From: Beijerinckiaceae bacterium RH AL1
GTDB taxonomy: Bacteria > Pseudomonadota > Alphaproteobacteria > Rhizobiales > Beijerinckiaceae
Assembly: GCA_901457705.2 (NCBI GenBank)
Contig: LR590083.2
Location: forward strand, 4,092,597 to 4,156,596
Direction: 5' to 3'
DNA length: 64,000 nucleotides
In this document: positions 1 through 64,000 of the stretch, one piece after another
Numbering within the stretch: position 1 is the first letter of the stretch
How the letters are laid out: the number at the start of each line of letters is the position of its first letter
Notes under the pieces: model-generated
Databases searched by the model: none
The model's input: the letters and a program-made list of their open reading frames with translations, nothing else
What the model was told of the DNA's origin: nothing
Translations under genes and position numbers: made by a program

Positions 1-118
1 CGGCGAGCCAGTCGACCTTCGCGGGGGCGCCGGCGCGCCAGAGTGCGGCGCGGCGCAGGCCCTGCGCCGCCGCCAGCGCCGCCATCGCCCAGCCGAGGAC
101 CGCGAAGGCGAGCGCCAT
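1..118 (-). CDS. dgcB: DgcB-like dimethylglycine catabolism Fe-S oxidoreductase, N-terminal part only
   Basis: Only about the first 39 codons are in the window; the gene runs off the left edge. The reading frame starts at the ATG at 118, which overlaps the dgcA stop codon as ATGA. It encodes an N-terminal hydrophobic segment (ALAFAVLGWAMAALAAA) followed by RRAALWRAGAPAKVDWLA. From memory, the R-x-G-x-PAKVDWLAG signature is typical of the membrane-associated Fe-S protein DgcB that works with DgcA in dimethylglycine demethylation. The coupled position directly after dgcA supports this. The catalytic part is not visible, so the call rests on the N-terminus and the context. Confidence 0.7.
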   Translation of the reverse strand, partial: MALAFAVLGWAMAALAAAQGLRRAALWRAGAPAKVDWLA

Positions 119-2160
119 CACATGTCCTTGCAGAGCCGGAGCGCGTCGTAGATCGCCGCGTGGATGTTGCGGCCGGTGACGGCATCGCCGATGCGGTACA
201 GTGCGAAGCCGGCGGCGAGATCGAAGGGTTGCGGCTCGCCGCGCAGGATGGCGCCCTGGTCGGTCTGCCCGCGATTGATCGAGCGCGCCTTCAGGCCGCG
301 GTAGAGATCATCGACCGGAAGCGTGCCGTGGTCGACGACCACACGGTCGACGACGCGCTCCTCCTCGGCATCGGTCATCGTGTTGCGCAGCGCCGCGATG
401 AGGCGGTTGCCCTCGGGATAGATCTCGATCAGCTCCATGTTCGGCGTCATCACGACGCCGAGCTTGTAGAGCTCGCGCAAGTGGATCGGCTGATTCGTCG
501 TGCCGACCTCCTCGGCGACCATGCGGTCGTGCGTGGCGATCTCGACGAGGCAGCCGCGCTTGGCGAGCAGCTCGGCGGTGGAAGCTGCGTTGTGCTGGCC
601 CATCTCGTCGTAGAGCAGCACCGAGCCCGTCGGCTCGACGGCGCCCGAGAGCACGTCCCAGGTCGTCACGGCGTGCGCGTCGGCGCCCTTGGCATGGCCG
701 TGCGAGGCGATACCGCCCGTCGCCACGATCACGACGTCGGGCTTCTCCGCAAGGATCGCGTCCTCGGTCGCCTCGGTGCCGAGACGCAGGTCGACACCGA
801 GCTTGGTGACCTGGCCGACCAGCCAGCGCGGGATGCCGGAGAGCGCCTCGCGCCAGCCGGCCTTCGCGGCGATGCCGATCTGGCCGCCCGCGACCTTCGC
901 CTTCTCGAAGAGCACGACGGCGTGGCCGCGTTCGGCGGCGACGCGCGCGGCCTCGAGGCCGGCGGGGCCGGCGCCGACGATCACGACCTTGCGACGCACG
1001 TCAGCCTTGCGGATCACGTGCGGCATGGTCGCCTCGCGCCCCGTAGCGGCGTTCTGGATGCAGAGCGCATCGCCGCCGACGTAGATGCGATCGATGCAGT
1101 AGCCGGCCCCGACGCATTGGCGGATGTCGTCCGCGCGGCCTTCGGAGAGCTTCTTGACGAGGTGCGGATCGGCGATGTGGGCGCGCGTCATCGCCACCAT
1201 GTCGACGTGCCCTTCGGCCACAGCGCGGGCCGCCGTGGCGAGATCGGTCACGCGCTGGGCGTGGAAGACCGGGATGTCGACCTCGCGCTTTATCGCCGAG
1301 GGCAGGAACAGGAATGGCGCCACCGGGAACGACATGTTGGGCAGAGAGATCGCGTGCGCGATGTGGTCGCGCGCCTGGCCGCCGAGCACGTTGAGGAAAT
1401 CGACGACGCCGCGCCGCGCGTACTCGCTGGCGATGGCGAGGCAGTCCTCCTGGCTCAAACCATCCGCGATCATCTCGTCGCCCGACATGCGGATACCGAT
1501 GACGAAGTCGTCGCCGGCCGCCTCGCGCATCGCCTCCAGCACCTCGATGCCGAAGCGCATGCGGTTCTCGAGCGAGCCGCCGTACTTGTCGCTGCGCTGG
1601 TTGACCGAGGGCGACCAGAACTGGTCGATCAGATGGCCGTGCGCCGCCGAGACCTCGCAACCGTCGAGACCGCCCTCGCGGCAGCGCCGCGCGGCGGCGG
1701 CGAAGCTCGCGATCACGCGGGCGATGTCCTCGTCCTCCATCTCCTTGGGGATGGTGCGCGACGCCGGCTCGCGGCGCGGCGAGGGCGCGACGGTCGGAAA
1801 CCAGTTCTCGGTGTCCCACTTGGTGCGGCGGCCCATGTGGGTCAGCTGGATCATCAGCTTGGCGCCGTGGCGGTGCACGCGCTCGGAGAACTCCCGGAAG
1901 AACGGCACGACGCTGTCGTCGGCGACGGAGATCTGGTTCCATGGCGCGGCGGGGCTGTCGGGCGCCACAGACGACGAGCCGCCGAACATGGTGAGGCCGA
2001 TGCCGCCCTTGGCCTTCTCCTCGTGGTAGAGCTGGTAGCGCTCCTGCGGCTTGCCGTCCTTGCCGTAGCCCGGCGCGTGGCTCGTTGACATGATCCGGTT
2101 GCGGATCGTCAGGCCCTTGATCTGGAGCGGCTTCAGCAGGGCGTCGGCGTTGGCGATCAT
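118..2160 (-). CDS. dgcA: DgcA-like NADH:flavin oxidoreductase, dimethylglycine demethylation
   Basis: The protein has 680 residues. An old-yellow-enzyme TIM barrel (about 1-370, with the HGHLIDQFWSPSVNQRSDKYGG motif region) is followed by an FAD/NAD(P)-binding domain (KVVIVGAGPAGLEAARVAAERG). This is the architecture of trimethylamine dehydrogenase and DgcA. It is expected to take dimethylglycine to sarcosine together with DgcB. The iron-sulfur loop reads C-x5-C-x11-C, so one Cys of the classical four-Cys motif is replaced. I chose the ATG at 2160, which has GGAG just upstream; the open frame continues further upstream only as a shadow of gbcB. It lies 56 bp after gbcB and overlaps dgcB by 4 bp, so the genes are probably co-transcribed. 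Stachydrine demethylase is a close alternative, but the gbc and sox neighbours favour dimethylglycine. Confidence 0.88.
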   Translation of the reverse strand: MIANADALLKPLQIKGLTIRNRIMSTSHAPGYGKDGKPQERYQLYHEEKAKGGIGLTMFGGSSSVAPDSPAAPWNQISVADDSVVPFFREFSERVHRHGAKLMIQLTHMGRRTKWDTENWFPTVAPSPRREPASRTIPKEMEDEDIARVIASFAAAARRCREGGLDGCEVSAAHGHLIDQFWSPSVNQRSDKYGGSLENRMRFGIEVLEAMREAAGDDFVIGIRMSGDEMIADGLSQEDCLAIASEYARRGVVDFLNVLGGQARDHIAHAISLPNMSFPVAPFLFLPSAIKREVDIPVFHAQRVTDLATAARAVAEGHVDMVAMTRAHIADPHLVKKLSEGRADDIRQCVGAGYCIDRIYVGGDALCIQNAATGREATMPHVIRKADVRRKVVIVGAGPAGLEAARVAAERGHAVVLFEKAKVAGGQIGIAAKAGWREALSGIPRWLVGQVTKLGVDLRLGTEATEDAILAEKPDVVIVATGGIASHGHAKGADAHAVTTWDVLSGAVEPTGSVLLYDEMGQHNAASTAELLAKRGCLVEIATHDRMVAEEVGTTNQPIHLRELYKLGVVMTPNMELIEIYPEGNRLIAALRNTMTDAEEERVVDRVVVDHGTLPVDDLYRGLKARSINRGQTDQGAILRGEPQPFDLAAGFALYRIGDAVTGRNIHAAIYDALRLCKDM

Positions 2161-2216
2161 TCTCCGGCCTCGAGGCTGGATGGTGGGCGTTGCTCCCCGT
2201 CGCGCGGGAAGGACGT

Positions 2217-3323
2217 TTAGCGGTCGACGACGAGGTCGCTCGTCGGCTTGGAGCAGCAGAGCAGGGCCATGCCGGCGTCGATCTCGCGCTGGCGGATGCC
2301 GCCGGCCGGCGTCATCGCCACCGTGCCGGAGACGAGCTTCGACTTGCAGGTGCCGCACATGCCCTTGGTGCAGGAGGATGGCAGCCGCAGCCCGGCCTTG
2401 CGCGCGGCCTCCAGCACCGTCGTATCGGCCGGCACCTCGAGCACGCGGCGGGTCTTGGCGAAGTCGACGCGATAGGTGACCACGCTGGGTGCGGGCGCGG
2501 CCTCGAGCACGTCGCTGGCGGCCTGCTCGGCCTGCGGCAGCGCGCCGAAGTCGAAGCTCTCCTCGTGGTGACGCGCCATGTCGAACCCGGCGGCGGCGAG
2601 CATCGCGCGGACGGCGGCCATGTAGGGCGCCGGGCCGCAGACGAAGCACTCGCGCTCCATGAAGTCGGGCACGGCCGCACGCAGCTTGTCGATGTCGAGG
2701 CGGCCCGTCGGACCGCGACCGTGCTGGCCATCCTCGCAGATCGCGACGAAGCGGAAGCCTGCGTCCTGCCGCGCCATCGTCTCGAGCTCGACCGCGAAGA
2801 TGATGTCCTTCGGCGAGCGCGCCGAATGGATGAAGGCGATGTCGCGCCCTTGGCCGAGATCGAAGTAGGTGCGCGCCATCGACATCGACGGCGTGATGCC
2901 GCTACCGCCCGACAGGAACAGGAACTTCGACGCCGGAAAATGGAAGCACGAGAACTCGCCCATCGGGCCCAGCGCGCGGACCGCGTCACCTGGTTTCAGG
3001 TTGTCGTGCAGCCAGTTCGAGACCGGACCATCGGCGACGCGCTTGACGGTGATCGACACCGCGTTCGGCCGCGTCGGCGCCGAGGCGAGCGTGTAGCAGC
3101 GGTTCACCGTCTCGCCGCCGATCTCGAAGGCGAAGGTCATGAACTGGCCGGGCCGATAGACGAAGCGGCGCGGCGTCTGCGGGCTGAAGACGAAGGTGCG
3201 CACGTCGTGCGTCTCGTCGCGCACGGCGCGGCAGACGAGCACGTCGTCCTCGTCGGCGTCCCACGTCGCCGAGGCCGCGAGGAGCGCCGCCGCGGGATCG
3301 CTGCGCAGCGTATCGAGGCCCAT
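2217..3323 (-). CDS. gbcB: GbcB, ferredoxin reductase subunit of glycine betaine monooxygenase
   Basis: The protein has 368 residues. An FAD-binding reductase domain (RFVYRPGQFMTF, then RCYTLAS) is followed by an NAD-binding domain (FLSGGSGITPSMSM). A C-terminal plant-type 2Fe-2S ferredoxin domain has the cysteine pattern SSCTKGMCGTCKS plus a later LLCC. It would pass electrons from NAD(P)H to the Rieske oxygenase GbcA, which demethylates glycine betaine to dimethylglycine. The ATG at 3323 comes 2 bp after the gbcA stop, so the two subunits are almost certainly co-translated. The length and domain order are normal for the family. Confidence 0.92.
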   Translation of the reverse strand: MGLDTLRSDPAAALLAASATWDADEDDVLVCRAVRDETHDVRTFVFSPQTPRRFVYRPGQFMTFAFEIGGETVNRCYTLASAPTRPNAVSITVKRVADGPVSNWLHDNLKPGDAVRALGPMGEFSCFHFPASKFLFLSGGSGITPSMSMARTYFDLGQGRDIAFIHSARSPKDIIFAVELETMARQDAGFRFVAICEDGQHGRGPTGRLDIDKLRAAVPDFMERECFVCGPAPYMAAVRAMLAAAGFDMARHHEESFDFGALPQAEQAASDVLEAAPAPSVVTYRVDFAKTRRVLEVPADTTVLEAARKAGLRLPSSCTKGMCGTCKSKLVSGTVAMTPAGGIRQREIDAGMALLCCSKPTSDLVVDR

Positions 3324-3325
3324 GG

Positions 3326-4585
3326 CTACCGCCCGACGTACTGGGCCATGCGGCCCACGTACCAGTTGCAGAATTTTTCGACGAGCATCTCGGTGTTCGG
3401 CGAGTAGGGGCCGGGCTCGTAGGCGTCGCTGCGCACGCCCGCCTGGCAATAGCCGACGAGCTCCGAATCCTGGTCGTTCGTCGCCTCCCAGACGCTGGTC
3501 AGGTTCTCGCGGTCGTAGTCGACGCCCTCGACCGCGTCCTTGTGGACGAGCCACTTGGTGCGCAGCAGCGAGCGCTCGGCGTCGAGCGGCAGCACCGAGA
3601 AGGTCACGATGTGGTCGGCGAAGAAATGGTGCCAGGAGTTGGGTTGTGTCCAAACCGACAGGGCGCCCTGCTTCGCCGTGTCGAAAGCGCCGAGCAGCTT
3701 CCTGCAGGCCGCCTTGGTGTCGAGCGTGTGCGACTCGCCCTCGCCGTCGAGCGGCAGGCGCTCGGCGCGGAACGCGGTGATCATCGTGTCGAGCTCGTCG
3801 ACCTCGCGCGACGGCAGGCCGTCGCGCTCCCATTCGACGTGCCGTTCCTTCAGCAGGCAGCCGTAGCGCTCGGCATTGGCGCGGTCGATCTCGTCCATCT
3901 CCTCCGGCGCGAAGCCGAAGCCGTAGGCGAAGAGAGGGACGGTCAGCTCGGGATGGTTCGCGTTGCAATGGTAGCACTCGCGATTGTTCTCCATCGTGAG
4001 CTTCCAGTTGCCCGGCTCGATGATGTCCTTCTGATAGGCGACCTTGCAGTCCGCGATCCGATGCGGCGCGATGTACGGCCCGAGCGTCGCGGCCATGCGA
4101 TCGAAGTCGGCCGGCGGCTCGGCGGCGAGGCAGACGAACAGCAGCCCTTCGAGCGAGCGGATATGCACCGGCTTCAGCCCGCGGCAGCCGCGATCGAACC
4201 CCGGCCCCATGTGCTCGGCGTGCAGGAGCTGGCCGGTGAGATCGTAGGTCCAGGAATGATAGCGGCATACGAGGTTGCCGACGGTCGACTTCTCGTCGTG
4301 CACGAGGCGCGCACCACGATGACGGCAGACGTTGTGAAAGGCGCGGATCTCGTTGTCGTCGTCGCGGACGATGGCAATCGAGTCCTTGCCGATCTCGACG
4401 ACGTAGACGTCGCCGGGCTCGGGCACGTCGGGCGCGACGCCGACGTAGATCCAGTGCTGGCCGAAGATGACGCGCATGTCGGCGTCGAAGACCTCGGGGC
4501 TGAGGTAGAACGGCGCCTCGAGCGTGAAGCCCTTGCGGCGCTCGCGAACGAGGCGCTGGAGCGGCGTCGTCGGAAAGTCGAGCAT
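3326..4585 (-). CDS. gbcA: GbcA, Rieske oxygenase subunit of glycine betaine monooxygenase
   Basis: The protein has 419 residues, a normal length for an alpha subunit of a ring-hydroxylating-type oxygenase. The Rieske 2Fe-2S motif is clear: C87-x-H89 and C107-x2-H110. The C-terminal catalytic domain contains the mononuclear-iron region ENNRECYHCNANHPEL. This subfamily oxidatively demethylates glycine betaine to dimethylglycine and formaldehyde, using GbcB as electron donor. It lies 31 bp after sdaA and 2 bp before gbcB, inside the long minus-strand run of betaine catabolic genes. A stachydrine demethylase is the main alternative; the complete dgc and sox set downstream and upstream favours betaine. 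Confidence 0.92.
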   Translation of the reverse strand: MLDFPTTPLQRLVRERRKGFTLEAPFYLSPEVFDADMRVIFGQHWIYVGVAPDVPEPGDVYVVEIGKDSIAIVRDDDNEIRAFHNVCRHRGARLVHDEKSTVGNLVCRYHSWTYDLTGQLLHAEHMGPGFDRGCRGLKPVHIRSLEGLLFVCLAAEPPADFDRMAATLGPYIAPHRIADCKVAYQKDIIEPGNWKLTMENNRECYHCNANHPELTVPLFAYGFGFAPEEMDEIDRANAERYGCLLKERHVEWERDGLPSREVDELDTMITAFRAERLPLDGEGESHTLDTKAACRKLLGAFDTAKQGALSVWTQPNSWHHFFADHIVTFSVLPLDAERSLLRTKWLVHKDAVEGVDYDRENLTSVWEATNDQDSELVGYCQAGVRSDAYEPGPYSPNTEMLVEKFCNWYVGRMAQYVGR

Positions 4586-4616
4586 CCCTGTCCCCTATCC
4601 CTTCGCTCTTCTCGCC

Positions 4617-5966
4617 TCAGCAGGCCGCCACGTTGACGGCGAGGCCGCCCTGCGAGGTTTCCTTGTATTTCGTCTGCATGTCGGCGCCGGTCTGCCGCAT
4701 CGTCTCGATCACCTCGTCGAGCGACACGCGGTGCGTGCCGTCGCCGTGCAGCGACAGGGAGGCCGCGACGACCGCCTTGTTGGCGCCGACGGCGTTGCGC
4801 TCGATGCACGGAATCTGGACGAGACCGCCGACGGGATCGCAGGACAATCCGAGATGATGCTCCATGGCGATCTCGGCGGCGTTGGTGATCTGCTCGGACG
4901 AGCCGCCGAGCGCCGCCGCAAGCCCCGCCGCCGCCATTGCCGCCGCCGAGCCGACCTCGCCCTGGCAGCCGACCTCGGCGCCGGAGATCGAGGCGCGGTT
5001 CTTGATGATCGCGCCGATCGCGGTCGCGGTGAGCAGGAAGGTGCGCGCGGTCTCCGGCGACCATTCCGGGCAGAAGTCCCGCACGTAGCGCAACACGGCC
5101 GGCACGATGCCGGCGGCCCCGTTGGTCGGCGCCGTCACGACGCGGCCGCCGGCCGCGTTCTCCTCGTTGACGGCAAGCGCGTAGAGGCTGATCCAGTCGA
5201 CCACCTCGTGCGCCGGCCGCATGTTCCAGGTCTTGCGCGAGGAGAGCGAGTCGTAGAGGCCCTTGGCGCGGCGGCGCACCTTGAGGCCGCCCGGCAGCTG
5301 CCCTTCCATGCGCAGGCCGCGGTCGATGCACGCGAACATCGTGGCGATGATCTCGTCGAGCCCGCGCTCGATCTCGGCCGGCGGGCGCAGCGCGCACTCG
5401 TTCGCCATCTGAATCTCGGCGATCGTGCGCTGCGCGCGCTTCGAGGCGGCGAGCAGGTGTGCGGCGGTCTCGAACGGCTCCGGCTCGGCGACCTGCGGCT
5501 CGCGTCCCTCGTTCTGCGGCTCGACGACGAAGCCGCCGCCGATGGAATAGAACAGGGATTCATCGATCATCGCGCCGTCGTCGGCATAGGCGCGGAAGCG
5601 CATGCCGTTGGTGTGACGGGACAACAGCTCCTTCACATTGAAGGTCAGGTCGGTCGCGGGATCGAAGCGCGGTCCGGCGTTCAGCCCGATGCGCTTCGAT
5701 TCCCGCAGCCGCAGGACATACTCGGCCACGAGGTCCGGATCGACAGTCGCCGGCTCGTGGCCGAGGAGGCCGAGGAAGATCGCCGTGTCTGTGCCGTGGC
5801 CGCGCCCGGTCCAGGCGAGCGAGCCGAACACTTCTGCGCTGACGCGCGCCGCGCGCGGCCACCCGAGCACACGTTCGCGATAGCGCCGCGCCGCCACCAT
5901 CGGGCCCACGGTGTGCGAGCTCGAAGGACCGATCCCGATCTTGAAGAGATCGAAGGCGCTGATCAT
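4617..5966 (-). CDS. sdaA: L-serine ammonia-lyase, single-chain Fe-S type
   Basis: The protein has 449 residues and converts L-serine to pyruvate and ammonia with a 4Fe-4S cluster. The N-terminal [15 protein letters not shown] motif is typical of the family. Cysteines suited to cluster binding occur in VGCQGEVGS and [14 protein letters not shown]. The protein ends in Cys, as in bacterial enzymes where the C-terminal Cys sits in the active site. The start ATG at 5966 overlaps the soxG stop as ATGA. Its place between the sarcosine oxidase and betaine monooxygenase genes suggests that glycine made from betaine is sent through serine to pyruvate. A glyA gene needed for glycine to serine is not in this window. 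Confidence 0.92.
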
Positions 5967-6553
5967 CGCGTGGCAAGCCCCAGTCCGGCGACGGCTTCGT
6001 GCAGGAAGCCGTGCACGTAGGTGGCGAACGAACGCCAGGTCTCGATGCGGTACGTTGGTGCGGCGCCGGCGCGGATCAGCACGATCTCGGCCTTGCCGAG
6101 CAGCGTGCGCGTCGCGGTCCCGGCCGGGAAGGCGATGTCGGAGAGGTCGAGCGGGCAGCCGGCGTTGAGCGCGGCGGCGGTGCCGGGGCCTCTGATCTCG
6201 AGGCCGACGTTGCGATGCGAGACGTCGACCAAGGAATGCGCGACGTTGCCGAGCGCGCGCTCCAGCTCCACCTCCGCGCTCTCGAGCTGGTCGGCAGGCG
6301 CGCCGATCAGCCACTCGTCGGGGCCGAGGCGGACCGACCAGCGCTCGTCGGCGACGGCGATCGTGTTCAGCTTCTGGTCGATCGGGAAGCCGGCGACCGT
6401 GCCGACCGGCGCATCGCCGGTCGGGCGCAGACGTAGCGAGAAGCGCGTCATCGGCTCGAGCACCGAGATCGCGATGCCGCCCGCCGCCACCTGCTCGCGC
6501 GGCTTTCCGGCAAGGGGGCCGAAGCGCCTGGCGATGCGCGCCACCTCAAGCAT
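5963..6553 (-). CDS. soxG: Sarcosine oxidase gamma subunit
   Basis: The protein has 196 residues and matches the small gamma subunit of heterotetrameric sarcosine oxidase (motifs RLGPDEWLIGAP and DVSHRNVGLEI). This subunit resembles the tetrahydrofolate-binding GcvT fold and completes the SoxBDAG complex, which oxidises sarcosine to glycine, H2O2 and a one-carbon unit carried on folate. I chose the ATG at 6553 (MLEVARIARR). It overlaps the soxA end by 8 bp, and the stop overlaps the sdaA start by 4 bp. An ATG seven codons upstream is possible but lies deeper inside soxA. Confidence 0.9.
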   Translation of the reverse strand: MLEVARIARRFGPLAGKPREQVAAGGIAISVLEPMTRFSLRLRPTGDAPVGTVAGFPIDQKLNTIAVADERWSVRLGPDEWLIGAPADQLESAEVELERALGNVAHSLVDVSHRNVGLEIRGPGTAAALNAGCPLDLSDIAFPAGTATRTLLGKAEIVLIRAGAAPTYRIETWRSFATYVHGFLHEAVAGLGLATR

Positions 6554-9529
6554 GGATCCGCTCCCCCTTGGCATCGAAGAACACCGGCTCCACCACCTTT
6601 ACTTCGGCAAAGCCCTGCATCGTCGTGACGTAGAGTGTGTCGCCGAGCCGCCGCCGTCCATCCGCGACCAGCGCCATGGCGATCGAGCGACCGCAGTTCG
6701 CGCTCCAGTAGCTCGAGGTCACGTGGCCGAGCATCGGCATCGGGATCGCGCCCTTGTCGGAGACGACGACCTGCGCGCCCTCGTCGAGCACGAGCTTGGG
6801 ATCGTCGGTTTGGAACCCGACGAGCTGCTTGCGGCCGGCCGCGACGAGGTCGACGCGGGCGAGCGAGCGCTTGCCGACGAAGTCCACCTTCGACTTGGCG
6901 ATCATGCCGCCCAGGCCGAGGTCGTCCGGCGTCACCGTGCCGTCGGTCTCCTGCCCGACGATGATGAAGCCCTTCTCGGCGCGCAGCACGTGCATCGTCT
7001 CCGTCCCATAGGGCGTGATGCCGTAAGGCTGGCCGGCGGCCATCACCGCCTCCCAGATCGCGCGGCCGTAGTCGGCCGGCACGTTGATCTCGTAGCCGGC
7101 CTCGCCGGTGAACGAGACGCGGAACAGGCGGCAAGGCACGCCGTGGATGTGCCCGAGGCGCATCGCCATGTGCGGGAACGCCTCGGGCGACAGGTCGATG
7201 TCGTCGATCAACGGGGCAATCGTCTCGCGACCCGCGGACCCTGCACCGCGATCACCGCCCACTGCTCCGTCGTCGAGGTGAGGTGCACGTCGAGGTCGGG
7301 CCACTCGGTCTGGAGGTAGTCCTCCATGTGCGCGAGAACGCGCGGCGCGCCGCCGGTGGTGGTCGTCACGTGGAAGCGGTCCAACGCGACTCGGGCGACG
7401 ACGCCGTCGTCGAGCACGTAGCCGTCCTCCTTCAGCATCAGGCCGTAGCGGCAGCGGCCGGGCTCGAGCTTCAGCCAGGCGTTGATGTAGAGGCGGTTCA
7501 TGAACTCGGCGGCGTCGCGGCCGACCACCTCGATCTTGCCGAGCGTCGAGGCGTCGAAGATGCCGACGGACTCGCGCACCGCCTTGCACTCGCGCGCCAC
7601 CGCCGCGTGCCGGTCCTCGCCGGGCCGCGGGAAGTACCAGGCGCGACGCCACAGGGCGACGTTCTCGAACGCGGCGCCGTGCTCGACGGCCCATTCGTGG
7701 ATCGGCGTCGTGCGGATCGGGTCGAACAGCGCGTCGCGCGCCGGGCCGACCAGCGCCCCGAAGGTCACCGGCGTATAGGGCGGCCGGAAGGTCGTCGTGC
7801 CGACGGCGGGGATCGGCTTGTCGAGCGTGGCACCGATGATGCCGAGCGCGTTCATGTTCGACGTCTTGCCCTGGTCGGTCGCCATGCCCGTCGTCGTGTA
7901 GCGCTTGACGTGCTCCACCGAGTGGAAACCTTCGCTCACCGCGAGCTTGATGTCCTTGGCGGTCACGTCGTTCTGAAAGTCGACGAAGGCGCGCACCTTG
8001 CTCGGCCGGGCATCGGTCGGCATCGCGCGTACCGGCTTGAAGCCGGTCGCCGTGGCGCTGGCCTCGAAGCGGCGCGTGCGGTGGGTGCCCGCGGCCTTCG
8101 TGCCGGCGGCAAAGCCTTCCTCGAGGCAGGCGGCGAGATCGTAGGTGCCGTTCGCGGCGCCTGCCGAGGCTTCGGCCTGCGCCGAGGTGCCGGGCACGAA
8201 CGCGTCGCGCGCCACTTCGTAGCGCAGCTTCCCGCGCGACTGCGAGAAGAGGTGCACGGCCGGCGTCCAGCCGCCGGACATGCCGACGGCGTCGCACGGC
8301 AGCGTCCGCTTGGCGCCGATGCGCCCGTCCGCAGTCGGCGCAACGACGAGGCCGCGAACCCGCTTGCGGCCGAGCGCGCGGATGATCGTGTGGCCGGTCA
8401 GCACCGTGCAGCCGAGGCCGCGAAGATGCGCGAGCTCGGGTCCGCATTCCGCCTCGCTGCGATAGTCGACGAGCGTCACGTTGAGGCCGGCGGCCCTCGC
8501 GTCCGCAGCGGCGGTGTAGGCCGAGGCGCCGCTGGTCGCGAAGACGATGCGGCGACCGGGCGCAACGGCGTAGCGGTTGACGAAGGCGCGAAGGCTTTCC
8601 GCCAGCATGATGCCGGGACGGTCGTTGTCGGCAAAGACGAGCGGCCGCTCATGCGCGCCTTGCGCGAGCACGACCTGGCCGGCGCGGACCTGCCAGAGGC
8701 GCTCGCGCGGCATGCCCTTCGGCGGCTCGGCGATATGGTCGCTGACCCGCTCGGTCATCGCGACGTGGTTGTGGTTGTAGTAGCCGAACACCGTGGTGCG
8801 CGGCAGGAAGATGACGTTCTCGCGCGCGTCGAGCGTGGCGACCGCGTCCTCGACCCAGGCCATCGCCGGCTTGCCGTCGATCGTCTCCTCGCGCGCGTTG
8901 AGGAGCGAGCCGCCGGGCGCCTCGCCCTCGTCGGCAAGGATTACACGCGCGCCGGTCTCCGAGGCGGCGAGGGCCGCGGCGAGGCCGGCCGGCCCGGCGC
9001 CGACGACCAGCACGTCGCAATGCGCGTGGCGATTGGCGTAGCGGTCGGCATCCGGCACCGCGGGCGCCTTGCCGAGGCCTGCGGCGGCGCGGATGAACGG
9101 CTCGTAGACGCGATCCCAGAAGGAGCGCGGCCACATGAAGGTCTTGTAGTAGAAGCCCGCCACGAAGATCGGCGACAGGAGATCGTTCACGGCGCCGACG
9201 TCGAAGTCGAGCGACGGCCAGTGGTTCTGCGAGGCGGTCTTCAGGCCTTCGGTCGCAGCGACCACCGACGCGCGGTTGTTGGGATCCACACGGCCGGGGC
9301 CGCGGTCGACCGAGAGCAGCGCGGAGGGCTCGTCCGAGCCGTGGCTCATGATCCCGCGCGGGCGATGATACTTGAACGAGCGCCCGACGAGGTGGATGCC
9401 GTTGGCGAGCAAAGCCGAGGCGAGGGTGTCGCCGGCATAGCCCTCGATCGTGCGGCCGTTGAACGAGAAGCTGACCGGCTTGTCGCGATCGATGCGCGCG
9501 GCGTGCTCGAGGCGGAAGGGCTGGGCCAT
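6546..9529 (-). pseudogene. soxA: Sarcosine oxidase alpha subunit, interrupted by one apparent 1-bp deletion
   Basis: The 5' frame starts at ATG 9529 and encodes a 2Fe-2S-like N-terminal domain (FNGRTIEGYAGDTLASALLA) and an FAD/NAD domain (DVLVVGAGPAGLAAALAA). It also encodes most of the aminomethyltransferase-like domain, up to WAVIAVQGPR. It then shifts out of frame and stops at 7208. The C-terminal coding resumes in another frame (RETIAPLIDDIDLS) to the stop at 6546. One base is missing near 7229-7231 in a G run; restoring a G gives QGPRGRETIAP and a 994-residue protein, the normal family length. The start overlaps the soxD stop (ATGA) and the end overlaps soxG. This is either a true frameshift or an assembly error. 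Confidence 0.88.
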
Positions 9530-9818
9530 CAGTTCGCCTCCACCGTGTCCGCCGACGGCCTCGCGCCCATCGGATAAGTCTCGAGGAAGCGGTCGGTCGT
9601 CGTGTCGCGGCGCGCGTTGAACCAGCGGGCGCAGCCGTGCGCGTGGATCCAGCGCTCGGCATGCACGCGCGCGGGTTGGCGCGCACGAACAGGTACTCGG
9701 ACCAGCTCGCGTCGTCGATCTCGGCCGGCGTCTCGGGACGCGCGATATGCGCCTGGCCGCCGCAGCGGAACTCGGTCTCGGGGCGCGGGCCGCACCAGGG
9801 GCAAGCGATCAGCAGCAT
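9529..9818 (-). pseudogene. soxD: Sarcosine oxidase delta subunit, interrupted by one apparent 1-bp deletion
   Basis: The frame starts at ATG 9818 as MLLIACPWCGPRPETEFRCG, with the C-x2-C zinc ligands of SoxD, and runs to FVRANPR. The remaining signature HAERWIHAHGCARWFNARRD, which holds the other zinc ligands, is in a different frame ending at 9529. A single missing G near 9665-9675 would give NPRGVHAERW and a 96-residue protein, the usual SoxD size. SoxD is the small zinc subunit of heterotetrameric sarcosine oxidase. It lies 11 bp after soxB and overlaps soxA by 4 bp. With soxA, this is the second one-base loss within 2.5 kb. Confidence 0.87.
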
Positions 9819-9829
9819 GATGGCCCTCC

Positions 9830-11083
9830 TCAGTGCGCGACGGCCGCGGCGGCGGCCTCGTCGATCAGCCGGCCGGTGCGGAACCGGTCGAGCGTGAACG
9901 GCGCGTTGATGGCGTGCGGCTCGCCGGTGGCGAGTGTGTGTGCAAAAACGTGGCCGGAGCCGGGCGTCGCCTTGAAGCCGCCGGTGCCCCAGCCGCAATT
10001 GACGAAAAGATTGGCGACCGGCGTCTTGCCGATGATCGGCGAGCGGTCCGGCGTCACGTCGACCGTGCCGCCCCACGAGCGCAGCATCCGCATGCGGGTG
10101 AACTGCGGGAACATCTCGCAGATCGCATCGAGCGTGTGCGTGGTGATGTGCAGGCCGCCCTGCTGCGAATAGGACGTGTACTGGTCGGTGCCCGCCCCGA
10201 TCACCAGCTCGCCCTTGTCGGACTGCGAGATGTAGGCGTGCACGGCGTTCGACATGACGACACAGGGGAAGACCGGCTTCACCGGCTCGGACACCAGGGC
10301 CTGCAGCGGATAGCTCTCGAGCGGCATGCGCACGCCGGCCATCGCCATCACGGTCGAGGTGTTGCCGGCGGCGACGACGCCGATCCGGCCGGCGCCGATG
10401 AAGCCGCGGCTCGTCTCGACGCCGACAGCGGCGCCCGAGGCGTCGCGCCGGATGCCCGTCACCTCGCAGTTCTGGATGATGTCGACGCCGCGGTCCGAGG
10501 CGCCGCGCGCATAGCCCCAGGCCACCGCATCATGGCGGGCGGTGCCGGCGCGGCGCTGCAGCGCGCCGCCGAGCACGGGGTAGCGGATGTCGGGCGAGAC
10601 GTTTAGCGGCGGGCAGAACGCCTTGCAGGCCTCGATGCTCAGCCATTCGTTGTCGATGCCGTTGAGCCGGTTGGCATAGACGTGGCGCTTGAAGCTCTGG
10701 ATGTCGTGCTGGTTGTGCGCCAGCATCAGAACGCCGCGCTGCGAGAACATGACGTTGTAGTTGAGCTCCTGCGACAGCCCTTCCCAGAGCTTGAGCGCGT
10801 GCTCGTAGATGCCGGCGCTCTCGTCGTAGAGGTAGTTGGAGCGGATTATGGTGGTGTTGCGGCCGGTGTTGCCGCCGCCGATCCAGCCGCGCTCGAGCAC
10901 CGCCACGTTACGCACGCCATGCACGCTCGCGAGATAGTAGGCGGTGGCGAGACCATGGCCGCCGCCCCCGACGATGACGACGTCGTAGCGCTCGCGCGGC
11001 GCCGGGTCGCGCCACTGGCGCCCCCAGCCCTGGTGGCCGTTCAGGGCTTCGGCAAGCAGCGAGGGCAGCGAGAATCGGCGCAT
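9830..11083 (-). CDS. soxB: Sarcosine oxidase beta subunit
   Basis: The protein has 417 residues. An N-terminal FAD-binding Rossmann motif ([20 protein letters not shown]) is followed by the beta-subunit signature [17 protein letters not shown]. The C-terminus has [16 protein letters not shown] and [16 protein letters not shown]. This is the catalytic flavoprotein subunit that oxidises sarcosine. I chose ATG 11083, which aligns with the usual [14 protein letters not shown] start; the open frame upstream is arginine-rich and unlike the family. It is the first gene of the minus-strand run that continues to dgcB, and its promoter must lie in the 134-bp gap shared with the divergent regulator. 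Confidence 0.94.
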
Positions 11084-11217
11084 GGGAGAGCCCCTGGAAC
11101 GAGATGACCTTGCGGGTTTGGCCGCGCGCTTGCTTGGCTGGAACCGACCAAGTCTTTCCCTTTTGCGACGCAGGCACAACGCGTTCGGCCGGCTCGCTTC
11201 CATTTCGCGCAGGGTGC
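11084..11217. promoter_or_regulatory. Divergent promoter region between soxB and the GbdR-like gene
   Basis: This gap must hold the promoters for the long betaine operon on the minus strand and for the regulator on the plus strand. It contains an inverted repeat, CTTGG (11133-11137), 10-bp spacer, CCAAG (11148-11152), which is a candidate operator for the divergent AraC-type regulator. The operator idea is inference from position and symmetry only. Confidence 0.4.
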
Positions 11218-12252
11218 ATGCTCGCCGCCGATATGTCGCCATCGACGCCTTCCGCCGCCGCGAGACCCGCGGGCGCGGCCACGACTCTTCGGCGCATCGG
11301 CTTCCTGCTGGTCGATCGTTTCTCGATGATCGCCTTCGCGGCGGCCTGCGAGCCGCTGCGCCTCGCAAACCGCGTCGCGGGCCAGGACTGCTACGATTTC
11401 TCGCTCTTCTCCGCCGACGGCGAGAGCTGCCGCGCCTCGAACGGCGTCGAGGTGCGGACCGAGGGGCGGTTCGCCGAGGCGGGCGATCGTGACGCGCTGA
11501 TCGTCTGCGCCGGGCTCGACGTCCACCTGCCGGACCATCGCGCGCTCAACGCGGTGCTGCGGCGCGCCGCCGCCCGCGGCGCGATGATCGGCGCCGTGTG
11601 CACCGGCGCCCACGTGCTGGCCAAGGCCGGGCTCATCGACGGCTACAGGGCGACGGTGCACTGGGAGAACATGCCGAGCCTGACGGCGGCGCACCCGGAG
11701 GTCGCCTTCGGCTCCGACCTCTACGAGATCGACCGTCGCCGCATGACCTGCGCCGGAGGCACGGCGGCCGCGGACATGATGCTGGCAATCATCATGCGCG
11801 AGCACGGCGCCGCCATCGCCTCGGCAGTCGCCGACCAGCTGATCCACCACCGCATCCGCGACTCCAGCGAGCGCCAGCGCATGGACCTGCGCATGCGGCT
11901 CGGCGTCGCCAACGGCAAGCTCCTGAGCGCCGTCGCGCTGATGGGCGAGACGCTCGCCGAGCCGATGAGCACGGCGGCGCTCGCCAAGGCGGTGCAGGTC
12001 TCGCCGCGCCAGCTCGAGCGCCTGTTCATGAAGTACCTCGGGCAGTCGCCGAGCCGGCATTATTTGACGATGCGGCTCGAGCGCGCCCGCGACCTCATCC
12101 GCCAGACCTCCCTGCCGCTGATCGACATCGCGACCGACTGCGGCTTCACCTCGGCCTCGCATTTCTCGAAAACCTACGCCGGCTGCTTCGGCAACCCGCC
12201 GAGCGTCGAGCGCCGGCAGCGGCGCTCGCGTCTCGATATTGGGTCGGAGTGA
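11218..12252 (+). CDS. GbdR-like AraC-family regulator with GATase-1 (DJ-1/PfpI) domain
   Basis: The protein has 344 residues from the ATG at 11218 (AGGG just upstream); an ATG at 11233 is also possible. Residues about 20-200 form the glutamine-amidotransferase-like sensor domain of the GlxA/GbdR type ([25 protein letters not shown], then [19 protein letters not shown]). The C-terminal third is an AraC helix-turn-helix domain ([16 protein letters not shown], then [17 protein letters not shown]). Regulators of this architecture next to sox and gbc genes activate betaine or dimethylglycine catabolism in other bacteria. It is divergent from soxB, which supports that role. A related carnitine or sarcosine regulator cannot be excluded. 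Confidence 0.82.
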
Positions 12253-12460
12253 GCGCGAGAGGTTTCTGCGACGGCAACACACCGCGAGCCGTCCGACCGT
12301 CAGGGCGCCCTAAGCCGATGTCGCTGGCGACCGCGACCGGCGACCGGTCTGGGCGACCGATGCGCGGTCCGAAGGGCTGATCCTCGCAACGCCGAGTGGT
12401 GCCGATACCGCCGCTGTCCTAACGATCCATGCAGCCTGCACACGCGCCGGGACCAACGCC

Positions 12461-12751
12461 TTGCCGATCAAGATCACCGTCATCCTCAAAGCCCATCCCA
12501 GCAAGGTGGACGAGCTCAGGTCGCTCCTCGACACCCTCGTCGCGCCGAGCCGCGCCGAGCCCGGCAACCTCCGCTTTGACATCTGGCAGGACCAGACCAA
12601 CCCGTGCCGGTTCGTCCTCGACGAGCTCTACACCGACGACGCCGCCGTCGCCGCGCATCGCGCCACGCCGCACGTTCAGGCCTACCTCTCGCAAATCAAT
12701 GACGTCGCCGACCGCACCTCCATCGTGCTGAACCCAATCGCGATCGGCTGA
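12461..12751 (+). CDS. Antibiotic biosynthesis monooxygenase (ABM)-family small protein
   Basis: The protein has 96 residues: MPIKITVILKAHPSKVDELR, then EPGNLRFDIWQDQTNPCRFVLDELYTDDAAVAAH, then HVQAYLSQIND. This is the ferredoxin-like ABM fold seen in YgiN-like quinol monooxygenases. The start appears to be TTG at 12461, because no in-frame ATG precedes the conserved first strand; GGGA lies about 12 bp upstream. It stands alone between the regulator and the left element junction. No substrate can be inferred. Confidence 0.72.
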   Translation: MPIKITVILKAHPSKVDELRSLLDTLVAPSRAEPGNLRFDIWQDQTNPCRFVLDELYTDDAAVAAHRATPHVQAYLSQINDVADRTSIVLNPIAIG

Positions 12752-12855
12752 TACACGGGCGCGAGCTCCTGCGAGAGCGACTGAAGCCAGCGACGATTCT
12801 GGTTTCCGTGATCCGCATCAAACGGCAGCGAGTAATGGGCATCTTGAGCACGATT

Positions 12856-12900
12856 GGCGCACCCGACAGGATTCGAACCTGTGACCTCTGCCTTCGGAGC
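12856..12900 (-). other. attL: 3' half of a split tRNA-Arg(CCG)
   Basis: On the minus strand these 45 nt are a tRNA 3' half: anticodon loop CTCCGAA, the 3' side of the anticodon stem (GGCAG), the variable loop, the T arm with TTCGAAT, the acceptor CGGGTGC, a G and an encoded CCA at 12858-12856. The sequence entering the loop from higher coordinates is unrelated to any tRNA 5' half. The matching 5' half is at 52861-52902. The two share the core gccttcggag (12891-12900) and sum to 77 nt. Confidence 0.93.
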
Positions 12901-13029
12901 AATTTAATCTGCCCTTCGACGCTTTGCGATGGGTTTCGCTCCGATGCGCTATGTTACTGTAATCACTAAACAAATTGAAATTACGTCTTGTCTGACGTAT
13001 CCTCCAGCACGCCCCGATTTGCGTCCTGC

Positions 13030-13052
13030 TGCTTACGTGGTGCTTACGCGAG
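13030..13052 (+). repeat. Left pair of putative integrase arm-type sites
   Basis: TGCTTACGtgg at 13030 and TGCTTACGCGAG at 13041 are direct repeats spaced exactly 11 bp, just upstream of the integrase gene. The same pair in the same orientation with the same 11-bp spacing is found near the right border at 52741. This fits arm-type sites of a tyrosine recombinase with an N-terminal arm-binding domain. Their position 28-50 bp before the integrase start also allows autoregulation. The function is inferred. Confidence 0.6.
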
Positions 13053-13079
13053 AGCGGGACTTGGGATGGGAGAATCCCC

Positions 13080-14438
13080 ATGACTAAGCTCACGAAACGG
13101 ATCGTAGACGCGGCCGAGGCACGCGGCAAAGATTACGTCATCTGGGATGATGAACTACCCGGTTTCGGCCTGCGCGTCTTCACATCCGGCAAGCGCAGCT
13201 ACGTCCTTCAATACCGATCATTGGGTCGCTCGCGGCGCTACACCATCGGCTTGCATGGTGTGTGGACTGCAGAAACGGCACGGCAAGAAGCGAAGGTCCA
13301 ACTGGGCCGCGTGGCCCAGGGCGACAATCCCGCCGAGGAGCGCCAGCTCGATCACAAGGCGATCACCGTCAAGGAGCTTTGCACCCTCTATCTCAATGAC
13401 CTGAACGCGGGGCTCATCCTCGGCAAGGGCGGACGGCCGAAGAAGCCCGGCACGATCTCCAGCGACATCGGCCGAATCCATCGTCACATCATCCCGCTCG
13501 TGGGCACGCGGCGGGTGAAGGACCTGAACAAGGCCGACATCAACAAGGTCCTGAAGGACATCATGGCCGGCAAGACGCGCGTCTCGGTCAAGACGAATAA
13601 GCTGCGCGGGAAAGCCATCGTGACGGGAGGAACCGGAACCGCTACGCGGACGGTGGGGTTGCTCGGCGGCATTCTCACCTACGCCGTGGAAGCCGGTATC
13701 ATCACGACCAATCCCGCACACGGATTGCGGAAGCCGAAGGACAATGTGCGCGGCCGCCGGCTCACCGAGGCGGAATATCGGACTCTGGGCGAGATGCTGG
13801 TGACGGCGGCCGAGGACGAAAAGTATGCCATGACAGTCGAGATCATCCGGCAGATCGCGCTGACCGGCTGCCGCCGCAGCGAGATGATCGGGCTGATGTG
13901 GGCCGAGGCGGATACCGACACCAGTTGTCTGCGCCTGATCGACAGCAAGGAGGGTACATCCGTCCGCCCGATCGGACTTCCGGTGGTCGAATTCCTGGAA
14001 ACACGTCGGAAGACGAAGACCGGCTCGTATGTCTTCCCGGGCTATGGCGAGGACAACGCATTCGGCGGCTTCCCGAACCACTGGAAACAGATTTTCAAGG
14101 ACTCCCCGCTGGCCGGCGTCACGCCGCATGTCCTGCGTCACAGCTTTGCGAGCGTCGGCAACGATCTGGGCTTCACCGAGGTGACGATCGCGGCCCTGGT
14201 CGGGCACGCCAAGGGCTCGGTCACGAGCAAGTACATTCATACGCTCGACACGGCGCTCATCATGGCCGCAGACACTATCGCCGGCTACATCCAGGGCCTG
14301 CTCGACGGGAAGGCGTTCAAGCAGACCACATACGCGCTCGACCGCGACTCCCGCAAAGCGGCGCTGGCCCGCTTCCTGCTCAAAGCTTCCGGCGAGGATT
14401 TGGCGGACGCAGAGGAGAGCCAGCGGCTGGCCGCATAG
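13080..14438 (+). CDS. int: Tyrosine-type site-specific integrase with N-terminal arm-binding domain
   Basis: The protein has 452 residues. The N-terminus (DYVIWDDELPGFGLRVFTSGKRSYVLQYR) is the DUF4102-type arm-DNA-binding domain. The catalytic domain shows the first Arg in LTGCRRSEMIG (about 264), HVLRHSF (about 350-356), VGHAKGSVTSKYIHT with the later His, and the nucleophile Tyr near 385. The ATG at 13080 has GGGAG upstream. It reads into the element from the left border, 180 bp from the split tRNA, and is the likely enzyme for integration at the anticodon loop. All catalytic residues I can look for are present. Confidence 0.95.
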   Translation: MTKLTKRIVDAAEARGKDYVIWDDELPGFGLRVFTSGKRSYVLQYRSLGRSRRYTIGLHGVWTAETARQEAKVQLGRVAQGDNPAEERQLDHKAITVKELCTLYLNDLNAGLILGKGGRPKKPGTISSDIGRIHRHIIPLVGTRRVKDLNKADINKVLKDIMAGKTRVSVKTNKLRGKAIVTGGTGTATRTVGLLGGILTYAVEAGIITTNPAHGLRKPKDNVRGRRLTEAEYRTLGEMLVTAAEDEKYAMTVEIIRQIALTGCRRSEMIGLMWAEADTDTSCLRLIDSKEGTSVRPIGLPVVEFLETRRKTKTGSYVFPGYGEDNAFGGFPNHWKQIFKDSPLAGVTPHVLRHSFASVGNDLGFTEVTIAALVGHAKGSVTSKYIHTLDTALIMAADTIAGYIQGLLDGKAFKQTTYALDRDSRKAALARFLLKASGEDLADAEESQRLAA

Positions 14439-14514
14439 CGCCGGAGAAGCTTCGGAGACGCGTCGTATTGTAATTTGCACTACGATGTGCTAGATAGCCG
14501 GCGAGGAGTCATCC

Positions 14515-14814
14515 ATGGCCACGAATGCTGAACGCAAGGAACACCCTATCTCGATGCGCCTGCCAGAGGCGGATATCGCGATGATCGATCGCGCCGCCGG
14601 GCTGCGGGGGCGATCGCGCACGGACTTCGTCCGCGAAGCCGCCGTCCGCGCGGCCGAGGATGTGTTGATGGACAACAGGCTGATCCGCATGAGCGCGGAA
14701 GGCTTTGCCGATTTCATGGCGATCCTTTCGGGGCCTGCAGTCCCGGTGCCCGAAATGGTGGACCTCGCAAAGCGTCCGGCCCCCTGGGAGCCAGGCTACG
14801 TCACGAAAGCCTGA
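14515..14814 (+). CDS. TacA-like (DUF1778) antitoxin
   Basis: The protein has 99 residues. The N-terminal KEHPISMRLPEADIAMIDRAAGLRGRSRTDFVREAA is a ribbon-helix-helix DNA-binding segment of the DUF1778 type, and the C-terminal tail would bind and neutralise the partner toxin. It is followed after 3 bp by a GNAT acetyltransferase gene, the usual antitoxin-toxin order. A good ribosome site (GAGGAG) precedes the ATG. The pair probably stabilises the element and represses its own promoter in the 76-bp gap after the integrase gene. Confidence 0.87.
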   Translation: MATNAERKEHPISMRLPEADIAMIDRAAGLRGRSRTDFVREAAVRAAEDVLMDNRLIRMSAEGFADFMAILSGPAVPVPEMVDLAKRPAPWEPGYVTKA

Positions 14815-14817
14815 GCC

Positions 14818-15327
14818 TTGGTTCTCTCGGCTCCCGAACCGCTGACCGCGGCGCACGACGTTTCAGAGTTCGACTGCGGGAAGCCCACGCTCGACCATTG
14901 GCTCAAGACGCGGGCGCTCTCCAATCAGGAGAAGGGCTTCACGGCCGTCCTGGTCGTCCACCAAGCCAACCGTGTCGTCGGCTATTACGGCCTTGCACCG
15001 ACAGCAGTCGTGCCCAGCGCGTTGCCGCGCGCCATCCGCACCGGGCAGCCGCCCGATCCGGTTCCATGCCTGCTGCTCGGCCAGCTCGCCACCGATATTG
15101 CCTGGGTCGGGCGCGGAGTCGGAACAGGCTTGGTCAAGCATGCCCTCGAGCGTTGCGTGACCGCCGCTGGTCTCGTCGGCGGTCGCGCGCTCATGGTCAA
15201 TGCCGTCGACGAGGAGGCGGCTGCGTTCTGGCAGCGGCGAGGCTTCACGCCGTCGCGGGATGACCGGCTCATCCTGTTCCGGTCGATCGCCGCGATCGCG
15301 GCGTCACTGGAGCAAGCCCGAAGCTGA
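14818..15327 (+). CDS. TacT-like GNAT acetyltransferase toxin
   Basis: The protein has 169 residues of the GNAT fold. FDCGKPTLDHWLKTRALSNQEKGFT is typical of TacT-type toxins that acetylate aminoacyl-tRNA. The acetyl-CoA loop reads GRGVGTGLVKHALERC, and AAAFWQRRGFTP is the closing strand-helix. The likely start is the TTG at 14818, 3 bp after the antitoxin stop, since no ATG is suitably placed. The partner antitoxin is immediately upstream. The target tRNA cannot be predicted from sequence. Confidence 0.85.
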   Translation: MVLSAPEPLTAAHDVSEFDCGKPTLDHWLKTRALSNQEKGFTAVLVVHQANRVVGYYGLAPTAVVPSALPRAIRTGQPPDPVPCLLLGQLATDIAWVGRGVGTGLVKHALERCVTAAGLVGGRALMVNAVDEEAAAFWQRRGFTPSRDDRLILFRSIAAIAASLEQARS

Positions 15328-15358
15328 GCGCCACCCCGATAGGACGAGGTACGAATCT

Positions 15359-15559
15359 ATGCCGACAATCACGCTTTCGGCCACGCCTAAGGGCAATGGA
15401 TATCAGGCCACAGTCACATTGCCCGACGGTGTCTCCATCAGCTCGGCCGAGACCTATCCGTCAATCGCCGAAGCAATGACCGCCGCTGCGAAGAAGCTGC
15501 TCGACATGCCCGCCCGCTTGGAAGCACTGGACCGCACGGAGCCGCCGGTCGCGTCGTAA
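15359..15559 (+). CDS. Small hypothetical protein, 66 aa
   Basis: The frame MPTITLSATPKGNGYQATVTLPDG starts at ATG 15359 with GGACGAGG upstream. The composition is soluble and mixed, with no membrane segment or clear motif. The first half looks like a beta-rich strand pair and the second a helix (IAEAMTAAAKKLLDM). It follows the toxin gene by 31 bp and may belong to the same transcript. I do not recognise a family. Confidence 0.55.
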   Translation: MPTITLSATPKGNGYQATVTLPDGVSISSAETYPSIAEAMTAAAKKLLDMPARLEALDRTEPPVAS

Positions 15560-15725
15560 CGCACCGAGACGCCCAATCGACCTACTTGCCGACGACTGAT
15601 CGTGCCGACCCATCGGAGGCGGGCCGCCCGAGATCCCGAGAGATGCCGCTCGCCAGTTGTGATCAAGAAGCGCGAAAAGCCCCGTCACCACGACAATACC
15701 CGCTACATTCGGGAGGAGAGGTTTT

Positions 15726-15965
15726 CTAGCGGCCCAGTTTATTAAGACCTATTCGCGCGATAATGAAAATAACCAGGAAGAACGTGCCCAGCGTTGCAAA
15801 TATCGTGCTTTCACCTGTTGCCACCTCATATCCAGATACAACAGAAACGACAATCGCCAACGTAGCCAGTGCGATGTAACTTGGGACCGGGCGCTTGATC
15901 GCGGCCACAACGACGACGATCATAGTGCATAGGTTCGCGGCAAGCGTTATTTGCGCAGCACTCAC
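15726..15965 (-). CDS. Small integral membrane protein, 79 aa
   Basis: The protein begins at a GTG at 15965 preceded by AAGGAAT. Three hydrophobic segments are visible: about 7-22 (LAANLCTMIVVVVAAI), 28-44 (YIALATLAIVVSVVSGY) and 55-71 (IFATLGTFFLVIFIIAR). There is no recognisable motif. It opens the lower-GC cargo zone and points the same way as the PilZ gene behind it. Its role is unknown. Confidence 0.55.
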   Translation of the reverse strand: MSAAQITLAANLCTMIVVVVAAIKRPVPSYIALATLAIVVSVVSGYEVATGESTIFATLGTFFLVIFIIARIGLNKLGR

Positions 15966-16124
15966 GGCTATTCCTTCATCGCGAAAATGATCGCGATTGC
16001 GTCTGCCTGCATGAATTTGGAGGCTGCCGACTGATGGCTACCTCTGTCGTGCTGGCTTGGCGGCCGGGTCCTTGGTGCGCTCTGGTTTGTTCGCAGCGCA
16101 TTCGTTCTCGTGTCTCGGACACGC

Positions 16125-16415
16125 TCATTTTGCCGAAACCCCGACGAGGTTCCCGCGACGCCAGACTAAGCGACATGACATCCTTATGCCGGCGCTGGCG
16201 ACGTCCAGGTCAAATCTGTCGGGAACATGAATCGAGGGCTCGACCTCAAGACGGGCTCCTGACTCCGAAATATTTCGCACCACGCAATTGAGGACCGAGG
16301 ATTGTTGTTTGAAAATTATCCGGCCTTCGAGGAGAGTTCGGCGGCGGGGCAAGCTGCGGCGATCATCGGCAGGCTCCTGCTGAAGACCGCCGGGCTTGTC
16401 GATTGGATTGCTCAT
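16125..16415 (-). CDS. PilZ-domain protein (probable c-di-GMP receptor)
   Basis: The protein has 96 residues. The c-di-GMP-binding signature is present as RRSLPRRR (RxxxR type) near residue 20 and NISESGARLEV (N/D-x-S-x-x-G) near 48. It is a single-domain PilZ protein without catalytic partners. The ATG at 16415 has GGAAG upstream. A palindrome of the TATAC-N4-GTATA type lies about 120 bp upstream (16537-16550), shared with other cargo genes. The regulated process is not evident. Confidence 0.8.
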   Translation of the reverse strand: MSNPIDKPGGLQQEPADDRRSLPRRRTLLEGRIIFKQQSSVLNCVVRNISESGARLEVEPSIHVPDRFDLDVASAGIRMSCRLVWRRGNLVGVSAK

Positions 16416-17233
16416 CTTCCGAGCTGCCGAGTATGTGCAGAGAACCTATGAAGCATGTCGAGCAAACGTCCACACGCTCCCAATGATTTCAAGCCGTCCT
16501 CGCGGTTAGCTCGACGCTACCGATGGCAATGATTCGTATACCTGCGTATATTGAAGGGGTGTCGCGAACTGGTTGAGACCCTTGCCATCCCCGTGCGATC
16601 CGGCGAGGCGACGGGCTCCCAGGTTGGTGAGCTTCTGAACAGCCGATTTACCGACTAGGTCCGACTCCGGTGAATTGGCTCGCTCTTTGGAAGGCGAGGA
16701 TGATACCCCAGGCGCGGATTCGATATGCAAATCGAAGAACCGTCCTAGCGTCACGCGAATCGATAAAGCCGCGCCAAAACAGCCACGCCGCCGCATGCGA
16801 AAGAACGTCAGCACCGGCAAAAATGATACCGGCAAGGCGACGCCTTGATCGATCATGGTCCAGGTTGAAGCGATCGAACCCCCTGTCGTTCCCTCTGCGT
16901 CGCTTTGGATGCCGCCGCCCGAAGTCCGGATCAAGTATCGAACGCCTCACCTCCAAGAACGGTCGCCGTTGCCAGGTCCGCTGCTCTGGCCGGCCCACGC
17001 CGGCCATCCGCTTGAGATTCGCACAATCGGTGGCATCGCGGGAATTTTTCGCCAGAGTGCCTTTCTCCGGAAAGGGACGCCGAATTTCCGAGATAGTGCA
17101 AAGACGAACACCATTATATCCTCCAGTAAGCTGCGAAGGCACATCACCGGCAGATCAAGTCTCGTTGCTTGTTACGATTATTCCATGTGGTCCAGTCGGA
17201 CCGTTATTGAAGGCCGTGTTCAAGGTGGCTTGC
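16416..17233. other. Unassigned 0.8-kb stretch containing one palindromic box
   Basis: No convincing gene is seen. Short open frames on both strands overlap heavily, are rich in Arg and Ser, and none shows a recognisable domain. TATAC-CTGC-GTATA at 16537-16550 is one of five similar palindromes in the cargo zone. The stretch may be a decayed gene downstream of the ABC ATPase gene. Confidence 0.4.
16537..16550. promoter_or_regulatory. Palindrome box a: TATAC-CTGC-GTATA
   Basis: This perfect 5+5 inverted repeat with a 4-bp spacer lies about 120 bp upstream of the PilZ gene start. It is of the same form as boxes at 21693, 22483 and 24635, and similar to the wider-spaced box at 24656 in front of the CsoR/RcnR-type gene. 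Operator function is inferred. Confidence 0.5.
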
Positions 17234-18538
17234 CTACGTTGGGTCTTCTAAGCTGAAGAGATCGGCCGTTTCATTGTAGGCGTAGACTTCCGCATAGCGG
17301 CCCCACTGTATAACCGCTTTGAGTGTTTGGTCGGCGTAGCTCTCCGACATGAAGTCCTCGAGCTCGTCGCGAAAGCGCCGCGCCGGTGCCTTATGACTTG
17401 GCCGTTCATCGAGCACTCGTCGGATGTGGGCGACGAGCGGCACAAAATTGAGAAGATGCTGGGCGAAGAGGTGCTTACGCTCGTCTATGTCGGCTAAAGC
17501 ATAGCGGCGACCAGCCGGGAGAAGCTTTATGTCGCCACCTTCCAGTTCGGCGAAGCGAAGCAATTGTAGGACTTCCGCGATCGGAAAGAGGTCGTCCACC
17601 TCATAATGAAGGCGGCTGCCAAGCTCCGGCAGATCGGCTCGGCCGCTACTGGGGTCAGCGTTGATCGCCTCCAGGAGACCAGCCAAGGAGTTCGTTGAGA
17701 CGCGAGGCAGCGCCATCCCGATGCCCGTCCCAGGAAACAATCCATCGCGCGGTTGGCCGGGTTCACTCGTTTGGGTCATGCGGACATAAATGTCCTCGAC
17801 CAACGCACGAAACGACGGGTCCTGCCGGTTACGTGGCTGCGGGATATCTACTTTGATTTCGCCGATCACGCGGCCAGGATTCGAAGAGAACAGAAGGACT
17901 CGGTCGCACATAAGCACCGCTTCTTCGATGTTGTGCGTGACCATCAAAATTGACTTGATCGGCATTCGTCCTTCCGACCAAAGATCGAGAAGGTCGGTTC
18001 GGAGCGTTTCCGCTGTGAGAACGTCCAGTGCGGAAAAGGGCTCATCCATGAGAAGAACGTCTGGGTCAACGACCAACGCTCGTGCTAGTCCGACACGTTG
18101 GCGCATGCCCCCCGACAGTTCTTTTGGATATGCGCTCTCGAATCCGTCCAGACCGATCAGGTCAATCGCCGCAAGTGCGCGCTTACGTCGATCGGCAGGC
18201 GGGACATTTTTCGCCTCCAAGCCAACTTCGACATTCTGCAGGACCGTCAACCATGGAAAGAGCGCAAAGGTCTGGAAGACCATTGCGACCGTGGAGGGCC
18301 GACCGTTGTCCGTTTTCGGGAACTCAATGACACCGCGTGTCGGGGTAATGAGCCCGGCGATTGAGCGTAGCAGCGTAGATTTTCCAGAGCCGGATCGCCC
18401 GAGTAGCCCTACGATCTCATTCTCCTTGAGGGTCAGATCGACATTGTCTAGGACCAGAAGCTCCTTTCCTCCTGGCTTTCCGTAGATTTGGCCGAGGTTG
18501 TGAACATCGACCAAGCACTGCTTTTCAAGGGCTATCAC
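17234..18538 (-). CDS. ABC transporter ATPase, nitrate/sulfonate-type with C-terminal AAA-associated domain
   Basis: The protein has 434 residues. The ATPase domain shows Walker A GRSGSGKST, the Q-loop VFQTFALFPWLTV, signature LSGGMRQRVGLARAL and Walker B VLLMDEPFSALD. Residues about 285-430 form the extra C-terminal domain found in a subgroup of NrtD/SsuB-like ATPases. The start is GTG 18538 with GAGGAGGGA upstream, 16 bp after the permease gene. No substrate-binding protein is nearby, and the permease gene is broken by an IS, so the transporter is probably dead. Its substrate is unknown. Confidence 0.85.
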   Translation of the reverse strand: MIALEKQCLVDVHNLGQIYGKPGGKELLVLDNVDLTLKENEIVGLLGRSGSGKSTLLRSIAGLITPTRGVIEFPKTDNGRPSTVAMVFQTFALFPWLTVLQNVEVGLEAKNVPPADRRKRALAAIDLIGLDGFESAYPKELSGGMRQRVGLARALVVDPDVLLMDEPFSALDVLTAETLRTDLLDLWSEGRMPIKSILMVTHNIEEAVLMCDRVLLFSSNPGRVIGEIKVDIPQPRNRQDPSFRALVEDIYVRMTQTSEPGQPRDGLFPGTGIGMALPRVSTNSLAGLLEAINADPSSGRADLPELGSRLHYEVDDLFPIAEVLQLLRFAELEGGDIKLLPAGRRYALADIDERKHLFAQHLLNFVPLVAHIRRVLDERPSHKAPARRFRDELEDFMSESYADQTLKAVIQWGRYAEVYAYNETADLFSLEDPT

Positions 18539-18554
18539 GCGCCAATCCCTCCTC

Positions 18555-19704
18555 TCAGTCGAGCCTCATCCGGCGCTCGGCAAAACGATAGAGCGGACGC
18601 CAAACAACCCGGTTGATGGCGACGACGAAGACGGACATCACAGCAATGCCGAGGGCAACGCGCGGTAGATCTCCGGCAGCGGTTGCATTCGCAATGAACG
18701 AACCGAGCCCGATCGCTTCGAGGTGCTTGTCCCCCCACGACACAGACTCGGCAACGATGCTCGCGTTCCAAGATCCACCCGAAGCCGTAAGTGCGCCCGT
18801 AACGAAATACGGAAAGATTCCGGGAAGCGCGACTTGCCGCCACCATTGCCAACCACGCATTTCAAAGATTTGCGCAGCCTCTTTGAGATCATTCGGTAAT
18901 GCGCTTGCACCTGCGATGACGTTGAACAGAATGTACCATTGGGTGCCGAGGATCATCAGCGGAGAAAGCCATATGTTCGGATTTAGTTTCAGTTGGATGA
19001 TGATGATGACGGCGAAAGGGAAAAGCACGTTCGCCGGAAATGCTGCCAAGAATTGAGCAATGGGCTGTACACGCTCCGTCCAAGCCGGTCGTAATCCGAC
19101 CCAGACCCCGATCGGCACCCATATCAGGCTGGCGACAGCAATGAGAACAACGACGCGAACCAGCGTTGCAAGAGCGAGTTCAACGGTCGAGATGGCTTCG
19201 CTGACGGTCAGCGACGTTGATATGAAGCGTATAAGGACGAGGGATGCCAAAATGCAGGCCGCCGCGACGAGCGCGATCCACGCAGCGTCGGTGATACGAC
19301 CAAGGCGCTGGTTGACGCGTGTCAGTTTGAGTCGCGGCGTGTGCGGCCACCTGATCGCAGCCAAAGGTCGGCCCGGGAGAAGGAGGAGCGAGATTAGAAA
19401 TGGAAGGAACCGCGTCCGACATACGAGGTCGTACATCCATGAACGCGGCCGCTCACGTGAGGCGGTTTGCTCAAATCTGAACTTGTCGGCCCATGCCACG
19501 ATCGGCCTAAACATCAGTTGATCGTAAAGAACGATGACTACAGCCATCGCAAAGACGGCCCATCCGATTGCTGCAAAATCCTGATGGTCGATCGCAAGGG
19601 CCAACCAGGATCCGATTCCAGGCAAGGTGACCGTCGTATTGCCGACCGTGATCGCTTCGGCGGCGACGACAAAAAACCAGCCACCTGACATCGACATCAT
19701 CGTG
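18555..19704 (-). pseudogene. ABC transporter permease, C-terminal fragment
   Basis: This is the distal part of a fused two-domain permease. It starts inside a conserved MMSMSGGWFFVVAAEAITVG segment and contains the second transport domain (LPNDLKEAAQIFEMRGWQWWRQVALPGIFPYF is its EAA loop). The upstream portion lies beyond the IS3 element at 20977-21456. Comparison with the normal protein (about 580 residues) suggests that roughly 40 residues around the first EAA loop are missing, so the insertion was accompanied by a deletion. The open frame runs a few codons into the IS end. Confidence 0.85.
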
Positions 19705-19722
19705 TGACGTGACCCCCGTTTC

Positions 19723-20652
19723 TCATCCAGCGGGAGCGAGAGTCCTGGGTTGATCTGAGCCTTCGTTGAGGTGGGTTGCAAGAGGCCGGCGCGCGGAGTG
19801 GTCAGGGTTCGCAGCGTGCCGGCCGGTCTCTCCGCAGAGGGCGCGGGCGTAGTCCGAGGGCGTCATCCAGCCGAGCTTCGAGTGTGGCCGCGCCTCGTTG
19901 TAGTCCCGCCGCCAAGCCTCGAGCACAGCCCGGGCGTGGGGCAGCGAGCGGAAGAGCGTCTCGTTCAGCAGCTCGTCGCGCAGCCGGCCATTGAAGCTCT
20001 CGTTGTGGCCGTTCTGCTGGGGCTTGCCCGGCGCGATGTAATGCCAGCCGACGCCGCTGTCGTCGGCCCAGCTCAGGATGGCGTTGGAGGTAAACTCCGT
20101 GCCGTTGTCGCTGACGACGGTCGCCGGCCGGCCGCGCTGACGGATGATGGCGTCCAGCTCGCGCGCCACCCTGCGCCCAGACAGCGAGGTGTCGGCCACC
20201 AGGGCCAAGCATTCGCGCGTGCAGTTGTCGATCACCGTCAGGATGCGGAAGCGCCGCCCGTCGGTCAGCTGGTCGGAGACGAAGTCCAGGCTCCAGCGCT
20301 GGTTGGCCGCCAGCGGCGTCTCGATCGGCCGGCGCGTGCCGAGGGCGCGCTTGCGACCGCCGCGGCGGCGCACGGTCAGCCGTTCCTCGCGGTAGATCCG
20401 CTGGACCCGCTTACGGTTCACCGCATGGCCTTCGCGCCGCAGCAGCACGTGCAGCCGCCGGTAGCCGAAGCGCCGCCGCTCCTGGGCCAGCGCCTTCAGC
20501 CTGTCGCGCAGGGCCGCGTCGTCCGGGCGCACAGCCTGGTAGCGCACGCTTGTCCGGTCAGCCCCGATCACCCGGCACGCCCGCCGCTCGCTCATCTCGT
20601 AGGTCGACTGCAGATAGGCCGCAGCCTCCCGATGCGCGGCGGGCGTCACCAC
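19723..20652 (-). CDS. IS3-family transposase OrfB (DDE integrase domain)
   Basis: The protein has 309 residues from a GTG at 20652. An HTH_21-like N-terminus ([30 protein letters not shown]) leads into the rve integrase core. The acidic residues are in [19 protein letters not shown] and [15 protein letters not shown]. OrfB overlaps OrfA by 7 bp. A run of six A followed by G at the end of orfA is a classical slippery site, so the active transposase is probably an OrfAB fusion made by -1 frameshifting. Confidence 0.93.
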
Positions 20653-20912
20653 TTTTTTCCAAGCAGGTCTTTCAGCGCGACATTGTCGAGCATGGCGTCG
20701 GCCAGCATCCGCTTCAGACGACCGTTCTCGTCCTCAAGCGCCTTCAGCCGCCGCGCCTCCGACACGTCCAGCCCGCCGTACTTGGCCTTCCATTTGTAGA
20801 ACGTCGGCGAGCTCAGCCCGTGCTTGCGGCACAGGTCCGTCACCGGCACGCCGGCTTCCTGCTCCCGCAGGATCGCGATGATCTGCTCTTCCGTGAACCT
20901 TGATCGCTTCAT
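20646..20912 (-). CDS. IS3-family OrfA (helix-turn-helix, leucine zipper)
   Basis: The protein has 88 residues: [46 protein letters not shown] is the HTH, and [20 protein letters not shown] is a heptad region. It matches the OrfA of IS407-type elements. The last codons contain the A6G slippery run needed for fusion to OrfB. It is a normal length for the group and undamaged. Confidence 0.93.
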
Positions 20913-20976
20913 CCGTCCGTCCCTTTCCTGGGGCGGACTCTAGCTTCACCTGGCGGAGTTTCAGGGGGTCACGTCA

Positions 20977-21456
20977 ACTGAATGCCATGTTCCAGGCTTG
21001 GCTCGTGAAGATCGCGAACACGGCGGCGCATTCGACCCCGAGCTGGCGGCCCGGAAACAAGCTCATGAAGAAGATGACGGTGAAGGTCAGAAAGCCAAGG
21101 ATCGGAACGGACTGTAGAATGTCCAGAGCCGGAATTATGATTAGCTCGGCTTTGCGGCTCTTCGCCGCCAGGGTCGCAATGGTAAATGTAAATATGAGAG
21201 ATGCCGCCAACGCTGCGAACATCCGCAAAGTTGTGAGAAGGGCATACTCGGGAAGACGCCGGAGTTCGAGAGTGACCGGGGATGCGGCGAGAGCGGTGAG
21301 CGGTTGGCGCATCTGGCCGACGCCATAGATGATGAGCAGACCGATTAGCACCAGCAGCGCGACAGCCGCGATGTCCGCCCAACTCGGCACGGCCATGCGC
21401 GGCACGATCCGCCACACGGGGTGAGGCTGCTTTCCATGTTGGAAAAGGAAGGTCAT
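20977..21456 (-). pseudogene. ABC transporter permease, N-terminal fragment
   Basis: From ATG 21456 (AGGGG upstream) the frame encodes about 160 residues. There is a first membrane segment (IAAVALLVLIGLLIIYGVGQ) and the start of the first transport domain (TLRMFAALAASLIFTFTIATLAAKS, DILQSVPILGFLTFTVIFFMSLFPG), ending at SQAWNMAFS. The rest is beyond the IS3 element. Together with 18555-19704 it forms one gene of a nitrate/sulfonate-type transporter. No substrate-binding protein gene is nearby. Confidence 0.83.
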
Positions 21457-21692
21457 CCTACCCCTCGTGTCAGCGTCAACGGCCGCCACGAGCGAGCTAT
21501 CGGTCAAGCTCGGTCGAGCGCCGTCAGTGGCATAACTGTCGACTACCGTCGCACGGCATCGGCTGGCATCCTGCGTTGCCTGGAAGACGATGATTTGCCC
21601 TGCCAAGCGGCCTTGGGGTTTCATAGACTCTGAGTTTGCGTGGCGCCAGTGCGCGCTGCAGTATGTCGTCCATTCTCGATGTATCAATCGCA

Positions 21693-21706
21693 TATACCGA
21701 GGTATA
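21693..21706. promoter_or_regulatory. Palindrome box b: TATAC-CGAG-GTATA
   Basis: This inverted repeat extends to ATATACC..GGTATAT. It lies about 240 bp upstream of the ABC permease start, in a 360-bp stretch (21457-21816) in which I see no other gene. It matches the other TATAC/GTATA boxes of the cargo. Operator function is inferred. Confidence 0.5.
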
Positions 21707-21816
21707 TCGTTCGACCCGCCGATGTTGCTGACGGGAGCCGTGGCAGCGCCCAAGATCCCGCTCGCAATTCAGCGGGATGGCCGGCGCCGTGCTGCCGATG
21801 TCTCCGAAGATGTCAG

Positions 21817-22404
21817 CTATATCCACGTCGCAATGCGCCATTGCGCGAAAGCAATCGCAGAGAACGCGAGCGCCTCATACCAATAATTTGGTTGAGCGAG
21901 CGTCCACTCCCTGCGGAGAAGGGCAAGCCCGATACATAGGATGGCGGACATCGTCGTCAAACATAGCAGCGCATACCAAAAGCCCTAGGGGGACCATATC
22001 TGCGCGAATGCAAAGACGAGGAGAAGGCCTAGCTTGAGGGCGAAGCGCTTCAGGACATACGCCGCGCCCGGATCAGAAGGCTCCAGGTGCAACAGTCCGG
22101 GCTTGATGCTTCTTAAGAGCTGGGTTTGATGCTCACATGAATCTCGGCCATGCAATACCGTTGCAGATGACTCGGACGGCGCTATTACACCGTATCCAGC
22201 CGGCGTGAGCTCGAGTGAGTATTGGTGTTCAATTGCGAGGCCTTTGCAAATGAGCTCTCGCTGGCCGATTCGCGCGACTTGGGCGTCGCCGAGACAGTGA
22301 AAGATGTCCTCGTATCGAAGAGTGTCGCCAGCCTTCCTCTGGAGCTTCGCAAACGCGTCCAGAACGGCTTTGGCGCTGCGCCCGAGCACGACGGAATCTG
22401 TCAC
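21817..22404 (-). pseudogene. Winged-helix-like membrane protein interrupted by an in-frame TAG
   Basis: The frame starts at GTG 22404 (GAAAGG upstream) and runs 139 codons to a TAG at 21987-21985. The N-terminal half (KAVLDAFAKLQRKAGDTLRYEDIFHCLGDAQVARIGQRELICKGL) looks like a helical DNA-binding or winged-helix fold. The end enters a membrane segment (LKLGLLLVFAFAQIW). The same frame continues beyond the TAG for 55 more coding-like codons, starting GFWYALLCLTTMSAILCIGLALL, up to a TAG at 21817. The complete protein would have about 195 residues with two or three membrane segments. A nonsense mutation, sequencing error or readthrough are all possible. I do not recognise the family. Confidence 0.6.
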
Positions 22405-22482
22405 AGTCGACGCCTTTCATCCTGATCGACATAGGGTCAACCGGTTCGCGCATCATTTTGCGATATGGGGGCGTGGCGCAAC

Positions 22483-22496
22483 TATACGCGGGTATA
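22483..22496. promoter_or_regulatory. Palindrome box c: TATAC-GCGG-GTATA
   Basis: This inverted repeat lies in the 107-bp gap between the response regulator gene and the interrupted membrane-protein gene. It is about 80 bp upstream of the latter's GTG. It is one of five similar boxes in the cargo zone. Operator function is inferred. Confidence 0.5.
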
Positions 22497-22511
22497 TGTG
22501 ATGAGCGCGTC

Positions 22512-23171
22512 TTACCTCCGAGGCTCGTCAAACGTATTGCTCATTCGATCTAGCCTCTCCGACATGCGTCCCAATTCAGGCAGCGAGTTGGTTTGCATCT
22601 TGCGCATAAGTTGTCCGCGACAGACTTTAACGGTGATCTCGCTCAAACCGAGTTTTGCAGCAATCTGTTTCGAAAGCTGGCCCTTCGTTATCAGGTCCAT
22701 GACTTCGCGTTCACGGCTCGACAGAGATTCATATCTCATCCGCAGCTCCGCGTCGGCGGCCAATTCGGTGCGGCGGCTGCGGCTTTGGGTAAGGCCAGAG
22801 TTTATCGCGTCGAGAAGATCTTGGTCCCTAAACGGCTTGGTCAAGAATTCGACAGCACCAGCTTTCATAGCTCGCACCGACATCGGAATGTCGCCATGCG
22901 CCGTAATAAAGACGACGGAAATCTCCGCGTGCGACTTAGACAGGCCGACTTGAAAATCGAGTCCATTTTCGCCAGGCATGCGGACGTCCAACACCATGCA
23001 GACTGGCGTGTCGGGGATAGACCAACTCGCGAACTCGCTCGTTGAGCCAAATGCATACACCTTCAACCCGACAGACTCGCACAGATTGCCGATCGCCTTT
23101 CGAACCGAGGGATCGTCGTCAACGATGACGACGGTGGGATTGTCGGCCGCAGAAGATACTCCATGGCTCAT
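22512..23171 (-). CDS. FixJ/NarL-type response regulator
   Basis: The protein has 219 residues. The receiver domain (about 12-125) has the acidic pocket VDDD (18-20), phospho-acceptor Asp62 in VLDVRMPG, Thr in FITAHGD and Lys in FLTKPF. The C-terminal LuxR-type HTH is LSSREREVMDLITKGQLSKQIAAKLGLSEITVKVCRGQLMRKM. Its ATG overlaps the kinase stop as ATGA, so it is the partner of the upstream histidine kinase. The target genes are not shown by sequence; the cargo transporters are candidates. Confidence 0.92.
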   Translation of the reverse strand: MSHGVSSAADNPTVVIVDDDPSVRKAIGNLCESVGLKVYAFGSTSEFASWSIPDTPVCMVLDVRMPGENGLDFQVGLSKSHAEISVVFITAHGDIPMSVRAMKAGAVEFLTKPFRDQDLLDAINSGLTQSRSRRTELAADAELRMRYESLSSREREVMDLITKGQLSKQIAAKLGLSEITVKVCRGQLMRKMQTNSLPELGRMSERLDRMSNTFDEPRR

Positions 23172-24349
23172 AGAATGGCCTCCAGGCTGCCGGGTAGCGT
23201 GAAGTAGAAGTTCGCGCCGGAAGGCGCGCCGGACTTAGCCCAAATGCGGCCGCCGTGAGCCTCGATGATGGAGCGACAGATGGAGAGGCCAATACCCATG
23301 CCATCCGGTTTCGTTGAAAAGAACGACTCGAAGATCTGTTCGACGGACTTTGGGGGCAGGCCGATACCGGAATCGGCGATGCTGATTTCTGCACCACAGG
23401 GCCGCGTCTTGCAGGAGCTGATGCGAAGTTCCCGATTGTCAGCCCCTACCGCGTTTATCGAGTCGATCGCGTTTACCGCCAGATTGAGAACGACTTGTTG
23501 TAGTTGTATGGGATCTCCAAATATTACCGGCAGATCGTCGCTCAGGCTCGTTCGGACCAGAATCCGATTCTCGCTAAGCTGCGTTTGCATCAGAGCGAGA
23601 ACTTCATGAATGACAGTATTGAGGTTCAGCCACTTCTTCTTCGGCTCGACTCTGGTCGCTAGTGCCCTCACGCGAGCGATGATCTCGCTGGCTCGGTTGG
23701 CGTCCTCGACGATGCTGTCGATTGAGCTAGCGACTTTCTCCAAGTTCGGCGGCGTGGACCGTATCCAACGCGTGCCAGCATTCGCATTGGTGATAACGGC
23801 GGTGAGGGGTTGGTTGACCTCATGGGCGATCGAGGCGGCAAGTTCGCCAAGTGTCGTAAGCCGGGCGGCATGAGCAAGGTGTGCCTGCGCGCGCTCGGCC
23901 GTTTCTCGCGCGGATTCGATGATCAAAGCCAAATACGTAGTTGCCGCAATCGTCGTGAGGCTAATGGAAGTGTTGATCACACCAAGCTTAAAGTTCCCGT
24001 CTTCCGTAAGAATATAACTTATAATGGTAAGTGCTACGCACGTCGCCGAAACAAAGACAACGCCGCGCTTCCGGCTAAAGCGAACCGACAAGAGAACGAC
24101 GACCACATAGAGGTTGGCGGCCGCGATTTCGTAAGGAGTTACCGTATCGACGATGACGATACTGATCATCAATGCAGCGGTGATAATTCTGAGGGTCAGT
24201 GATGAACGAGCATTTCGCGGTCCGCCGATCCGCGAGACGATGTGCGCTGGTAGGCGGGAAAACCACCAAACGTGTCCTGTCATATCTGCCGTCCTTTGGT
24301 TCCGGTCGGCGCTCCGGGTTCCAACATCTATCTGCATCCTTACACTCAC
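23168..24349 (-). CDS. Membrane sensor histidine kinase
   Basis: The protein has 393 residues from a GTG at 24349. Four hydrophobic segments lie between about 52 and 148. The HisKA motif carries the phospho-acceptor His176 (ASIAHEVNQPLTAV), with an N box NLAVNAIDSI, G1 IADSGIGLP and G2 GMGIGLSICRSIIEAHGG. The NQPL form is typical of FixL-like kinases; no PAS domain is seen, so the input is probably the membrane part. The start overlaps the CsoR-type gene stop as GTGA and the end overlaps the response regulator as ATGA. The three genes are thus translationally coupled. Confidence 0.92.
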   Translation of the reverse strand: MSVRMQIDVGTRSADRNQRTADMTGHVWWFSRLPAHIVSRIGGPRNARSSLTLRIITAALMISIVIVDTVTPYEIAAANLYVVVVLLSVRFSRKRGVVFVSATCVALTIISYILTEDGNFKLGVINTSISLTTIAATTYLALIIESARETAERAQAHLAHAARLTTLGELAASIAHEVNQPLTAVITNANAGTRWIRSTPPNLEKVASSIDSIVEDANRASEIIARVRALATRVEPKKKWLNLNTVIHEVLALMQTQLSENRILVRTSLSDDLPVIFGDPIQLQQVVLNLAVNAIDSINAVGADNRELRISSCKTRPCGAEISIADSGIGLPPKSVEQIFESFFSTKPDGMGIGLSICRSIIEAHGGRIWAKSGAPSGANFYFTLPGSLEAIL

Positions 24350-24630
24350 TTAATGTAGCTTCGTAGAACGCTGACTAGTTCGCTGGCCGCGTCCCGCTCC
24401 GCGTCCGAGGGCGACCGATTGGCGTCGATCATGTGTGTTCGTATGTGACCATTGATCACTTCGGCCATGATCCCGCTGATCGCGCCCCGCGTTGCCGTGA
24501 CGAGGCGCATCACGTCGCCACAGCTCTCGTCGGCGATGAGGGCGCGCTCAATAGCGTCGACCTGGCCCCGCAAGCGACGGACGCGGTTGAGGAGCTTCTG
24601 CTTCTCGGCAACGGTATGCGACGTGTCCAT
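24346..24630 (-). CDS. CsoR/RcnR-family metal-sensing repressor
   Basis: The protein has 94 residues of the all-helical DUF156 fold. Candidate metal ligands are His5, Cys37, His62 and His66 (in SCGD and INGHIRTHM). This spacing corresponds to the His-Cys-His-His set of nickel/cobalt sensors such as RcnR and DmeR, rather than the copper CsoR pattern. Two TATAC/GTATA palindromes lie directly in front of its ATG. The gene is the first of a coupled trio with a histidine kinase and response regulator. Metal identity is inference from ligands. Confidence 0.85.
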   Translation of the reverse strand: MDTSHTVAEKQKLLNRVRRLRGQVDAIERALIADESCGDVMRLVTATRGAISGIMAEVINGHIRTHMIDANRSPSDAERDAASELVSVLRSYIK

Positions 24631-24634
24631 TTCA

Positions 24635-24648
24635 TATACCCGCGTATA
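24635..24648. promoter_or_regulatory. Palindrome box d: TATAC-CCGC-GTATA
   Basis: This inverted repeat sits 5 bp upstream of the CsoR/RcnR-type start codon, overlapping its ribosome-binding region. A bound repressor would block its own translation start and any promoter here. It is one of five related boxes. Confidence 0.55.
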
Positions 24649-24655
24649 GTTGCAA

Positions 24656-24673
24656 TATACCCCCCGGAGTATA
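24656..24673. promoter_or_regulatory. Palindrome box e: TATAC-N8-GTATA with a C run in the centre
   Basis: The centre reads CCCCCGGA. AT-rich arms around a C run resemble, from memory, the operator of the nickel/cobalt repressor DmeR in rhizobia. The box lies upstream of the CsoR/RcnR-type gene and on the side of the divergent small gene and Nramp-family transporter gene. The rest of the gap to 24951 shows no gene. Confidence 0.58.
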
Positions 24674-24951
24674 TATCACCGGCTTGCGCTTAGGAAGCTC
24701 CGCGATGGGCGTTTTGGCGTGGTCCGGTCCGTGGTGGGCTGGATTTGGATTGGCATAGCAAGGGATCGAAATGAACCCGCGACCTAGCAGTCGAGCCGAC
24801 GATTGCGACAGTAGACGCTTCGCGCCTGCTTTCGCTTCTCTGCTCGTCGACAATGCTCAGGACGTCGACATGACCGTTGAGAGCTACGCGGGTCACACCG
24901 CGTCGTTCTGACGTCTGCCGCCTCCTGAGCTCAACGCATCAGGAGGCAACA

Positions 24952-25149
24952 ATGACCTTCCAGTTTCTCGACCTGCGCCCGGTAACGGGCACCTTTCAAA
25001 CGGACCGCCTGGTCCTTCCCACCTTTGACCGGGGTGCAAGCCCCATTGCGTCTGATCTTCTCGCCACGGCGCGTCAGCGGCCGCTCGCGTCTTGGCGGCG
25101 TGGCGACGACGGGCGCCTGGAGTGCCGCTGGTATCTGACGCCCGAGTAA
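24952..25149 (+). CDS. Small hypothetical protein, 65 aa, ahead of the Nramp-type gene
   Basis: The frame MTFQFLDLRPVTGTFQTDRL starts at ATG 24952 with a near-perfect AGGAGG 8 bp upstream, which supports real translation. It is soluble, ends RLECRWYLTPE and has no recognised motif. It stops 10 bp before the transporter start, so the two are probably co-transcribed. It could be a leader peptide or a small partner protein. Confidence 0.65.
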   Translation: MTFQFLDLRPVTGTFQTDRLVLPTFDRGASPIASDLLATARQRPLASWRRGDDGRLECRWYLTPE

Positions 25150-25159
25150 CGAGGTCGGT

Positions 25160-26884
25160 ATGGCAAGCCTTCCTGCTTACGAGCCCGCCTCAGCAGGTCG
25201 CTCCGCGCTTAGCAATCCCATTCGCAACTCGAGTCAAACTTCAAAGGCGGTAGTCATGCTGTCCGAATTCGATACACCCGCCCGCCACGCGGTACTGGAC
25301 GAAGCCCATCTGGGTGACATCAAAGGTGCGCTCGGCACTATCAAGAAACATGACACAGGCCCGCGGAACGGGTGGCGTCATCGCTTGATGACGCTTCTCG
25401 CCATCTTAGGCCCGGGTCTCATCGTTATGGTCGGTGACAACGACGCAGGCGCATTTGGGACCTATACCCAGGCTGGTCAGGACTATGGCACGACGCTGCT
25501 CTGGACGCTCCTGCTCCTCGTGCCGGTCTTGTACGTCAATCAGGAAATGGTCCTTCGCCTCGGTGCGGTGACTGGCGTGGGTCATGCTCGGCTCATCTTC
25601 GAGCGGTTCGGTAAATTTTGGGGTGCGTTCAGCGTCATCGATCTCTTCTTACTGAATGCGCTGACCATCGTTACTGAGTTCATCGGTGTCAGTCTTGCGC
25701 TCGATTATTTGGGGCTGCCGCGAGAAATCGGGGTCATCGCCGCAGCGGCCGTTATCGTTGCCGCTGCCGGAACCGGGGATTTTCGGCGTTTCGAACGCTT
25801 CTCGCTGCTTCTCGTGTTCGGCAGCCTCCTGTTGGTGCCGATACTGTTCTGGGTTCACCCACCTGTCGGCCAGATGGTGCATGATTTCGTCGTGCCTCAG
25901 TTCCCTACTGGTGGGAAGCTGAGCGAGGTGATGCTGCTCATCATCGCGATTGTGGGAACGACGGTCGCGCCTTGGCAGCTTTTCTTCCAGCAGAGCTACG
26001 TCATCGATAAGCGCATCACGACGCGCTTCGTTGGTTACGAGCGGATCGATCTCGTGATCGGAATCGTACTCGTCGTCATCGGGGCCGTGGCGATGATGGC
26101 GTTTACGGCCGCGACGTTCGCAGGCCATCCGGAATTCGGCAATTTCCAGGACGCGGGCGCTGTCGCCGCGGGTCTGGAAAAGTATGTCGGTCGAACGGCG
26201 GGGGTATTCTTCGCTCTAGCGTTGCTTGACGCGAGTGTGATCGGCGCAATGGCCATCTCTCTGGCCACCGCGTACGCAATCGGTGACGTCTTTTCGCTTC
26301 GCCATTCGCTGCATCGAAAGCCGACGGACGCCAAGGTGTTCTATGCGGTGTATGGTGGGCTTGTCGCACTGGCCGCAGCTCTTGTGCTCGCTCCCGGCAC
26401 CCCGCTTGGTCTTCTCACCAATGCCGTTCAGACGCTGGCTGGCGTGTTGCTGCCAAGCGCCACTGTATTCCTGCTCCTACTTTGCAACGATAAAGCGGTT
26501 CTGGGTCCGTGGATCAATGGCCGATGGATGAACCTGTTCACCGGAACGGTGATCGGGATCCTGGTCATGCTGTCGATCATCCTCACCGCCTCGGTGCTTT
26601 ACCCTGACATGAGTGAGACGACGATCCTCGCGATCCTTGGGATCGGAGCCGTTGGCAGCGTCGGTGTCGCGCTTGCGTTTCTATTCGTCCGTCGCGAAGC
26701 GACCCAGGGCATTGCCGAACACACCGAGCGGACGAGTTGGCGTATGCCGCCGCTTGGCGAGCTCTCCCCAGCGCGGATGACCCCGTTAACTCGCGTGTGG
26801 ATGCTTGTCTTGCGGGGCTATCTGGTCGTGGCCGGCGGGCTCGTCCTGTTCCGCATTGTGCAGCTTTCTCTCGGCACTCGGTGA
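25160..26884 (+). CDS. Nramp-family divalent metal transporter, atypical motifs
   Basis: The protein has 574 residues and about eleven membrane segments of the Nramp/MntH superfamily. The first-helix metal motif, normally DPGN, reads GDNDAGAFGTYTQ. The sixth-helix region, normally MPH, reads APWQLFFQQSY. Methionine and histidine used for Mn/Fe selectivity are therefore absent, as in Nramp-related outgroups, so Mn transport should not be assumed. Start ATG 25160; an ATG at 25257 is an alternative. It follows the 65-aa gene and lies divergent to the CsoR/RcnR-type gene, suggesting metal control. Confidence 0.82.
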   Translation: MASLPAYEPASAGRSALSNPIRNSSQTSKAVVMLSEFDTPARHAVLDEAHLGDIKGALGTIKKHDTGPRNGWRHRLMTLLAILGPGLIVMVGDNDAGAFGTYTQAGQDYGTTLLWTLLLLVPVLYVNQEMVLRLGAVTGVGHARLIFERFGKFWGAFSVIDLFLLNALTIVTEFIGVSLALDYLGLPREIGVIAAAAVIVAAAGTGDFRRFERFSLLLVFGSLLLVPILFWVHPPVGQMVHDFVVPQFPTGGKLSEVMLLIIAIVGTTVAPWQLFFQQSYVIDKRITTRFVGYERIDLVIGIVLVVIGAVAMMAFTAATFAGHPEFGNFQDAGAVAAGLEKYVGRTAGVFFALALLDASVIGAMAISLATAYAIGDVFSLRHSLHRKPTDAKVFYAVYGGLVALAAALVLAPGTPLGLLTNAVQTLAGVLLPSATVFLLLLCNDKAVLGPWINGRWMNLFTGTVIGILVMLSIILTASVLYPDMSETTILAILGIGAVGSVGVALAFLFVRREATQGIAEHTERTSWRMPPLGELSPARMTPLTRVWMLVLRGYLVVAGGLVLFRIVQLSLGTR

Positions 26885-27669
26885 TTGGGGGAGGATATGC
26901 TGTGGACACCTCGTCGTATATCGCCGCCGACCCTATCGCAGCGGCAGATGCTCGCCCGCGTGCCGGTTGCTGCGATCTGGAAACACGCGCGGCTTTTGAT
27001 GGCGTCTTTCGCCGATCCCGAGCTTTGGCTTCGGGCATGCACAATCGCGTCGCTGAGAGAGCGCGACGTCACGATGCTCGCGGAGCTGACGCACCATGGT
27101 CTTCTCGACCCCGAGTATGGCTGTGCGCATGTCGAAGCAGGCTCGCGTCCGATTGGCGGAGGGCGTGATGCGCCGCAGCAATCTACAGGGCGGTCAGCCG
27201 ATCGCCATCAAGGTCGAGCTCTGGTTGCTGTCGCGGTTCGAAGTGTTCGCCCTCGCGCGACGTCGCAAGAGCGGGCTAAGGCGATCGGCGCTCAAATGGA
27301 TAGACGCTCGCCATCTGCGGCTTCGGTCTCGCATATCGGACAGTGGTCCCCGCGATGGAACCGAATGAGCTCCCTGCGGACCATTGCCAGGCGGCTCGAG
27401 CGGCGGGCCCTCCAGCACGCCGCAATATGGGTGGTCAGGATCGCGCGCGTCCTGAGGCGTGAAGGCTTGCTCGGTCGGCGCGGATGTCTGATGGCGGTCC
27501 GGCTGTCATCTCGTCTGTCAAAGCGATCCTGGACGATATTTCGCGCGGAGCGGGCGCTTCGCAAATCGCGAATTTGCCAGAACGCGAACGACGCCGACGC
27601 TCGTCGGCGGAACGATCATTCACAACTTGACCAAACCAAAGCTGGTTTCGGAGACAATGGAGATCGCCA
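26885..27669 (+). other. Uncertain coding stretch between the transporter and efflux genes
   Basis: A TTG-initiated frame follows the Nramp stop directly. Its first 75 residues or so look protein-like (AAIWKHARLLMASFADPELWLRACTIASLRERDVTMLAEL), but the rest is Arg/Ser-rich and overlaps other frames. A change of frame near 27100 would give another coding-like piece (GGQPIAIKVELWLLSRFEVFALARRR). This may be a frameshifted or decayed gene. I recognise no family. Confidence 0.35.
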
Positions 27670-28942
27670 ATGAAGCCAGGCCGTTTGTTTGGCATCGCCG
27701 CGCTTGCCTCGACAATCAAGCGGGCCGTCAGCTCATCAATCTTTTCGGCCCGCGCAAATGCGAGCACCGAGGGGCGTCACCGCCTCTTGTTGACACGGGG
27801 GATTATCGTTCTCGTCTTAGCCGGGGTCATTGTTGGCGCTTCGTTGCTCGCAGCATCGCCCCGCGATGGGCAAGAGAGCTCGACGCTCACCAGCAGTACG
27901 ACGCAGGAAGCGCCATCTTTCACGCGCGGTGAAAACGGCCGAATTGATGTTCCTGCGGGATCGCCGTTGCGCCAGCAACTCGTGATCCGACCTGTTGCAG
28001 TCGAGAATGTCGCACAAACGCTTGACCTTCCAGCGGTGGTCGAGGCGGACCCGGCCCGCACGGCAAAAGTGGCGCCGCCTCTCTCGGGTCGAATCGCCGA
28101 ACTCCGTGTCGGGGTCGATGATGATGTCGAAAGAGGCCAGGTCGTCGCTGTCCTGAAGTCGGCCGATCTCGCACAGGCGTACGACGATTTCGACAAGGCG
28201 CAATCTGCCCTCGCTCTCGCGCGCCGCGCGCTCGATCGCCAGCGGGGCTTGACCGCTATTCGCGCAGGTGCGGGCAAGGACATGGAAGCCGCACAGGATG
28301 CTTTCACGCAGGCTGAGGCAGAGGCCAGGAGGACTGCGGAGAGACTTGATCAGATCGGCGCACCCGCGACCGGACGACATGACGGCGCGGCGCTACTGAA
28401 CATCACGGCCCCGTTCTCCGGAGTCGTCACGGACCTATCGACGGCGCGCGGAACTTACTTCAACGATCCCACACAGTCGCTGATGACCATCTCCCAACTG
28501 GACGTCAGTCTGGGTTATGGCGAGCGTGCCCGAGAAGGACATCGCTTTTGTCTCACTCGGGCAGGCTGTCGAGGTGAGATTTCTGGCTTATGCGGGGGAG
28601 ATCTTCCGAGGTACGGTCGCACGCATCGGCGACACGGTCGACACGGATACCCGACGCACGAAGGTCAGGATTGAATTCAGCAATCCGGACCGTCGCCTCA
28701 AACCAGGAATGTTTGCGAGTGTGCGGTTCATCGCGCCGCCGAAAACCATTGCAACTATTCCGTCCACAGCTCTCGTGCTGAAGAACGACGCCGACAGCGT
28801 CTTCATCGAAACGAGCCCTTGGCATTTCGAAATACGACAAGTCCGGACCCAGAACAGCTTTGGCGACCAAGTGGCCGTCACGCAAGGGTTGGCAGCGAGC
28901 GATCGTGTGGTCGTCAGGGGTGGGTATCTTCTCAATGATTGA
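27670..28942 (+). pseudogene. RND efflux periplasmic adaptor (CzcB-type), one apparent 1-bp insertion
   Basis: The frame starts at ATG 27670 with a membrane anchor (TRGIIVLVLAGVIVGASLLAA). The biotinyl-like hairpin domain follows (VAPPLSGRIAELRVGVDDDVERGQVVAVLKS, then a coiled-coil). The frame goes wrong near 28502-28508: removing one base gives QLDSVWVMASVPEKDIAFV and continues to the stop at 28942, making 423 residues, a normal adaptor length. It bridges the inner-membrane pump and the outer-membrane channel of a heavy-metal efflux system. The end overlaps the pump gene by 8 bp. Confidence 0.82.
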
Positions 28943-31900
28943 GCGCATCATCGATCTCGCAATCAGTAAGCGGGCACTTGCGATCACGGTATTCGTGCTC
29001 GTGGGTATCTTTGGTTTCTATTCCTGGACGCAGCTCCAGGTCGAGGCCTATCCCGATATCGCCGACGTGACGTCCCAGGTGATCACCCAGGCGCCTGGTC
29101 TTGCCGCTGAAGAAGTAGAGCAGCAAATCACCGTCCCGCTTGAGCGTGAGCTGAACGGCACCCCAGGTTTGGTATCGATCCGCTCCAAGAGCACGTTCGG
29201 CCTGTCCTTGATCACGCTGGTCTTTCGAGACGGCTCCGAGGACTACTGGTCGCGGCAGCGCGTTCAGGAGCGCATCCAGAACGTTACGCTTCCGGCTGGC
29301 ATCACTGCGGGCCTCGACGATCTCACCTCGCCGATCGGCGAGATCTATCGTTACACGCTGGAATCCAAGTCCAAGACGCTTCGGCAACTCTCCGAAATTC
29401 AAAGGTGGATAGTTATTCCGGCGTTCAAGCAGGTGCCGGGTGTGGTCAACGTCAACAATTTCGGCGGCCTGACGACTCAGTTTCAGGTCGAGCTGAATCC
29501 GGACTCGTTGAACCGCTTCGGCGTCGCCTTGAAAGATGTCACGGGTGCCATCACCGCCAACACTCAGAATTCTGGCGGCAGCGTCATGAACCGCGGACAG
29601 TATGGCTACGTCATCCGTGGCATCGGTCTCGCACAAACGCTCGATGATATCGGAAATATTGTCGTCACCCAGAAGAACGGGACTCCAGTGTTCGTCCGCG
29701 ACCTGGGCGAACTAAGACTCAGCCATCAGGAGCGACACGGCATCCTCGGGAAGGACGACAACAACGACACAATTGAAGGAATCGTCCTGCTCTTGAAGGG
29801 TGAGAACCCGTCTCAGGTAATGGACAGCGTTCACGCGAAGGTTGCCGCCCTTAACGCGCAGCTTCGCACGCAGGACGTTCAACTCGTCCCATACATCGAC
29901 CGATCCGATCTCGTTCACGCCACGGTCGAGAAGGTTTCGCACACGATTATGGAGGGTGTCGGTCTCGTTCTGATTGTCTTGATCCTATTTTTAGGAAGCC
30001 CTCGCAGCGCAGTTATCGTCGCGGTCACCATTCCGCTCGCTATGGCGATTGCCTTCATCTTGATGCGGCTTACCAGCATTCCCGCAAATCTCTTGTCATT
30101 GGGGGCTATCGACTTCGGAATCATTGTCGATGGCGCCGTAGTCATGACGGAGGCGATCCTTCGTCGGCGTGAAGCCCATGCGGATCAGGCATTGACCGAG
30201 GCCGACGTTCGCCAGGCGGCTCATGAAGTCGCCCGGCCGATCTTCTTCTCGACCCTGATCATCATCACTGCCTACTTTCCGCTGTTCGCCTTTCAGCGGG
30301 TCGAAGCGAAGCTTTTCTCGCCGATGGCGTATGTGGTCGGTTACTCCTTGTTCGGGGCGCTGCTTATCGCGCTCGCGCTCATTCCAAGCCTTGCTTTCAT
30401 TGCTTATCGCAGGCCACAGCGCGTCTGGAGCAATCCAGTCCTGGGATGGTTGCGATCCCGGTACGCGAGCCTCCTCGATCGGTCGCTTAAACGCCCTCGA
30501 TTTGCTGTCGCCACGGCATTGGTCTCGGCGGCTCTCGTCGTGGTGCTCGGCTGGACCGTGGGGCGTGACTACCTTCCCCAGCTTGATGAAGGGTCCATTT
30601 GGCTTCAGGTGACGATGCCTGCGGGGATTTCGCTCGAGACGGCAACGGAAATGGCGGCCGACCTTCGTCGGGCCGTCCGACAATTCCCCGAAGTGTCCTA
30701 CGTCGTTACCCAGGACCGGTCGCAACGACGACGGGACCGATCCATTCACGCCATCGCATATCGAGGCCAGTGTCGGTTTGCGGCCTTACAGCACATGGCC
30801 GCGTGGGGAGACCAAAGCCGAGCTGATTCAGAAACTAGATGCCCGGTTTCGCCAGATGCCTGGTTTCCAGATCGGGTTCACGCAGCCGATGATCGACGGC
30901 GTGTATGATAAAATCGCGGGTGCTCACAGCCAACTGGTCGTCAAGATCTTCGGCGATGATCTTGGCGAGTTGCGGCGGATTGCGACCCAGGTTGTCTCCG
31001 CGCTTGACGCAACGCCCGGTTCCGCGGACGTTTCGATCGACCAGGAGCCGCCGCTTCCGCAAGTTGTCGTGCAAGTCGATCGAGCAGCGCTTGCGCGATA
31101 CGGCATCAATGTAAGCGATGTTTCCGACCTCATTCAGACTGGCATCGGCGGCCAAGCTGTTACCCAGCTTTTTATTGCTGACCGTCAATATGATGTGTCT
31201 GTCAGATTTCCGCAGCCGATGCGGTCCGATCCGCAAGCTATTTCGAGTCTCGTTCTGACATCGTCGACCGGCGCGAAAATACCCCTTTCGCAGGTGGCGA
31301 GTGTTCAACTGAAGTCAGGCGAAAGCACCATTGCTCACGACACGAACGCGCGCGTCATGGTCGTGAAGCTAGATTACCGTGACCGCGATCTCTCATCCTT
31401 CTTGGAGGACGCGAAAAAGCACGTCGCGGAGAGTGTGAAGTTCGACCCGAACAAATTTCGGATTGAATGGGGCGGGCAATTCGAAAATCAGCAACGGGCG
31501 GAGGTCCGGCTGCTACTGATCTTATGTCTCGTCCTTGGGGGAATGCTCGTTCTCCTCTACGCGGCATTCGCACATCTGCGTCAGGCTGTTCTCGTCCTTG
31601 GGGCTGTTCCTCTGGCCACCTTGGGCGGGCTGGTCGCACTCCACCTGACGGGTGTGACTCTCAACGTAGCTTCCGCCGTCGGGTTCATCGCGCTGTTCGG
31701 AGTGGCGGTTCAGAACAGCATCATCTTGATCGCGAATATCAATCGGATCCGTGACGACGGCGTTCGATTAGTCGACGCGGTGATCTCCGGAGCCGGCGAA
31801 AGGCTGCGGCCGGTTCTGATGACGGCCTCGGTTGCCACGCTTGGCATGTTGCCCGCGGTTCTGGCGACCGGCGTCGGCAGCGACGTCCAGAGGAGCCTCG

Positions 31901-32046
31901 CGACTGTCGTCGTCGGGGGTTTGCTGCTTACGACGCCGCTGACATTGCTGGTCCTGCCCACAGTCTACTTCGTCATCGAAAGCTGGATCGCGGCGCGTCG
32001 CCCCATCCCCGTTTCCATTGTCAGCCTGGAGGGGCAACAGTCATGA
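28935..32046 (+). pseudogene. Heavy-metal RND efflux pump (CzcA/CnrA-type), one apparent 1-bp insertion
   Basis: Start ATG 28935 (MIERIIDLAISKRALAITV). The fourth-helix signature GAIDFGIIVDGAVVMTEA carries the D-x5-D-x6-E-type proton/metal relay of divalent-cation HME pumps, unlike copper/silver CusA. The frame breaks near 30708-30712. Deleting one C gives TQDGRNDDGTDPF and links to the second half, which includes GLRPYSTWPRGETK and the second set of membrane segments, ending at 32046. The repaired protein has 1036 residues, the usual size. The stop overlaps the outer-membrane gene as ATGA. Likely exports Co, Ni, Zn or Cd if functional. Confidence 0.86.
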
Positions 32047-33575
32047 CGCACCAAATCCGGTCTCGCGACGTTTTGAATCGAGGTGCGACGGGAACGGCGC
32101 TCTTCCTGCTGGCGACGCTCGTCACAGGGTGCGCCGTAGGCCCCGACTTTCAACGTCAGCTCGCTCCTGACGTCGTGGGATATACGCCGACACCGCTGCC
32201 GAAGGTCACGGCTTCGAGCCAAGGCATCGGTGGCGCTCAGCAAAGATTCGTGGCCGATCTCGACATCCCGGGTCAATGGTGGACTCTGTTTCATTCCAAA
32301 GCACTGAATGCGTTGATCGAAGAGGGCCTGGCAAATAACCACGACATCAAGGCCGCTCTGGCAGCGCTGCGCGTGGCGAGAGAGAGTGTCAAAGCCCAAG
32401 TCGCCTCGGGCTATCCTTCCGTCACCGGCGGTGTAAACGCCAGTCGGGAAAAGGATGCGACCGGAAGCGTCGCCTCGTCGGAGGTCAATGGAGCGGCATT
32501 GTATAGCCTCTATACGGGCCAACTCAGCGTCTCCTATGTTCCGGATCTCTTTGGACTGAATCGTCGCACCGTAGAGTCGCTTGCCGCGCAAGCAGACGCT
32601 CAGCGGTTCCAGGTCGAGGCAACCTACCTCACCCTATCGTCCAACATCGTCGCTGCCGCGATCCAGGAAGCATCGCTGCGGGGACAGATCAAGGCCACGC
32701 GGGCGATCGTCGCAAGTCAGCAGGAGTCCCTGGACTTGCTGCACAAGATGAACGCTCTGGGCGAGGTCAGCGATGTTGACGTCGCGGCGCAAGAAGCGGC
32801 GCTTGCACAGACAAAAGCTACGCTGGCGCCCCTTGAGAAGCAGTTGTCGCAACAACGAGATCTGGTTGCCGCGCTGGTTGGGCGCTTCCCCAGTGATCAG
32901 CCGTCGGCGACGTTCTCCCTGAAAGACCTGGTCCTGCCGACAGAACTGCCGGTCAGCCTGCCGTCGAAGTTGGTCGACCAACGTCCCGACGTGCGCGCGG
33001 CGGAAGAAAATATGCATGCGGCGAGCGCGCAAATCGGGGTGGCTATCGCTAACCGCCTGCCAAACGTGACTCTCACCGCAAATGCAGGCCGCACGGCGAC
33101 GCAACTGAGCCAGATCTTTATACCGGGCAACGGTTATTGGGCGGTCGCATCCGCGCTGACGCAACCGATCTTTGACGCCGGAGTGCTTTTCCATCGGCAA
33201 CAAGGAGCCGAGGCGGCATACGATCAGGCCCTCGAGCAATACCGCAGCACGCTTATCACAGCCTTCCAGAACGTCGCTGACGCGTTGGTCGCGCTTCAGC
33301 ACGACGCCGATGCGTTGAAATCGAGCGTGGCGGCCGAGCGTGCGGCGGCACGGAGCCTTGAATTGGTCAAGGGCCAGCAGCGCCTTGGGGCGGTAAACTA
33401 TCTGGCTCTTCTGAGCGCCGAGCAGACCTACCAGCAGGCAAGCATCAATCTGGTGCAGGCGCAGGCGGCGCGGTTTGCGGACACGGCGGCGCTGTTCCAG
33501 GCCCTCGGCGGCGGATGGTGGAACCGCTCGGATGTCGCCTTTAATACGCAGGCGCATGACGCCGGCCGCCAATAA
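32043..33575 (+). CDS. Outer-membrane efflux channel lipoprotein (CzcC/NodT-type)
   Basis: The protein has 510 residues. The signal sequence ends in a lipobox (LATLVTGC, Cys near residue 30). Two outer-membrane-efflux repeats follow; typical pieces are WWTLFHSKALNALIEEGLANNHDIKAALAALR and LPSKLVDQRPDVRAAEENMHAASAQIGVA. It forms the TolC-like channel for the RND pump and adaptor directly upstream. Unlike those two, its frame is intact. The start overlaps the pump stop by 4 bp. Confidence 0.92.
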   Translation: MTHQIRSRDVLNRGATGTALFLLATLVTGCAVGPDFQRQLAPDVVGYTPTPLPKVTASSQGIGGAQQRFVADLDIPGQWWTLFHSKALNALIEEGLANNHDIKAALAALRVARESVKAQVASGYPSVTGGVNASREKDATGSVASSEVNGAALYSLYTGQLSVSYVPDLFGLNRRTVESLAAQADAQRFQVEATYLTLSSNIVAAAIQEASLRGQIKATRAIVASQQESLDLLHKMNALGEVSDVDVAAQEAALAQTKATLAPLEKQLSQQRDLVAALVGRFPSDQPSATFSLKDLVLPTELPVSLPSKLVDQRPDVRAAEENMHAASAQIGVAIANRLPNVTLTANAGRTATQLSQIFIPGNGYWAVASALTQPIFDAGVLFHRQQGAEAAYDQALEQYRSTLITAFQNVADALVALQHDADALKSSVAAERAAARSLELVKGQQRLGAVNYLALLSAEQTYQQASINLVQAQAARFADTAALFQALGGGWWNRSDVAFNTQAHDAGRQ

Positions 33576-33589
33576 CGGGAGACGGTCGG

Positions 33590-35320
33590 ATGTCCGGTAC
33601 ACTCATTATAATTGAGCTGGGTGGCTTTGTCGGGCTTCTGCTGTGGGGCACCCACATGGTCACGACAGGTGTCCAGCGTGGCTTTGGCGACGTGCTTCGA
33701 ATTTGGCTGGAGCACAATCTCAGGAGCCGTTGGCGGGCCTTTCTTGCCGGCATCGGTATCACCGCGCTCCTGCAGAGCAGCACCGCGACAGGCCTTATGG
33801 CTTCCGCATTCACGGCGGACGGCCTCATTGGCCTGGGGCCCGCGCTCGTGGTGATGTTGGGCGCCAATCTGGGAACAACGCTCGTCACCCAGGTGCTGTC
33901 GTTCAACGCTGGCCTCATCGGACCGCCACTGGCGCTGCTTGGCGTCATGGTTTTCCGATCGGGCGATGACGATCGCCTTCGCAATGCAGGGCAAATCGCC
34001 ATCGGCCTGGGACTCATGTTGCTGGCATTGTCCGGGATGGTGCATGAGCTTGCACCAATCGAGGACGCGCCTCTTCTGAAAAGCGTGCTCTCCGCCGTTG
34101 GCAGCGAACCGCTTCTGGCCGTTGCGGTCGCAACCATACTGACATGGGCTTGTCATTCCAGCGTCGCGGTCGTGCTGCTTGTCATTTCCTTGGCGGCGAC
34201 TCAGACGCTCTCAGTACCCGGCGCATTGGCGTTCGTTGTCGGCGCGAATATCGGAGGTACTCTGCCGGCACTTCTCGAGGCCGGCTCGCCAATCGCCCGA
34301 CGACTTCCGCTCGGCAACACGCTCATTCGGGTAGCCGGAGCGGTTGTCGCGCTGCCGCTGATATCGATTTGCGTACCACTGCTCGCGCATATCGATGCTG
34401 CGCCGTCGCGGATCGTCGTGAATTTCCACACCGCCTTCAACCTGCTCTTGGCGATCGTGTTCATTGGGCCGTCCGACTGGCTTGCCCGCTCGCTAATCCG
34501 CATCCTCCCCAATCCGCCGGCACCCAACGATCCTGGCAAACCAGTCTACCTTGAAGAAGCTGGCCTGGGCGCTGCGACGGTGGCCTTAGCCAATGCTTCG
34601 CGCGAAACGCTGCGAATGGGAGATCTCGTCGAGGCGATGCTGAAGGGCGCTTCTGACGTCTTTCAGCAGGCCGATGCTCGCCGGGCCGGGGAGATCAGTC
34701 GAATGGATCGTTCGGTCGACCGGCTCGGTGCGGCAATCCGCAGCTACTTGGCGGATCTCGGTAATGAACAGCCGCTCAGCGATGATAGCGATGGATCGCG
34801 CGTCCAAGAAATCCTGTCTGCTGTCATCAATCTCGAGCACGTCGGAGATGTCGTCGCTAACAGCCTTCTGGAATTCGCCGTCAGACGGATCAAGCGTGGA
34901 TGGCCGTTTTCGAGCGACGAGCAGAACCTGATCGCGTCGATGATCGCAGAAATACTAGAAAGCTTGCGGATTGGGCTTGCCGTGTTTCTAACGCGGGATG
35001 CTTCGCAAGCGCGACGGCTGGTCGGACGCAAGAGTTCGCTGCGCCGACTCGAAGTGCGGGCAACGGAACTTCACGTGCAGTGGCTCCGTGCTGCCGCGAC
35101 CACTGCACGCGCAGATGCTGGTGCGGGTGTTGCTCGCGTCGCCGAAGAAGGTAGCCAGTTCCTGCGGATTGTTCGAGATCTCCGCCGAGTGCATTCCCAC
35201 ATCGCGTCCTTGGCTTATCCAATCCTCAACAACATGGGCGGCGAAAGTGCCGCGCCGGCGTCGATCGGACTAGGTGACAGAGAGCTGGAGGAGTCCGAGC
35301 TTCAGAGCGAGCAAACATAA
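33590..35320 (+). CDS. Na/Pi-cotransporter family protein with C-terminal PhoU-like domain
   Basis: The protein has 576 residues. The two inverted Na/Pi repeats carry ALLQSSTATGLMASAF (about 60-75) and CHSSVAVVLLVIS (about 187-200), the usual QSS-type motifs. The second has His instead of Gln. Residues about 340-550 are helical and PhoU-like (INLEHVGDVVANSLLEF). It follows the outer-membrane channel by 14 bp and probably belongs to the same operon. Phosphate or another anion is the expected substrate; a link to metal export is not shown. Confidence 0.85.
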   Translation: MSGTLIIIELGGFVGLLLWGTHMVTTGVQRGFGDVLRIWLEHNLRSRWRAFLAGIGITALLQSSTATGLMASAFTADGLIGLGPALVVMLGANLGTTLVTQVLSFNAGLIGPPLALLGVMVFRSGDDDRLRNAGQIAIGLGLMLLALSGMVHELAPIEDAPLLKSVLSAVGSEPLLAVAVATILTWACHSSVAVVLLVISLAATQTLSVPGALAFVVGANIGGTLPALLEAGSPIARRLPLGNTLIRVAGAVVALPLISICVPLLAHIDAAPSRIVVNFHTAFNLLLAIVFIGPSDWLARSLIRILPNPPAPNDPGKPVYLEEAGLGAATVALANASRETLRMGDLVEAMLKGASDVFQQADARRAGEISRMDRSVDRLGAAIRSYLADLGNEQPLSDDSDGSRVQEILSAVINLEHVGDVVANSLLEFAVRRIKRGWPFSSDEQNLIASMIAEILESLRIGLAVFLTRDASQARRLVGRKSSLRRLEVRATELHVQWLRAAATTARADAGAGVARVAEEGSQFLRIVRDLRRVHSHIASLAYPILNNMGGESAAPASIGLGDRELEESELQSEQT

Positions 35321-35555
35321 TGGCCTTCCCGATCAGGCTGAAGCAGCGAAGCGATGGATGGGAAGGGCCAGCTCTGAAAAGCGAAGCCCGGAACGGCGGC
35401 GGCATTGGCCGTCATTGCCGCGGCGTTTCCATCACATCAGCGAAATTCGCAAGCACTGTTCCTGCCGAACGACCTCGGCCGCGTGGTGGATTCCGCACAC
35501 TCGGTGAGGCGAGCAACGGAGAACTTTGGAAATCGCTGGTCGCAAGGCAACGGAC

Positions 35556-36554
35556 ATGAAGTCGGCATCGCCCGTCGACGGTGGCCGTGGTGACGGCGCG
35601 TGTATGGTCGAGCACCGCGAGCCGACAGTCGAGGTGTTCGCGATTGGGCTCCGCGACATGAAATGGGCGCTCGTCGTCTCTCAACATCGCAGCATGCGGC
35701 AGGCCGCCGAGTCATTGAATGTGCGTCAGTCGACTTTGAGCCGGCGCCTTCGGAACTTGGAAGCGTTGCTCTGCGCCCAGCTTTTCGAGCGGACCAACGG
35801 AGGTACGCGCCCGACTGTGGCGGGCCGGGAGTTTTTGACGCGCGTTCATCATATCCTCACCGAGACAGAGACGGCATGGCGTAAGTTGCGGACATCTAGC
35901 CGCGGCGAGAGCGGCCGCCTGACCGTCGGCGTCCATGCGTCGTTTTCCACGGGAAACATGTACGCCACATTGGCGGAACATCACCAGCAATCCCCGAAGG
36001 TCGATGTCTCGACGGTTGATGGCAGCCACGACCAATTACTCTGCGCTCTTGCCAATAACGCGGTAGACGTGGCGATAATGACCGGACGCCGCGCCGGGTG
36101 GGACGATCGCGTTCTTCCGTTGTGGAGCGAGCGCGTCATCGTTGCGCTTCACGCTCAACATCCTCTCTCTCGCAAGGAAGCTGTTTTCTGGCCGGATCTC
36201 GCCGGCGAATCGATTCTAATCCCACTACGAGGACCTGGGCCGGAACTCGAACGCCTGCTAGTCACGAAGCTTGGCGATTATGGCGCTCAACGGCTCACCT
36301 ATCATGAGTCCGGGCTTGACCGTCTGCTAAGCCTCGTCGCCACAGAGCACGGAATATTGTTAATGCTCGAGGGTGCAACCGGCATTCACTGCGATCAGGT
36401 GGTTTATCGCGAAATACAGGATGGCGATGGCTCGACGCGATTGAATTTCACTGCTTACTGGCGCCAGTCGAATGCAAATCCAACACTGGCGCCATTCCTA
36501 AAGTTGCTGCGCCAACGCTACCCGGATTTATCGGGTGGGCGCCCAGCGGACTGA
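35556..36554 (+). CDS. LysR-family transcriptional regulator
   Basis: The protein has 332 residues from ATG 35556; later ATGs at 35604 and 35658 are possible. The HTH is KWALVVSQHRSMRQAAESLNVRQSTLSRRLRNLEALLCAQLFER. The rest is a LysR substrate-binding domain (GRLTVGVHASFSTGNMYATLAEHH, then SVDVAIMTG-like). It stands between the cargo and the DUF932/ParB backbone genes, and LysR genes at this position are common in trb-type elements of Hyphomicrobiales. The effector is unknown. No gene is seen in the 235 bp upstream. Confidence 0.87.
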   Translation: MKSASPVDGGRGDGACMVEHREPTVEVFAIGLRDMKWALVVSQHRSMRQAAESLNVRQSTLSRRLRNLEALLCAQLFERTNGGTRPTVAGREFLTRVHHILTETETAWRKLRTSSRGESGRLTVGVHASFSTGNMYATLAEHHQQSPKVDVSTVDGSHDQLLCALANNAVDVAIMTGRRAGWDDRVLPLWSERVIVALHAQHPLSRKEAVFWPDLAGESILIPLRGPGPELERLLVTKLGDYGAQRLTYHESGLDRLLSLVATEHGILLMLEGATGIHCDQVVYREIQDGDGSTRLNFTAYWRQSNANPTLAPFLKLLRQRYPDLSGGRPAD

Positions 36555-36866
36555 GTTGTCGGGCCCTTCTCCGTTTCGAAAAGCGATATCCGTCGCCATG
36601 AAACCGTTCGACCATCGAAGCGACTAATCTGGCCGGATCGGGAATTGTTTGGCCCGTGGCACGACCGAGCGAGTCGGTCTAGGCGATCCGCCACCAGGGC
36701 GCGCGATCGCCTAGACCTCTCTTTGGGGCGGCGCATCCGGTCCACCACGCGCATTATCTGGCGCACACGCGTCAAGCTGAGTGGGCTTGTGAAGGGGAAT
36801 GCCTTCCCCCTGGTCGGCGCCGCTGTCGCCGACACACCCCCTTCTGCGGGGAGTTCCCCGCAACGC

Positions 36867-36941
36867 CCCTTTGAGAGTGAGAGGGCGGAGGGCTTCGCCG
36901 TGACGGGTTTAAGGCTGGAGGAGAGGCCTCCAGCGCCCGTC
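36867..36941 (+). ncRNA. Structured leader 1, upstream of the DUF932 gene
   Basis: Three stems are visible. CCCTTT (36867-36872) pairs with AGAGGG (36880-36885). GACGGG (36902-36907) pairs with CCCGTC (36936-36941). Inside the latter, GCTGGAGG (36914-36921) pairs with CCTCCAGC (36927-36934). The same architecture precedes the ParB-like gene (38232-38304) with a different inner-stem sequence. The start codon lies 16 nt after the last stem in both. From memory this could belong to the radC-type leader motifs of mobile elements; I cannot verify that. Confidence 0.62.
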
Positions 36942-36956
36942 ATGGAGATTGGTCCC

Positions 36957-38150
36957 ATGAACATGCAGGTTCTCGACGCGCCCCGCGATATCAGCGGCGG
37001 CTACAAGGTGGATGTGAGTCGCGGCGAGCGGATAGGTCGCGTATCGTCGGAATGGTTCTCGCGCCCCGCCGACGAGCGCTATTTGTCGCTATCCGAGCTG
37101 GCGTGTTCCGTCCGCGATCGCGCCGATCGCAGCCGGACCCGCGTGGTGGAAAGCGCCCTTATCCATGTCGAGGCGAACCGTGGCGACGCGGAGCGGTTGG
37201 CGCTGATCCTGCCGGGCGCGGATACCCCTGTGGCGCCGACACATTGGTCCTTCGGACAGCTCGCCAGCCTGGTCGGCGCGCCGGCGGCCTATCTGCGGCA
37301 ACTTCCGGCCGCGCTCGCCGGCATCAACCTGCAATATGGCCTGACCTCCAATCGCGCCGAGCAGATCAAGACGCTCGAAACCGATACCGGGCGAGTCGAG
37401 CTGCGCGCGGTCACCGGCCCGGATTATGGCCGCATCTTCGATCATGAACTCGTCGAGGCCGTACAGCGCATCGCCGGCAATGGCACCGGCGATACCCGCT
37501 GGAAGGTCCCGGGCGTGCTCGATTGGTCGACCGGGATCTACAATCCCCGGGTCGACATCAGCAAGGACACGACGACGCTCTACGCCTCAGATCGCGACGT
37601 CTTCCTGTTCCTGGTCGACGACCTGAATCCGATCGAAGCCGGTCGCCTGCCGGACGGCTCGCCCGATTTGTACTTCCGCGGGTTCTATTGCTGGAACTCG
37701 GAAGTTGGCGCGAAGACGCTCGGCATGGCGAGCTTCTATCTCCGCGCGGTTTGCCAAAACCGAAACCTCTGGGGCGTGGAGGATTTCGAGGAGATCACCA
37801 TTCGCCACTCCAAATACGCCGCCAATCGGTTCGCGCACGAAGCAGCCCCGGCGCTGCTAAACTTCGCTAACTCCTCGCCCATGCCCTTCGTCAACGGCAT
37901 CAAGGCGGCCCGGGAGCGGATCGTGGCGCACAACGACGAGGATCGCGCTGACTTCCTGCGCCGACGCGGCTTCTCGAAGGCGGAAACCGGGAAGATCATC
38001 GACGCAGTGCTGGCCGAGGAAGGCCGCCCGCCCGAGTCCATCTTCGATTTCGTGCAGGGCATCACCGCCGTCGCCCGCAATAAGCCGCATCAGGACGCCC
38101 GCCTCGAGCTGGAAGCCAAGGCGAAGAAGCTACTCGACCGAGCCGCCTGA
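36957..38150 (+). CDS. DUF932-domain protein
   Basis: The protein has 397 residues. The central region (FGQLASLVGAPAAYLRQLPAALAGINLQYGL, then VPGVLDWSTGIYNPRVDISKDTTTLYASDRDVFLFLVDD) is the DUF932 fold common on plasmids and integrative elements. I chose ATG 36957 because it lies 16 nt after the leader stem, exactly as in the ParB-like gene, with GGAG at the same offset; an in-frame ATG at 36942 also exists. The molecular function is unknown. It is followed by a hairpin and the second leader. Confidence 0.8.
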   Translation: MNMQVLDAPRDISGGYKVDVSRGERIGRVSSEWFSRPADERYLSLSELACSVRDRADRSRTRVVESALIHVEANRGDAERLALILPGADTPVAPTHWSFGQLASLVGAPAAYLRQLPAALAGINLQYGLTSNRAEQIKTLETDTGRVELRAVTGPDYGRIFDHELVEAVQRIAGNGTGDTRWKVPGVLDWSTGIYNPRVDISKDTTTLYASDRDVFLFLVDDLNPIEAGRLPDGSPDLYFRGFYCWNSEVGAKTLGMASFYLRAVCQNRNLWGVEDFEEITIRHSKYAANRFAHEAAPALLNFANSSPMPFVNGIKAARERIVAHNDEDRADFLRRRGFSKAETGKIIDAVLAEEGRPPESIFDFVQGITAVARNKPHQDARLELEAKAKKLLDRAA

Positions 38151-38160
38151 TATCCGTGAA

Positions 38161-38190
38161 GCCGGAGACGCGGTTTTACGTGTCTCCGGC
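38161..38190 (+). terminator. Hairpin after the DUF932 gene
   Basis: GCCGGAGAC (38161-38169) pairs with GTCTCCGGC (38182-38190), a perfect 9-bp stem with a 12-nt loop, followed by TTTGCG. The T tract is short, so this may be a weak terminator or an RNA-stabilising hairpin between the two leader-controlled genes. Confidence 0.55.
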
Positions 38191-38231
38191 TTTGCGCTTC
38201 CCTGTCCGGCCCTCCGATCCGAAACGCTGCC

Positions 38232-38304
38232 CCCTTTAGAGGAAGAGGGCGCGCTTCGCTTCGTGACGGGTTTCGGTCCGAGAGAGAGTCTCTCGGCGCC
38301 CGTC
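38232..38304 (+). ncRNA. Structured leader 2, upstream of the ParB-like gene
   Basis: CCCTTT (38232-38237) pairs with AGAGGG (38244-38249). GACGGG (38265-38270) pairs with CCCGTC (38299-38304), enclosing CCGAGAGA (38278-38285) and TCTCTCGG (38289-38296). The inner stem differs from leader 1 in most positions yet still pairs fully, which is covariation. The segment GTGACGGGTTT is identical in both. The ATG lies 16 nt after CCCGTC. Confidence 0.62.
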
Positions 38305-38319
38305 GCGGAGTATATCCCG

Positions 38320-40452
38320 ATGGCTACTGCTGCTCAGAAGATCACCCTGTCGTCCTCGCGCGACATTCCCTTCAACAAGCTGGTTCTGTCCCAGTCCAAC
38401 GTCCGGCGCGTGAAGGCCGGCGTCTCGATCGAGGAACTGGCCGAGGACATCGGCCGGCGAACGCTGCTTCAAGGCTTGAGCGTCCGGCCGGTCCTCGACG
38501 CCGAGGGCGCCGAGACCGGCATGTTCGAGATCCCGGCCGGTGGCCGGCGCTACCGCGCACTCGAACTGCTGGTGAAACAGAAGCGGCTCGCCAAGACCGC
38601 GCCGGTCCCGTGCGTGGTCCGCGACCCGGGCACCGACATCCTCGCCGAGGACGACTCGCTGGCCGAGAACATCCAGCGTGCGCCGCTGCATCCGCTCGAC
38701 CAGTTCCGCGCCTTCCAGGCCCTGCGCGCGAAGGGCCGCTCCGAGGAGGACATCGCCGCGGCGTTCTTCGTCGCCGTTAATGTGGTGAAGCAGCGCTTGC
38801 GCCTCGCGTCAGTCTCGCCGGCCCTGCTGGAGGTCTACGCCGAGGACGGCATGTCGCTCGAACAGCTCATGGCCTTCACCGTCTCCGCCGATCATGCCCG
38901 CCAGGAGCAGGTCTGGCAGGCGATCTCCGGCTCCTGGCAGAAGGAGCCGTATCAGATCCGCCGCATGCTGACGGAGAAGACGGTGCGCGCCTCCGATCGC
39001 CGGGCGGTGTTCGTCGGTCTCGACGCCTATGAAGCCGCCGGCGGGGCGGTGCTGCGCGACTTGTTTCAGTCCGACGATGGCGGCTGGCTCGGAGACATCG
39101 CGTTGCTCGACGGCCTGGTGGCCGAGAGACTGAAGGCCGAGGCGGAGACGATCGCCGTCGAAGGCTGGAAGTGGATCGAGGTCGCCATCGACTTCCCCTA
39201 TGGCCACGACCGCGGGCTGCGCGCGATCGAGGGGGTCGCTGCCGACCTCACCGGCGAAGAGCAGGCGGCGATCGACGCGCTCAACGCCGAATCCGCCAAG
39301 CTCGAGGCGGAGTATGACGGCACCGATGAGCTGCCCGACGAGGTGGACGAACGCCTCGGCGAGATCGAGACCGCGCTCGCCGCCTTCGACGATCGGCCGG
39401 TCACCTACGATCCGGCCGACATCGCCCGCGCCGGCGTCTTCGTCAGCATCGACGCTGATGGCGCGTTGTCGGTCGACCGCGGATACGTGCGGCCGCTGGA
39501 CGAGGCGCCGGTGGGCGAACCGGAGCAGGACGGCGAGACCGATCCCGCCACGGTCGGGACGAGCCACGCCGATCCGGACGCGCCTGCGGTTCAGCGCGCC
39601 GTGATCACCATCGGCGGCCAGATCGCCGGGCCGGAGGATGAGGACGACGAAGACCTCAAGCCCTTGCCCGACCGCTTGGTGACCGAGCTGACGGCCGAGC
39701 GGACCCTGGCGCTGCGCGACAAGCTGGCGACCACGCCCGCCGTCGCGTTCCAGGCCGTGCTGCACAAGTTCTGCCTCGACGCCTTCTCGCGTTACTTCAG
39801 CTACGGGACGGCAATGGAGGTGACGGTGCGCACCGTGAGCTTCCCAGTGCAGGCGCAGGGCTTGAAGGACACGCTTGCGGCCAAGGCGATCGACGCCCGC
39901 CACGAGGCTTGGGAGGAACGGCTGCCCAAGGATAAGTCCGCTCTCTGGGACTGGCTCACCACGCTCACCGGCGACGACCAGGCCGCGCTGTTCGCCCATT
40001 GCGCCTCCTTCGGGGTCAATGCGCTCTACGAGAAGGGCGACCGCTACGGCGCGGGTGTCTCGTCCCACACCGTCGAACAGCGCATCGCCGATGCCGATCG
40101 CCTGGCCCGGGCCGTCGATCTCGACCTGGTGCAGGCCGGCTGGCGTCCGACCGTCGAGAACTATCTTGGCCGCGTGCCCAAGCGTCGAATCCTCGAAGCG
40201 GTGCAGGAGGGGGCCGGCGAGCGGGCGGCGCAGCTCATCGACCATCTGAAGAAGCCTGACATGGCCAAGGAGGCCGAACGGCTCCTGGCCAACACCGGCT
40301 GGCTGCCCGAACCGCTGCGGATCGACGCCACCGACGATGCGCCGGGCGAAACGGCCGACGAGGGCGAGGCGCTACCCGAATTCCTCGCGGACGACGACGA
40401 GGAAGCGCCCGCCGAGGACGCAGACGCGCCGCAGGTCATCGCGGCCGAATAG
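38320..40452 (+). CDS. ParB/RepB/Spo0J-family protein
   Basis: The protein has 710 residues. The N-terminal ParB domain (about 15-110) contains SNVRRVKAGVSIEELAEDIGRRTLLQGLSVRP, EIPAGGRRYRAL and the box SLAENIQRAPLHPLDQFRAF. A KorB-like HTH follows (IAAAFFVAVNVVKQRLRLASVSP). The long C-terminal part includes acidic stretches (about 365-470 and the end) that are not in chromosomal ParB. No parA gene is seen, so it is more likely a mobile-element ParB-like nuclease or regulator than a classical partition protein. A structured leader precedes it. Confidence 0.85.
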   Translation: MATAAQKITLSSSRDIPFNKLVLSQSNVRRVKAGVSIEELAEDIGRRTLLQGLSVRPVLDAEGAETGMFEIPAGGRRYRALELLVKQKRLAKTAPVPCVVRDPGTDILAEDDSLAENIQRAPLHPLDQFRAFQALRAKGRSEEDIAAAFFVAVNVVKQRLRLASVSPALLEVYAEDGMSLEQLMAFTVSADHARQEQVWQAISGSWQKEPYQIRRMLTEKTVRASDRRAVFVGLDAYEAAGGAVLRDLFQSDDGGWLGDIALLDGLVAERLKAEAETIAVEGWKWIEVAIDFPYGHDRGLRAIEGVAADLTGEEQAAIDALNAESAKLEAEYDGTDELPDEVDERLGEIETALAAFDDRPVTYDPADIARAGVFVSIDADGALSVDRGYVRPLDEAPVGEPEQDGETDPATVGTSHADPDAPAVQRAVITIGGQIAGPEDEDDEDLKPLPDRLVTELTAERTLALRDKLATTPAVAFQAVLHKFCLDAFSRYFSYGTAMEVTVRTVSFPVQAQGLKDTLAAKAIDARHEAWEERLPKDKSALWDWLTTLTGDDQAALFAHCASFGVNALYEKGDRYGAGVSSHTVEQRIADADRLARAVDLDLVQAGWRPTVENYLGRVPKRRILEAVQEGAGERAAQLIDHLKKPDMAKEAERLLANTGWLPEPLRIDATDDAPGETADEGEALPEFLADDDEEAPAEDADAPQVIAAE

Positions 40453-40511
40453 CCCGCGTGCGGGGCGGCTTCGGCCGTCCCGCGCCTCTTTCCCTTTCAA
40501 CCGACCCGACA

Positions 40512-40531
40512 GCCCGGCCGTCGCGCCGGGC
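40512..40531 (+). terminator. Hairpin with T-rich tail ahead of the DUF6878 gene
   Basis: GCCCGGC (40512-40518) pairs with GCCGGGC (40525-40531), followed by ATTTTCGTTT. It ends only about 10 nt before the AGGAGA ribosome site of the next gene. It may act as an intrinsic terminator for the ParB-like transcript or as a leader attenuator. Confidence 0.6.
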
Positions 40532-40553
40532 ATTTTCGTTTCAGGAGACTGTC

Positions 40554-41033
40554 ATGACCGATACATCCGACATCACATCGCAACCCGCCGCACCGCTTTC
40601 CGACTGGGAGATGAAGGCGTTTGCCCGAGCCAAGCTCGAGGCCGAGCTTTTCACCCTCAACAAGGCCACGCTGCTCAACGCACTGACGCTCGCCGGCGTC
40701 ACCCGCGTTGTCGTCAGCTTCGACGGCTATGGCGATTCCGGCCAGATTGAGAACGTCGAAGCTCAGACCGGCCACGATCCCGTCACCATGCCTTCCGCGG
40801 CCATCGAGATCGCCGAAGCCGTCTGGGACCAAGCCGAACCGAAGCGTTCGTCCGTCAGCATCGCCGAAGCCGTCGAGAGCCTGGCCTATGACGTTCTCGG
40901 AAGGACCCATTGTGGCTGGGAGAACAACGACGGCGCTTACGGCGACGTCATCTTCGACACCGAGGAGGAGACGATCACGCTCGACTACAACGAGCGCTAC
41001 ACCGCCTCCGAAAACTACACTCACACCTTCTGA
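40554..41033 (+). CDS. DUF6878-family protein
   Basis: The protein has 159 residues. It contains WEMKAFARAKLEAELFTLNKATLLNALTLAGVTRVVVSFDGYGDSGQIE and a C-terminal YDVLGRTHCGWENNDGAYGDVIFDTEEETITLDYNERYT, which I associate with DUF6878 of integrative elements. The ATG at 40554 has AGGAGA upstream. It is soluble and acidic; the function is unknown. It precedes the truncated DUF6915 gene by 10 bp, the usual gene pair in such elements. Confidence 0.75.
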   Translation: MTDTSDITSQPAAPLSDWEMKAFARAKLEAELFTLNKATLLNALTLAGVTRVVVSFDGYGDSGQIENVEAQTGHDPVTMPSAAIEIAEAVWDQAEPKRSSVSIAEAVESLAYDVLGRTHCGWENNDGAYGDVIFDTEEETITLDYNERYTASENYTHTF

Positions 41034-41043
41034 GGAGGCGGCC

Positions 41044-41340
41044 ATGGGACACTGCTATCACCACGCCCTCTCCTCGGTCAGGAAATGGGGCGGCGTCGCT
41101 GAAGACTATCTGCCGCTGCATCAATGGTTCGATGAGTCGAAGGCAATCACCGCCGACTTCCGGCATCGGGCGCTGCGGCATCACGCCGAAGGCATCTTCA
41201 TGCTGGAGCGCTTCTTCGGCCCGACGATCACCATTTCGACGGGCCGCGTCGTTCCGGTGCGCCTGATCGGCGAGCAGCACGTCATCGAGGATCTCGGATT
41301 CATTCCAAGCTGTCAATCGGCTCGCAATGTTGACCCCTGA
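41044..41340 (+). pseudogene. DUF6915-family protein, truncated by IS21
   Basis: The frame begins at ATG 41044 with GAGGAGG upstream. It encodes MGHCYHHALSSVRKWGGVAEDYLPLHQWFDESK and then RHHAEGIFMLERFFG. After 89 native codons (VIEDLGFIPS) it runs into the end of the IS21-family element at 41311 and stops nine codons later. Family members normally continue with a tryptophan-rich C-terminus. The missing end is not found on the other side of the IS, which shows a deletion. Confidence 0.8.
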
Positions 41341-41456
41341 TCGGCGTCCAACTTTGACCCCTCTGTTGCCGCTTGCACGGGCGCTTCAGTAGCGCTCGCC
41401 CCGGCGTAAGCTGGTCGGGGTTGCGGAGCCGGGGCGAGCGCGGTCCCAAGCCCCCT

Positions 41457-42197
41457 TCAGCCTCGGTTCTTGAAGCGCCAGCTCTCGTTGCCGGTCTCGA
41501 CGATGTCGCAGTGGTGGGTGAGGCGATCGAGCAGCGCTGTGGTCATTTTGGCGTCGCCGAAGACGCTGGGCCATTCGCCGAAGGCGAGGTTGGTGGTGAC
41601 CATGACCGAGGTGCGCTCGTAGAGGCGGCTGATCAGGTGGAACAGCAGCTGGCCGCCGCTCTGCGCAAAGGGAAGGTAGCCGAGTTCGTCGAGGATGACG
41701 AAGTCCATGCGGGTGAGATAGTCCGCAAGGCGTCCTTGACGACCTGCGCGGGTCTCGGCCTCGAGCCTGTTGACGAGATCGAGCGTGTTGAAGAAGCGGC
41801 CGCGTTTGCCGGCACGGATGCAGCTGCGGGCGATCGCTATCGCGAGGTGGGTCTTGCCGGTACCGGTGCCGCCGACGAGCACGCAGTTGCGCTGCTCGGC
41901 GATGAAGTGGCCGCCGGCAAGATCGCGCACGAGGACCTCGTTGATCGGCGTGCCGACGAAGGCGAAGTCGGCGACGTCCTTGGCGAGCGGCAGCCGGGCA
42001 ATCGTCATCTGGTACTTGATGGATCGGGCCAGCTTCTCGTCGATCTCGGCCTTGAGCAGGTCGCCGACGAGGCGCTGGGGCTCGTGCTGGCGCTTGACGG
42101 CGGTGGTGACGATCTCGTCGAAGGCCGAGCGCATGCCGAAGAGCTTGAGCGAGCCCATCATGTCGAGGATGTCGGTGCGTTCCAGTAGACGTTCCAT
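41457..42197 (-). CDS. istB: IS21-family helper ATPase IstB
   Basis: The protein has 246 residues of the DnaC/IstB AAA+ type. It has [22 protein letters not shown] at the start, Walker [16 protein letters not shown] and Walker [14 protein letters not shown]. It regulates transposition together with IstA. The gene follows istA by 77 bp and is complete. Confidence 0.94.
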
Positions 42198-42274
42198 GGG
42201 TCAGATCCTTCTGAGGCTGTCGTAGCGGGCACAATCGGCGATCGGCGCATGGCGGAGGGTCAGCGCGTCCGGCG

Positions 42275-43695
42275 TCATGATGGTGATCGGCGGCGCGGGT
42301 CGCGCTGCCGCGAGACGATGTTGATGATGACGTCGGCAGACGAGACGCCCTCGATCAGCGCCTCCGCGCAGGCGCTCTCGACCGCCTGCAGGCCGTCGCT
42401 GAGCACCATGGCGAGGATCTTCGCCATCTGCCGGTCGCCGTCGTCGGAGCCGGCGAGCTTGCGGCGAATGCGATCGATCGCCTGCGGCAGCACCCAGTCC
42501 TTGAACGGGGCGCCGTTGCGCAGCGCACCGGGCTTGCGGGCGAGGACCGGCACGTAGTGCCAGGGATCGCAGATGGTCGCGCCGCGGCCGAAGACGCGGC
42601 TATGCTCGGCGACGATGCGGCCGTCCTGGCGGATCACCACGCGGTCGGCATACGCCTGGATCTCGACGGGTCGTCCGACGGCGCTGGCGCTGACCGAGTA
42701 CTTGTTGTTGTCGAAGCGCACGAGGCAGGTCTTCGAGACCGATGCCGGTAGCGCATGGAAGCCGTCGAACCGGCCGGCGTGGCGCACGAGGTGCGGGCGC
42801 TCGGCCTCGAACATCTCCCACACCGTTCGGTCGGTCTGCTCGGGATGGGGGTGCGCCTTGGCATAGGCAACGCACCGGTCGAGCAGCATGCCGTTCAGCT
42901 CGTCGTAGCTCTTCACGCGCAGCCGAGGCGTGAAGAAGCGCTCGCGGACAAGCCCGACCTGGTTCTCGACTTGCCCCTTCTCCCAGCCCGACGCCGGCGT
43001 GCAGGCGACGGGTTCGACGAGATGGTGCGCACACATCTGCAGGAAGCGCCGATTGTAGCCGCGGTCCTTGCCGACGAGGATCGTCTCGACCGCCGTCTTC
43101 ATGTTGTCGTAGATGCCGCGCCTGCAGGCTCCCTTGAAGAAGGCGAAGGCCCGGTCGTGCGCGTCGAAGACCATCTCCTGGCTCTCGCGCGGATAGGCTC
43201 GGACGAACATCATGCGGCTGTGACAGAGCCGGACGTGCGCCACCTTCACGGTCGTCGTCGCGCCACCGATCAGCACGATGTCGTGGCTCCAGTCGAACTG
43301 GAACGCCTCTCCCGGCGCGAAGGCCAGCGGCACATAGGCTTCCGCGCTCGCCGCCGCGTGCCCTTTGCCCAGACCCTGGCATAGCGGCGCACCGCATCGT
43401 AGCCGCCCTCGTAGCCGAGCGCCCGCAGCTCCTCGAAGACCCGGATCAGCGTGAGGCGCTCCCGCGCCGCCTTCGTCGCGTTGCGGGCGAGCATCGCCTC
43501 GAGATCGGTCTTCCAGCGCCCGAGCTTGGGCCGCGGCTGCACCTCGCGCTCGTAAGCAAACGAGGTCTCGCCCGAGCGCAGCACCTTGCGCACCGTGTTG
43601 CGCGAGATCTTCAGGTCGCGGGCGATCTCTTTGATCGACTTGCCCTTGACCAGATGCTCCCGCCGTATCCGGCCGACCGTCTCCACAACCAACAT
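42275..43695 (-). pseudogene. istA: IS21-family transposase IstA, one apparent 1-bp deletion
   Basis: From ATG 43695 the frame encodes the HTH (KSIKEIARDLKISRNTVRKVLRSG) up to RVWAKG. The rve catalytic part (LAFAPGEAFQFDWSHDIVLI, then RGIYDNMKTAVETI and GWEKGQVENQVGLVRERFF) is in another frame ending at 42275. Adding one G to a GGG run near 43361-43363 gives RVWAKGHAAASAEAYVPLAF and 473 residues. Either the IS is now inactive or this is an assembly error. Confidence 0.88.
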
Positions 43696-43807
43696 CCCCG
43701 CCGCCCGCCCGCCGTCAAAACGGACAGCGCAACAGGCCAAGATTAAGGGGTCAGTTTTGGACGCCGATCACCCCGATAAGGGGGTCAGTTTTGCAGGCCG
43801 AAACACA

Positions 43808-43868
43808 CTTCGCGGCGTCGAGCTTCTTCCTGACCTTCTTCAGCTTCTCGGGCGGGGCGCTGGTCTGA
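43808..43868 (+). pseudogene. trbC: trbC (VirB2-like pilin) C-terminal remnant
   Basis: Immediately after the IS21 end the frame reads FAASSFFLTFFSFSGGALV and stops at TGA 43866-43868, overlapping the trbD ATG (TGATG). This matches the conserved C-terminus of TrbC pilins. The upstream three quarters are missing. The remnant shows that the trb cluster once extended further upstream. Confidence 0.75.
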
Positions 43869-44143
43869 TGGCCGCGATCGTCGATCCCGATGTGCCGGGC
43901 TTCTTCGCGCCGGTCCATCGCGCGCTGACCGACCCGATCCTCATGGGCGGCGCGCCGCGGACCGTGGCGATCGCCAACGGCACGATCGCGGCGGCAGTGG
44001 CACTCGGCCTTCGGCTCTGGATTCCGGGCGCCCTGTTCTGGGCGGTGGGCCACGCCGCGGCGGTCTGGGCCGCCAAGCGCGATCCGCTATTCGTCGACGT
44101 TGTGCGCCGCCACCTCCGCTATCCCGCTCATCTGGGCGTGTGA
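43868..44143 (+). CDS. trbD: TrbD, VirB3-like mating-pore protein
   Basis: The protein has 91 residues: PGFFAPVHRALTDPILMGGAPRTVAIANGTIAAAVALGLRLW is the VirB3-type start with one or two membrane segments, ending KRDPLFVDVVRRHLRYPAHL. It is the inner-membrane partner of the TrbE ATPase in the type IV secretion channel. The ATG overlaps the trbC stop, and trbE follows after 7 bp. It may be poorly expressed now that its own promoter region is gone. Confidence 0.88.
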   Translation: MAAIVDPDVPGFFAPVHRALTDPILMGGAPRTVAIANGTIAAAVALGLRLWIPGALFWAVGHAAAVWAAKRDPLFVDVVRRHLRYPAHLGV

Positions 44144-44150
44144 GGCCACG

Positions 44151-46589
44151 ATGCTGAACCTCGCCGAATATCGCAATCGCCCCGCCGGCCTCGCCGACTT
44201 CCTGCCCTGGGCCGCGCTCGTTGAAGAGGGCGTGGTCCTGAACAAGGATGGGTCATTCCAGCGCACCGCGCGCTTTCGCGGGCCAGACCTCGACAGCGCC
44301 ACGCCGGCCGAGCTGGTCGGCGTCACCGCGCGCCTCAACAATGCCCTGCGTCGCCTCGGCTCCGGCTGGGCGATCTTCGTCGAAGCCCAACGGATCGCCG
44401 CGCAGACTTATCCGCACTCGACCTTTTCCGATCCGGCGTCCGCGCTGGTCGATCTCGAACGGCAGGACGCGTTCGAGGAAGCGGGCGCGCATTTCGAGAG
44501 CCGCTACTTCCTGACCTTCGTCTGGCTTCCGCCCGCGGAAGACGCTTCCCGTATTGAGAGCTGGCTCTACGAGGGCCGCGCCCAGACCGGCGTCGATCCC
44601 TGGGAGCTGATGCGGGGCTTCGTCGATCGGACCAACCGTGTGCTGCAACTTGTCGAAGGCTTCATGCCAGAAGTCGGTTGGCTCGATGACGGCGAGACGC
44701 TGACCTACCTGCACTCCACCATCTCGACGCGGCAGCAGCGCGTCCGCGTCCCAGAGACGCCGATGCACCTCGATGCGCTTCTCGCAGATGAGCCGCTCGC
44801 GGGCGGTCTCGAGCCGCGGCTTGGCTCGCACCACTTACGCACACTGACCATCGTCGGCTTCCCGACCGCGACCCACCCCGGAATCCTCGATGAGATGAAC
44901 CGGCTGGCCTTTCCGTACCGCTGGTCCACGCGCGCGGTCCTGCTCGACAAGACCGAAGCGGTGAAGCTGCTGACCAAGATCCGGCGGCAGTGGTTTGCCA
45001 AGCGCAAGTCCATCGCCGCCATCGTCAAGGAGGTGATGACCAACGAAGCGTCGACGCTCGTCGACTCCGACGCAGCCAACAAAGCTGCCGACGCCGACAT
45101 GGCGCTGCAGGAATTGGGCACAGACGATGTCGGTCAAGCCTATGTCACCGCCACCGTCACCGTCTGGGACGAAGACGCGGGTCTCGCCGCCGAGAAGCTC
45201 CGGCTGGTCGAGAAGGTGATCCAGGGTCGCGACTTCACCTGCATGCCCGAAGGGGTGAATGCGCTCGAGGCCTGGCTCGGGTCCATCCCCGGCCATGCCT
45301 ACGCCAACGTCCGCCAGCCGCCGGTCTCCACCCTAAACCTGGCGCACATGATCCCGCTTTCCGCCGTCTGGGCCGGGCCAACGACGGACGAGCATTTCCG
45401 CAGCGCCCCGCTGCTGTTCGGCAAGACCGAAGGCTCGACGCCGTTCCGGCTGAGCCTGCACGTAGGCGATGTCGGCCACACGCTGATCGTCGGCCCGACT
45501 GGCGCCGGCAAGTCGGTGCTGCTGTCGCTGATGGCGATGCAGTTCCGCCGCTACCGCAACAATCAGATTTTTGCGTTCGATTTCGGCGGCTCGATCCGCA
45601 CCGCCGCGCTCGCGATGGGCGGAGACTGGCACGATCTCGGCGGCAGCCTGTCCGCCGGATCGGAGCATTCCGTCTCCCTGCAACCTCTCGCGCGGATCGA
45701 CGAACAGGCCGAGCGCGCCTGGGCGGCCGAGTGGGTTGCGGCGATCCTCGCGAAGGAAGGCGTCAGCATCGATCCGACCGCCAAGGAGCATGTCTGGTCG
45801 GCGCTGACATCGCTGGCCTCTTCTCCAGTAGGCGAGCGCACCATCACGGGCCTCGCGGTCCTGCTGCAGTCGACCGCGCTGAAGCAGGCGCTTCAACCCT
45901 ACTGCGTGGGTGGGCCCTCCGGCCGGCTCCTCGATGCGGAGACGGAGCAGCTCGGCTCTGCCTCGGTACAGGCCTTCGAGACCGAAGGCTTGATCGGCGC
46001 CGGCGCGGCCCCCGCCCTGCTGACCTACCTGTTCCACCGCATCGAGGGCCGCCTCGACGGTCGTCCGACCTTGCTCATCATCGACGAGGGCTGGCTGGTT
46101 CTCGACGATCCCGCCTTCGCCCAGCAGCTGCGCGAGTGGCTGAAGACGCTGCGCAAGAAGAACGCCTCCGTCATCTTCGCCACCCAGTCGCTCTCCGACA
46201 TCGACGGCAGCAACATCGCGCCGGCCATCGTCGAGAGCTGCCCAACGCGCATCTTCCTGCCGAACGAGCGCGCGATCGAGCCGCAGATCACCGCAATCTA
46301 TCGGCGCTTCGGATTGAACGATCGCCAGATCGAAATCCTCGCCCGCGCAACCCCAAAGCGCGACTACTACTGCCAGTCGCGGCGCGGCAACCGGCTGTTC
46401 GAGCTGGGGCTCGGTCCTATCGCGCTCGCCTTTTGCGCGGCGTCGTCCAAGGCCGATCACGCGGCAATCGAGCGGGTCACCGCCGAATATGGCCGCGACG
46501 CCTTCACGCCGACCTGGCTCGCCGACCGGGAGCTTTTGTGGGCCGCCGATCTCATCCCCGAGCTGACCAACCTGGAGACGTCATCATGA
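44151..46589 (+). CDS. trbE: TrbE, VirB4-like conjugal transfer ATPase
   Basis: The protein has 812 residues, a full length for TrbE. The N-terminal CagE/VirB4 domain begins MLNLAEYRNRPAGLADFLPWAALVEEGVVLNKDGSF. Walker A GPTGAGKSVL is near residue 447 and Walker B LLIIDEGWLVL near 641, with a later ATQSLSDIDGS. It powers assembly of the mating pore. The ATG at 44151 is favoured over upstream starts that lie inside trbD. The stop overlaps trbJ as ATGA. The frame is intact despite loss of upstream transfer genes. Confidence 0.93.
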   Translation: MLNLAEYRNRPAGLADFLPWAALVEEGVVLNKDGSFQRTARFRGPDLDSATPAELVGVTARLNNALRRLGSGWAIFVEAQRIAAQTYPHSTFSDPASALVDLERQDAFEEAGAHFESRYFLTFVWLPPAEDASRIESWLYEGRAQTGVDPWELMRGFVDRTNRVLQLVEGFMPEVGWLDDGETLTYLHSTISTRQQRVRVPETPMHLDALLADEPLAGGLEPRLGSHHLRTLTIVGFPTATHPGILDEMNRLAFPYRWSTRAVLLDKTEAVKLLTKIRRQWFAKRKSIAAIVKEVMTNEASTLVDSDAANKAADADMALQELGTDDVGQAYVTATVTVWDEDAGLAAEKLRLVEKVIQGRDFTCMPEGVNALEAWLGSIPGHAYANVRQPPVSTLNLAHMIPLSAVWAGPTTDEHFRSAPLLFGKTEGSTPFRLSLHVGDVGHTLIVGPTGAGKSVLLSLMAMQFRRYRNNQIFAFDFGGSIRTAALAMGGDWHDLGGSLSAGSEHSVSLQPLARIDEQAERAWAAEWVAAILAKEGVSIDPTAKEHVWSALTSLASSPVGERTITGLAVLLQSTALKQALQPYCVGGPSGRLLDAETEQLGSASVQAFETEGLIGAGAAPALLTYLFHRIEGRLDGRPTLLIIDEGWLVLDDPAFAQQLREWLKTLRKKNASVIFATQSLSDIDGSNIAPAIVESCPTRIFLPNERAIEPQITAIYRRFGLNDRQIEILARATPKRDYYCQSRRGNRLFELGLGPIALAFCAASSKADHAAIERVTAEYGRDAFTPTWLADRELLWAADLIPELTNLETSS

Positions 46590-47323
46590 TCAAGCTGCGC
46601 CATCTGGCGACGGCGAGCGCCGTCGTGCTCACCCTGGCCGTCACCACGCCGCCTGCGTCGGCGCAGTGGGTCGTCTACGACCCGACCAACTTCACTCAAA
46701 ACGTGCTGACGGCGGCGCGCGAACTGCAGCAGATCAACAACCAGATCACGATGTTGACCAATCAGGCGACGTCGCTGGTCAACCAGGCGCGCAACCTCGC
46801 CAATCTGCCGATGTCGACGCTGACCCAGCTTCAGTCGTCGATCGCCCAGACCCAGTCGCTGCTGAGCCAGGCGCAAAACATCGCCTTCAATGTCCAGCGC
46901 GTCGAGCAGGCGTTCTCGACCAATTACGGCACGGCGGCGGGCACGGGCTCGACCACGGCGATGGTCGCCAACGCGCAAACGCGCTGGCAGAACTCCGTCG
47001 CTGCCTTCGAGGACAGCCTGAAGATCCAGGCCGGCGTGGTCGGCAACATCCCGACCAATTCCAGCGCCATGACCTCGCTGGTCACCGCCAGCCAGAGCGC
47101 CACCGGCGCCCTTCAGGCGGCACAGGCCGGCAACCAGCTCCTGGCGCTGCAATCCCAGCAGCTCTCCGACCTGGTGGCGGTGCTGTCGGCCAAGAGCCGT
47201 GCCGACGCGCTGGAGCAGGCTCGCACCGCTTCCGCCGAGGCGCAGGGCCAGCAGAACTACAAAACCTTCTCGACGCGCACCGGCTACCAGCCCGGCAACG
47301 TCACCATGTTCAGCGGCAATTGA
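46586..47323 (+). CDS. trbJ: TrbJ, VirB5-like minor pilus protein
   Basis: The protein has 245 residues. A signal peptide (LATASAVVLTLAVTTPPASA, cleavage near 26) is followed by WVVYDPTNFTQNVLTAARELQQINNQI and a long Gln/Asn/Ala-rich helical region, typical of TrbJ. It is periplasmic and pilus-associated. The start overlaps the trbE stop by 4 bp and trbK follows after 9 bp. Confidence 0.9.
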   Translation: MIKLRHLATASAVVLTLAVTTPPASAQWVVYDPTNFTQNVLTAARELQQINNQITMLTNQATSLVNQARNLANLPMSTLTQLQSSIAQTQSLLSQAQNIAFNVQRVEQAFSTNYGTAAGTGSTTAMVANAQTRWQNSVAAFEDSLKIQAGVVGNIPTNSSAMTSLVTASQSATGALQAAQAGNQLLALQSQQLSDLVAVLSAKSRADALEQARTASAEAQGQQNYKTFSTRTGYQPGNVTMFSGN

Positions 47324-47332
47324 GGCGCGGCG

Positions 47333-47659
47333 ATGCTGGGCAGGTCGGACACTTTCCGCGTCGTCGCGATCATCGCGTTGATCGCCGTCGTGGTCGTGAG
47401 CCTGGTCGCAATCAATCGGCGGCCTACGCCGCCGGTGATCGAGACGCCTTCGACCGCCCCAAGCCCAGCATCCGATGACCTTTCGGCCGAGTTGCGCCGC
47501 TGCGGCGTGCTCGGTCCGCAGGACGCCGAGGACGCGCGCTGTGTGGCGGTGTGGGAGGAAAACCGTCGGCGCTTCTTCGGCCGGCCGGCGCGGTCGCTGC
47601 CACCAACGCCCCCGGGCGCGGCTGCGCCGGCCACCAATACTGCGGGAGATGCGCGATGA
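47333..47659 (+). CDS. TrbK-alt-type entry-exclusion-like protein
   Basis: The protein has 108 residues. One N-terminal membrane segment (VVAIIALIAVVVVSLVAI) is followed by a Pro-rich linker, a small domain with two Cys (ELRRCGVLGPQDAEDARCVAVWEENRRRFFG) and a disordered tail. This layout matches the putative entry-exclusion protein TrbK-alt found between trbJ and trbL. The stop overlaps trbL as ATGA. Function is inferred from position. Confidence 0.8.
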   Translation: MLGRSDTFRVVAIIALIAVVVVSLVAINRRPTPPVIETPSTAPSPASDDLSAELRRCGVLGPQDAEDARCVAVWEENRRRFFGRPARSLPPTPPGAAAPATNTAGDAR

Positions 47660-49017
47660 ACAACGTCGGCGTCATCGACACCTTCCTCAACACCTTCACC
47701 ACCTACATCGATTCCGGCTTCGGCCTGATCAAAGGCGAGGTCGGATACCTGTCCTCGACCCTGATCGTCATCGACATCACGCTCGCCGGCCTTTTCTGGG
47801 CTTGGGGCGCCGACGAGGACATCCTGCAGCGCCTGGTGAAGAAGACCCTCTACATCGGCTTCTTCGCCTTCATCATCACCAACTTCAACAATCTGTCGGC
47901 GATCATCTTCAACAGCTTCGCCGGCATAGGCCTGAAGGCCGGCGGCTCTTCGATCTCGACGGCCGACTTCCTGCGGCCGGGCAAGCTCGCCCAGGTCGGG
48001 CTCGACGCCGGTCAGCCGCTGCTCGATGCGGCCAGCCAGATGATGGGCTTCACCAGCTTCTTCGCGAACTTCGTTCAGATCGCGGTCTTGATGGTCTCGT
48101 GGGTCTTGGTGCTGATCGCCTTCTTCATCCTGGCGGTCCAACTCTTCGTCACGCTGATCGAGTTCAAGCTGACCACACTGGCCGGCTTCATCCTCATTCC
48201 CTTCGCGCTCTTCAACAAGACGGCGTTCCTCGCCGAAAAGGTGCTCGGCAACATCGTGGCCTCCGGCGTGAAGGTGATGGTGCTTGCCGTGATCGTCGGC
48301 ATCGGCACTGGCCTCTTCTCGCAGTTCACCCAGACCTACGCCGGCGGCCAGCCGACCGTCGAGCAGGCACTATCCGTTGTGCTTGCCGCGCTGGCCATGC
48401 TGGGCCTCGGCATCTTCGGCCCGGGCATCGCGACGGGCCTGGTCTCCGGCGCACCCCAGCTCGGCGCGGGCGCGGCCGTTGGAACCGGCCTGGCCGTCGC
48501 CGGTACGGCGATGGCCGGCGCCGGCGCGCTGGGTCTGGCCGGAAGGGGAGCGATGGCCGCGGCCTCCGGCTCGGCCGCCGCGGTACGCGGCGGCGCCGCG
48601 ATGGCGGGCGGCGCATCCTCGGCTTACAGCCTCGCATCGGCAGGTCGGTCCGGCGCGTCGGGCGTGGCGGCCGGTCTGGGTGGGGTTGGACGCGCCGCCG
48701 CTTCGAGCGCGGCCGCCCCCATCCGACGCGCCGCCGGCCAAGCCGCCGGTTCGGTGAAGCAAAGCTTCGCAGCCGGCGCCAAGTCTAGCTTCGCCGCCAC
48801 CGGCGGCTCCTCCACCCAGGGCACGGTCGGCGGCAGCCAGGCCGCCGGCGGCAGTTCCTCAGGGGTGGGTGCGACCGAATCTGGTCCACCGGCCTGGGCG
48901 CAACGCATGCGGCGCAACCAGGCCATCCATCAGGGCGCGACGGCCGCCGCAAACGCCCTCAGGTCCGGCGATAGCCATGGCGGCGGCCATTCCGTCGATC
49001 TCTCGGGAGGAGAATAG
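47656..49017 (+). CDS. trbL: TrbL, VirB6-like inner-membrane channel protein
   Basis: The protein has 453 residues. Five to six membrane segments lie between about 20 and 280 (for example STLIVIDITLAGLFWAWG and IAVLMVSWVLVLIAFFILAVQLFVTLIEFKL). A Gly/Ala/Ser-rich cytoplasmic tail of about 150 residues ends in SVDLSGGE. This is the polytopic pore component of the Trb secretion system. It overlaps trbK by 4 bp and trbF follows after 2 bp. Confidence 0.92.
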   Translation: MNNVGVIDTFLNTFTTYIDSGFGLIKGEVGYLSSTLIVIDITLAGLFWAWGADEDILQRLVKKTLYIGFFAFIITNFNNLSAIIFNSFAGIGLKAGGSSISTADFLRPGKLAQVGLDAGQPLLDAASQMMGFTSFFANFVQIAVLMVSWVLVLIAFFILAVQLFVTLIEFKLTTLAGFILIPFALFNKTAFLAEKVLGNIVASGVKVMVLAVIVGIGTGLFSQFTQTYAGGQPTVEQALSVVLAALAMLGLGIFGPGIATGLVSGAPQLGAGAAVGTGLAVAGTAMAGAGALGLAGRGAMAAASGSAAAVRGGAAMAGGASSAYSLASAGRSGASGVAAGLGGVGRAAASSAAAPIRRAAGQAAGSVKQSFAAGAKSSFAATGGSSTQGTVGGSQAAGGSSSGVGATESGPPAWAQRMRRNQAIHQGATAAANALRSGDSHGGGHSVDLSGGE

Positions 49018-49019
49018 AC

Positions 49020-49709
49020 ATGGCGATCTTCCGCCGCGCATCGGTCCGTTACGGTCGCACACCCGAACCGGAGACGCCCTATCAGCGCGCCGCGCAAGCA
49101 TGGGACGACCGTATCGGCTCGGCGCGGGTCCAGGCCAAGAACTGGCGACTCATGGCTTTCGGCTCGCTGGCGCTTTCCGCTGGCCTAGCCGGTGGCTTGG
49201 TCTGGCAGTCGAACCACGGCAGCATCGTTCCCTGGGTGGTGCAGGTCGACAAACTCGGCCAGGCCCAGGCGGTGGCGCCGGCCGCCGCGGACTATGCGCC
49301 AAGCGATCCGCAGATCGCCTGGTATCTCGCCCACTTCGTTGCGCTGGTCCGCTCGCTGCCCGCCGATCCGATCATTGTGCGGCAGAACTGGCTCGACGCC
49401 TACGACTTCACCAGCACCTCGGGCTCCCAGGCGCTCAACGACTATGCCCGCGCCAACGACCCGTTCGCCAAACTCGGCAAGCAGCAGATCGCCCTCGACA
49501 TCTCGAGCGTGATCCGCGCCTCGCCGTCGAGCTTCCGCGTCGAATGGGTGGAGCATCGCTACCAGGACGGCGCGCTCGCCGACACCTCGCGCTGGACCGC
49601 GATCCTCACCATCGCGATCCAGACGCCAACCTCCGCCGACGTGCTCCGCAAGAACCCGCTCGGCATCTACGTCACCGCCATCAACTGGTCCAAGGAGCTG
49701 GGACAATGA
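49020..49709 (+). CDS. trbF: TrbF, VirB8-like protein
   Basis: The protein has 229 residues. A short cytoplasmic start (RRASVRYGRTPEPETPYQRAAQAWDDRIGSARVQAKNWR) is followed by a membrane segment and a periplasmic VirB8 domain (VPWVVQVDKLGQAQAV, then NPLGIYVTAINWSKELGQ at the end). It is the inner-membrane scaffold of the pore. The stop overlaps trbG as ATGA. Confidence 0.93.
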   Translation: MAIFRRASVRYGRTPEPETPYQRAAQAWDDRIGSARVQAKNWRLMAFGSLALSAGLAGGLVWQSNHGSIVPWVVQVDKLGQAQAVAPAAADYAPSDPQIAWYLAHFVALVRSLPADPIIVRQNWLDAYDFTSTSGSQALNDYARANDPFAKLGKQQIALDISSVIRASPSSFRVEWVEHRYQDGALADTSRWTAILTIAIQTPTSADVLRKNPLGIYVTAINWSKELGQ

Positions 49710-50779
49710 CCCTGCCGATTTCCATGGAAGCCGGCAGCCCGGCTTCACGCTTCTCCGCCACTCAGCAAAGCCGCGAAGGAGGGAGTCCGGCTTTCCGTAA
49801 TATCGGCCTCGCGGCTTTGCTGATGTCCGTCACGGCGCTGGGCGGCTGCGCCCACAATTTCATCCCGCCGGAGATCAACTACGACAACGCGACCCCCGCG
49901 AAGCTCAGCAACGATCCACCATTGCCGATCAAGATCGTCGAGCTACCGAAGCCCTTGCCGTTGCCGGGCCAGTTGAAGCCGCTCGATCTCGGCAAGCCCA
50001 CTCCGGAAGCGGCCGATCCGGCTGTTCGCGTCAACCAGGCCAATGCGGCGGCGCGCGTCCAGCCGGTACGCAACGGCTTCATCAACGCGGTGCAGATCTA
50101 TCCGTATTCGGCGGGCGCGCTCTATCAAGCCTATACCGCACCGGGCGAAATCACCGACATCGCCCTGCAGGAGGGCGAGCAGCTCGCCGGCACCGGCCCG
50201 GTCGCCGCCGGCGACACCGTGCGCTGGATCATCGGCGACACCGAAAGCGGCGCGGGTCCGACCAAGAGGGTCCACATCCTGGTCAAGCCGACCCGGCCGG
50301 AACTGACGACGAACCTGGTCATCAACACCGACCGTAGGACCTACTTGCTGGAGCTGCGCTCGACCGAGAAGACCTACATGGCCTCGGTCTCCTGGCAGTA
50401 TCCGGAGGACCAGCTCATCGCGCTGCGACGGCAGAACCAAGAGGCCGAGGCTTCGGCGCCGATCGCCACTGGAGTCGATCTCGCCGCGATCAACTTCCGC
50501 TATGCGATTCAGGGCGACACACCAGCCTGGCGGCCGCTGCGCGCCTTCGACGACGGCCAGAAGGTCTACATCGAGTTTCCCTCGGGTGTTCGCCAGGGCG
50601 AGATGCCGCCGCTGTTCGTCATCGGCCCGGCCGGCGGGTCCGAGCTGGTGAACTATCGCGTCAGGGGCAACTATTACATCGTCGATCGTCTCTTCGCCGC
50701 CGCCGAGCTTCGTCTCGGCGACAAGGACAGCGAGCGGCGCGTTCGCATCGTCCGTACCGACGGAAGGCCGCGGTCATGA
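49706..50779 (+). CDS. trbG: TrbG, VirB9-like lipoprotein
   Basis: The protein has 357 residues. The hydrophobic signal ends in a lipobox (VTALGGC, Cys near residue 48), after an unusually long hydrophilic N-terminus of about 30 residues. The C-terminal VirB9 domain is clear (INFRYAIQGDTPAWRPLRAFDDGQKVYIEFP, NYRVRGNYYIVDRLFAAAELRLG). It forms the outer-membrane core with TrbI. The start overlaps trbF and the stop overlaps trbI, both by 4 bp. Confidence 0.92.
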   Translation: MTLPISMEAGSPASRFSATQQSREGGSPAFRNIGLAALLMSVTALGGCAHNFIPPEINYDNATPAKLSNDPPLPIKIVELPKPLPLPGQLKPLDLGKPTPEAADPAVRVNQANAAARVQPVRNGFINAVQIYPYSAGALYQAYTAPGEITDIALQEGEQLAGTGPVAAGDTVRWIIGDTESGAGPTKRVHILVKPTRPELTTNLVINTDRRTYLLELRSTEKTYMASVSWQYPEDQLIALRRQNQEAEASAPIATGVDLAAINFRYAIQGDTPAWRPLRAFDDGQKVYIEFPSGVRQGEMPPLFVIGPAGGSELVNYRVRGNYYIVDRLFAAAELRLGDKDSERRVRIVRTDGRPRS

Positions 50780-51984
50780 CGACGGAAGGTCCGGAAGAAC
50801 ACCCGGCGCCGCCGCCCCCCGTCGCGCCGCCCGATCTTCGACTCAGAGGCGAGCGGCCGCACGTCATGCGCCTCTCACGCAAGGTCCTGATCAGCCTGGG
50901 CGCGGTGTCGGCGCTCGCCATCGCCGGTGCGCTCGGCTACGCCCTTCAGACGCACAACAAGGGGCAAACGGGCCAGGAGCTGCTCAGCACCCAAAACCGG
51001 CCATCGGCCGAAGGCCTGGCGGGACTGCCCAAGGACTATACGGGCTTGCCGCGACAGGCGCCTCCGCTGGGACCGCCGCTGCCTGGCGATCTGGGCAAGC
51101 CCATCCTCAACGCTGGCGCAGCGCCGAATACCGTGACCGGCGGCGCCACGCCTGACCCGGAAGCGCAACGCAGAGCTCAAGAGCTTGAGGCGGCCCGCGT
51201 CAGCCGGCTGTTCTCCCAGACGAGCCAACAATCGCCGGGTGCGGGCCAGATTCTCCCGAATCCTTCAGCCGGGACCACCGCGCCCCCCGCCGCGACACCG
51301 CCGGTCGATGCCGGCTCCGCCCAGAACATGCAGGACCGCAAGACAGCCTTCCTCAATGCGTCGACCGACAAGCGCACGATCAGCCCGGACCGACTCGAAG
51401 CCGTGGCCTCGCCCTATGTCGTGCAAGCCGGCACGGTCATCCCCGCCGCGTTGATTACGGGCATTCGTTCCGATCTTCCCGGCCAGATCACCGCCCAGGT
51501 GACAGAAGCGGTTTACGACAGCCCGACCGGCAGATACCTGCTCATCCCGCAGGGCGCGAAGCTGATCGGTCAGTACGACAGCTCCGTCGCCTTCGGTCAG
51601 AGCCGCATTTTGCTGGTGTGGACCCGGGTCATCATGCCGGACGGCACGTCGATCGTGCTAGAGCGTCAGCCTGGCGCCGACACGGAGGGCTACGCAGGGC
51701 TCGAGGACGAAGTCGACAATCATTGGGGCATGCTGTTCAAGGCCGCCGTGCTCTCGACGCTGCTCAGCGTCGGCGCGGAGGCGGGCACCAGCCAGGACGA
51801 GAACAACCTGGTGCAAGCGATCCGCAGCGGCGCGTCCAACAGCATCAGCCAGACCGGCTCACAAATCGTCCAACGACAGCTCAACATCCAACCTACTCTA
51901 ACAATCCGGCCCGGTTTCCCGGTCCGCGTGATTGTTACGCGCGATTTGGTGCTCGCGCCGTTCGGAAAGGAAGGCACGCGGTGA
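50776..51984 (+). CDS. trbI: TrbI, VirB10-like core protein
   Basis: The protein has 402 residues. A Pro-rich cytoplasmic start, one membrane segment (VLISLGAVSALAIAGALGYAL) and a Pro/Gly-rich periplasmic linker precede the VirB10 barrel domain (VVQAGTVIPAALITGIRSDLPGQITAQVTEAVYDSPTG, then RLLIPQGAKLIGQYDS-like). It spans both membranes in the pore. The stop overlaps the next gene as GTGA. It is the last classical trb gene. Confidence 0.93.
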   Translation: MTTEGPEEHPAPPPPVAPPDLRLRGERPHVMRLSRKVLISLGAVSALAIAGALGYALQTHNKGQTGQELLSTQNRPSAEGLAGLPKDYTGLPRQAPPLGPPLPGDLGKPILNAGAAPNTVTGGATPDPEAQRRAQELEAARVSRLFSQTSQQSPGAGQILPNPSAGTTAPPAATPPVDAGSAQNMQDRKTAFLNASTDKRTISPDRLEAVASPYVVQAGTVIPAALITGIRSDLPGQITAQVTEAVYDSPTGRYLLIPQGAKLIGQYDSSVAFGQSRILLVWTRVIMPDGTSIVLERQPGADTEGYAGLEDEVDNHWGMLFKAAVLSTLLSVGAEAGTSQDENNLVQAIRSGASNSISQTGSQIVQRQLNIQPTLTIRPGFPVRVIVTRDLVLAPFGKEGTR

Positions 51985-52229
51985 CAAAGCTGAAGCTCGG
52001 TCCGCTCGCTGACGATAAGCCCGTGAAGCTCACCATCGAACTGCCTGCGACGGTGCATCGTGACCTGATTGCCTATGCGCAGGTGCTTGCACATACAACG
52101 GGCCAAGCCGCCCCCGATCCGGCGAAATTGATCGTGCCGATGATTGAGCGGTTTATGGCTACCGATCGGGCCTTCGCGAAGGCGCGCCGAGACACCGATC
52201 ACGCAGGCGGCGCATCGGCCGCGAGGTAG
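51981..52229 (+). CDS. DUF2274-domain protein
   Basis: The protein has 82 residues from a GTG at 51981 that overlaps the trbI stop. MTKLKLGPLADDKPVKLTIELPATVHRDLIAYAQVLA is the DUF2274 signature and resembles a ribbon-helix-helix start. The gene commonly closes trb clusters of this type. Its function is unknown; a regulatory role is possible. The next 284 bp to the tRNA hold no gene that I can support. Confidence 0.85.
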   Translation: MTKLKLGPLADDKPVKLTIELPATVHRDLIAYAQVLAHTTGQAAPDPAKLIVPMIERFMATDRAFAKARRDTDHAGGASAAR

Positions 52230-52470
52230 GGATAGCGTTCACGGAGCACGTCGAGGAATCGATGGAGCAAGGAATTGCTGCCGTCATTTCGTCAAGCTGC
52301 GGCAGCGCCTAACTGTCCGACGCGCCGCGCAAACCTTGATCGACCAGTCACAGCGGCAATGTTCGGTGATGAACGGTCAATGTCGGGGAAGCGAAGGATG
52401 GCATAGGACAGTGGGCTGCCTCAGCCGGACACACTCATTATGCTTGGGCGCTTCTTCTTTTGATGACTGA

Positions 52471-52593
<123 letters not shown>

Positions 52594-52601
52594 TGAACTT
52601 C

Positions 52602-52630
52602 ACCTAGTCTCCGCGACCGACCCAGGTCAA
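52602..52630 (-). promoter_or_regulatory. Promoter of the element-borne tRNA-Arg
   Basis: On the minus strand TTGACC (52630-52625), a 17-bp spacer and CTAGGT (52607-52602) form a good sigma-70-type promoter. The -10 box ends 12 bp before the tRNA 5' end at 52590. TTGAC with a 17-bp spacer is typical of alphaproteobacterial tRNA promoters. It indicates that the tRNA is independently expressed. Confidence 0.68.
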
Positions 52631-52740
52631 CGGAGCATCGTCATATCAAATCTCAATCGCCTCTCCGATCCATTCCGCAGCGGTTTGCGCTCCGTCGCTA
52701 CGCTGGCTCCATCGCCACCTCGCTTCACCGCGCCCTAGAG

Positions 52741-52763
52741 TGCTTACGCGATGCTTACGCGAG
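52741..52763 (+). repeat. Right pair of putative integrase arm-type sites
   Basis: TGCTTACGCGA at 52741 and TGCTTACGCGAG at 52752 are direct repeats spaced 11 bp, in the same orientation as the left pair at 13030 and 13041. They lie about 100 bp inside the right core. The 52591-52860 interval otherwise holds only the tRNA promoter. Confidence 0.6.
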
Positions 52764-52860
52764 ATTTTTTGAGGCTGCTGAGCAGAATGATTCAGCGAAC
52801 AAGCCATTGATTTTCTTACTGGTCTCAATCTCCTTCGTTATCCAAAACCCCTTGACACAA

Positions 52861-52902
<42 letters not shown>

Positions 52903-52966
52903 GGGCGCAAGCGGGTTCGGCGCGGGCCGAGCCGTCTCTAGCTATCCTCCGAAAGGGGCGCCGCCG

Positions 52967-55900
52967 TCAACTTGCGGCGGGAGGCTCGGCGGTGAGGTCG
53001 ACGACGCGCGGGACGCTCGTCCAGACGAGCAGCAGGCGCAGCGGCCGCTCCGGCCAGAGCGGCGCCAGGACGCTGTGGTAGAGCTGCATCTGACGGCGGT
53101 AGTCGGGTGGGACGACGGCGTGGGCCGGGCCGCTCTTGAAGTCGGCGATGAGGACGGCGTCGGGCGTCACGACCAGGCGATCGACCTTGCCGGAGACCTC
53201 GACCTCGCTGCCGTCCGCCCGCGTCGTGCGGCCGAGCACAGGGACCTCCGCACGCGCGCCGGGACCGAACAGCGGCGCGAGCTCGGGCAGCGCCATCACG
53301 GCGAGGGCCTCGGCGATGAGGCCGGCACGCTCGGGCTCAGGCGCCAGGCCAGGCTGCGCGGCGAGGAGGGCGTGCGCTGCGGCCTCCCGCTCGCCCGGCG
53401 GATGCGCGGGGAGCGCCTGCAGCAGAAGATGCAGCGCCTCGCCATAGGCCAGCGCCCGGCGCCGCTCGGGCGACGGCGCGGCGGCGACGCGGGTCGCGCG
53501 TTGCGGCGGCTTCGGCGAGGCCGGCGGCGCGACGGGCTGGCCGAGCCACGGCGGCGGCGTCGGGAAGCGGCCCTGCTCGTGCTGGGCCCGCGGCGCCGCG
53601 CCGGTGGCGGGCGCGCCGGGCCTGTGGATGCGGCGCACGACCTCGGCCTCGTCCCAGAAGGCCGCCACCGTCTCGGCCTCGCCGAACACGGTCTCGGCCA
53701 TCGCGCTCCAGCAATCCTCTGGCGGCTTGTGGATGTTGTAGAAGGCGGCGAGGTAGAGCCGCTCCTCGGCGCGCGTCATCGCGACGTAGAGGAGCCGGCG
53801 GTACTCGCGCATCGAGGCCTCGCGCTGCCGCTTCCGCGCCTCGGCGATCGGCGCGGGATCATCGCCGCTACGCGGCGACCAGGCGATGAGCGGCGGCGCG
53901 CCCTCGGCGGCGAGGTCGAAGACCGGCGGGTCGAGCCGCGCGGTCGGCACCGCGCAAGTGTCGGGCAGGAAGACGATCTTCGCCTCGAGGCCCTTGGCGG
54001 CGTGCACCGTCATCACGCGCACGGTGCCGCCCTGGCCTTCCATGTCGCGCTTGATCGAGGAGTCGAGCGCCTCGACGTCGGCGAGGAAGCTCGTCAGCGA
54101 CGGCGCGCCGGTCGCCTCGTGCTCGAGCGCGAGGCGCAGGAACTCGTCGATCGCGTCGTGCGCCTCCGGCCCGAGACGCGCTTCCATCTTGAGGCGACCG
54201 CCGTCGCGCCCCAGCAGCTCGACGTAGAAGGCGAACGGCGAGGCGCCTGCGGCCCGCGCGGCCCAGCGCGTCATGGCCTCGTGCGCCGCCTTGTGGCGAG
54301 GGTCGCCGGAGGCCGCGAGCGCCGCGACGAGCGGACCTTTTCGGTTCGGCGCCAGCGCCAGCAGGTCGTCGTCCGTGAAGCCGAAGAGCGGCGACTTCAG
54401 CGCGCAGGCGAGCGACAGGTCGTCGTCCGGCAGCAGCGCCGCGCGACCCGCCGCGACGAGGTCCATCACCGCGATGTGGTTGGCGACGTCGAGCCGATCG
54501 GCACCGGCCACGGGGACACCGTGCGCCTTCAGCGCACGGATCACCGCCTCGAAGAAGGCGTTGCGCGTGCGCACCAGCACGAGGATGTCGCCGGCCGAGA
54601 TCTCGCGCCGCAGGCCGGTGCGCGCGTCGTGCACGTGCTCTCCCGACGCCGGCGCCGTCAGCGCCTTGATCTTGCGCGCGACGCGATCGGCCAGCTTGCT
54701 CACCGGGTCGTCCTCGGCCTCGAGGTCGAGCGGTATCTTCCAGTCCTCGGGATCGGTCGTCGCGGTCGCGCCGATCGGCGGCCAGATCTCGACGAGGCTC
54801 GGCAGCGTCGGCTTCAGGCTCTCGTGCGGCGTCCAGTCGTCCGCCGCGGCAACGAGGCCGTCGCGATGAGGGGCCGGCTCGAACATCTCGTCGACGGCGG
54901 CAAGGATGCCGGGCGTCGAGCGGAACGAGGCGTTGAGCGCGACGCGCGCGAACGGCTCGCCGCCCTGCTTGAAGCGGCGCTCGAACCGCGACCGCATGCC
55001 GTCGAACATCAGCGGCGCTGCGCCCTGGAACGAGAAGATCGACTGCTTCTCGTCGCCGACGACGAAGAAGCTGCGCGACGTCTGGCGCGCGCCCGCGCCA
55101 GCGGCGAAATCGTCGGTGAGCTTCTCGAGGATGCGCCATTGCGCCTCGCTCGTGTCCTGCGCTTCGTCGACGAGCACGTGGTCGATGCCGGCGTCGAGCT
55201 TGTGCAGCACCCAGCCGGCGTCGGAGCGCTCGAGCAGCCCGCGGGTGCGATCGATGAGGTCGTCGAAGTCGAGCAGGCCGGCCGCGCCCTTGGCCGCGTC
55301 GTAGCGGTCGATGATGGCGTCGACGATGGTGACGAGCGCCTGCGTGCGATCGATGGCCTCGGCGACCTTCAGCTGCTCGCGCAGCGCGAGGAGGCGCGTC
55401 TGCTCGTCTTCCAGATCGGCAAGGATGTCGGGGCGCTTGGTGGCGAGCGCCCTCGTCATGAGCGAGCCGCGCCTGTCGCCCTTCTGCGTGAAGAAGATGG
55501 CGAGAAGGCGCGGCACGAGATCGGCGCCCTTCGCCTCGTTGCGGAGCGCGGCGAACAGCTCCTCGAGCTCGGCGGCCCGCGCGACGTCGCTCCTCGAGCC
55601 GGTCGCCAGATATGCCGCGATCTCGCGCCACCGCGCCGTTGCGATGCCCTCGATCATCACGCGGTGGACGTCGTCGACGCTCACCAGGTTGCCGGCGCCG
55701 AGCGCCGCGGCGAGCTTGTGTTGCGGGTCGGGCTCGACGCGCTTCGCCGCCTTGCGCAGACGCATCGCCACGCCGAGCACGGGGTCGAGGCCGAGCGACC
55801 CGGCCGCTTCGGCAAGCGTGGCCAGCGCCTCCGCCTGAGGACCGCCCCGCCGTTGCGCATCGGCGATCGCCGCGTATCGGGCGAGCGACAGCATCTCCTC

Positions 55901-56365
55901 GGTGCGCTTGTCGTCCGCCACCTCGAAATGCGCCGGCACGTTGGCCTCGAAGGGGAAGAGGTGCAGCAGCCGCTCGCAGAAGGCGTGGATCGTCTGGATC
56001 TTCAGGCCGCCCGGGGTCTCCACGGTGCGCGTGAAGAGACGTCGCGCCAGCACGAGGTCCTTGGCGTCGGGGGCCGGTGCGCCCGTCTCGATGATCTTCT
56101 CGCGCAGCGGGCCGTCGTCGAGGGCGGTCCATTTCGACAGCTCGCGGAAGACGCGCGCGCTCATCTCGGCCGCTGCCGCCTTGGTGAAGGTCAGGCACAG
56201 GATCTTCGAGGGCGGCACGCCCATCAGCAGAAGGCGCATCACCCGCTGCGTCAGCACGTGGGTCTTGCCGGAGCCGGCATTGGCCGAGACCCAGATCGAG
56301 CTCTTCGGATCGGAGGCCAAGTGCTGGCGCGCAGTGAGGTGCGGGGGGACGACGAGGGCGGTCAC
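52967..56365 (-). CDS. addA: AddA, helicase-nuclease subunit for double-strand break repair
   Basis: The protein has 1132 residues from a GTG at 56365. UvrD-type helicase motifs are present: Walker A VSANAGSGKTHVLTQRVM near 30, VDEAQDTSEAQW, and VMTVHAAKGLEAKIVFLPDT. The C-terminal PD-(D/E)xK nuclease shows GEALHLLLQALP and LIADFKSGP ... RQMQLYHSVL. With AddB it resects double-strand ends for RecA-dependent repair. The start overlaps the addB stop as GTGA. It is the first host gene to the right of the element, with its stop 64 bp from the split tRNA. Confidence 0.95.
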   Translation of the reverse strand: MTALVVPPHLTARQHLASDPKSSIWVSANAGSGKTHVLTQRVMRLLLMGVPPSKILCLTFTKAAAAEMSARVFRELSKWTALDDGPLREKIIETGAPAPDAKDLVLARRLFTRTVETPGGLKIQTIHAFCERLLHLFPFEANVPAHFEVADDKRTEEMLSLARYAAIADAQRRGGPQAEALATLAEAAGSLGLDPVLGVAMRLRKAAKRVEPDPQHKLAAALGAGNLVSVDDVHRVMIEGIATARWREIAAYLATGSRSDVARAAELEELFAALRNEAKGADLVPRLLAIFFTQKGDRRGSLMTRALATKRPDILADLEDEQTRLLALREQLKVAEAIDRTQALVTIVDAIIDRYDAAKGAAGLLDFDDLIDRTRGLLERSDAGWVLHKLDAGIDHVLVDEAQDTSEAQWRILEKLTDDFAAGAGARQTSRSFFVVGDEKQSIFSFQGAAPLMFDGMRSRFERRFKQGGEPFARVALNASFRSTPGILAAVDEMFEPAPHRDGLVAAADDWTPHESLKPTLPSLVEIWPPIGATATTDPEDWKIPLDLEAEDDPVSKLADRVARKIKALTAPASGEHVHDARTGLRREISAGDILVLVRTRNAFFEAVIRALKAHGVPVAGADRLDVANHIAVMDLVAAGRAALLPDDDLSLACALKSPLFGFTDDDLLALAPNRKGPLVAALAASGDPRHKAAHEAMTRWAARAAGASPFAFYVELLGRDGGRLKMEARLGPEAHDAIDEFLRLALEHEATGAPSLTSFLADVEALDSSIKRDMEGQGGTVRVMTVHAAKGLEAKIVFLPDTCAVPTARLDPPVFDLAAEGAPPLIAWSPRSGDDPAPIAEARKRQREASMREYRRLLYVAMTRAEERLYLAAFYNIHKPPEDCWSAMAETVFGEAETVAAFWDEAEVVRRIHRPGAPATGAAPRAQHEQGRFPTPPPWLGQPVAPPASPKPPQRATRVAAAPSPERRRALAYGEALHLLLQALPAHPPGEREAAAHALLAAQPGLAPEPERAGLIAEALAVMALPELAPLFGPGARAEVPVLGRTTRADGSEVEVSGKVDRLVVTPDAVLIADFKSGPAHAVVPPDYRRQMQLYHSVLAPLWPERPLRLLLVWTSVPRVVDLTAEPPAAS

Positions 56366-59300
56366 GCCTCCGCCTCCCCGGCGAGCGACCATTCGCGCAC
56401 ACGGGCGAGATGGTCGTACTCCCCGTAGGTCTTGGCGAACTTCGGAAACGGCCGCGAGGGATAGCCGGTCTCCCGGTTGCGGAACGCGGAGAGCAGCTGC
56501 TGCGCGCCCTCGAAATGGCGCTCGACCACGTCGTCGAACGCCTCTTCCCTGAAGTTCAGCTCCGTCAGCTTGCCGCCCTCGCGGCCGCCGAGCTTCACGT
56601 AGGTCGCCGCGATCGCGCCGTCGTGGCGCATGCCGAAGCCGCCTCGGCGCAGGATCGCCGCCTCGAGCGTCAGCTGCGGGGCGAAGCCGACCCTGACCTC
56701 GTTGAGGCCTGGCGGCTGGCCGGTCTTGTAGTCGACGAGCAGCGCCGAGCCGTCGCGGTGCAGATCGACGCGGTCGGCCCGCGCCGAGAGGACGAAGGGG
56801 GAGCCGTCGGCGAGCGTCAGATGGAGCCGGCCGGTGGTCTCGGTCATGATCTCGCGCGCGCGCTCTCGCTGCACGGCGTCGAAGCTCAGGAAGAACTCGG
56901 CGGCCTTCTGCAGGCTGGCCCAGAGGAAGGCGCGGAAGTTCGGGTCGCGGAGCGCCTGCGCGAAGGCGGCTCTCAGGATTTCGTCGAGCTTGCGGTGACG
57001 CGCGTCCGCCGTGCCCCGCGCCTCGGGCGTTGCGGCAAAGGCATGCAGCGCGTCGTGCATGCGGCTCCCTAGCTCGCTGAAGTCGATCGCGGTGCCGAGC
57101 TGCGGCAGCGGCGCGAGGTTCAGCACGTGAGAGGCGAAGATCGCATAGGGATCGCGCCGCAGCGTCTCGATCCTGGTGACGCTGAGCCTCGTCGGCCGCA
57201 GCGCGACCTCCGGCCGCGGGCAGGGCCGCGTCGCGGGCTTCGGTCGGGTCAGCGGACGGTCGAGCGCATGCGCCATCTCGACATAAGCGGCACCGCGGGC
57301 GCGCACGGAGTCCCATACCTTCTCCGCGAGCGCTTCGAGCCGTAGCAGGAAGCGGGAGGCGACCGTCGGGGATCCGCCGCGCTTGCGCGCCCGCGAGATC
57401 ACAATGGTTTGATGCCCCATCGCCTGCGCAAAGTCGTGCGCGGTCTGGCCGATGCGGCGCTCCGGCGAGGAGAGCCCCAGCGCGGCGCGCATCGGGCGAT
57501 TGAGGAACGCATCGCTGCGCGCCTGCGGCGGCCAGATCGTCTCGTCGAGACCGCCGAGCAGCACGACGTCGGCCGGCAGCAGGCGCGCCTCGAGCAGGCC
57601 GTAGATTGCGAGGCGGGGGTGGGGACTGTCGGTGGTCTCCAGCGGCATCTCGCCGGCGAGACGGCCGAAGAGAATGCCATAGCCGACGGCATCGAACACG
57701 AGCGTCGATCCGCTCTCCGCCAGCGCGTCGAACAGCGCGTCGAGCTTGTCGGTCTCCGTCGGATCAGCCGGCGCGGCCGTCGCCAGGATCGCCGCGCGAT
57801 GGGCCGCAACCCAACGATCCGGCGCCTGCTCCCCCTCGATGGAGCGCAGCGGGGCGAGGCTCGCGGCGACCTCGTCCCACAGGACGGCCATCGCCTCCCA
57901 CGTATCGTCGCGGATCGCCTTCTGCGCGGGATGCGCGGTCGGCTCCGCGGCGGCCTCGCGCGACTCGGCGAAGATCTCGGCGCAGGCGCGACCATCGAGC
58001 TGCACGACGCGGAGCACGCCGATCTCAAGCGCGCGGGCGAGCCGCGCCACCTCGGCGCGCGGGCGACCGAACGCGGCGAGCGGATGGCCGAGCAGGGCCG
58101 TCATCTCGCGCGCCGCGAGGCCGCTCGCGGCCGCCGCCGCGACGAGACGCGCAAGCACGCCGAGCGGCCGGCTGGCGAGCGGCTCGCCTCCCGTGTCGGC
58201 GACCTCGACGTTCCAGCGCAGAAGCTCGCCGCGCACCCGCCGCGCCAGCTCGCGATCGGGCGTGATCAGCGCTGCGGTGCGGCCCGGCGTCTCGAGCGCC
58301 TCGCGCAGCGCGATCGCCAGGCAGAGCGCCTCCTCGCGCTCGTCGGCCGCCTCGATCAGCGCAACATCGGCCAGCGCCGCGGCCATGTCCTTCTTCGGCA
58401 TCTTCTTGCGGAACGCGCGCCAGAGATCGGTCGTGTCGGCGGGGCGCAGCGCCTCGTTCACGAGGCGCAAGCGTGCGGCGCGCACAGGCTCGGGCGTGCC
58501 CAGGGCACGCACGTCGGCACGATCGATCCCGAGGATCGGCAGGAGCCGCGCAAGCGCGGACTGCGGATGGCCGTGGCTCGGCTCGCGGCCGTCATCGTCT
58601 TGCTCGAGCGTGAGCTTGAAGGACGGGTCGTCGAGATCCTGGTCGAGGCCGGGCAGCACGACGGCGCCTTGCGCGGCGCGGGCGATCGCGGCGAGCAGGC
58701 GCGCGGTCGCCCTGTTGGTGCCGGTGGACCCGATCGCGATGACCGGCCCGGCGACGCGCCCCTCGGCGAGCTGGCGCGCCTGCGCGTCGACGAGCGCGAT
58801 CTGCCGGCGCGCCGGATCGACGAGACCGTTTGTCTTCAAAATGTCAGGCCAGCGCTCGACGGCGATCGCCAGGAAGGTCGTGGTGATGCGCCAGTAGTCG
58901 TCGAACGTCGCCATGTCGAGCGTGCCGAGCGCATCCCATTCGACGTCCTCGATCAGCATCTCGTCGATCAGGCCCGCGAGATCGCCGGCGAGCGCGAAAG
59001 CGTCGATCGACGAGGTCGCGACGGCGAAGCGCTCCTGCTCGTCCACGACCTCGCGGCCCGCCGCATCGACGTAGCGGAGCGCGCCGCCGATCGCCTTCGC
59101 CCAGGCCTGGATGAGCTGGGCCAGCTGCAGGCGGCGCCACACAGGGCTCGCCGCCGACGGCAGCGGCAGGCCGGCGGCAGAGGGGTCGGGCTCGGCAAGG
59201 ATCAGCTCGGTCTCGGTCGCCTCCAGCGCGCCGAGCGGCAGGATGCGGGGCAGCAGCACCGCGCCGCCCGGCGCACTGCGCAGCAAGGTGTCGCGCAGGG

Positions 59301-59466
59301 CGGCCGCGGCGCGGCGCGTCGGCACGTAGATCGTCGCGTCGGCGAGCGCGAACAAATCACCGTCAGGCCTGAAGCCGGGCACGACCTCGCCGGCGCGAAG
59401 GGCCGCGACGAACGTGTCGAGAAAGGGCAGGGCGGGCGAGATGGTGAGGACATTCGGCGCGCGCAT
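56362..59466 (-). CDS. addB: AddB, nuclease subunit for double-strand break repair
   Basis: The protein has 1034 residues. MRAPNVLTISPALPFLDTFVAALRAG and IYVPTRRAAAALRDTLL are typical of alphaproteobacterial AddB. The central part is an inactive helicase-like fold (LLGGLDETIWPPQARSDAFLNRPMRA). The C-terminal nuclease has LLVDYKTGQPPGLNEVRVG and QLTLEAAILRRGG. It partners AddA, whose start codon overlaps the addB stop. The full length is intact. Confidence 0.95.
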   Translation of the reverse strand: MRAPNVLTISPALPFLDTFVAALRAGEVVPGFRPDGDLFALADATIYVPTRRAAAALRDTLLRSAPGGAVLLPRILPLGALEATETELILAEPDPSAAGLPLPSAASPVWRRLQLAQLIQAWAKAIGGALRYVDAAGREVVDEQERFAVATSSIDAFALAGDLAGLIDEMLIEDVEWDALGTLDMATFDDYWRITTTFLAIAVERWPDILKTNGLVDPARRQIALVDAQARQLAEGRVAGPVIAIGSTGTNRATARLLAAIARAAQGAVVLPGLDQDLDDPSFKLTLEQDDDGREPSHGHPQSALARLLPILGIDRADVRALGTPEPVRAARLRLVNEALRPADTTDLWRAFRKKMPKKDMAAALADVALIEAADEREEALCLAIALREALETPGRTAALITPDRELARRVRGELLRWNVEVADTGGEPLASRPLGVLARLVAAAAASGLAAREMTALLGHPLAAFGRPRAEVARLARALEIGVLRVVQLDGRACAEIFAESREAAAEPTAHPAQKAIRDDTWEAMAVLWDEVAASLAPLRSIEGEQAPDRWVAAHRAAILATAAPADPTETDKLDALFDALAESGSTLVFDAVGYGILFGRLAGEMPLETTDSPHPRLAIYGLLEARLLPADVVLLGGLDETIWPPQARSDAFLNRPMRAALGLSSPERRIGQTAHDFAQAMGHQTIVISRARKRGGSPTVASRFLLRLEALAEKVWDSVRARGAAYVEMAHALDRPLTRPKPATRPCPRPEVALRPTRLSVTRIETLRRDPYAIFASHVLNLAPLPQLGTAIDFSELGSRMHDALHAFAATPEARGTADARHRKLDEILRAAFAQALRDPNFRAFLWASLQKAAEFFLSFDAVQRERAREIMTETTGRLHLTLADGSPFVLSARADRVDLHRDGSALLVDYKTGQPPGLNEVRVGFAPQLTLEAAILRRGGFGMRHDGAIAATYVKLGGREGGKLTELNFREEAFDDVVERHFEGAQQLLSAFRNRETGYPSRPFPKFAKTYGEYDHLARVREWSLAGEAEA

Positions 59467-59572
59467 GCCGCGTGGTCGCGTACACGGGCGAGTCGGTCAA
59501 GCGGGGCCGAGCCTTGATGCAACGTCAGCTGCGCCGTAGGCGTTCGCGGCATACAAGATGGAGGAACGCCTG

Positions 59573-59872
59573 ATGACCAAGCTCGTCGTGCTCTACAAGG
59601 AGCCGAAGGATCCCGCGCACTTCGGCAAGTACTATGTCGACAACCACGCGCCACTGGCCTCGAAGCTGCCGGGCCTCAAGAACTATTATTGTGGACCCGC
59701 CAAGTCGCCGGACGGCGGCGCTGCCCCCTACTACTGGATGTTCTCGGCGACCTTCGACAGCGCCCAGGCCATCGCCGACTCGCTCGGCTCGGAGTACGGC
59801 AAGAAGGTCCTCGCCGACATCCCGAACTACTATGACGGAGACCCGACCGTGCTGATCGTCGAGGACGTCTGA
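59573..59872 (+). CDS. EthD-family small protein
   Basis: The protein has 99 residues: MTKLVVLYKEPKDPAHFGKYYVDNHAPLASKLPGLKNYYCGP, then YYWMFSATFDSAQAIADSLGSEYGKKVLADIPNYYDG. This is the ferredoxin-like EthD dimer fold. I chose the ATG at 59573 because GGAGG at 59560-59564 is well placed for it; an ATG at 59558 would overlap that site. It is convergent with the CDF exporter gene, ending 1 bp from it. No substrate can be assigned. Confidence 0.83.
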   Translation: MTKLVVLYKEPKDPAHFGKYYVDNHAPLASKLPGLKNYYCGPAKSPDGGAAPYYWMFSATFDSAQAIADSLGSEYGKKVLADIPNYYDGDPTVLIVEDV

Positions 59873-59873
59873 G

Positions 59874-60878
59874 CTAGACGACGCTCTCCGGCGCCAGCCT
59901 GCAGTCGGTTGCGAGGCTCGTCTCGATCTGCAGGGTGGCATGGCCGATACCGTGCCGCTCGCGCAGCACGCGGCACGCGTCCATGAGGAACACGTCGCCG
60001 GGGTGGCCCGTCGGCATTACAAGATGAGCGGTGAGCGCCACCTCGCTCGTCGAGACCGACCAGACGTGGAGGTCGTGCATCCCGTCGACGCCGGGGAGCT
60101 CTGCGAGGTAGGCGCGGACATCGTCCATCTCCACCGAGCGCGGCACGCCGGCCAGCGACATCGCCACCGACTCGCGCAAGAGCTGCCAGGTGGCGACGAT
60201 GATCATCGCATTGATCGCGAGGCTGAGCAGCGGATCGATCCAGGTGAGCCCCGTCAGGCGGATCGCCAGGGCGCCGACAACGACGCCGGCCGCGACGCCG
60301 GCGTCGGCGGCAAGGTGCGCGACAGCGGCGCGCACGTTGAGGTCGCCGTCCTTGCCGGGCGCCAGGAGCCAGGCCGAGAGGCCGTTTCCGACGATCGCTG
60401 CCGCCGCGACGGCCATCACGATGCCCGTGGCGACCGGCTCCGGATTGAGCAACCGCTGCACGGCCTCCAGCATCAGCGCGCCGGTGACGACAAGCAGCAA
60501 CACGGCGTTGAACAGCGCCGCCAGGATCGATGTGCCGCCGAGCCCATAGGTGAACTGGCGCGACGGCGCGCGACGACCGAGCCGGTAGGCCGCGAAGGCG
60601 GCGCAGAGGCCGAGCACGTCCGAGAGGTTGTGCGTGGCATCCGCCACCAGCGCCACGGAGTGGCCGACGAGCCCGGCGACGCCCTCGGCGACGACGATCA
60701 GCGTGTTCAAAGCGATCGCGAAGGCGAAGGCGGTGCCGAACGAGGTCGGCGCATGGCTGTGACCGCCGGGACCATGCGAATGGCCGTGCGAGTGGCCATG
60801 ATGGCCGCCTGCGGCACCGTGGTCGTGATGAAGGTGGTCGTGACCGGCCAAGCTCTCGGCTCCTGATGGGCAAGTCAT
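59874..60878 (-). CDS. Cation diffusion facilitator exporter (ZitB/DmeF-like)
   Basis: The protein has 334 residues. A His-rich N-terminus (HDHLHHDHGAAGGHHGHSHGH) precedes six membrane segments. The metal-site motifs are LVADATHNLSDVLG in the second helix and AHLAADAGVAAG in the fifth, so an H-x3-D pair is present. The C-terminal cytoplasmic domain contains MHDLHVWSVSTSEVALTAHLV. It exports Zn, Co or similar divalent metals from the cytoplasm. It is a host gene, unrelated in position to the metal cargo of the element. Confidence 0.9.
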   Translation of the reverse strand: MTCPSGAESLAGHDHLHHDHGAAGGHHGHSHGHSHGPGGHSHAPTSFGTAFAFAIALNTLIVVAEGVAGLVGHSVALVADATHNLSDVLGLCAAFAAYRLGRRAPSRQFTYGLGGTSILAALFNAVLLLVVTGALMLEAVQRLLNPEPVATGIVMAVAAAAIVGNGLSAWLLAPGKDGDLNVRAAVAHLAADAGVAAGVVVGALAIRLTGLTWIDPLLSLAINAMIIVATWQLLRESVAMSLAGVPRSVEMDDVRAYLAELPGVDGMHDLHVWSVSTSEVALTAHLVMPTGHPGDVFLMDACRVLRERHGIGHATLQIETSLATDCRLAPESVV

Positions 60879-60926
60879 TCTAGCGGGCTTTCGGCACGCT
60901 GGCATCGCCATGCTAGAGACCCGGCC

Positions 60927-61835
60927 ATGCAGACCTTCGGCCTCTTCGGCCACCCTCCAGCCGGCCTCGTCGCCGTTCCGCCAGACGCCCAGCAGTTCTC
61001 GCCGCTCATCCCCGGCAGCGCCGATCTCACCGACGTCCCCGAGGGCACGCTCGCCGGCATGGCGATGCTCGCCGCGCCCGGGACGCTGGAGCGGCGACAT
61101 GACCTCGCCGCCATGCTGATGGCGCTGGCGCCCGGCGCGCCGTTCACCGTGCTGGCGCCGAAGGACATGGGCGGCGCGCGCCTCGCCGGCGAGCTGGCGC
61201 GCTTCGGCTGCGCCTTCGAGGAAAGCGCCAAGCGACATCACCGCATCTGCATCGGCACGCGGCCTGCCGATCCGGAGGGGCTGAGCGAACCCCTTGCCGA
61301 GGGGGGCCCGCGCCGCGTCGACACGCTCGACGGGCTCTGGTCGCAGCCCGGCATCTTCAGCTGGAATCGGCTCGATCCCGGCTCCGCCCTCCTTTTGCAG
61401 GAGCTGCCGCGGCTCGCCGGCCGCGGCGCCGACTTCGGCTGCGGCATCGGCGTGCTGGCGCACGGCGTCCTCGCCTCGGACAAGGTGACCGCGCTCGAGC
61501 TCGTCGACATCGATCGCCGCGCCATCGAGGCGGCGCGCCGCAACGTCGGCGATCCGCGCGCGCGCTTCGCCTGGGCCGACGTGCTCGCGCTGCGCGACCT
61601 CAAGGCGCTCGACTTCGTGGTGATGAACCCGCCCTTCCACGACGGCGGGTCGGAGGATCGCGGCCTCGGCCAGGCGTTCATACGCCGTGCCGCGGAGGCC
61701 TTGCGGCCCGGCGGTCACCTCTGGCTCACCGCCAACCGCCATCTCCCCTACGAGGCGGTGCTGAAGCCGCTGTTCAAGAGCGTGCGGACGGCCGCCGAGG
61801 CGAATGGCTTCAAGGTCTTCGAGGCGCGCAAGTGA
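60927..61835 (+). CDS. RsmC/RlmG-like class I methyltransferase
   Basis: The protein has 302 residues. The SAM-binding C-terminal half has GADFGCGIGVLAHGVLA and the catalytic MNPPFHDGG motif typical of RsmC and RlmG enzymes that methylate guanine in rRNA. The N-terminal half is the degenerate companion domain. The start ATG is 60927. The stop overlaps the following pseudouridine synthase gene (GTGA), so two rRNA modification enzymes are co-translated. Confidence 0.87.
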   Translation: MQTFGLFGHPPAGLVAVPPDAQQFSPLIPGSADLTDVPEGTLAGMAMLAAPGTLERRHDLAAMLMALAPGAPFTVLAPKDMGGARLAGELARFGCAFEESAKRHHRICIGTRPADPEGLSEPLAEGGPRRVDTLDGLWSQPGIFSWNRLDPGSALLLQELPRLAGRGADFGCGIGVLAHGVLASDKVTALELVDIDRRAIEAARRNVGDPRARFAWADVLALRDLKALDFVVMNPPFHDGGSEDRGLGQAFIRRAAEALRPGGHLWLTANRHLPYEAVLKPLFKSVRTAAEANGFKVFEARK

Positions 61836-62578
61836 GCGGCGTCCGGCTCGACAAGCTCGTCGCCAATCTCGGCTACGGCTCGCGCAAGGACGTGCAGGCG
61901 ATGGTGCGGGCCGGCCGCATCCGGCTCGGCGGCGCGCCGGTCGCGGCGGCCGACCGGAAGCTTTCGCCGCAGGAGGCCGCGTCGCTGACGATCGACGGCG
62001 ACCCCATCGACCCGCTGCCGGGCGTCGTGCTGCTCATGAACAAGCCCGTGGGCCTCACCTGCTCGACGAAGGAGGCCGGCCCGCTCGTCTACGACCTGCT
62101 GCCCGAGCGCTGGCGGCGGCGCGACCCGCCGCTCTCGACCGTCGGCCGGCTCGACAAGGACACCTCGGGCCTCCTGCTGCTCACCGACGACGGCGCGCTG
62201 CTCCACAAGATCATCTCGCCGAAGACGCACCTGCCGAAGCGTTACCGCGCGACGCTGGCGCGCCCGCTGCGCGGCGACGAGGCCGAGGTCTTCGCGGCCG
62301 GGACGCTGATGCTGGATGGCGAGACGAAACCCCTGCTGCCGGCGCACCTCGCGGTGCTGGGGTCGACCGAGGTGCAGCTCACGATCATCGAAGGGCGCTA
62401 TCATCAGGTCCGCCGCATGTTCGCCGCGCTCGGCAATCACGTTGTCGTGCTTCACCGCGACGCGCTGGGCGAGCTGACGCTTCCGGAAGACCTCCCCGAG
62501 GGCGAATTCCGCTCGCTCTCGGAGGCCGAGGTCAGCGCCGCCCTCAGCGCGGGAAATTTTCACACGCAGGTGACATAG
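61832..62578 (+). CDS. RsuA/RluB/E/F-family pseudouridine synthase
   Basis: The protein has 248 residues from a GTG at 61832. An S4 RNA-binding domain (VRLDKLVANLGYGSRKDVQAMVRAGRIRLGG) is followed by the catalytic domain with GRLDKDTSGLLLLTDDG, which carries the active-site Asp, and GRYHQVRRMFAALGNHV. It converts a uridine of rRNA to pseudouridine; length and motifs fit 16S-type RsuA best. It overlaps the methyltransferase gene by 4 bp. Confidence 0.9.
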   Translation: MSGVRLDKLVANLGYGSRKDVQAMVRAGRIRLGGAPVAAADRKLSPQEAASLTIDGDPIDPLPGVVLLMNKPVGLTCSTKEAGPLVYDLLPERWRRRDPPLSTVGRLDKDTSGLLLLTDDGALLHKIISPKTHLPKRYRATLARPLRGDEAEVFAAGTLMLDGETKPLLPAHLAVLGSTEVQLTIIEGRYHQVRRMFAALGNHVVVLHRDALGELTLPEDLPEGEFRSLSEAEVSAALSAGNFHTQVT

Positions 62579-62648
62579 CTCGGTTTTTCCTTCATGCTGC
62601 GTTCAGGTGGCCGGGCCGAGCTTGGCTGCCTCCAGGGGAGTTTCCACC

Positions 62649-63224
62649 ATGCGTAGCCTGATCTCAGTCGCGATGCTGGCCGGCGTTTTCGGCCCGCTCG
62701 CCGGCACCGCCTTTGCCGCCGATCTCGACGAGCCGTTGCCGCCGCCTCCGCCGCCTTATTACGAGCCGCACCCCGTGCCGCCGGCCTTCATCCCGGGCCC
62801 GGTGCCGCCGGTCTACTACCGCGTCCGCCCGCGGCCGATCGTCTATCCGCGCCCCTATCGCGTCTACGGGCCGCCGCCGGTCATGCGGGTCTACGGCGAG
62901 CCGCGTCCGTACGTCGATGGCGGCTACGATCGCCCCTATCCGCCGCGCGAGCCGCGTCCTTATGCCGAGCGTGAGGTGCGTCCCGGCTACGCGCACGAGG
63001 CCGAAGTCTATCGGCACGAGCGCGAGAGCTATGGCGAGCCGCGCGGCGTCGACCGCGGCGACCAGCGCTACGGCCACTACCTGTCGCGCGAAGAGCTCGA
63101 TCGCCGCGCCGAGCACGATCGCGGCTACGATCGCGACCGGTATGCCGACCGCGGCCGCGGCGAGCGCGAGGACCAGCGCGACCGCTTCGCCGACCGCGCT
63201 CCGTTGCGCGACTACGATCGCTGA
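62649..63224 (+). CDS. Secreted Pro/Tyr/Arg-rich low-complexity protein
   Basis: The protein has 191 residues. A signal peptide (LISVAMLAGVFGPLAGTAFA, cleavage before ADLDEP) is followed by a Pro/Tyr-rich segment (PLPPPPPPYYEPHPVPP) and a long Arg/Asp/Tyr/Glu-rich tail with repeated DR and YDRDR units. ATG 62649 is chosen because it gives the signal peptide. Proteins like this are common in Hyphomicrobiales envelopes, but the function is unknown. Cysteines are absent from the mature part. Confidence 0.72.
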   Translation: MRSLISVAMLAGVFGPLAGTAFAADLDEPLPPPPPPYYEPHPVPPAFIPGPVPPVYYRVRPRPIVYPRPYRVYGPPPVMRVYGEPRPYVDGGYDRPYPPREPRPYAEREVRPGYAHEAEVYRHERESYGEPRGVDRGDQRYGHYLSREELDRRAEHDRGYDRDRYADRGRGEREDQRDRFADRAPLRDYDR

Positions 63225-63315
63225 CCTCGGCGCGGCGATGCCTCGCCGCCCGACATCACGCACCACCAAGACGTGAAGTGCAGCGGGCTGGCGGCGGCGA
63301 GATGCCGCCGCTCCG

Positions 63316-64000
63316 TCACGCGAGCCGCTTGAGCCACGCCTCCGCCTGCGCGCGCACGTTCGCTGGCGCGGTGCCGCCGAAGCTCGTGCGGCTGGCGACC
63401 GAGTTCTGCACGCCGAGCACCTCGTAGACCTCCATCTCGAGGCGCGGCTCGACGGTCTGCATCTCCTGCAGGGTGAGATCCTCGAGCCCGACCTTGCGCT
63501 GCGCCGCGAGGGCGACGAGGCGGCCCGTCACATGATGCGCCTCGCGAAACGGCAGGCCCAGCACCCGCACGAGATAGTCGGCGAGATCGGTGGCGGTCGA
63601 GAAGCCGGCGCCGGCGGCGGCCTCCATCCGCTGCGTGTCGGGCGCCAGGTCCGTCACCATGCCGGTCATCGCGGCAAGGCACAGCGACAGCGTCTGCAGC
63701 GCGTCGAACGTGCCTTCCTTGTCCTCCTGCATGTCCTTCGAATAGGCGAGCGGCAGGCCCTTCATCACGACGAGCAGGCCGTTGAGCGCGCCGATGACCC
63801 GCCCCGTCTTGCCGCGCACCAGCTCGGCGGCGTCGGGGTTGCGCTTCTGCGGCATGATCGAGGAGCCGGTCGAGAACTTGTCGGAGAGCGCCGCGAAGCC
63901 GAACTGCGGCGTCGCCCAGAGCACGATCTCCTCGGCGAAGCGCGAGAGATGCGTCGCGCAGATCGCCGAAGCGGCAAGGGCTTCCAGCGCGAAGTCGCGG
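63316..64000 (-). CDS. argH: Argininosuccinate lyase, C-terminal part
   Basis: The visible frame runs from the window edge to the stop at 63316. It contains [22 protein letters not shown], the fumarase/lyase signature [15 protein letters not shown] with its catalytic Ser, and the C-terminal region up to AEAWLKRLA. The enzyme cleaves argininosuccinate to arginine and fumarate in arginine biosynthesis. About 228 codons are in the window, roughly the second half of the normal 460. The 5' part lies beyond the right edge. Confidence 0.95.

Follow-up and report, generated by a model that had tools for sequence, protein, structure and literature searches.

The window, the whole stretch of 64,000 nucleotides from Beijerinckiaceae bacterium RH AL1 that was analysed, carries in its middle part a DUF932-type gene, named from homologues annotated DUF932, and a ParB-like gene, each preceded by a structured leader. 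Judging from the sequence, both leaders probably belong to an integrative conjugative element that ends at tRNA-Arg. A 33-bp direct repeat flanks this element, with the second copy at the end of tRNA-Arg, and the two genes lie in the middle of it. The main features of the element are:

12855..52546, integrative conjugative element (probable)
12855-12887 and 52514-52546, the two copies of the 33-bp direct repeat
13080-14438, integrase, in the element
36957..38150, plus strand, DUF932-type gene, 397 aa
38159..38192, plus strand, terminator-like hairpin AAGCCGGAGAC...GTCTCCGGCTT, between DUF932 and the ParB-like leader
38320..40452, plus strand, ParB-like gene, 710 aa (Pfam ParB_N, E 3.7e-6)
about 43.6-52.0 kb, T4SS genes, with VirB3, TraG-like, CagX and TrbI identified

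The DUF932-type protein of the window has no match of its own in Pfam or NCBIfam. Elsewhere in the window, two minus-strand reading frames at 41457-43740, between a DUF6878 gene and the T4SS genes, resemble by eye an IS21-type IstB/IstA pair, and on the second contig a similar sequence breaks up the ParB-like gene near L115:2300. The frame of an AcrB-type efflux pump (28860-32046) is split into the overlapping frames 28860-30908 and 30778-32046, perhaps by a frameshift. At 52878-52902, about 290 bp past the tRNA, lies a 25-bp partial copy of the tRNA-Arg gene, perhaps the remnant of another integration.

The two leaders, which we call type I, are built as follows, all on the plus strand; their scores against our covariance model R1 are those of sequences that both belong to its 84 training sequences.

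36852..36956, type I leader RNA of the DUF932 gene (R1 match 36853-36947, 95.7 bits, E 2.1e-20)
36874..36883, 5' purine element AGAGTGAGAG of the DUF932 leader, in columns nearly invariant in the 84-sequence alignment
36884..36899, candidate competing hairpin GGCG/CGCC of the DUF932 leader, a putative alternative fold with GGN/NCC covariation in DUF932 leaders
36902..36941, main hairpin of the DUF932 leader, from covariation and sequence
36902-36907/36936-36941, its outer stem GACGGG/CCCGTC
36914-36921/36927-36934, its inner stem GCTGGAGG/CCTCCAGC
36922-36926, its loop AGAGG
36944..36947, Shine-Dalgarno GGAG of the DUF932 leader, predicted to pair with the strand 5' of the outer stem
38215..38319, type I leader RNA of the ParB-like gene (R1 match 38217-38310, 81.4 bits, E 5e-17)
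38231..38250, 5' hairpin CCC(C)CTTT/AGAGGG of the ParB-like leader, containing AGAGGAAGAG (38238-38247)
38265..38304, main hairpin of the ParB-like leader, from sequence and covariation
38265-38270/38299-38304, its outer stem GACGGG/CCCGTC
38278-38284/38290-38296, its inner stem CCGAGAG(A)/(T)CTCTCGG, or 38278-38285/38289-38296 with the bracketed pair
38285-38289, its loop AGAGT
38307..38310, Shine-Dalgarno GGAG of the ParB-like leader, predicted to be almost fully paired

The original prediction, made from the letters alone, had described both leaders with their outer and inner stems, and the sequence check locates them as described. GTGACGGGTTT is identical in the two, and in each the first base of the start codon (36957 and 38320) is the 16th past the end of the last stem, again as claimed. 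The inner stems differ in sequence while pairing is kept, which is borne out at both sites and, as compensatory change, in the 84 leaders. The prediction had also given the leaders a third common stem, CCCTTT/AGAGGG; both window copies form it, yet many DUF932 leaders lack it and retain only the sequence AGAGnnAGAG, the long hairpin being kept in ParB-like leaders. Absent from that description is an outward extension of the pairing past the outer stem, which takes in GGAG in both leaders. The pattern GTGACGGGTTT...GCCCGTC has no occurrence in the genome besides the two window leaders.

Both leaders fold more stably than shuffled sequence, the DUF932 leader at -55.0 kcal/mol (z -5.2) and the ParB-like leader at -50.6 kcal/mol (z -3.6), with none of 200 dinucleotide shuffles as good in either case. 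Another conserved sequence, with the hairpin CTTCTGCGGGG...CCCCGCAACGCCCC, precedes the DUF932 leader at 36820-36870 of the window and upstream in many relatives. The GTG of GTGACGGG was considered as the start of a short upstream reading frame and set aside, as its stop and length are not conserved. ATGGAG was rejected as an upstream in-frame DUF932 start, since relatives differ in whether it lies in frame with the annotated one.

For comparison, 80 loci from many alphaproteobacterial groups were fetched by similarity of the DUF932 protein (84-94% identity), with no use of the RNA. The hairpin lies immediately before the DUF932 start codon in all 80, and most have a second leader copy before the ParB-like gene. 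Since the loci were selected by protein similarity, common ancestry of the cassette accounts for part of the sequence conservation; despite this, the stems vary widely among them. For 84 non-redundant leaders RNAalifold places 16 pairs, nine with changes on both sides. Paired cells amount to 95.6% against 92.0 +/- 0.3 in shuffled alignments, double-change cells to 88 against 31 +/- 7 (0 of 500 shuffles as high), and the covariation score to 0.345 against 0.271. These pairing values drop sharply when the 3' partners are shifted by one to three columns, a control biased in favour of the structure because the latter was taken from the same alignment. The double changes of the inner stem (e.g., A-U 34/G-C 31; G-C 38/G-U 23/A-U 21) are independent of that bias. 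On the coding strand the structure contains 216 G-U cells against 29 A-C cells, which argues that the constraint acts on the mRNA strand and not on template-strand DNA.

The conserved core consists of the 5' AGAGnnAGAG, the outer stem GACGGG/CCCGUC, the inner stem with its AGAGN loop, and GGAG paired at the base of the hairpin. Within it the AGAG positions are nearly invariant and the stems variable; the DUF932 leaders of sphingomonads have lost one pair near the Shine-Dalgarno sequence. Compensatory changes and a fixed place before start codons, by which cis-acting structured mRNA leaders are generally recognised, were both found. Based on this comparison, which gives the structure, the position and the gene set alike, the leaders are almost certainly structured cis-acting RNAs. 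The original prediction had argued as much, and the covariance search on which it had staked the claim brought in further members with compensatory changes.

Covariance model R1 was built from the 84 leaders and recovers its training loci by construction. Among 337 alphaproteobacterial genomes sampled, it finds members in 28, one of them the genome of the window, and in a phylum-wide sample weighted to relatives all of the matches listed fall in Alphaproteobacteria. Besides the genes already named, type I leaders precede genes for ArdC (many cases), RadC and DUF2958, which had no part in building the model. A further ParB-like gene, on the second contig of the window's genome, is preceded by a third copy of the leader. 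That one leader type precedes several different genes of one element is what the coordination of these genes, proposed in the original prediction, would lead one to expect. A search of a phage collection gave no match to the region. In several Bradyrhizobium loci (L066:8690, L077:8687, L068:2758) the ParB-like frame is shortened or degenerate and the leader is kept. At L085:8369 a type I leader stands before a 305-aa protein with no Pfam match that by eye looks like a PAPS-reductase-like/adenine nucleotide alpha hydrolase protein, and at L129:22516 and L127:2849 leaders precede proteins of 333 aa and 89 aa, likewise with no Pfam match, which are candidate new establishment genes.

Weak R1 matches, all on the gene strand, led to a second leader type. 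Type II has the layout AGAGnnAGAG ... GAGAGAGAGCG ... CGCUCUC, followed by a Shine-Dalgarno sequence and ATG, and precedes strawberry-notch helicases and ArdB. With a model of its own, it turns up in 18 of the 35 genomes with type I and in 0 of the 20 without; on annotated plasmids it lies a few kilobases from type I copies. As the two types have AGAG motifs in common and cross-match weakly, they look like branches of one regulon. The pairing predicted near the Shine-Dalgarno sequence is different in type II, which makes occlusion of that sequence a weaker model there.

Given that the same RNA family stands before antirestriction and DNA-handling genes of ICEs and plasmids across Alphaproteobacteria, the leaders probably share a role as a translational switch; that it is driven by a putative AGAG-binding factor is the reading we favour, with moderate confidence. 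In the ground state the outer stem would be extended, GGAG base-paired and initiation low. Occlusion of this kind is predicted by folding: the mean unpaired probability of GGAG is 0.19 in DUF932 leaders and 0.15 in ParB-like leaders, and shuffling the upstream sequence raises these to 0.41 and 0.34 (paired p = 6e-12). For the window leaders the values are 0.27 against 0.45 in shuffles (DUF932) and 0.01 against 0.28 (ParB-like). The predicted occlusion is partial in many DUF932 leaders, with 29 of 50 under 0.2.

Upstream, a second hairpin may compete for the anti-Shine-Dalgarno strand, and its formation would free GGAG. In the DUF932 leader, the 3' arm of the candidate hairpin is the very strand otherwise paired with the Shine-Dalgarno sequence. 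Among DUF932 leaders the anti-Shine-Dalgarno triplet covaries with an upstream triplet (TCC with GGA in 18 of 22, GCC with GGC in 9 of 10), moderate evidence that suggests a competing hairpin and thus a two-state switch; the register of this hairpin shifts between lineages. Because the AGAG motifs are invariant and unpaired, they suggest a binding partner. We propose that those of the 5' AGAGnnAGAG and of the apical AGAGN loop are binding sites of a factor acting in trans, in the simplest case an RNA-binding protein, which would favour one of the two states. One such factor could jointly set the expression of all leader-bearing genes, for example by keeping it low in a cell where the element is established and lifting this block once the element enters another cell, which would let conjugation time the switch. 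Among possible partners, DUF736 was rejected as obligatory regulator, since 8 of 35 genomes with the leader lack it. So was an antisense RNA of the element carrying CUCUnnCUCU, as the 34 sites outside leaders in 1.45 Mb are near chance and mostly coding.

The transcriptional context brings in a different possibility, processive antitermination, in which the nascent RNA would modify RNA polymerase so that it reads through the terminator after each gene and joins separately terminated genes in one transcript. The put RNA of phage HK022 is such an RNA, modifying RNA polymerase for terminator read-through. The terminator-like hairpin after DUF932, ahead of the ParB-like leader, fits this scheme in being conserved in many relatives by sequence comparison; it has a short T-run, and the consensus scan did not call it. 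Of 34 type II leaders, 18 have a similar hairpin about 18 nt upstream, as do 13 of 200 random sites. A sigma-70 search found no promoter-like site in window 36500-38400, and in relatives sigma-70 promoters are not enriched between the upstream terminator-like hairpins and the leaders. Either the promoters are atypical or transcription runs through the upstream hairpins. Since no recognisable promoter follows these hairpins, antitermination is kept as the leading rival, but we consider it unlikely: the element sits at each start codon with the Shine-Dalgarno sequence built into the stem, neither of which antitermination needs, and a processive mechanism could make do with one copy, whereas here every gene has its own.

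Predicted occlusion of the Shine-Dalgarno sequence by a helix, together with the competing hairpin, would equally suit a direct sensor, that is, a small-molecule riboswitch or an RNA thermometer that opens the helix with no protein or RNA partner. Such a sensor is distinctly unlikely here, as the conserved unpaired positions are short repeated AGAG motifs only, with no junction-like aptamer core, and the inner stem, stable and rich in G+C, is not of the kind typical of thermometers.

Single-stranded DNA promoters of the Frpo/ssi type, hairpins in the transferred strand from which host RNA polymerase would express establishment genes while the second strand is still to be made, came into question because the gene set (antirestriction, ArdC, RadC) is that of leading regions (PMC11541004) and because ArdC is needed in the recipient, as reported in PMC7213743. 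No ordinary promoter is recognised, and in annotated plasmids the cluster adjoins the TraG/TraD/TraC-TraA region and points towards it. Yet the hairpin of such a promoter has to form in the template strand, and there each of the 216 G-U pairs turns into an A-C mismatch; moreover the hairpin has no -35/-10-like elements and holds the Shine-Dalgarno sequence inside its base, which leaves this explanation very improbable. Scarcely credible, finally, is the idea that the leaders work purely as DNA, as a palindromic operator bound by a dimeric repressor: inverted repeats that recur at the same spot ahead of several genes would suit it, but the conserved loop and purine element are asymmetric and always in gene orientation, G-U wobbles are in excess, and the sequence of the inner stem changes freely while pairing is kept.

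The switching on of the establishment genes of conjugative elements in a new host is understood mainly through single-stranded DNA promoters and through repressors left behind when the DNA is transferred. An RNA family predicted to hide the ribosome-binding site of establishment genes points to a third, post-transcriptional route. Tentatively, the two related leader classes with their common AGAG motifs might constitute a dedicated post-transcriptional establishment regulon, in which one putative factor would act on antirestriction, ParB-like, helicase and DNA-processing genes across Alphaproteobacteria, an RNA-level zygotic induction; this broader proposal is possible and less secure than the switch itself. 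The covariance model lets further members of the regulon be found, including unknown genes beside antirestriction factors, and the leader marks which unknown genes of these elements belong to the establishment set. The constant AGAG motifs offer a direct handle for pulling down the factor.

The leaders are a real, widespread and apparently undescribed RNA family, for which the mechanism modelled above is plausible. In the open literature (subscription journals being outside the search) we found no description of the leader sequences or of a leader of these genes. Rfam, including the radC motif, had been named in the original prediction as the place to look, and a scan at gathering and permissive thresholds gave no family match at the window leaders or in 13 further loci. 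A match to skipping-rope was dismissed as chance level, at 15.8 bits against a cut-off of 36.7. The radC motif model (RF01754) gave no match above cut-off in 18 leader-bearing genomes, and none of the weak matches listed is at a leader. The motif, from the work of Weinberg et al. in 2010, reportedly precedes radC, antirestriction and other DNA-handling genes. In gene context the leaders resemble it, preceding RadC, ArdC, ArdB, DUF932 and helicase genes, but the radC model is 149 positions long and the leader model 96. Like the leaders, the radC RNA motif (RF01754, PMC2864571) is presumed to be a cis-regulatory RNA in proteobacteria.

Other known elements are likewise alike in setting and different in build. 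The STAXI motif is found near antirestriction, SSB, topoisomerase and integrase genes, and whether it acts as RNA or single-stranded DNA was debated (PMC2864571); it consists of two to three tandem pseudoknots (PMC2864571), whereas the leaders are a nested hairpin adjoining the start codon. The Frpo/ssi promoters (Samuel et al. 2024, PMC11541004) are, like the leaders, repeated hairpins before anti-defence genes of conjugative elements. They are, however, DNA hairpins with -35/-10 elements on the transferred strand (PMC11541004), whereas the leaders have an mRNA-strand structure and no promoter elements. The EGeRS1 sequences of pLS20-family plasmids, which are conserved and contain inverted repeats, precede several establishment operons, ardC among them (Val-Calvo et al. 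2021, PMC8708921). EGeRS1 spans 400-600 bp in Bacillus plasmids, whereas the leaders are about 100 nt long, occur in Alphaproteobacteria and lie at the Shine-Dalgarno sequence; not in sequence or size but in function, EGeRS1 (PMC8708921) offers a parallel to the leaders.
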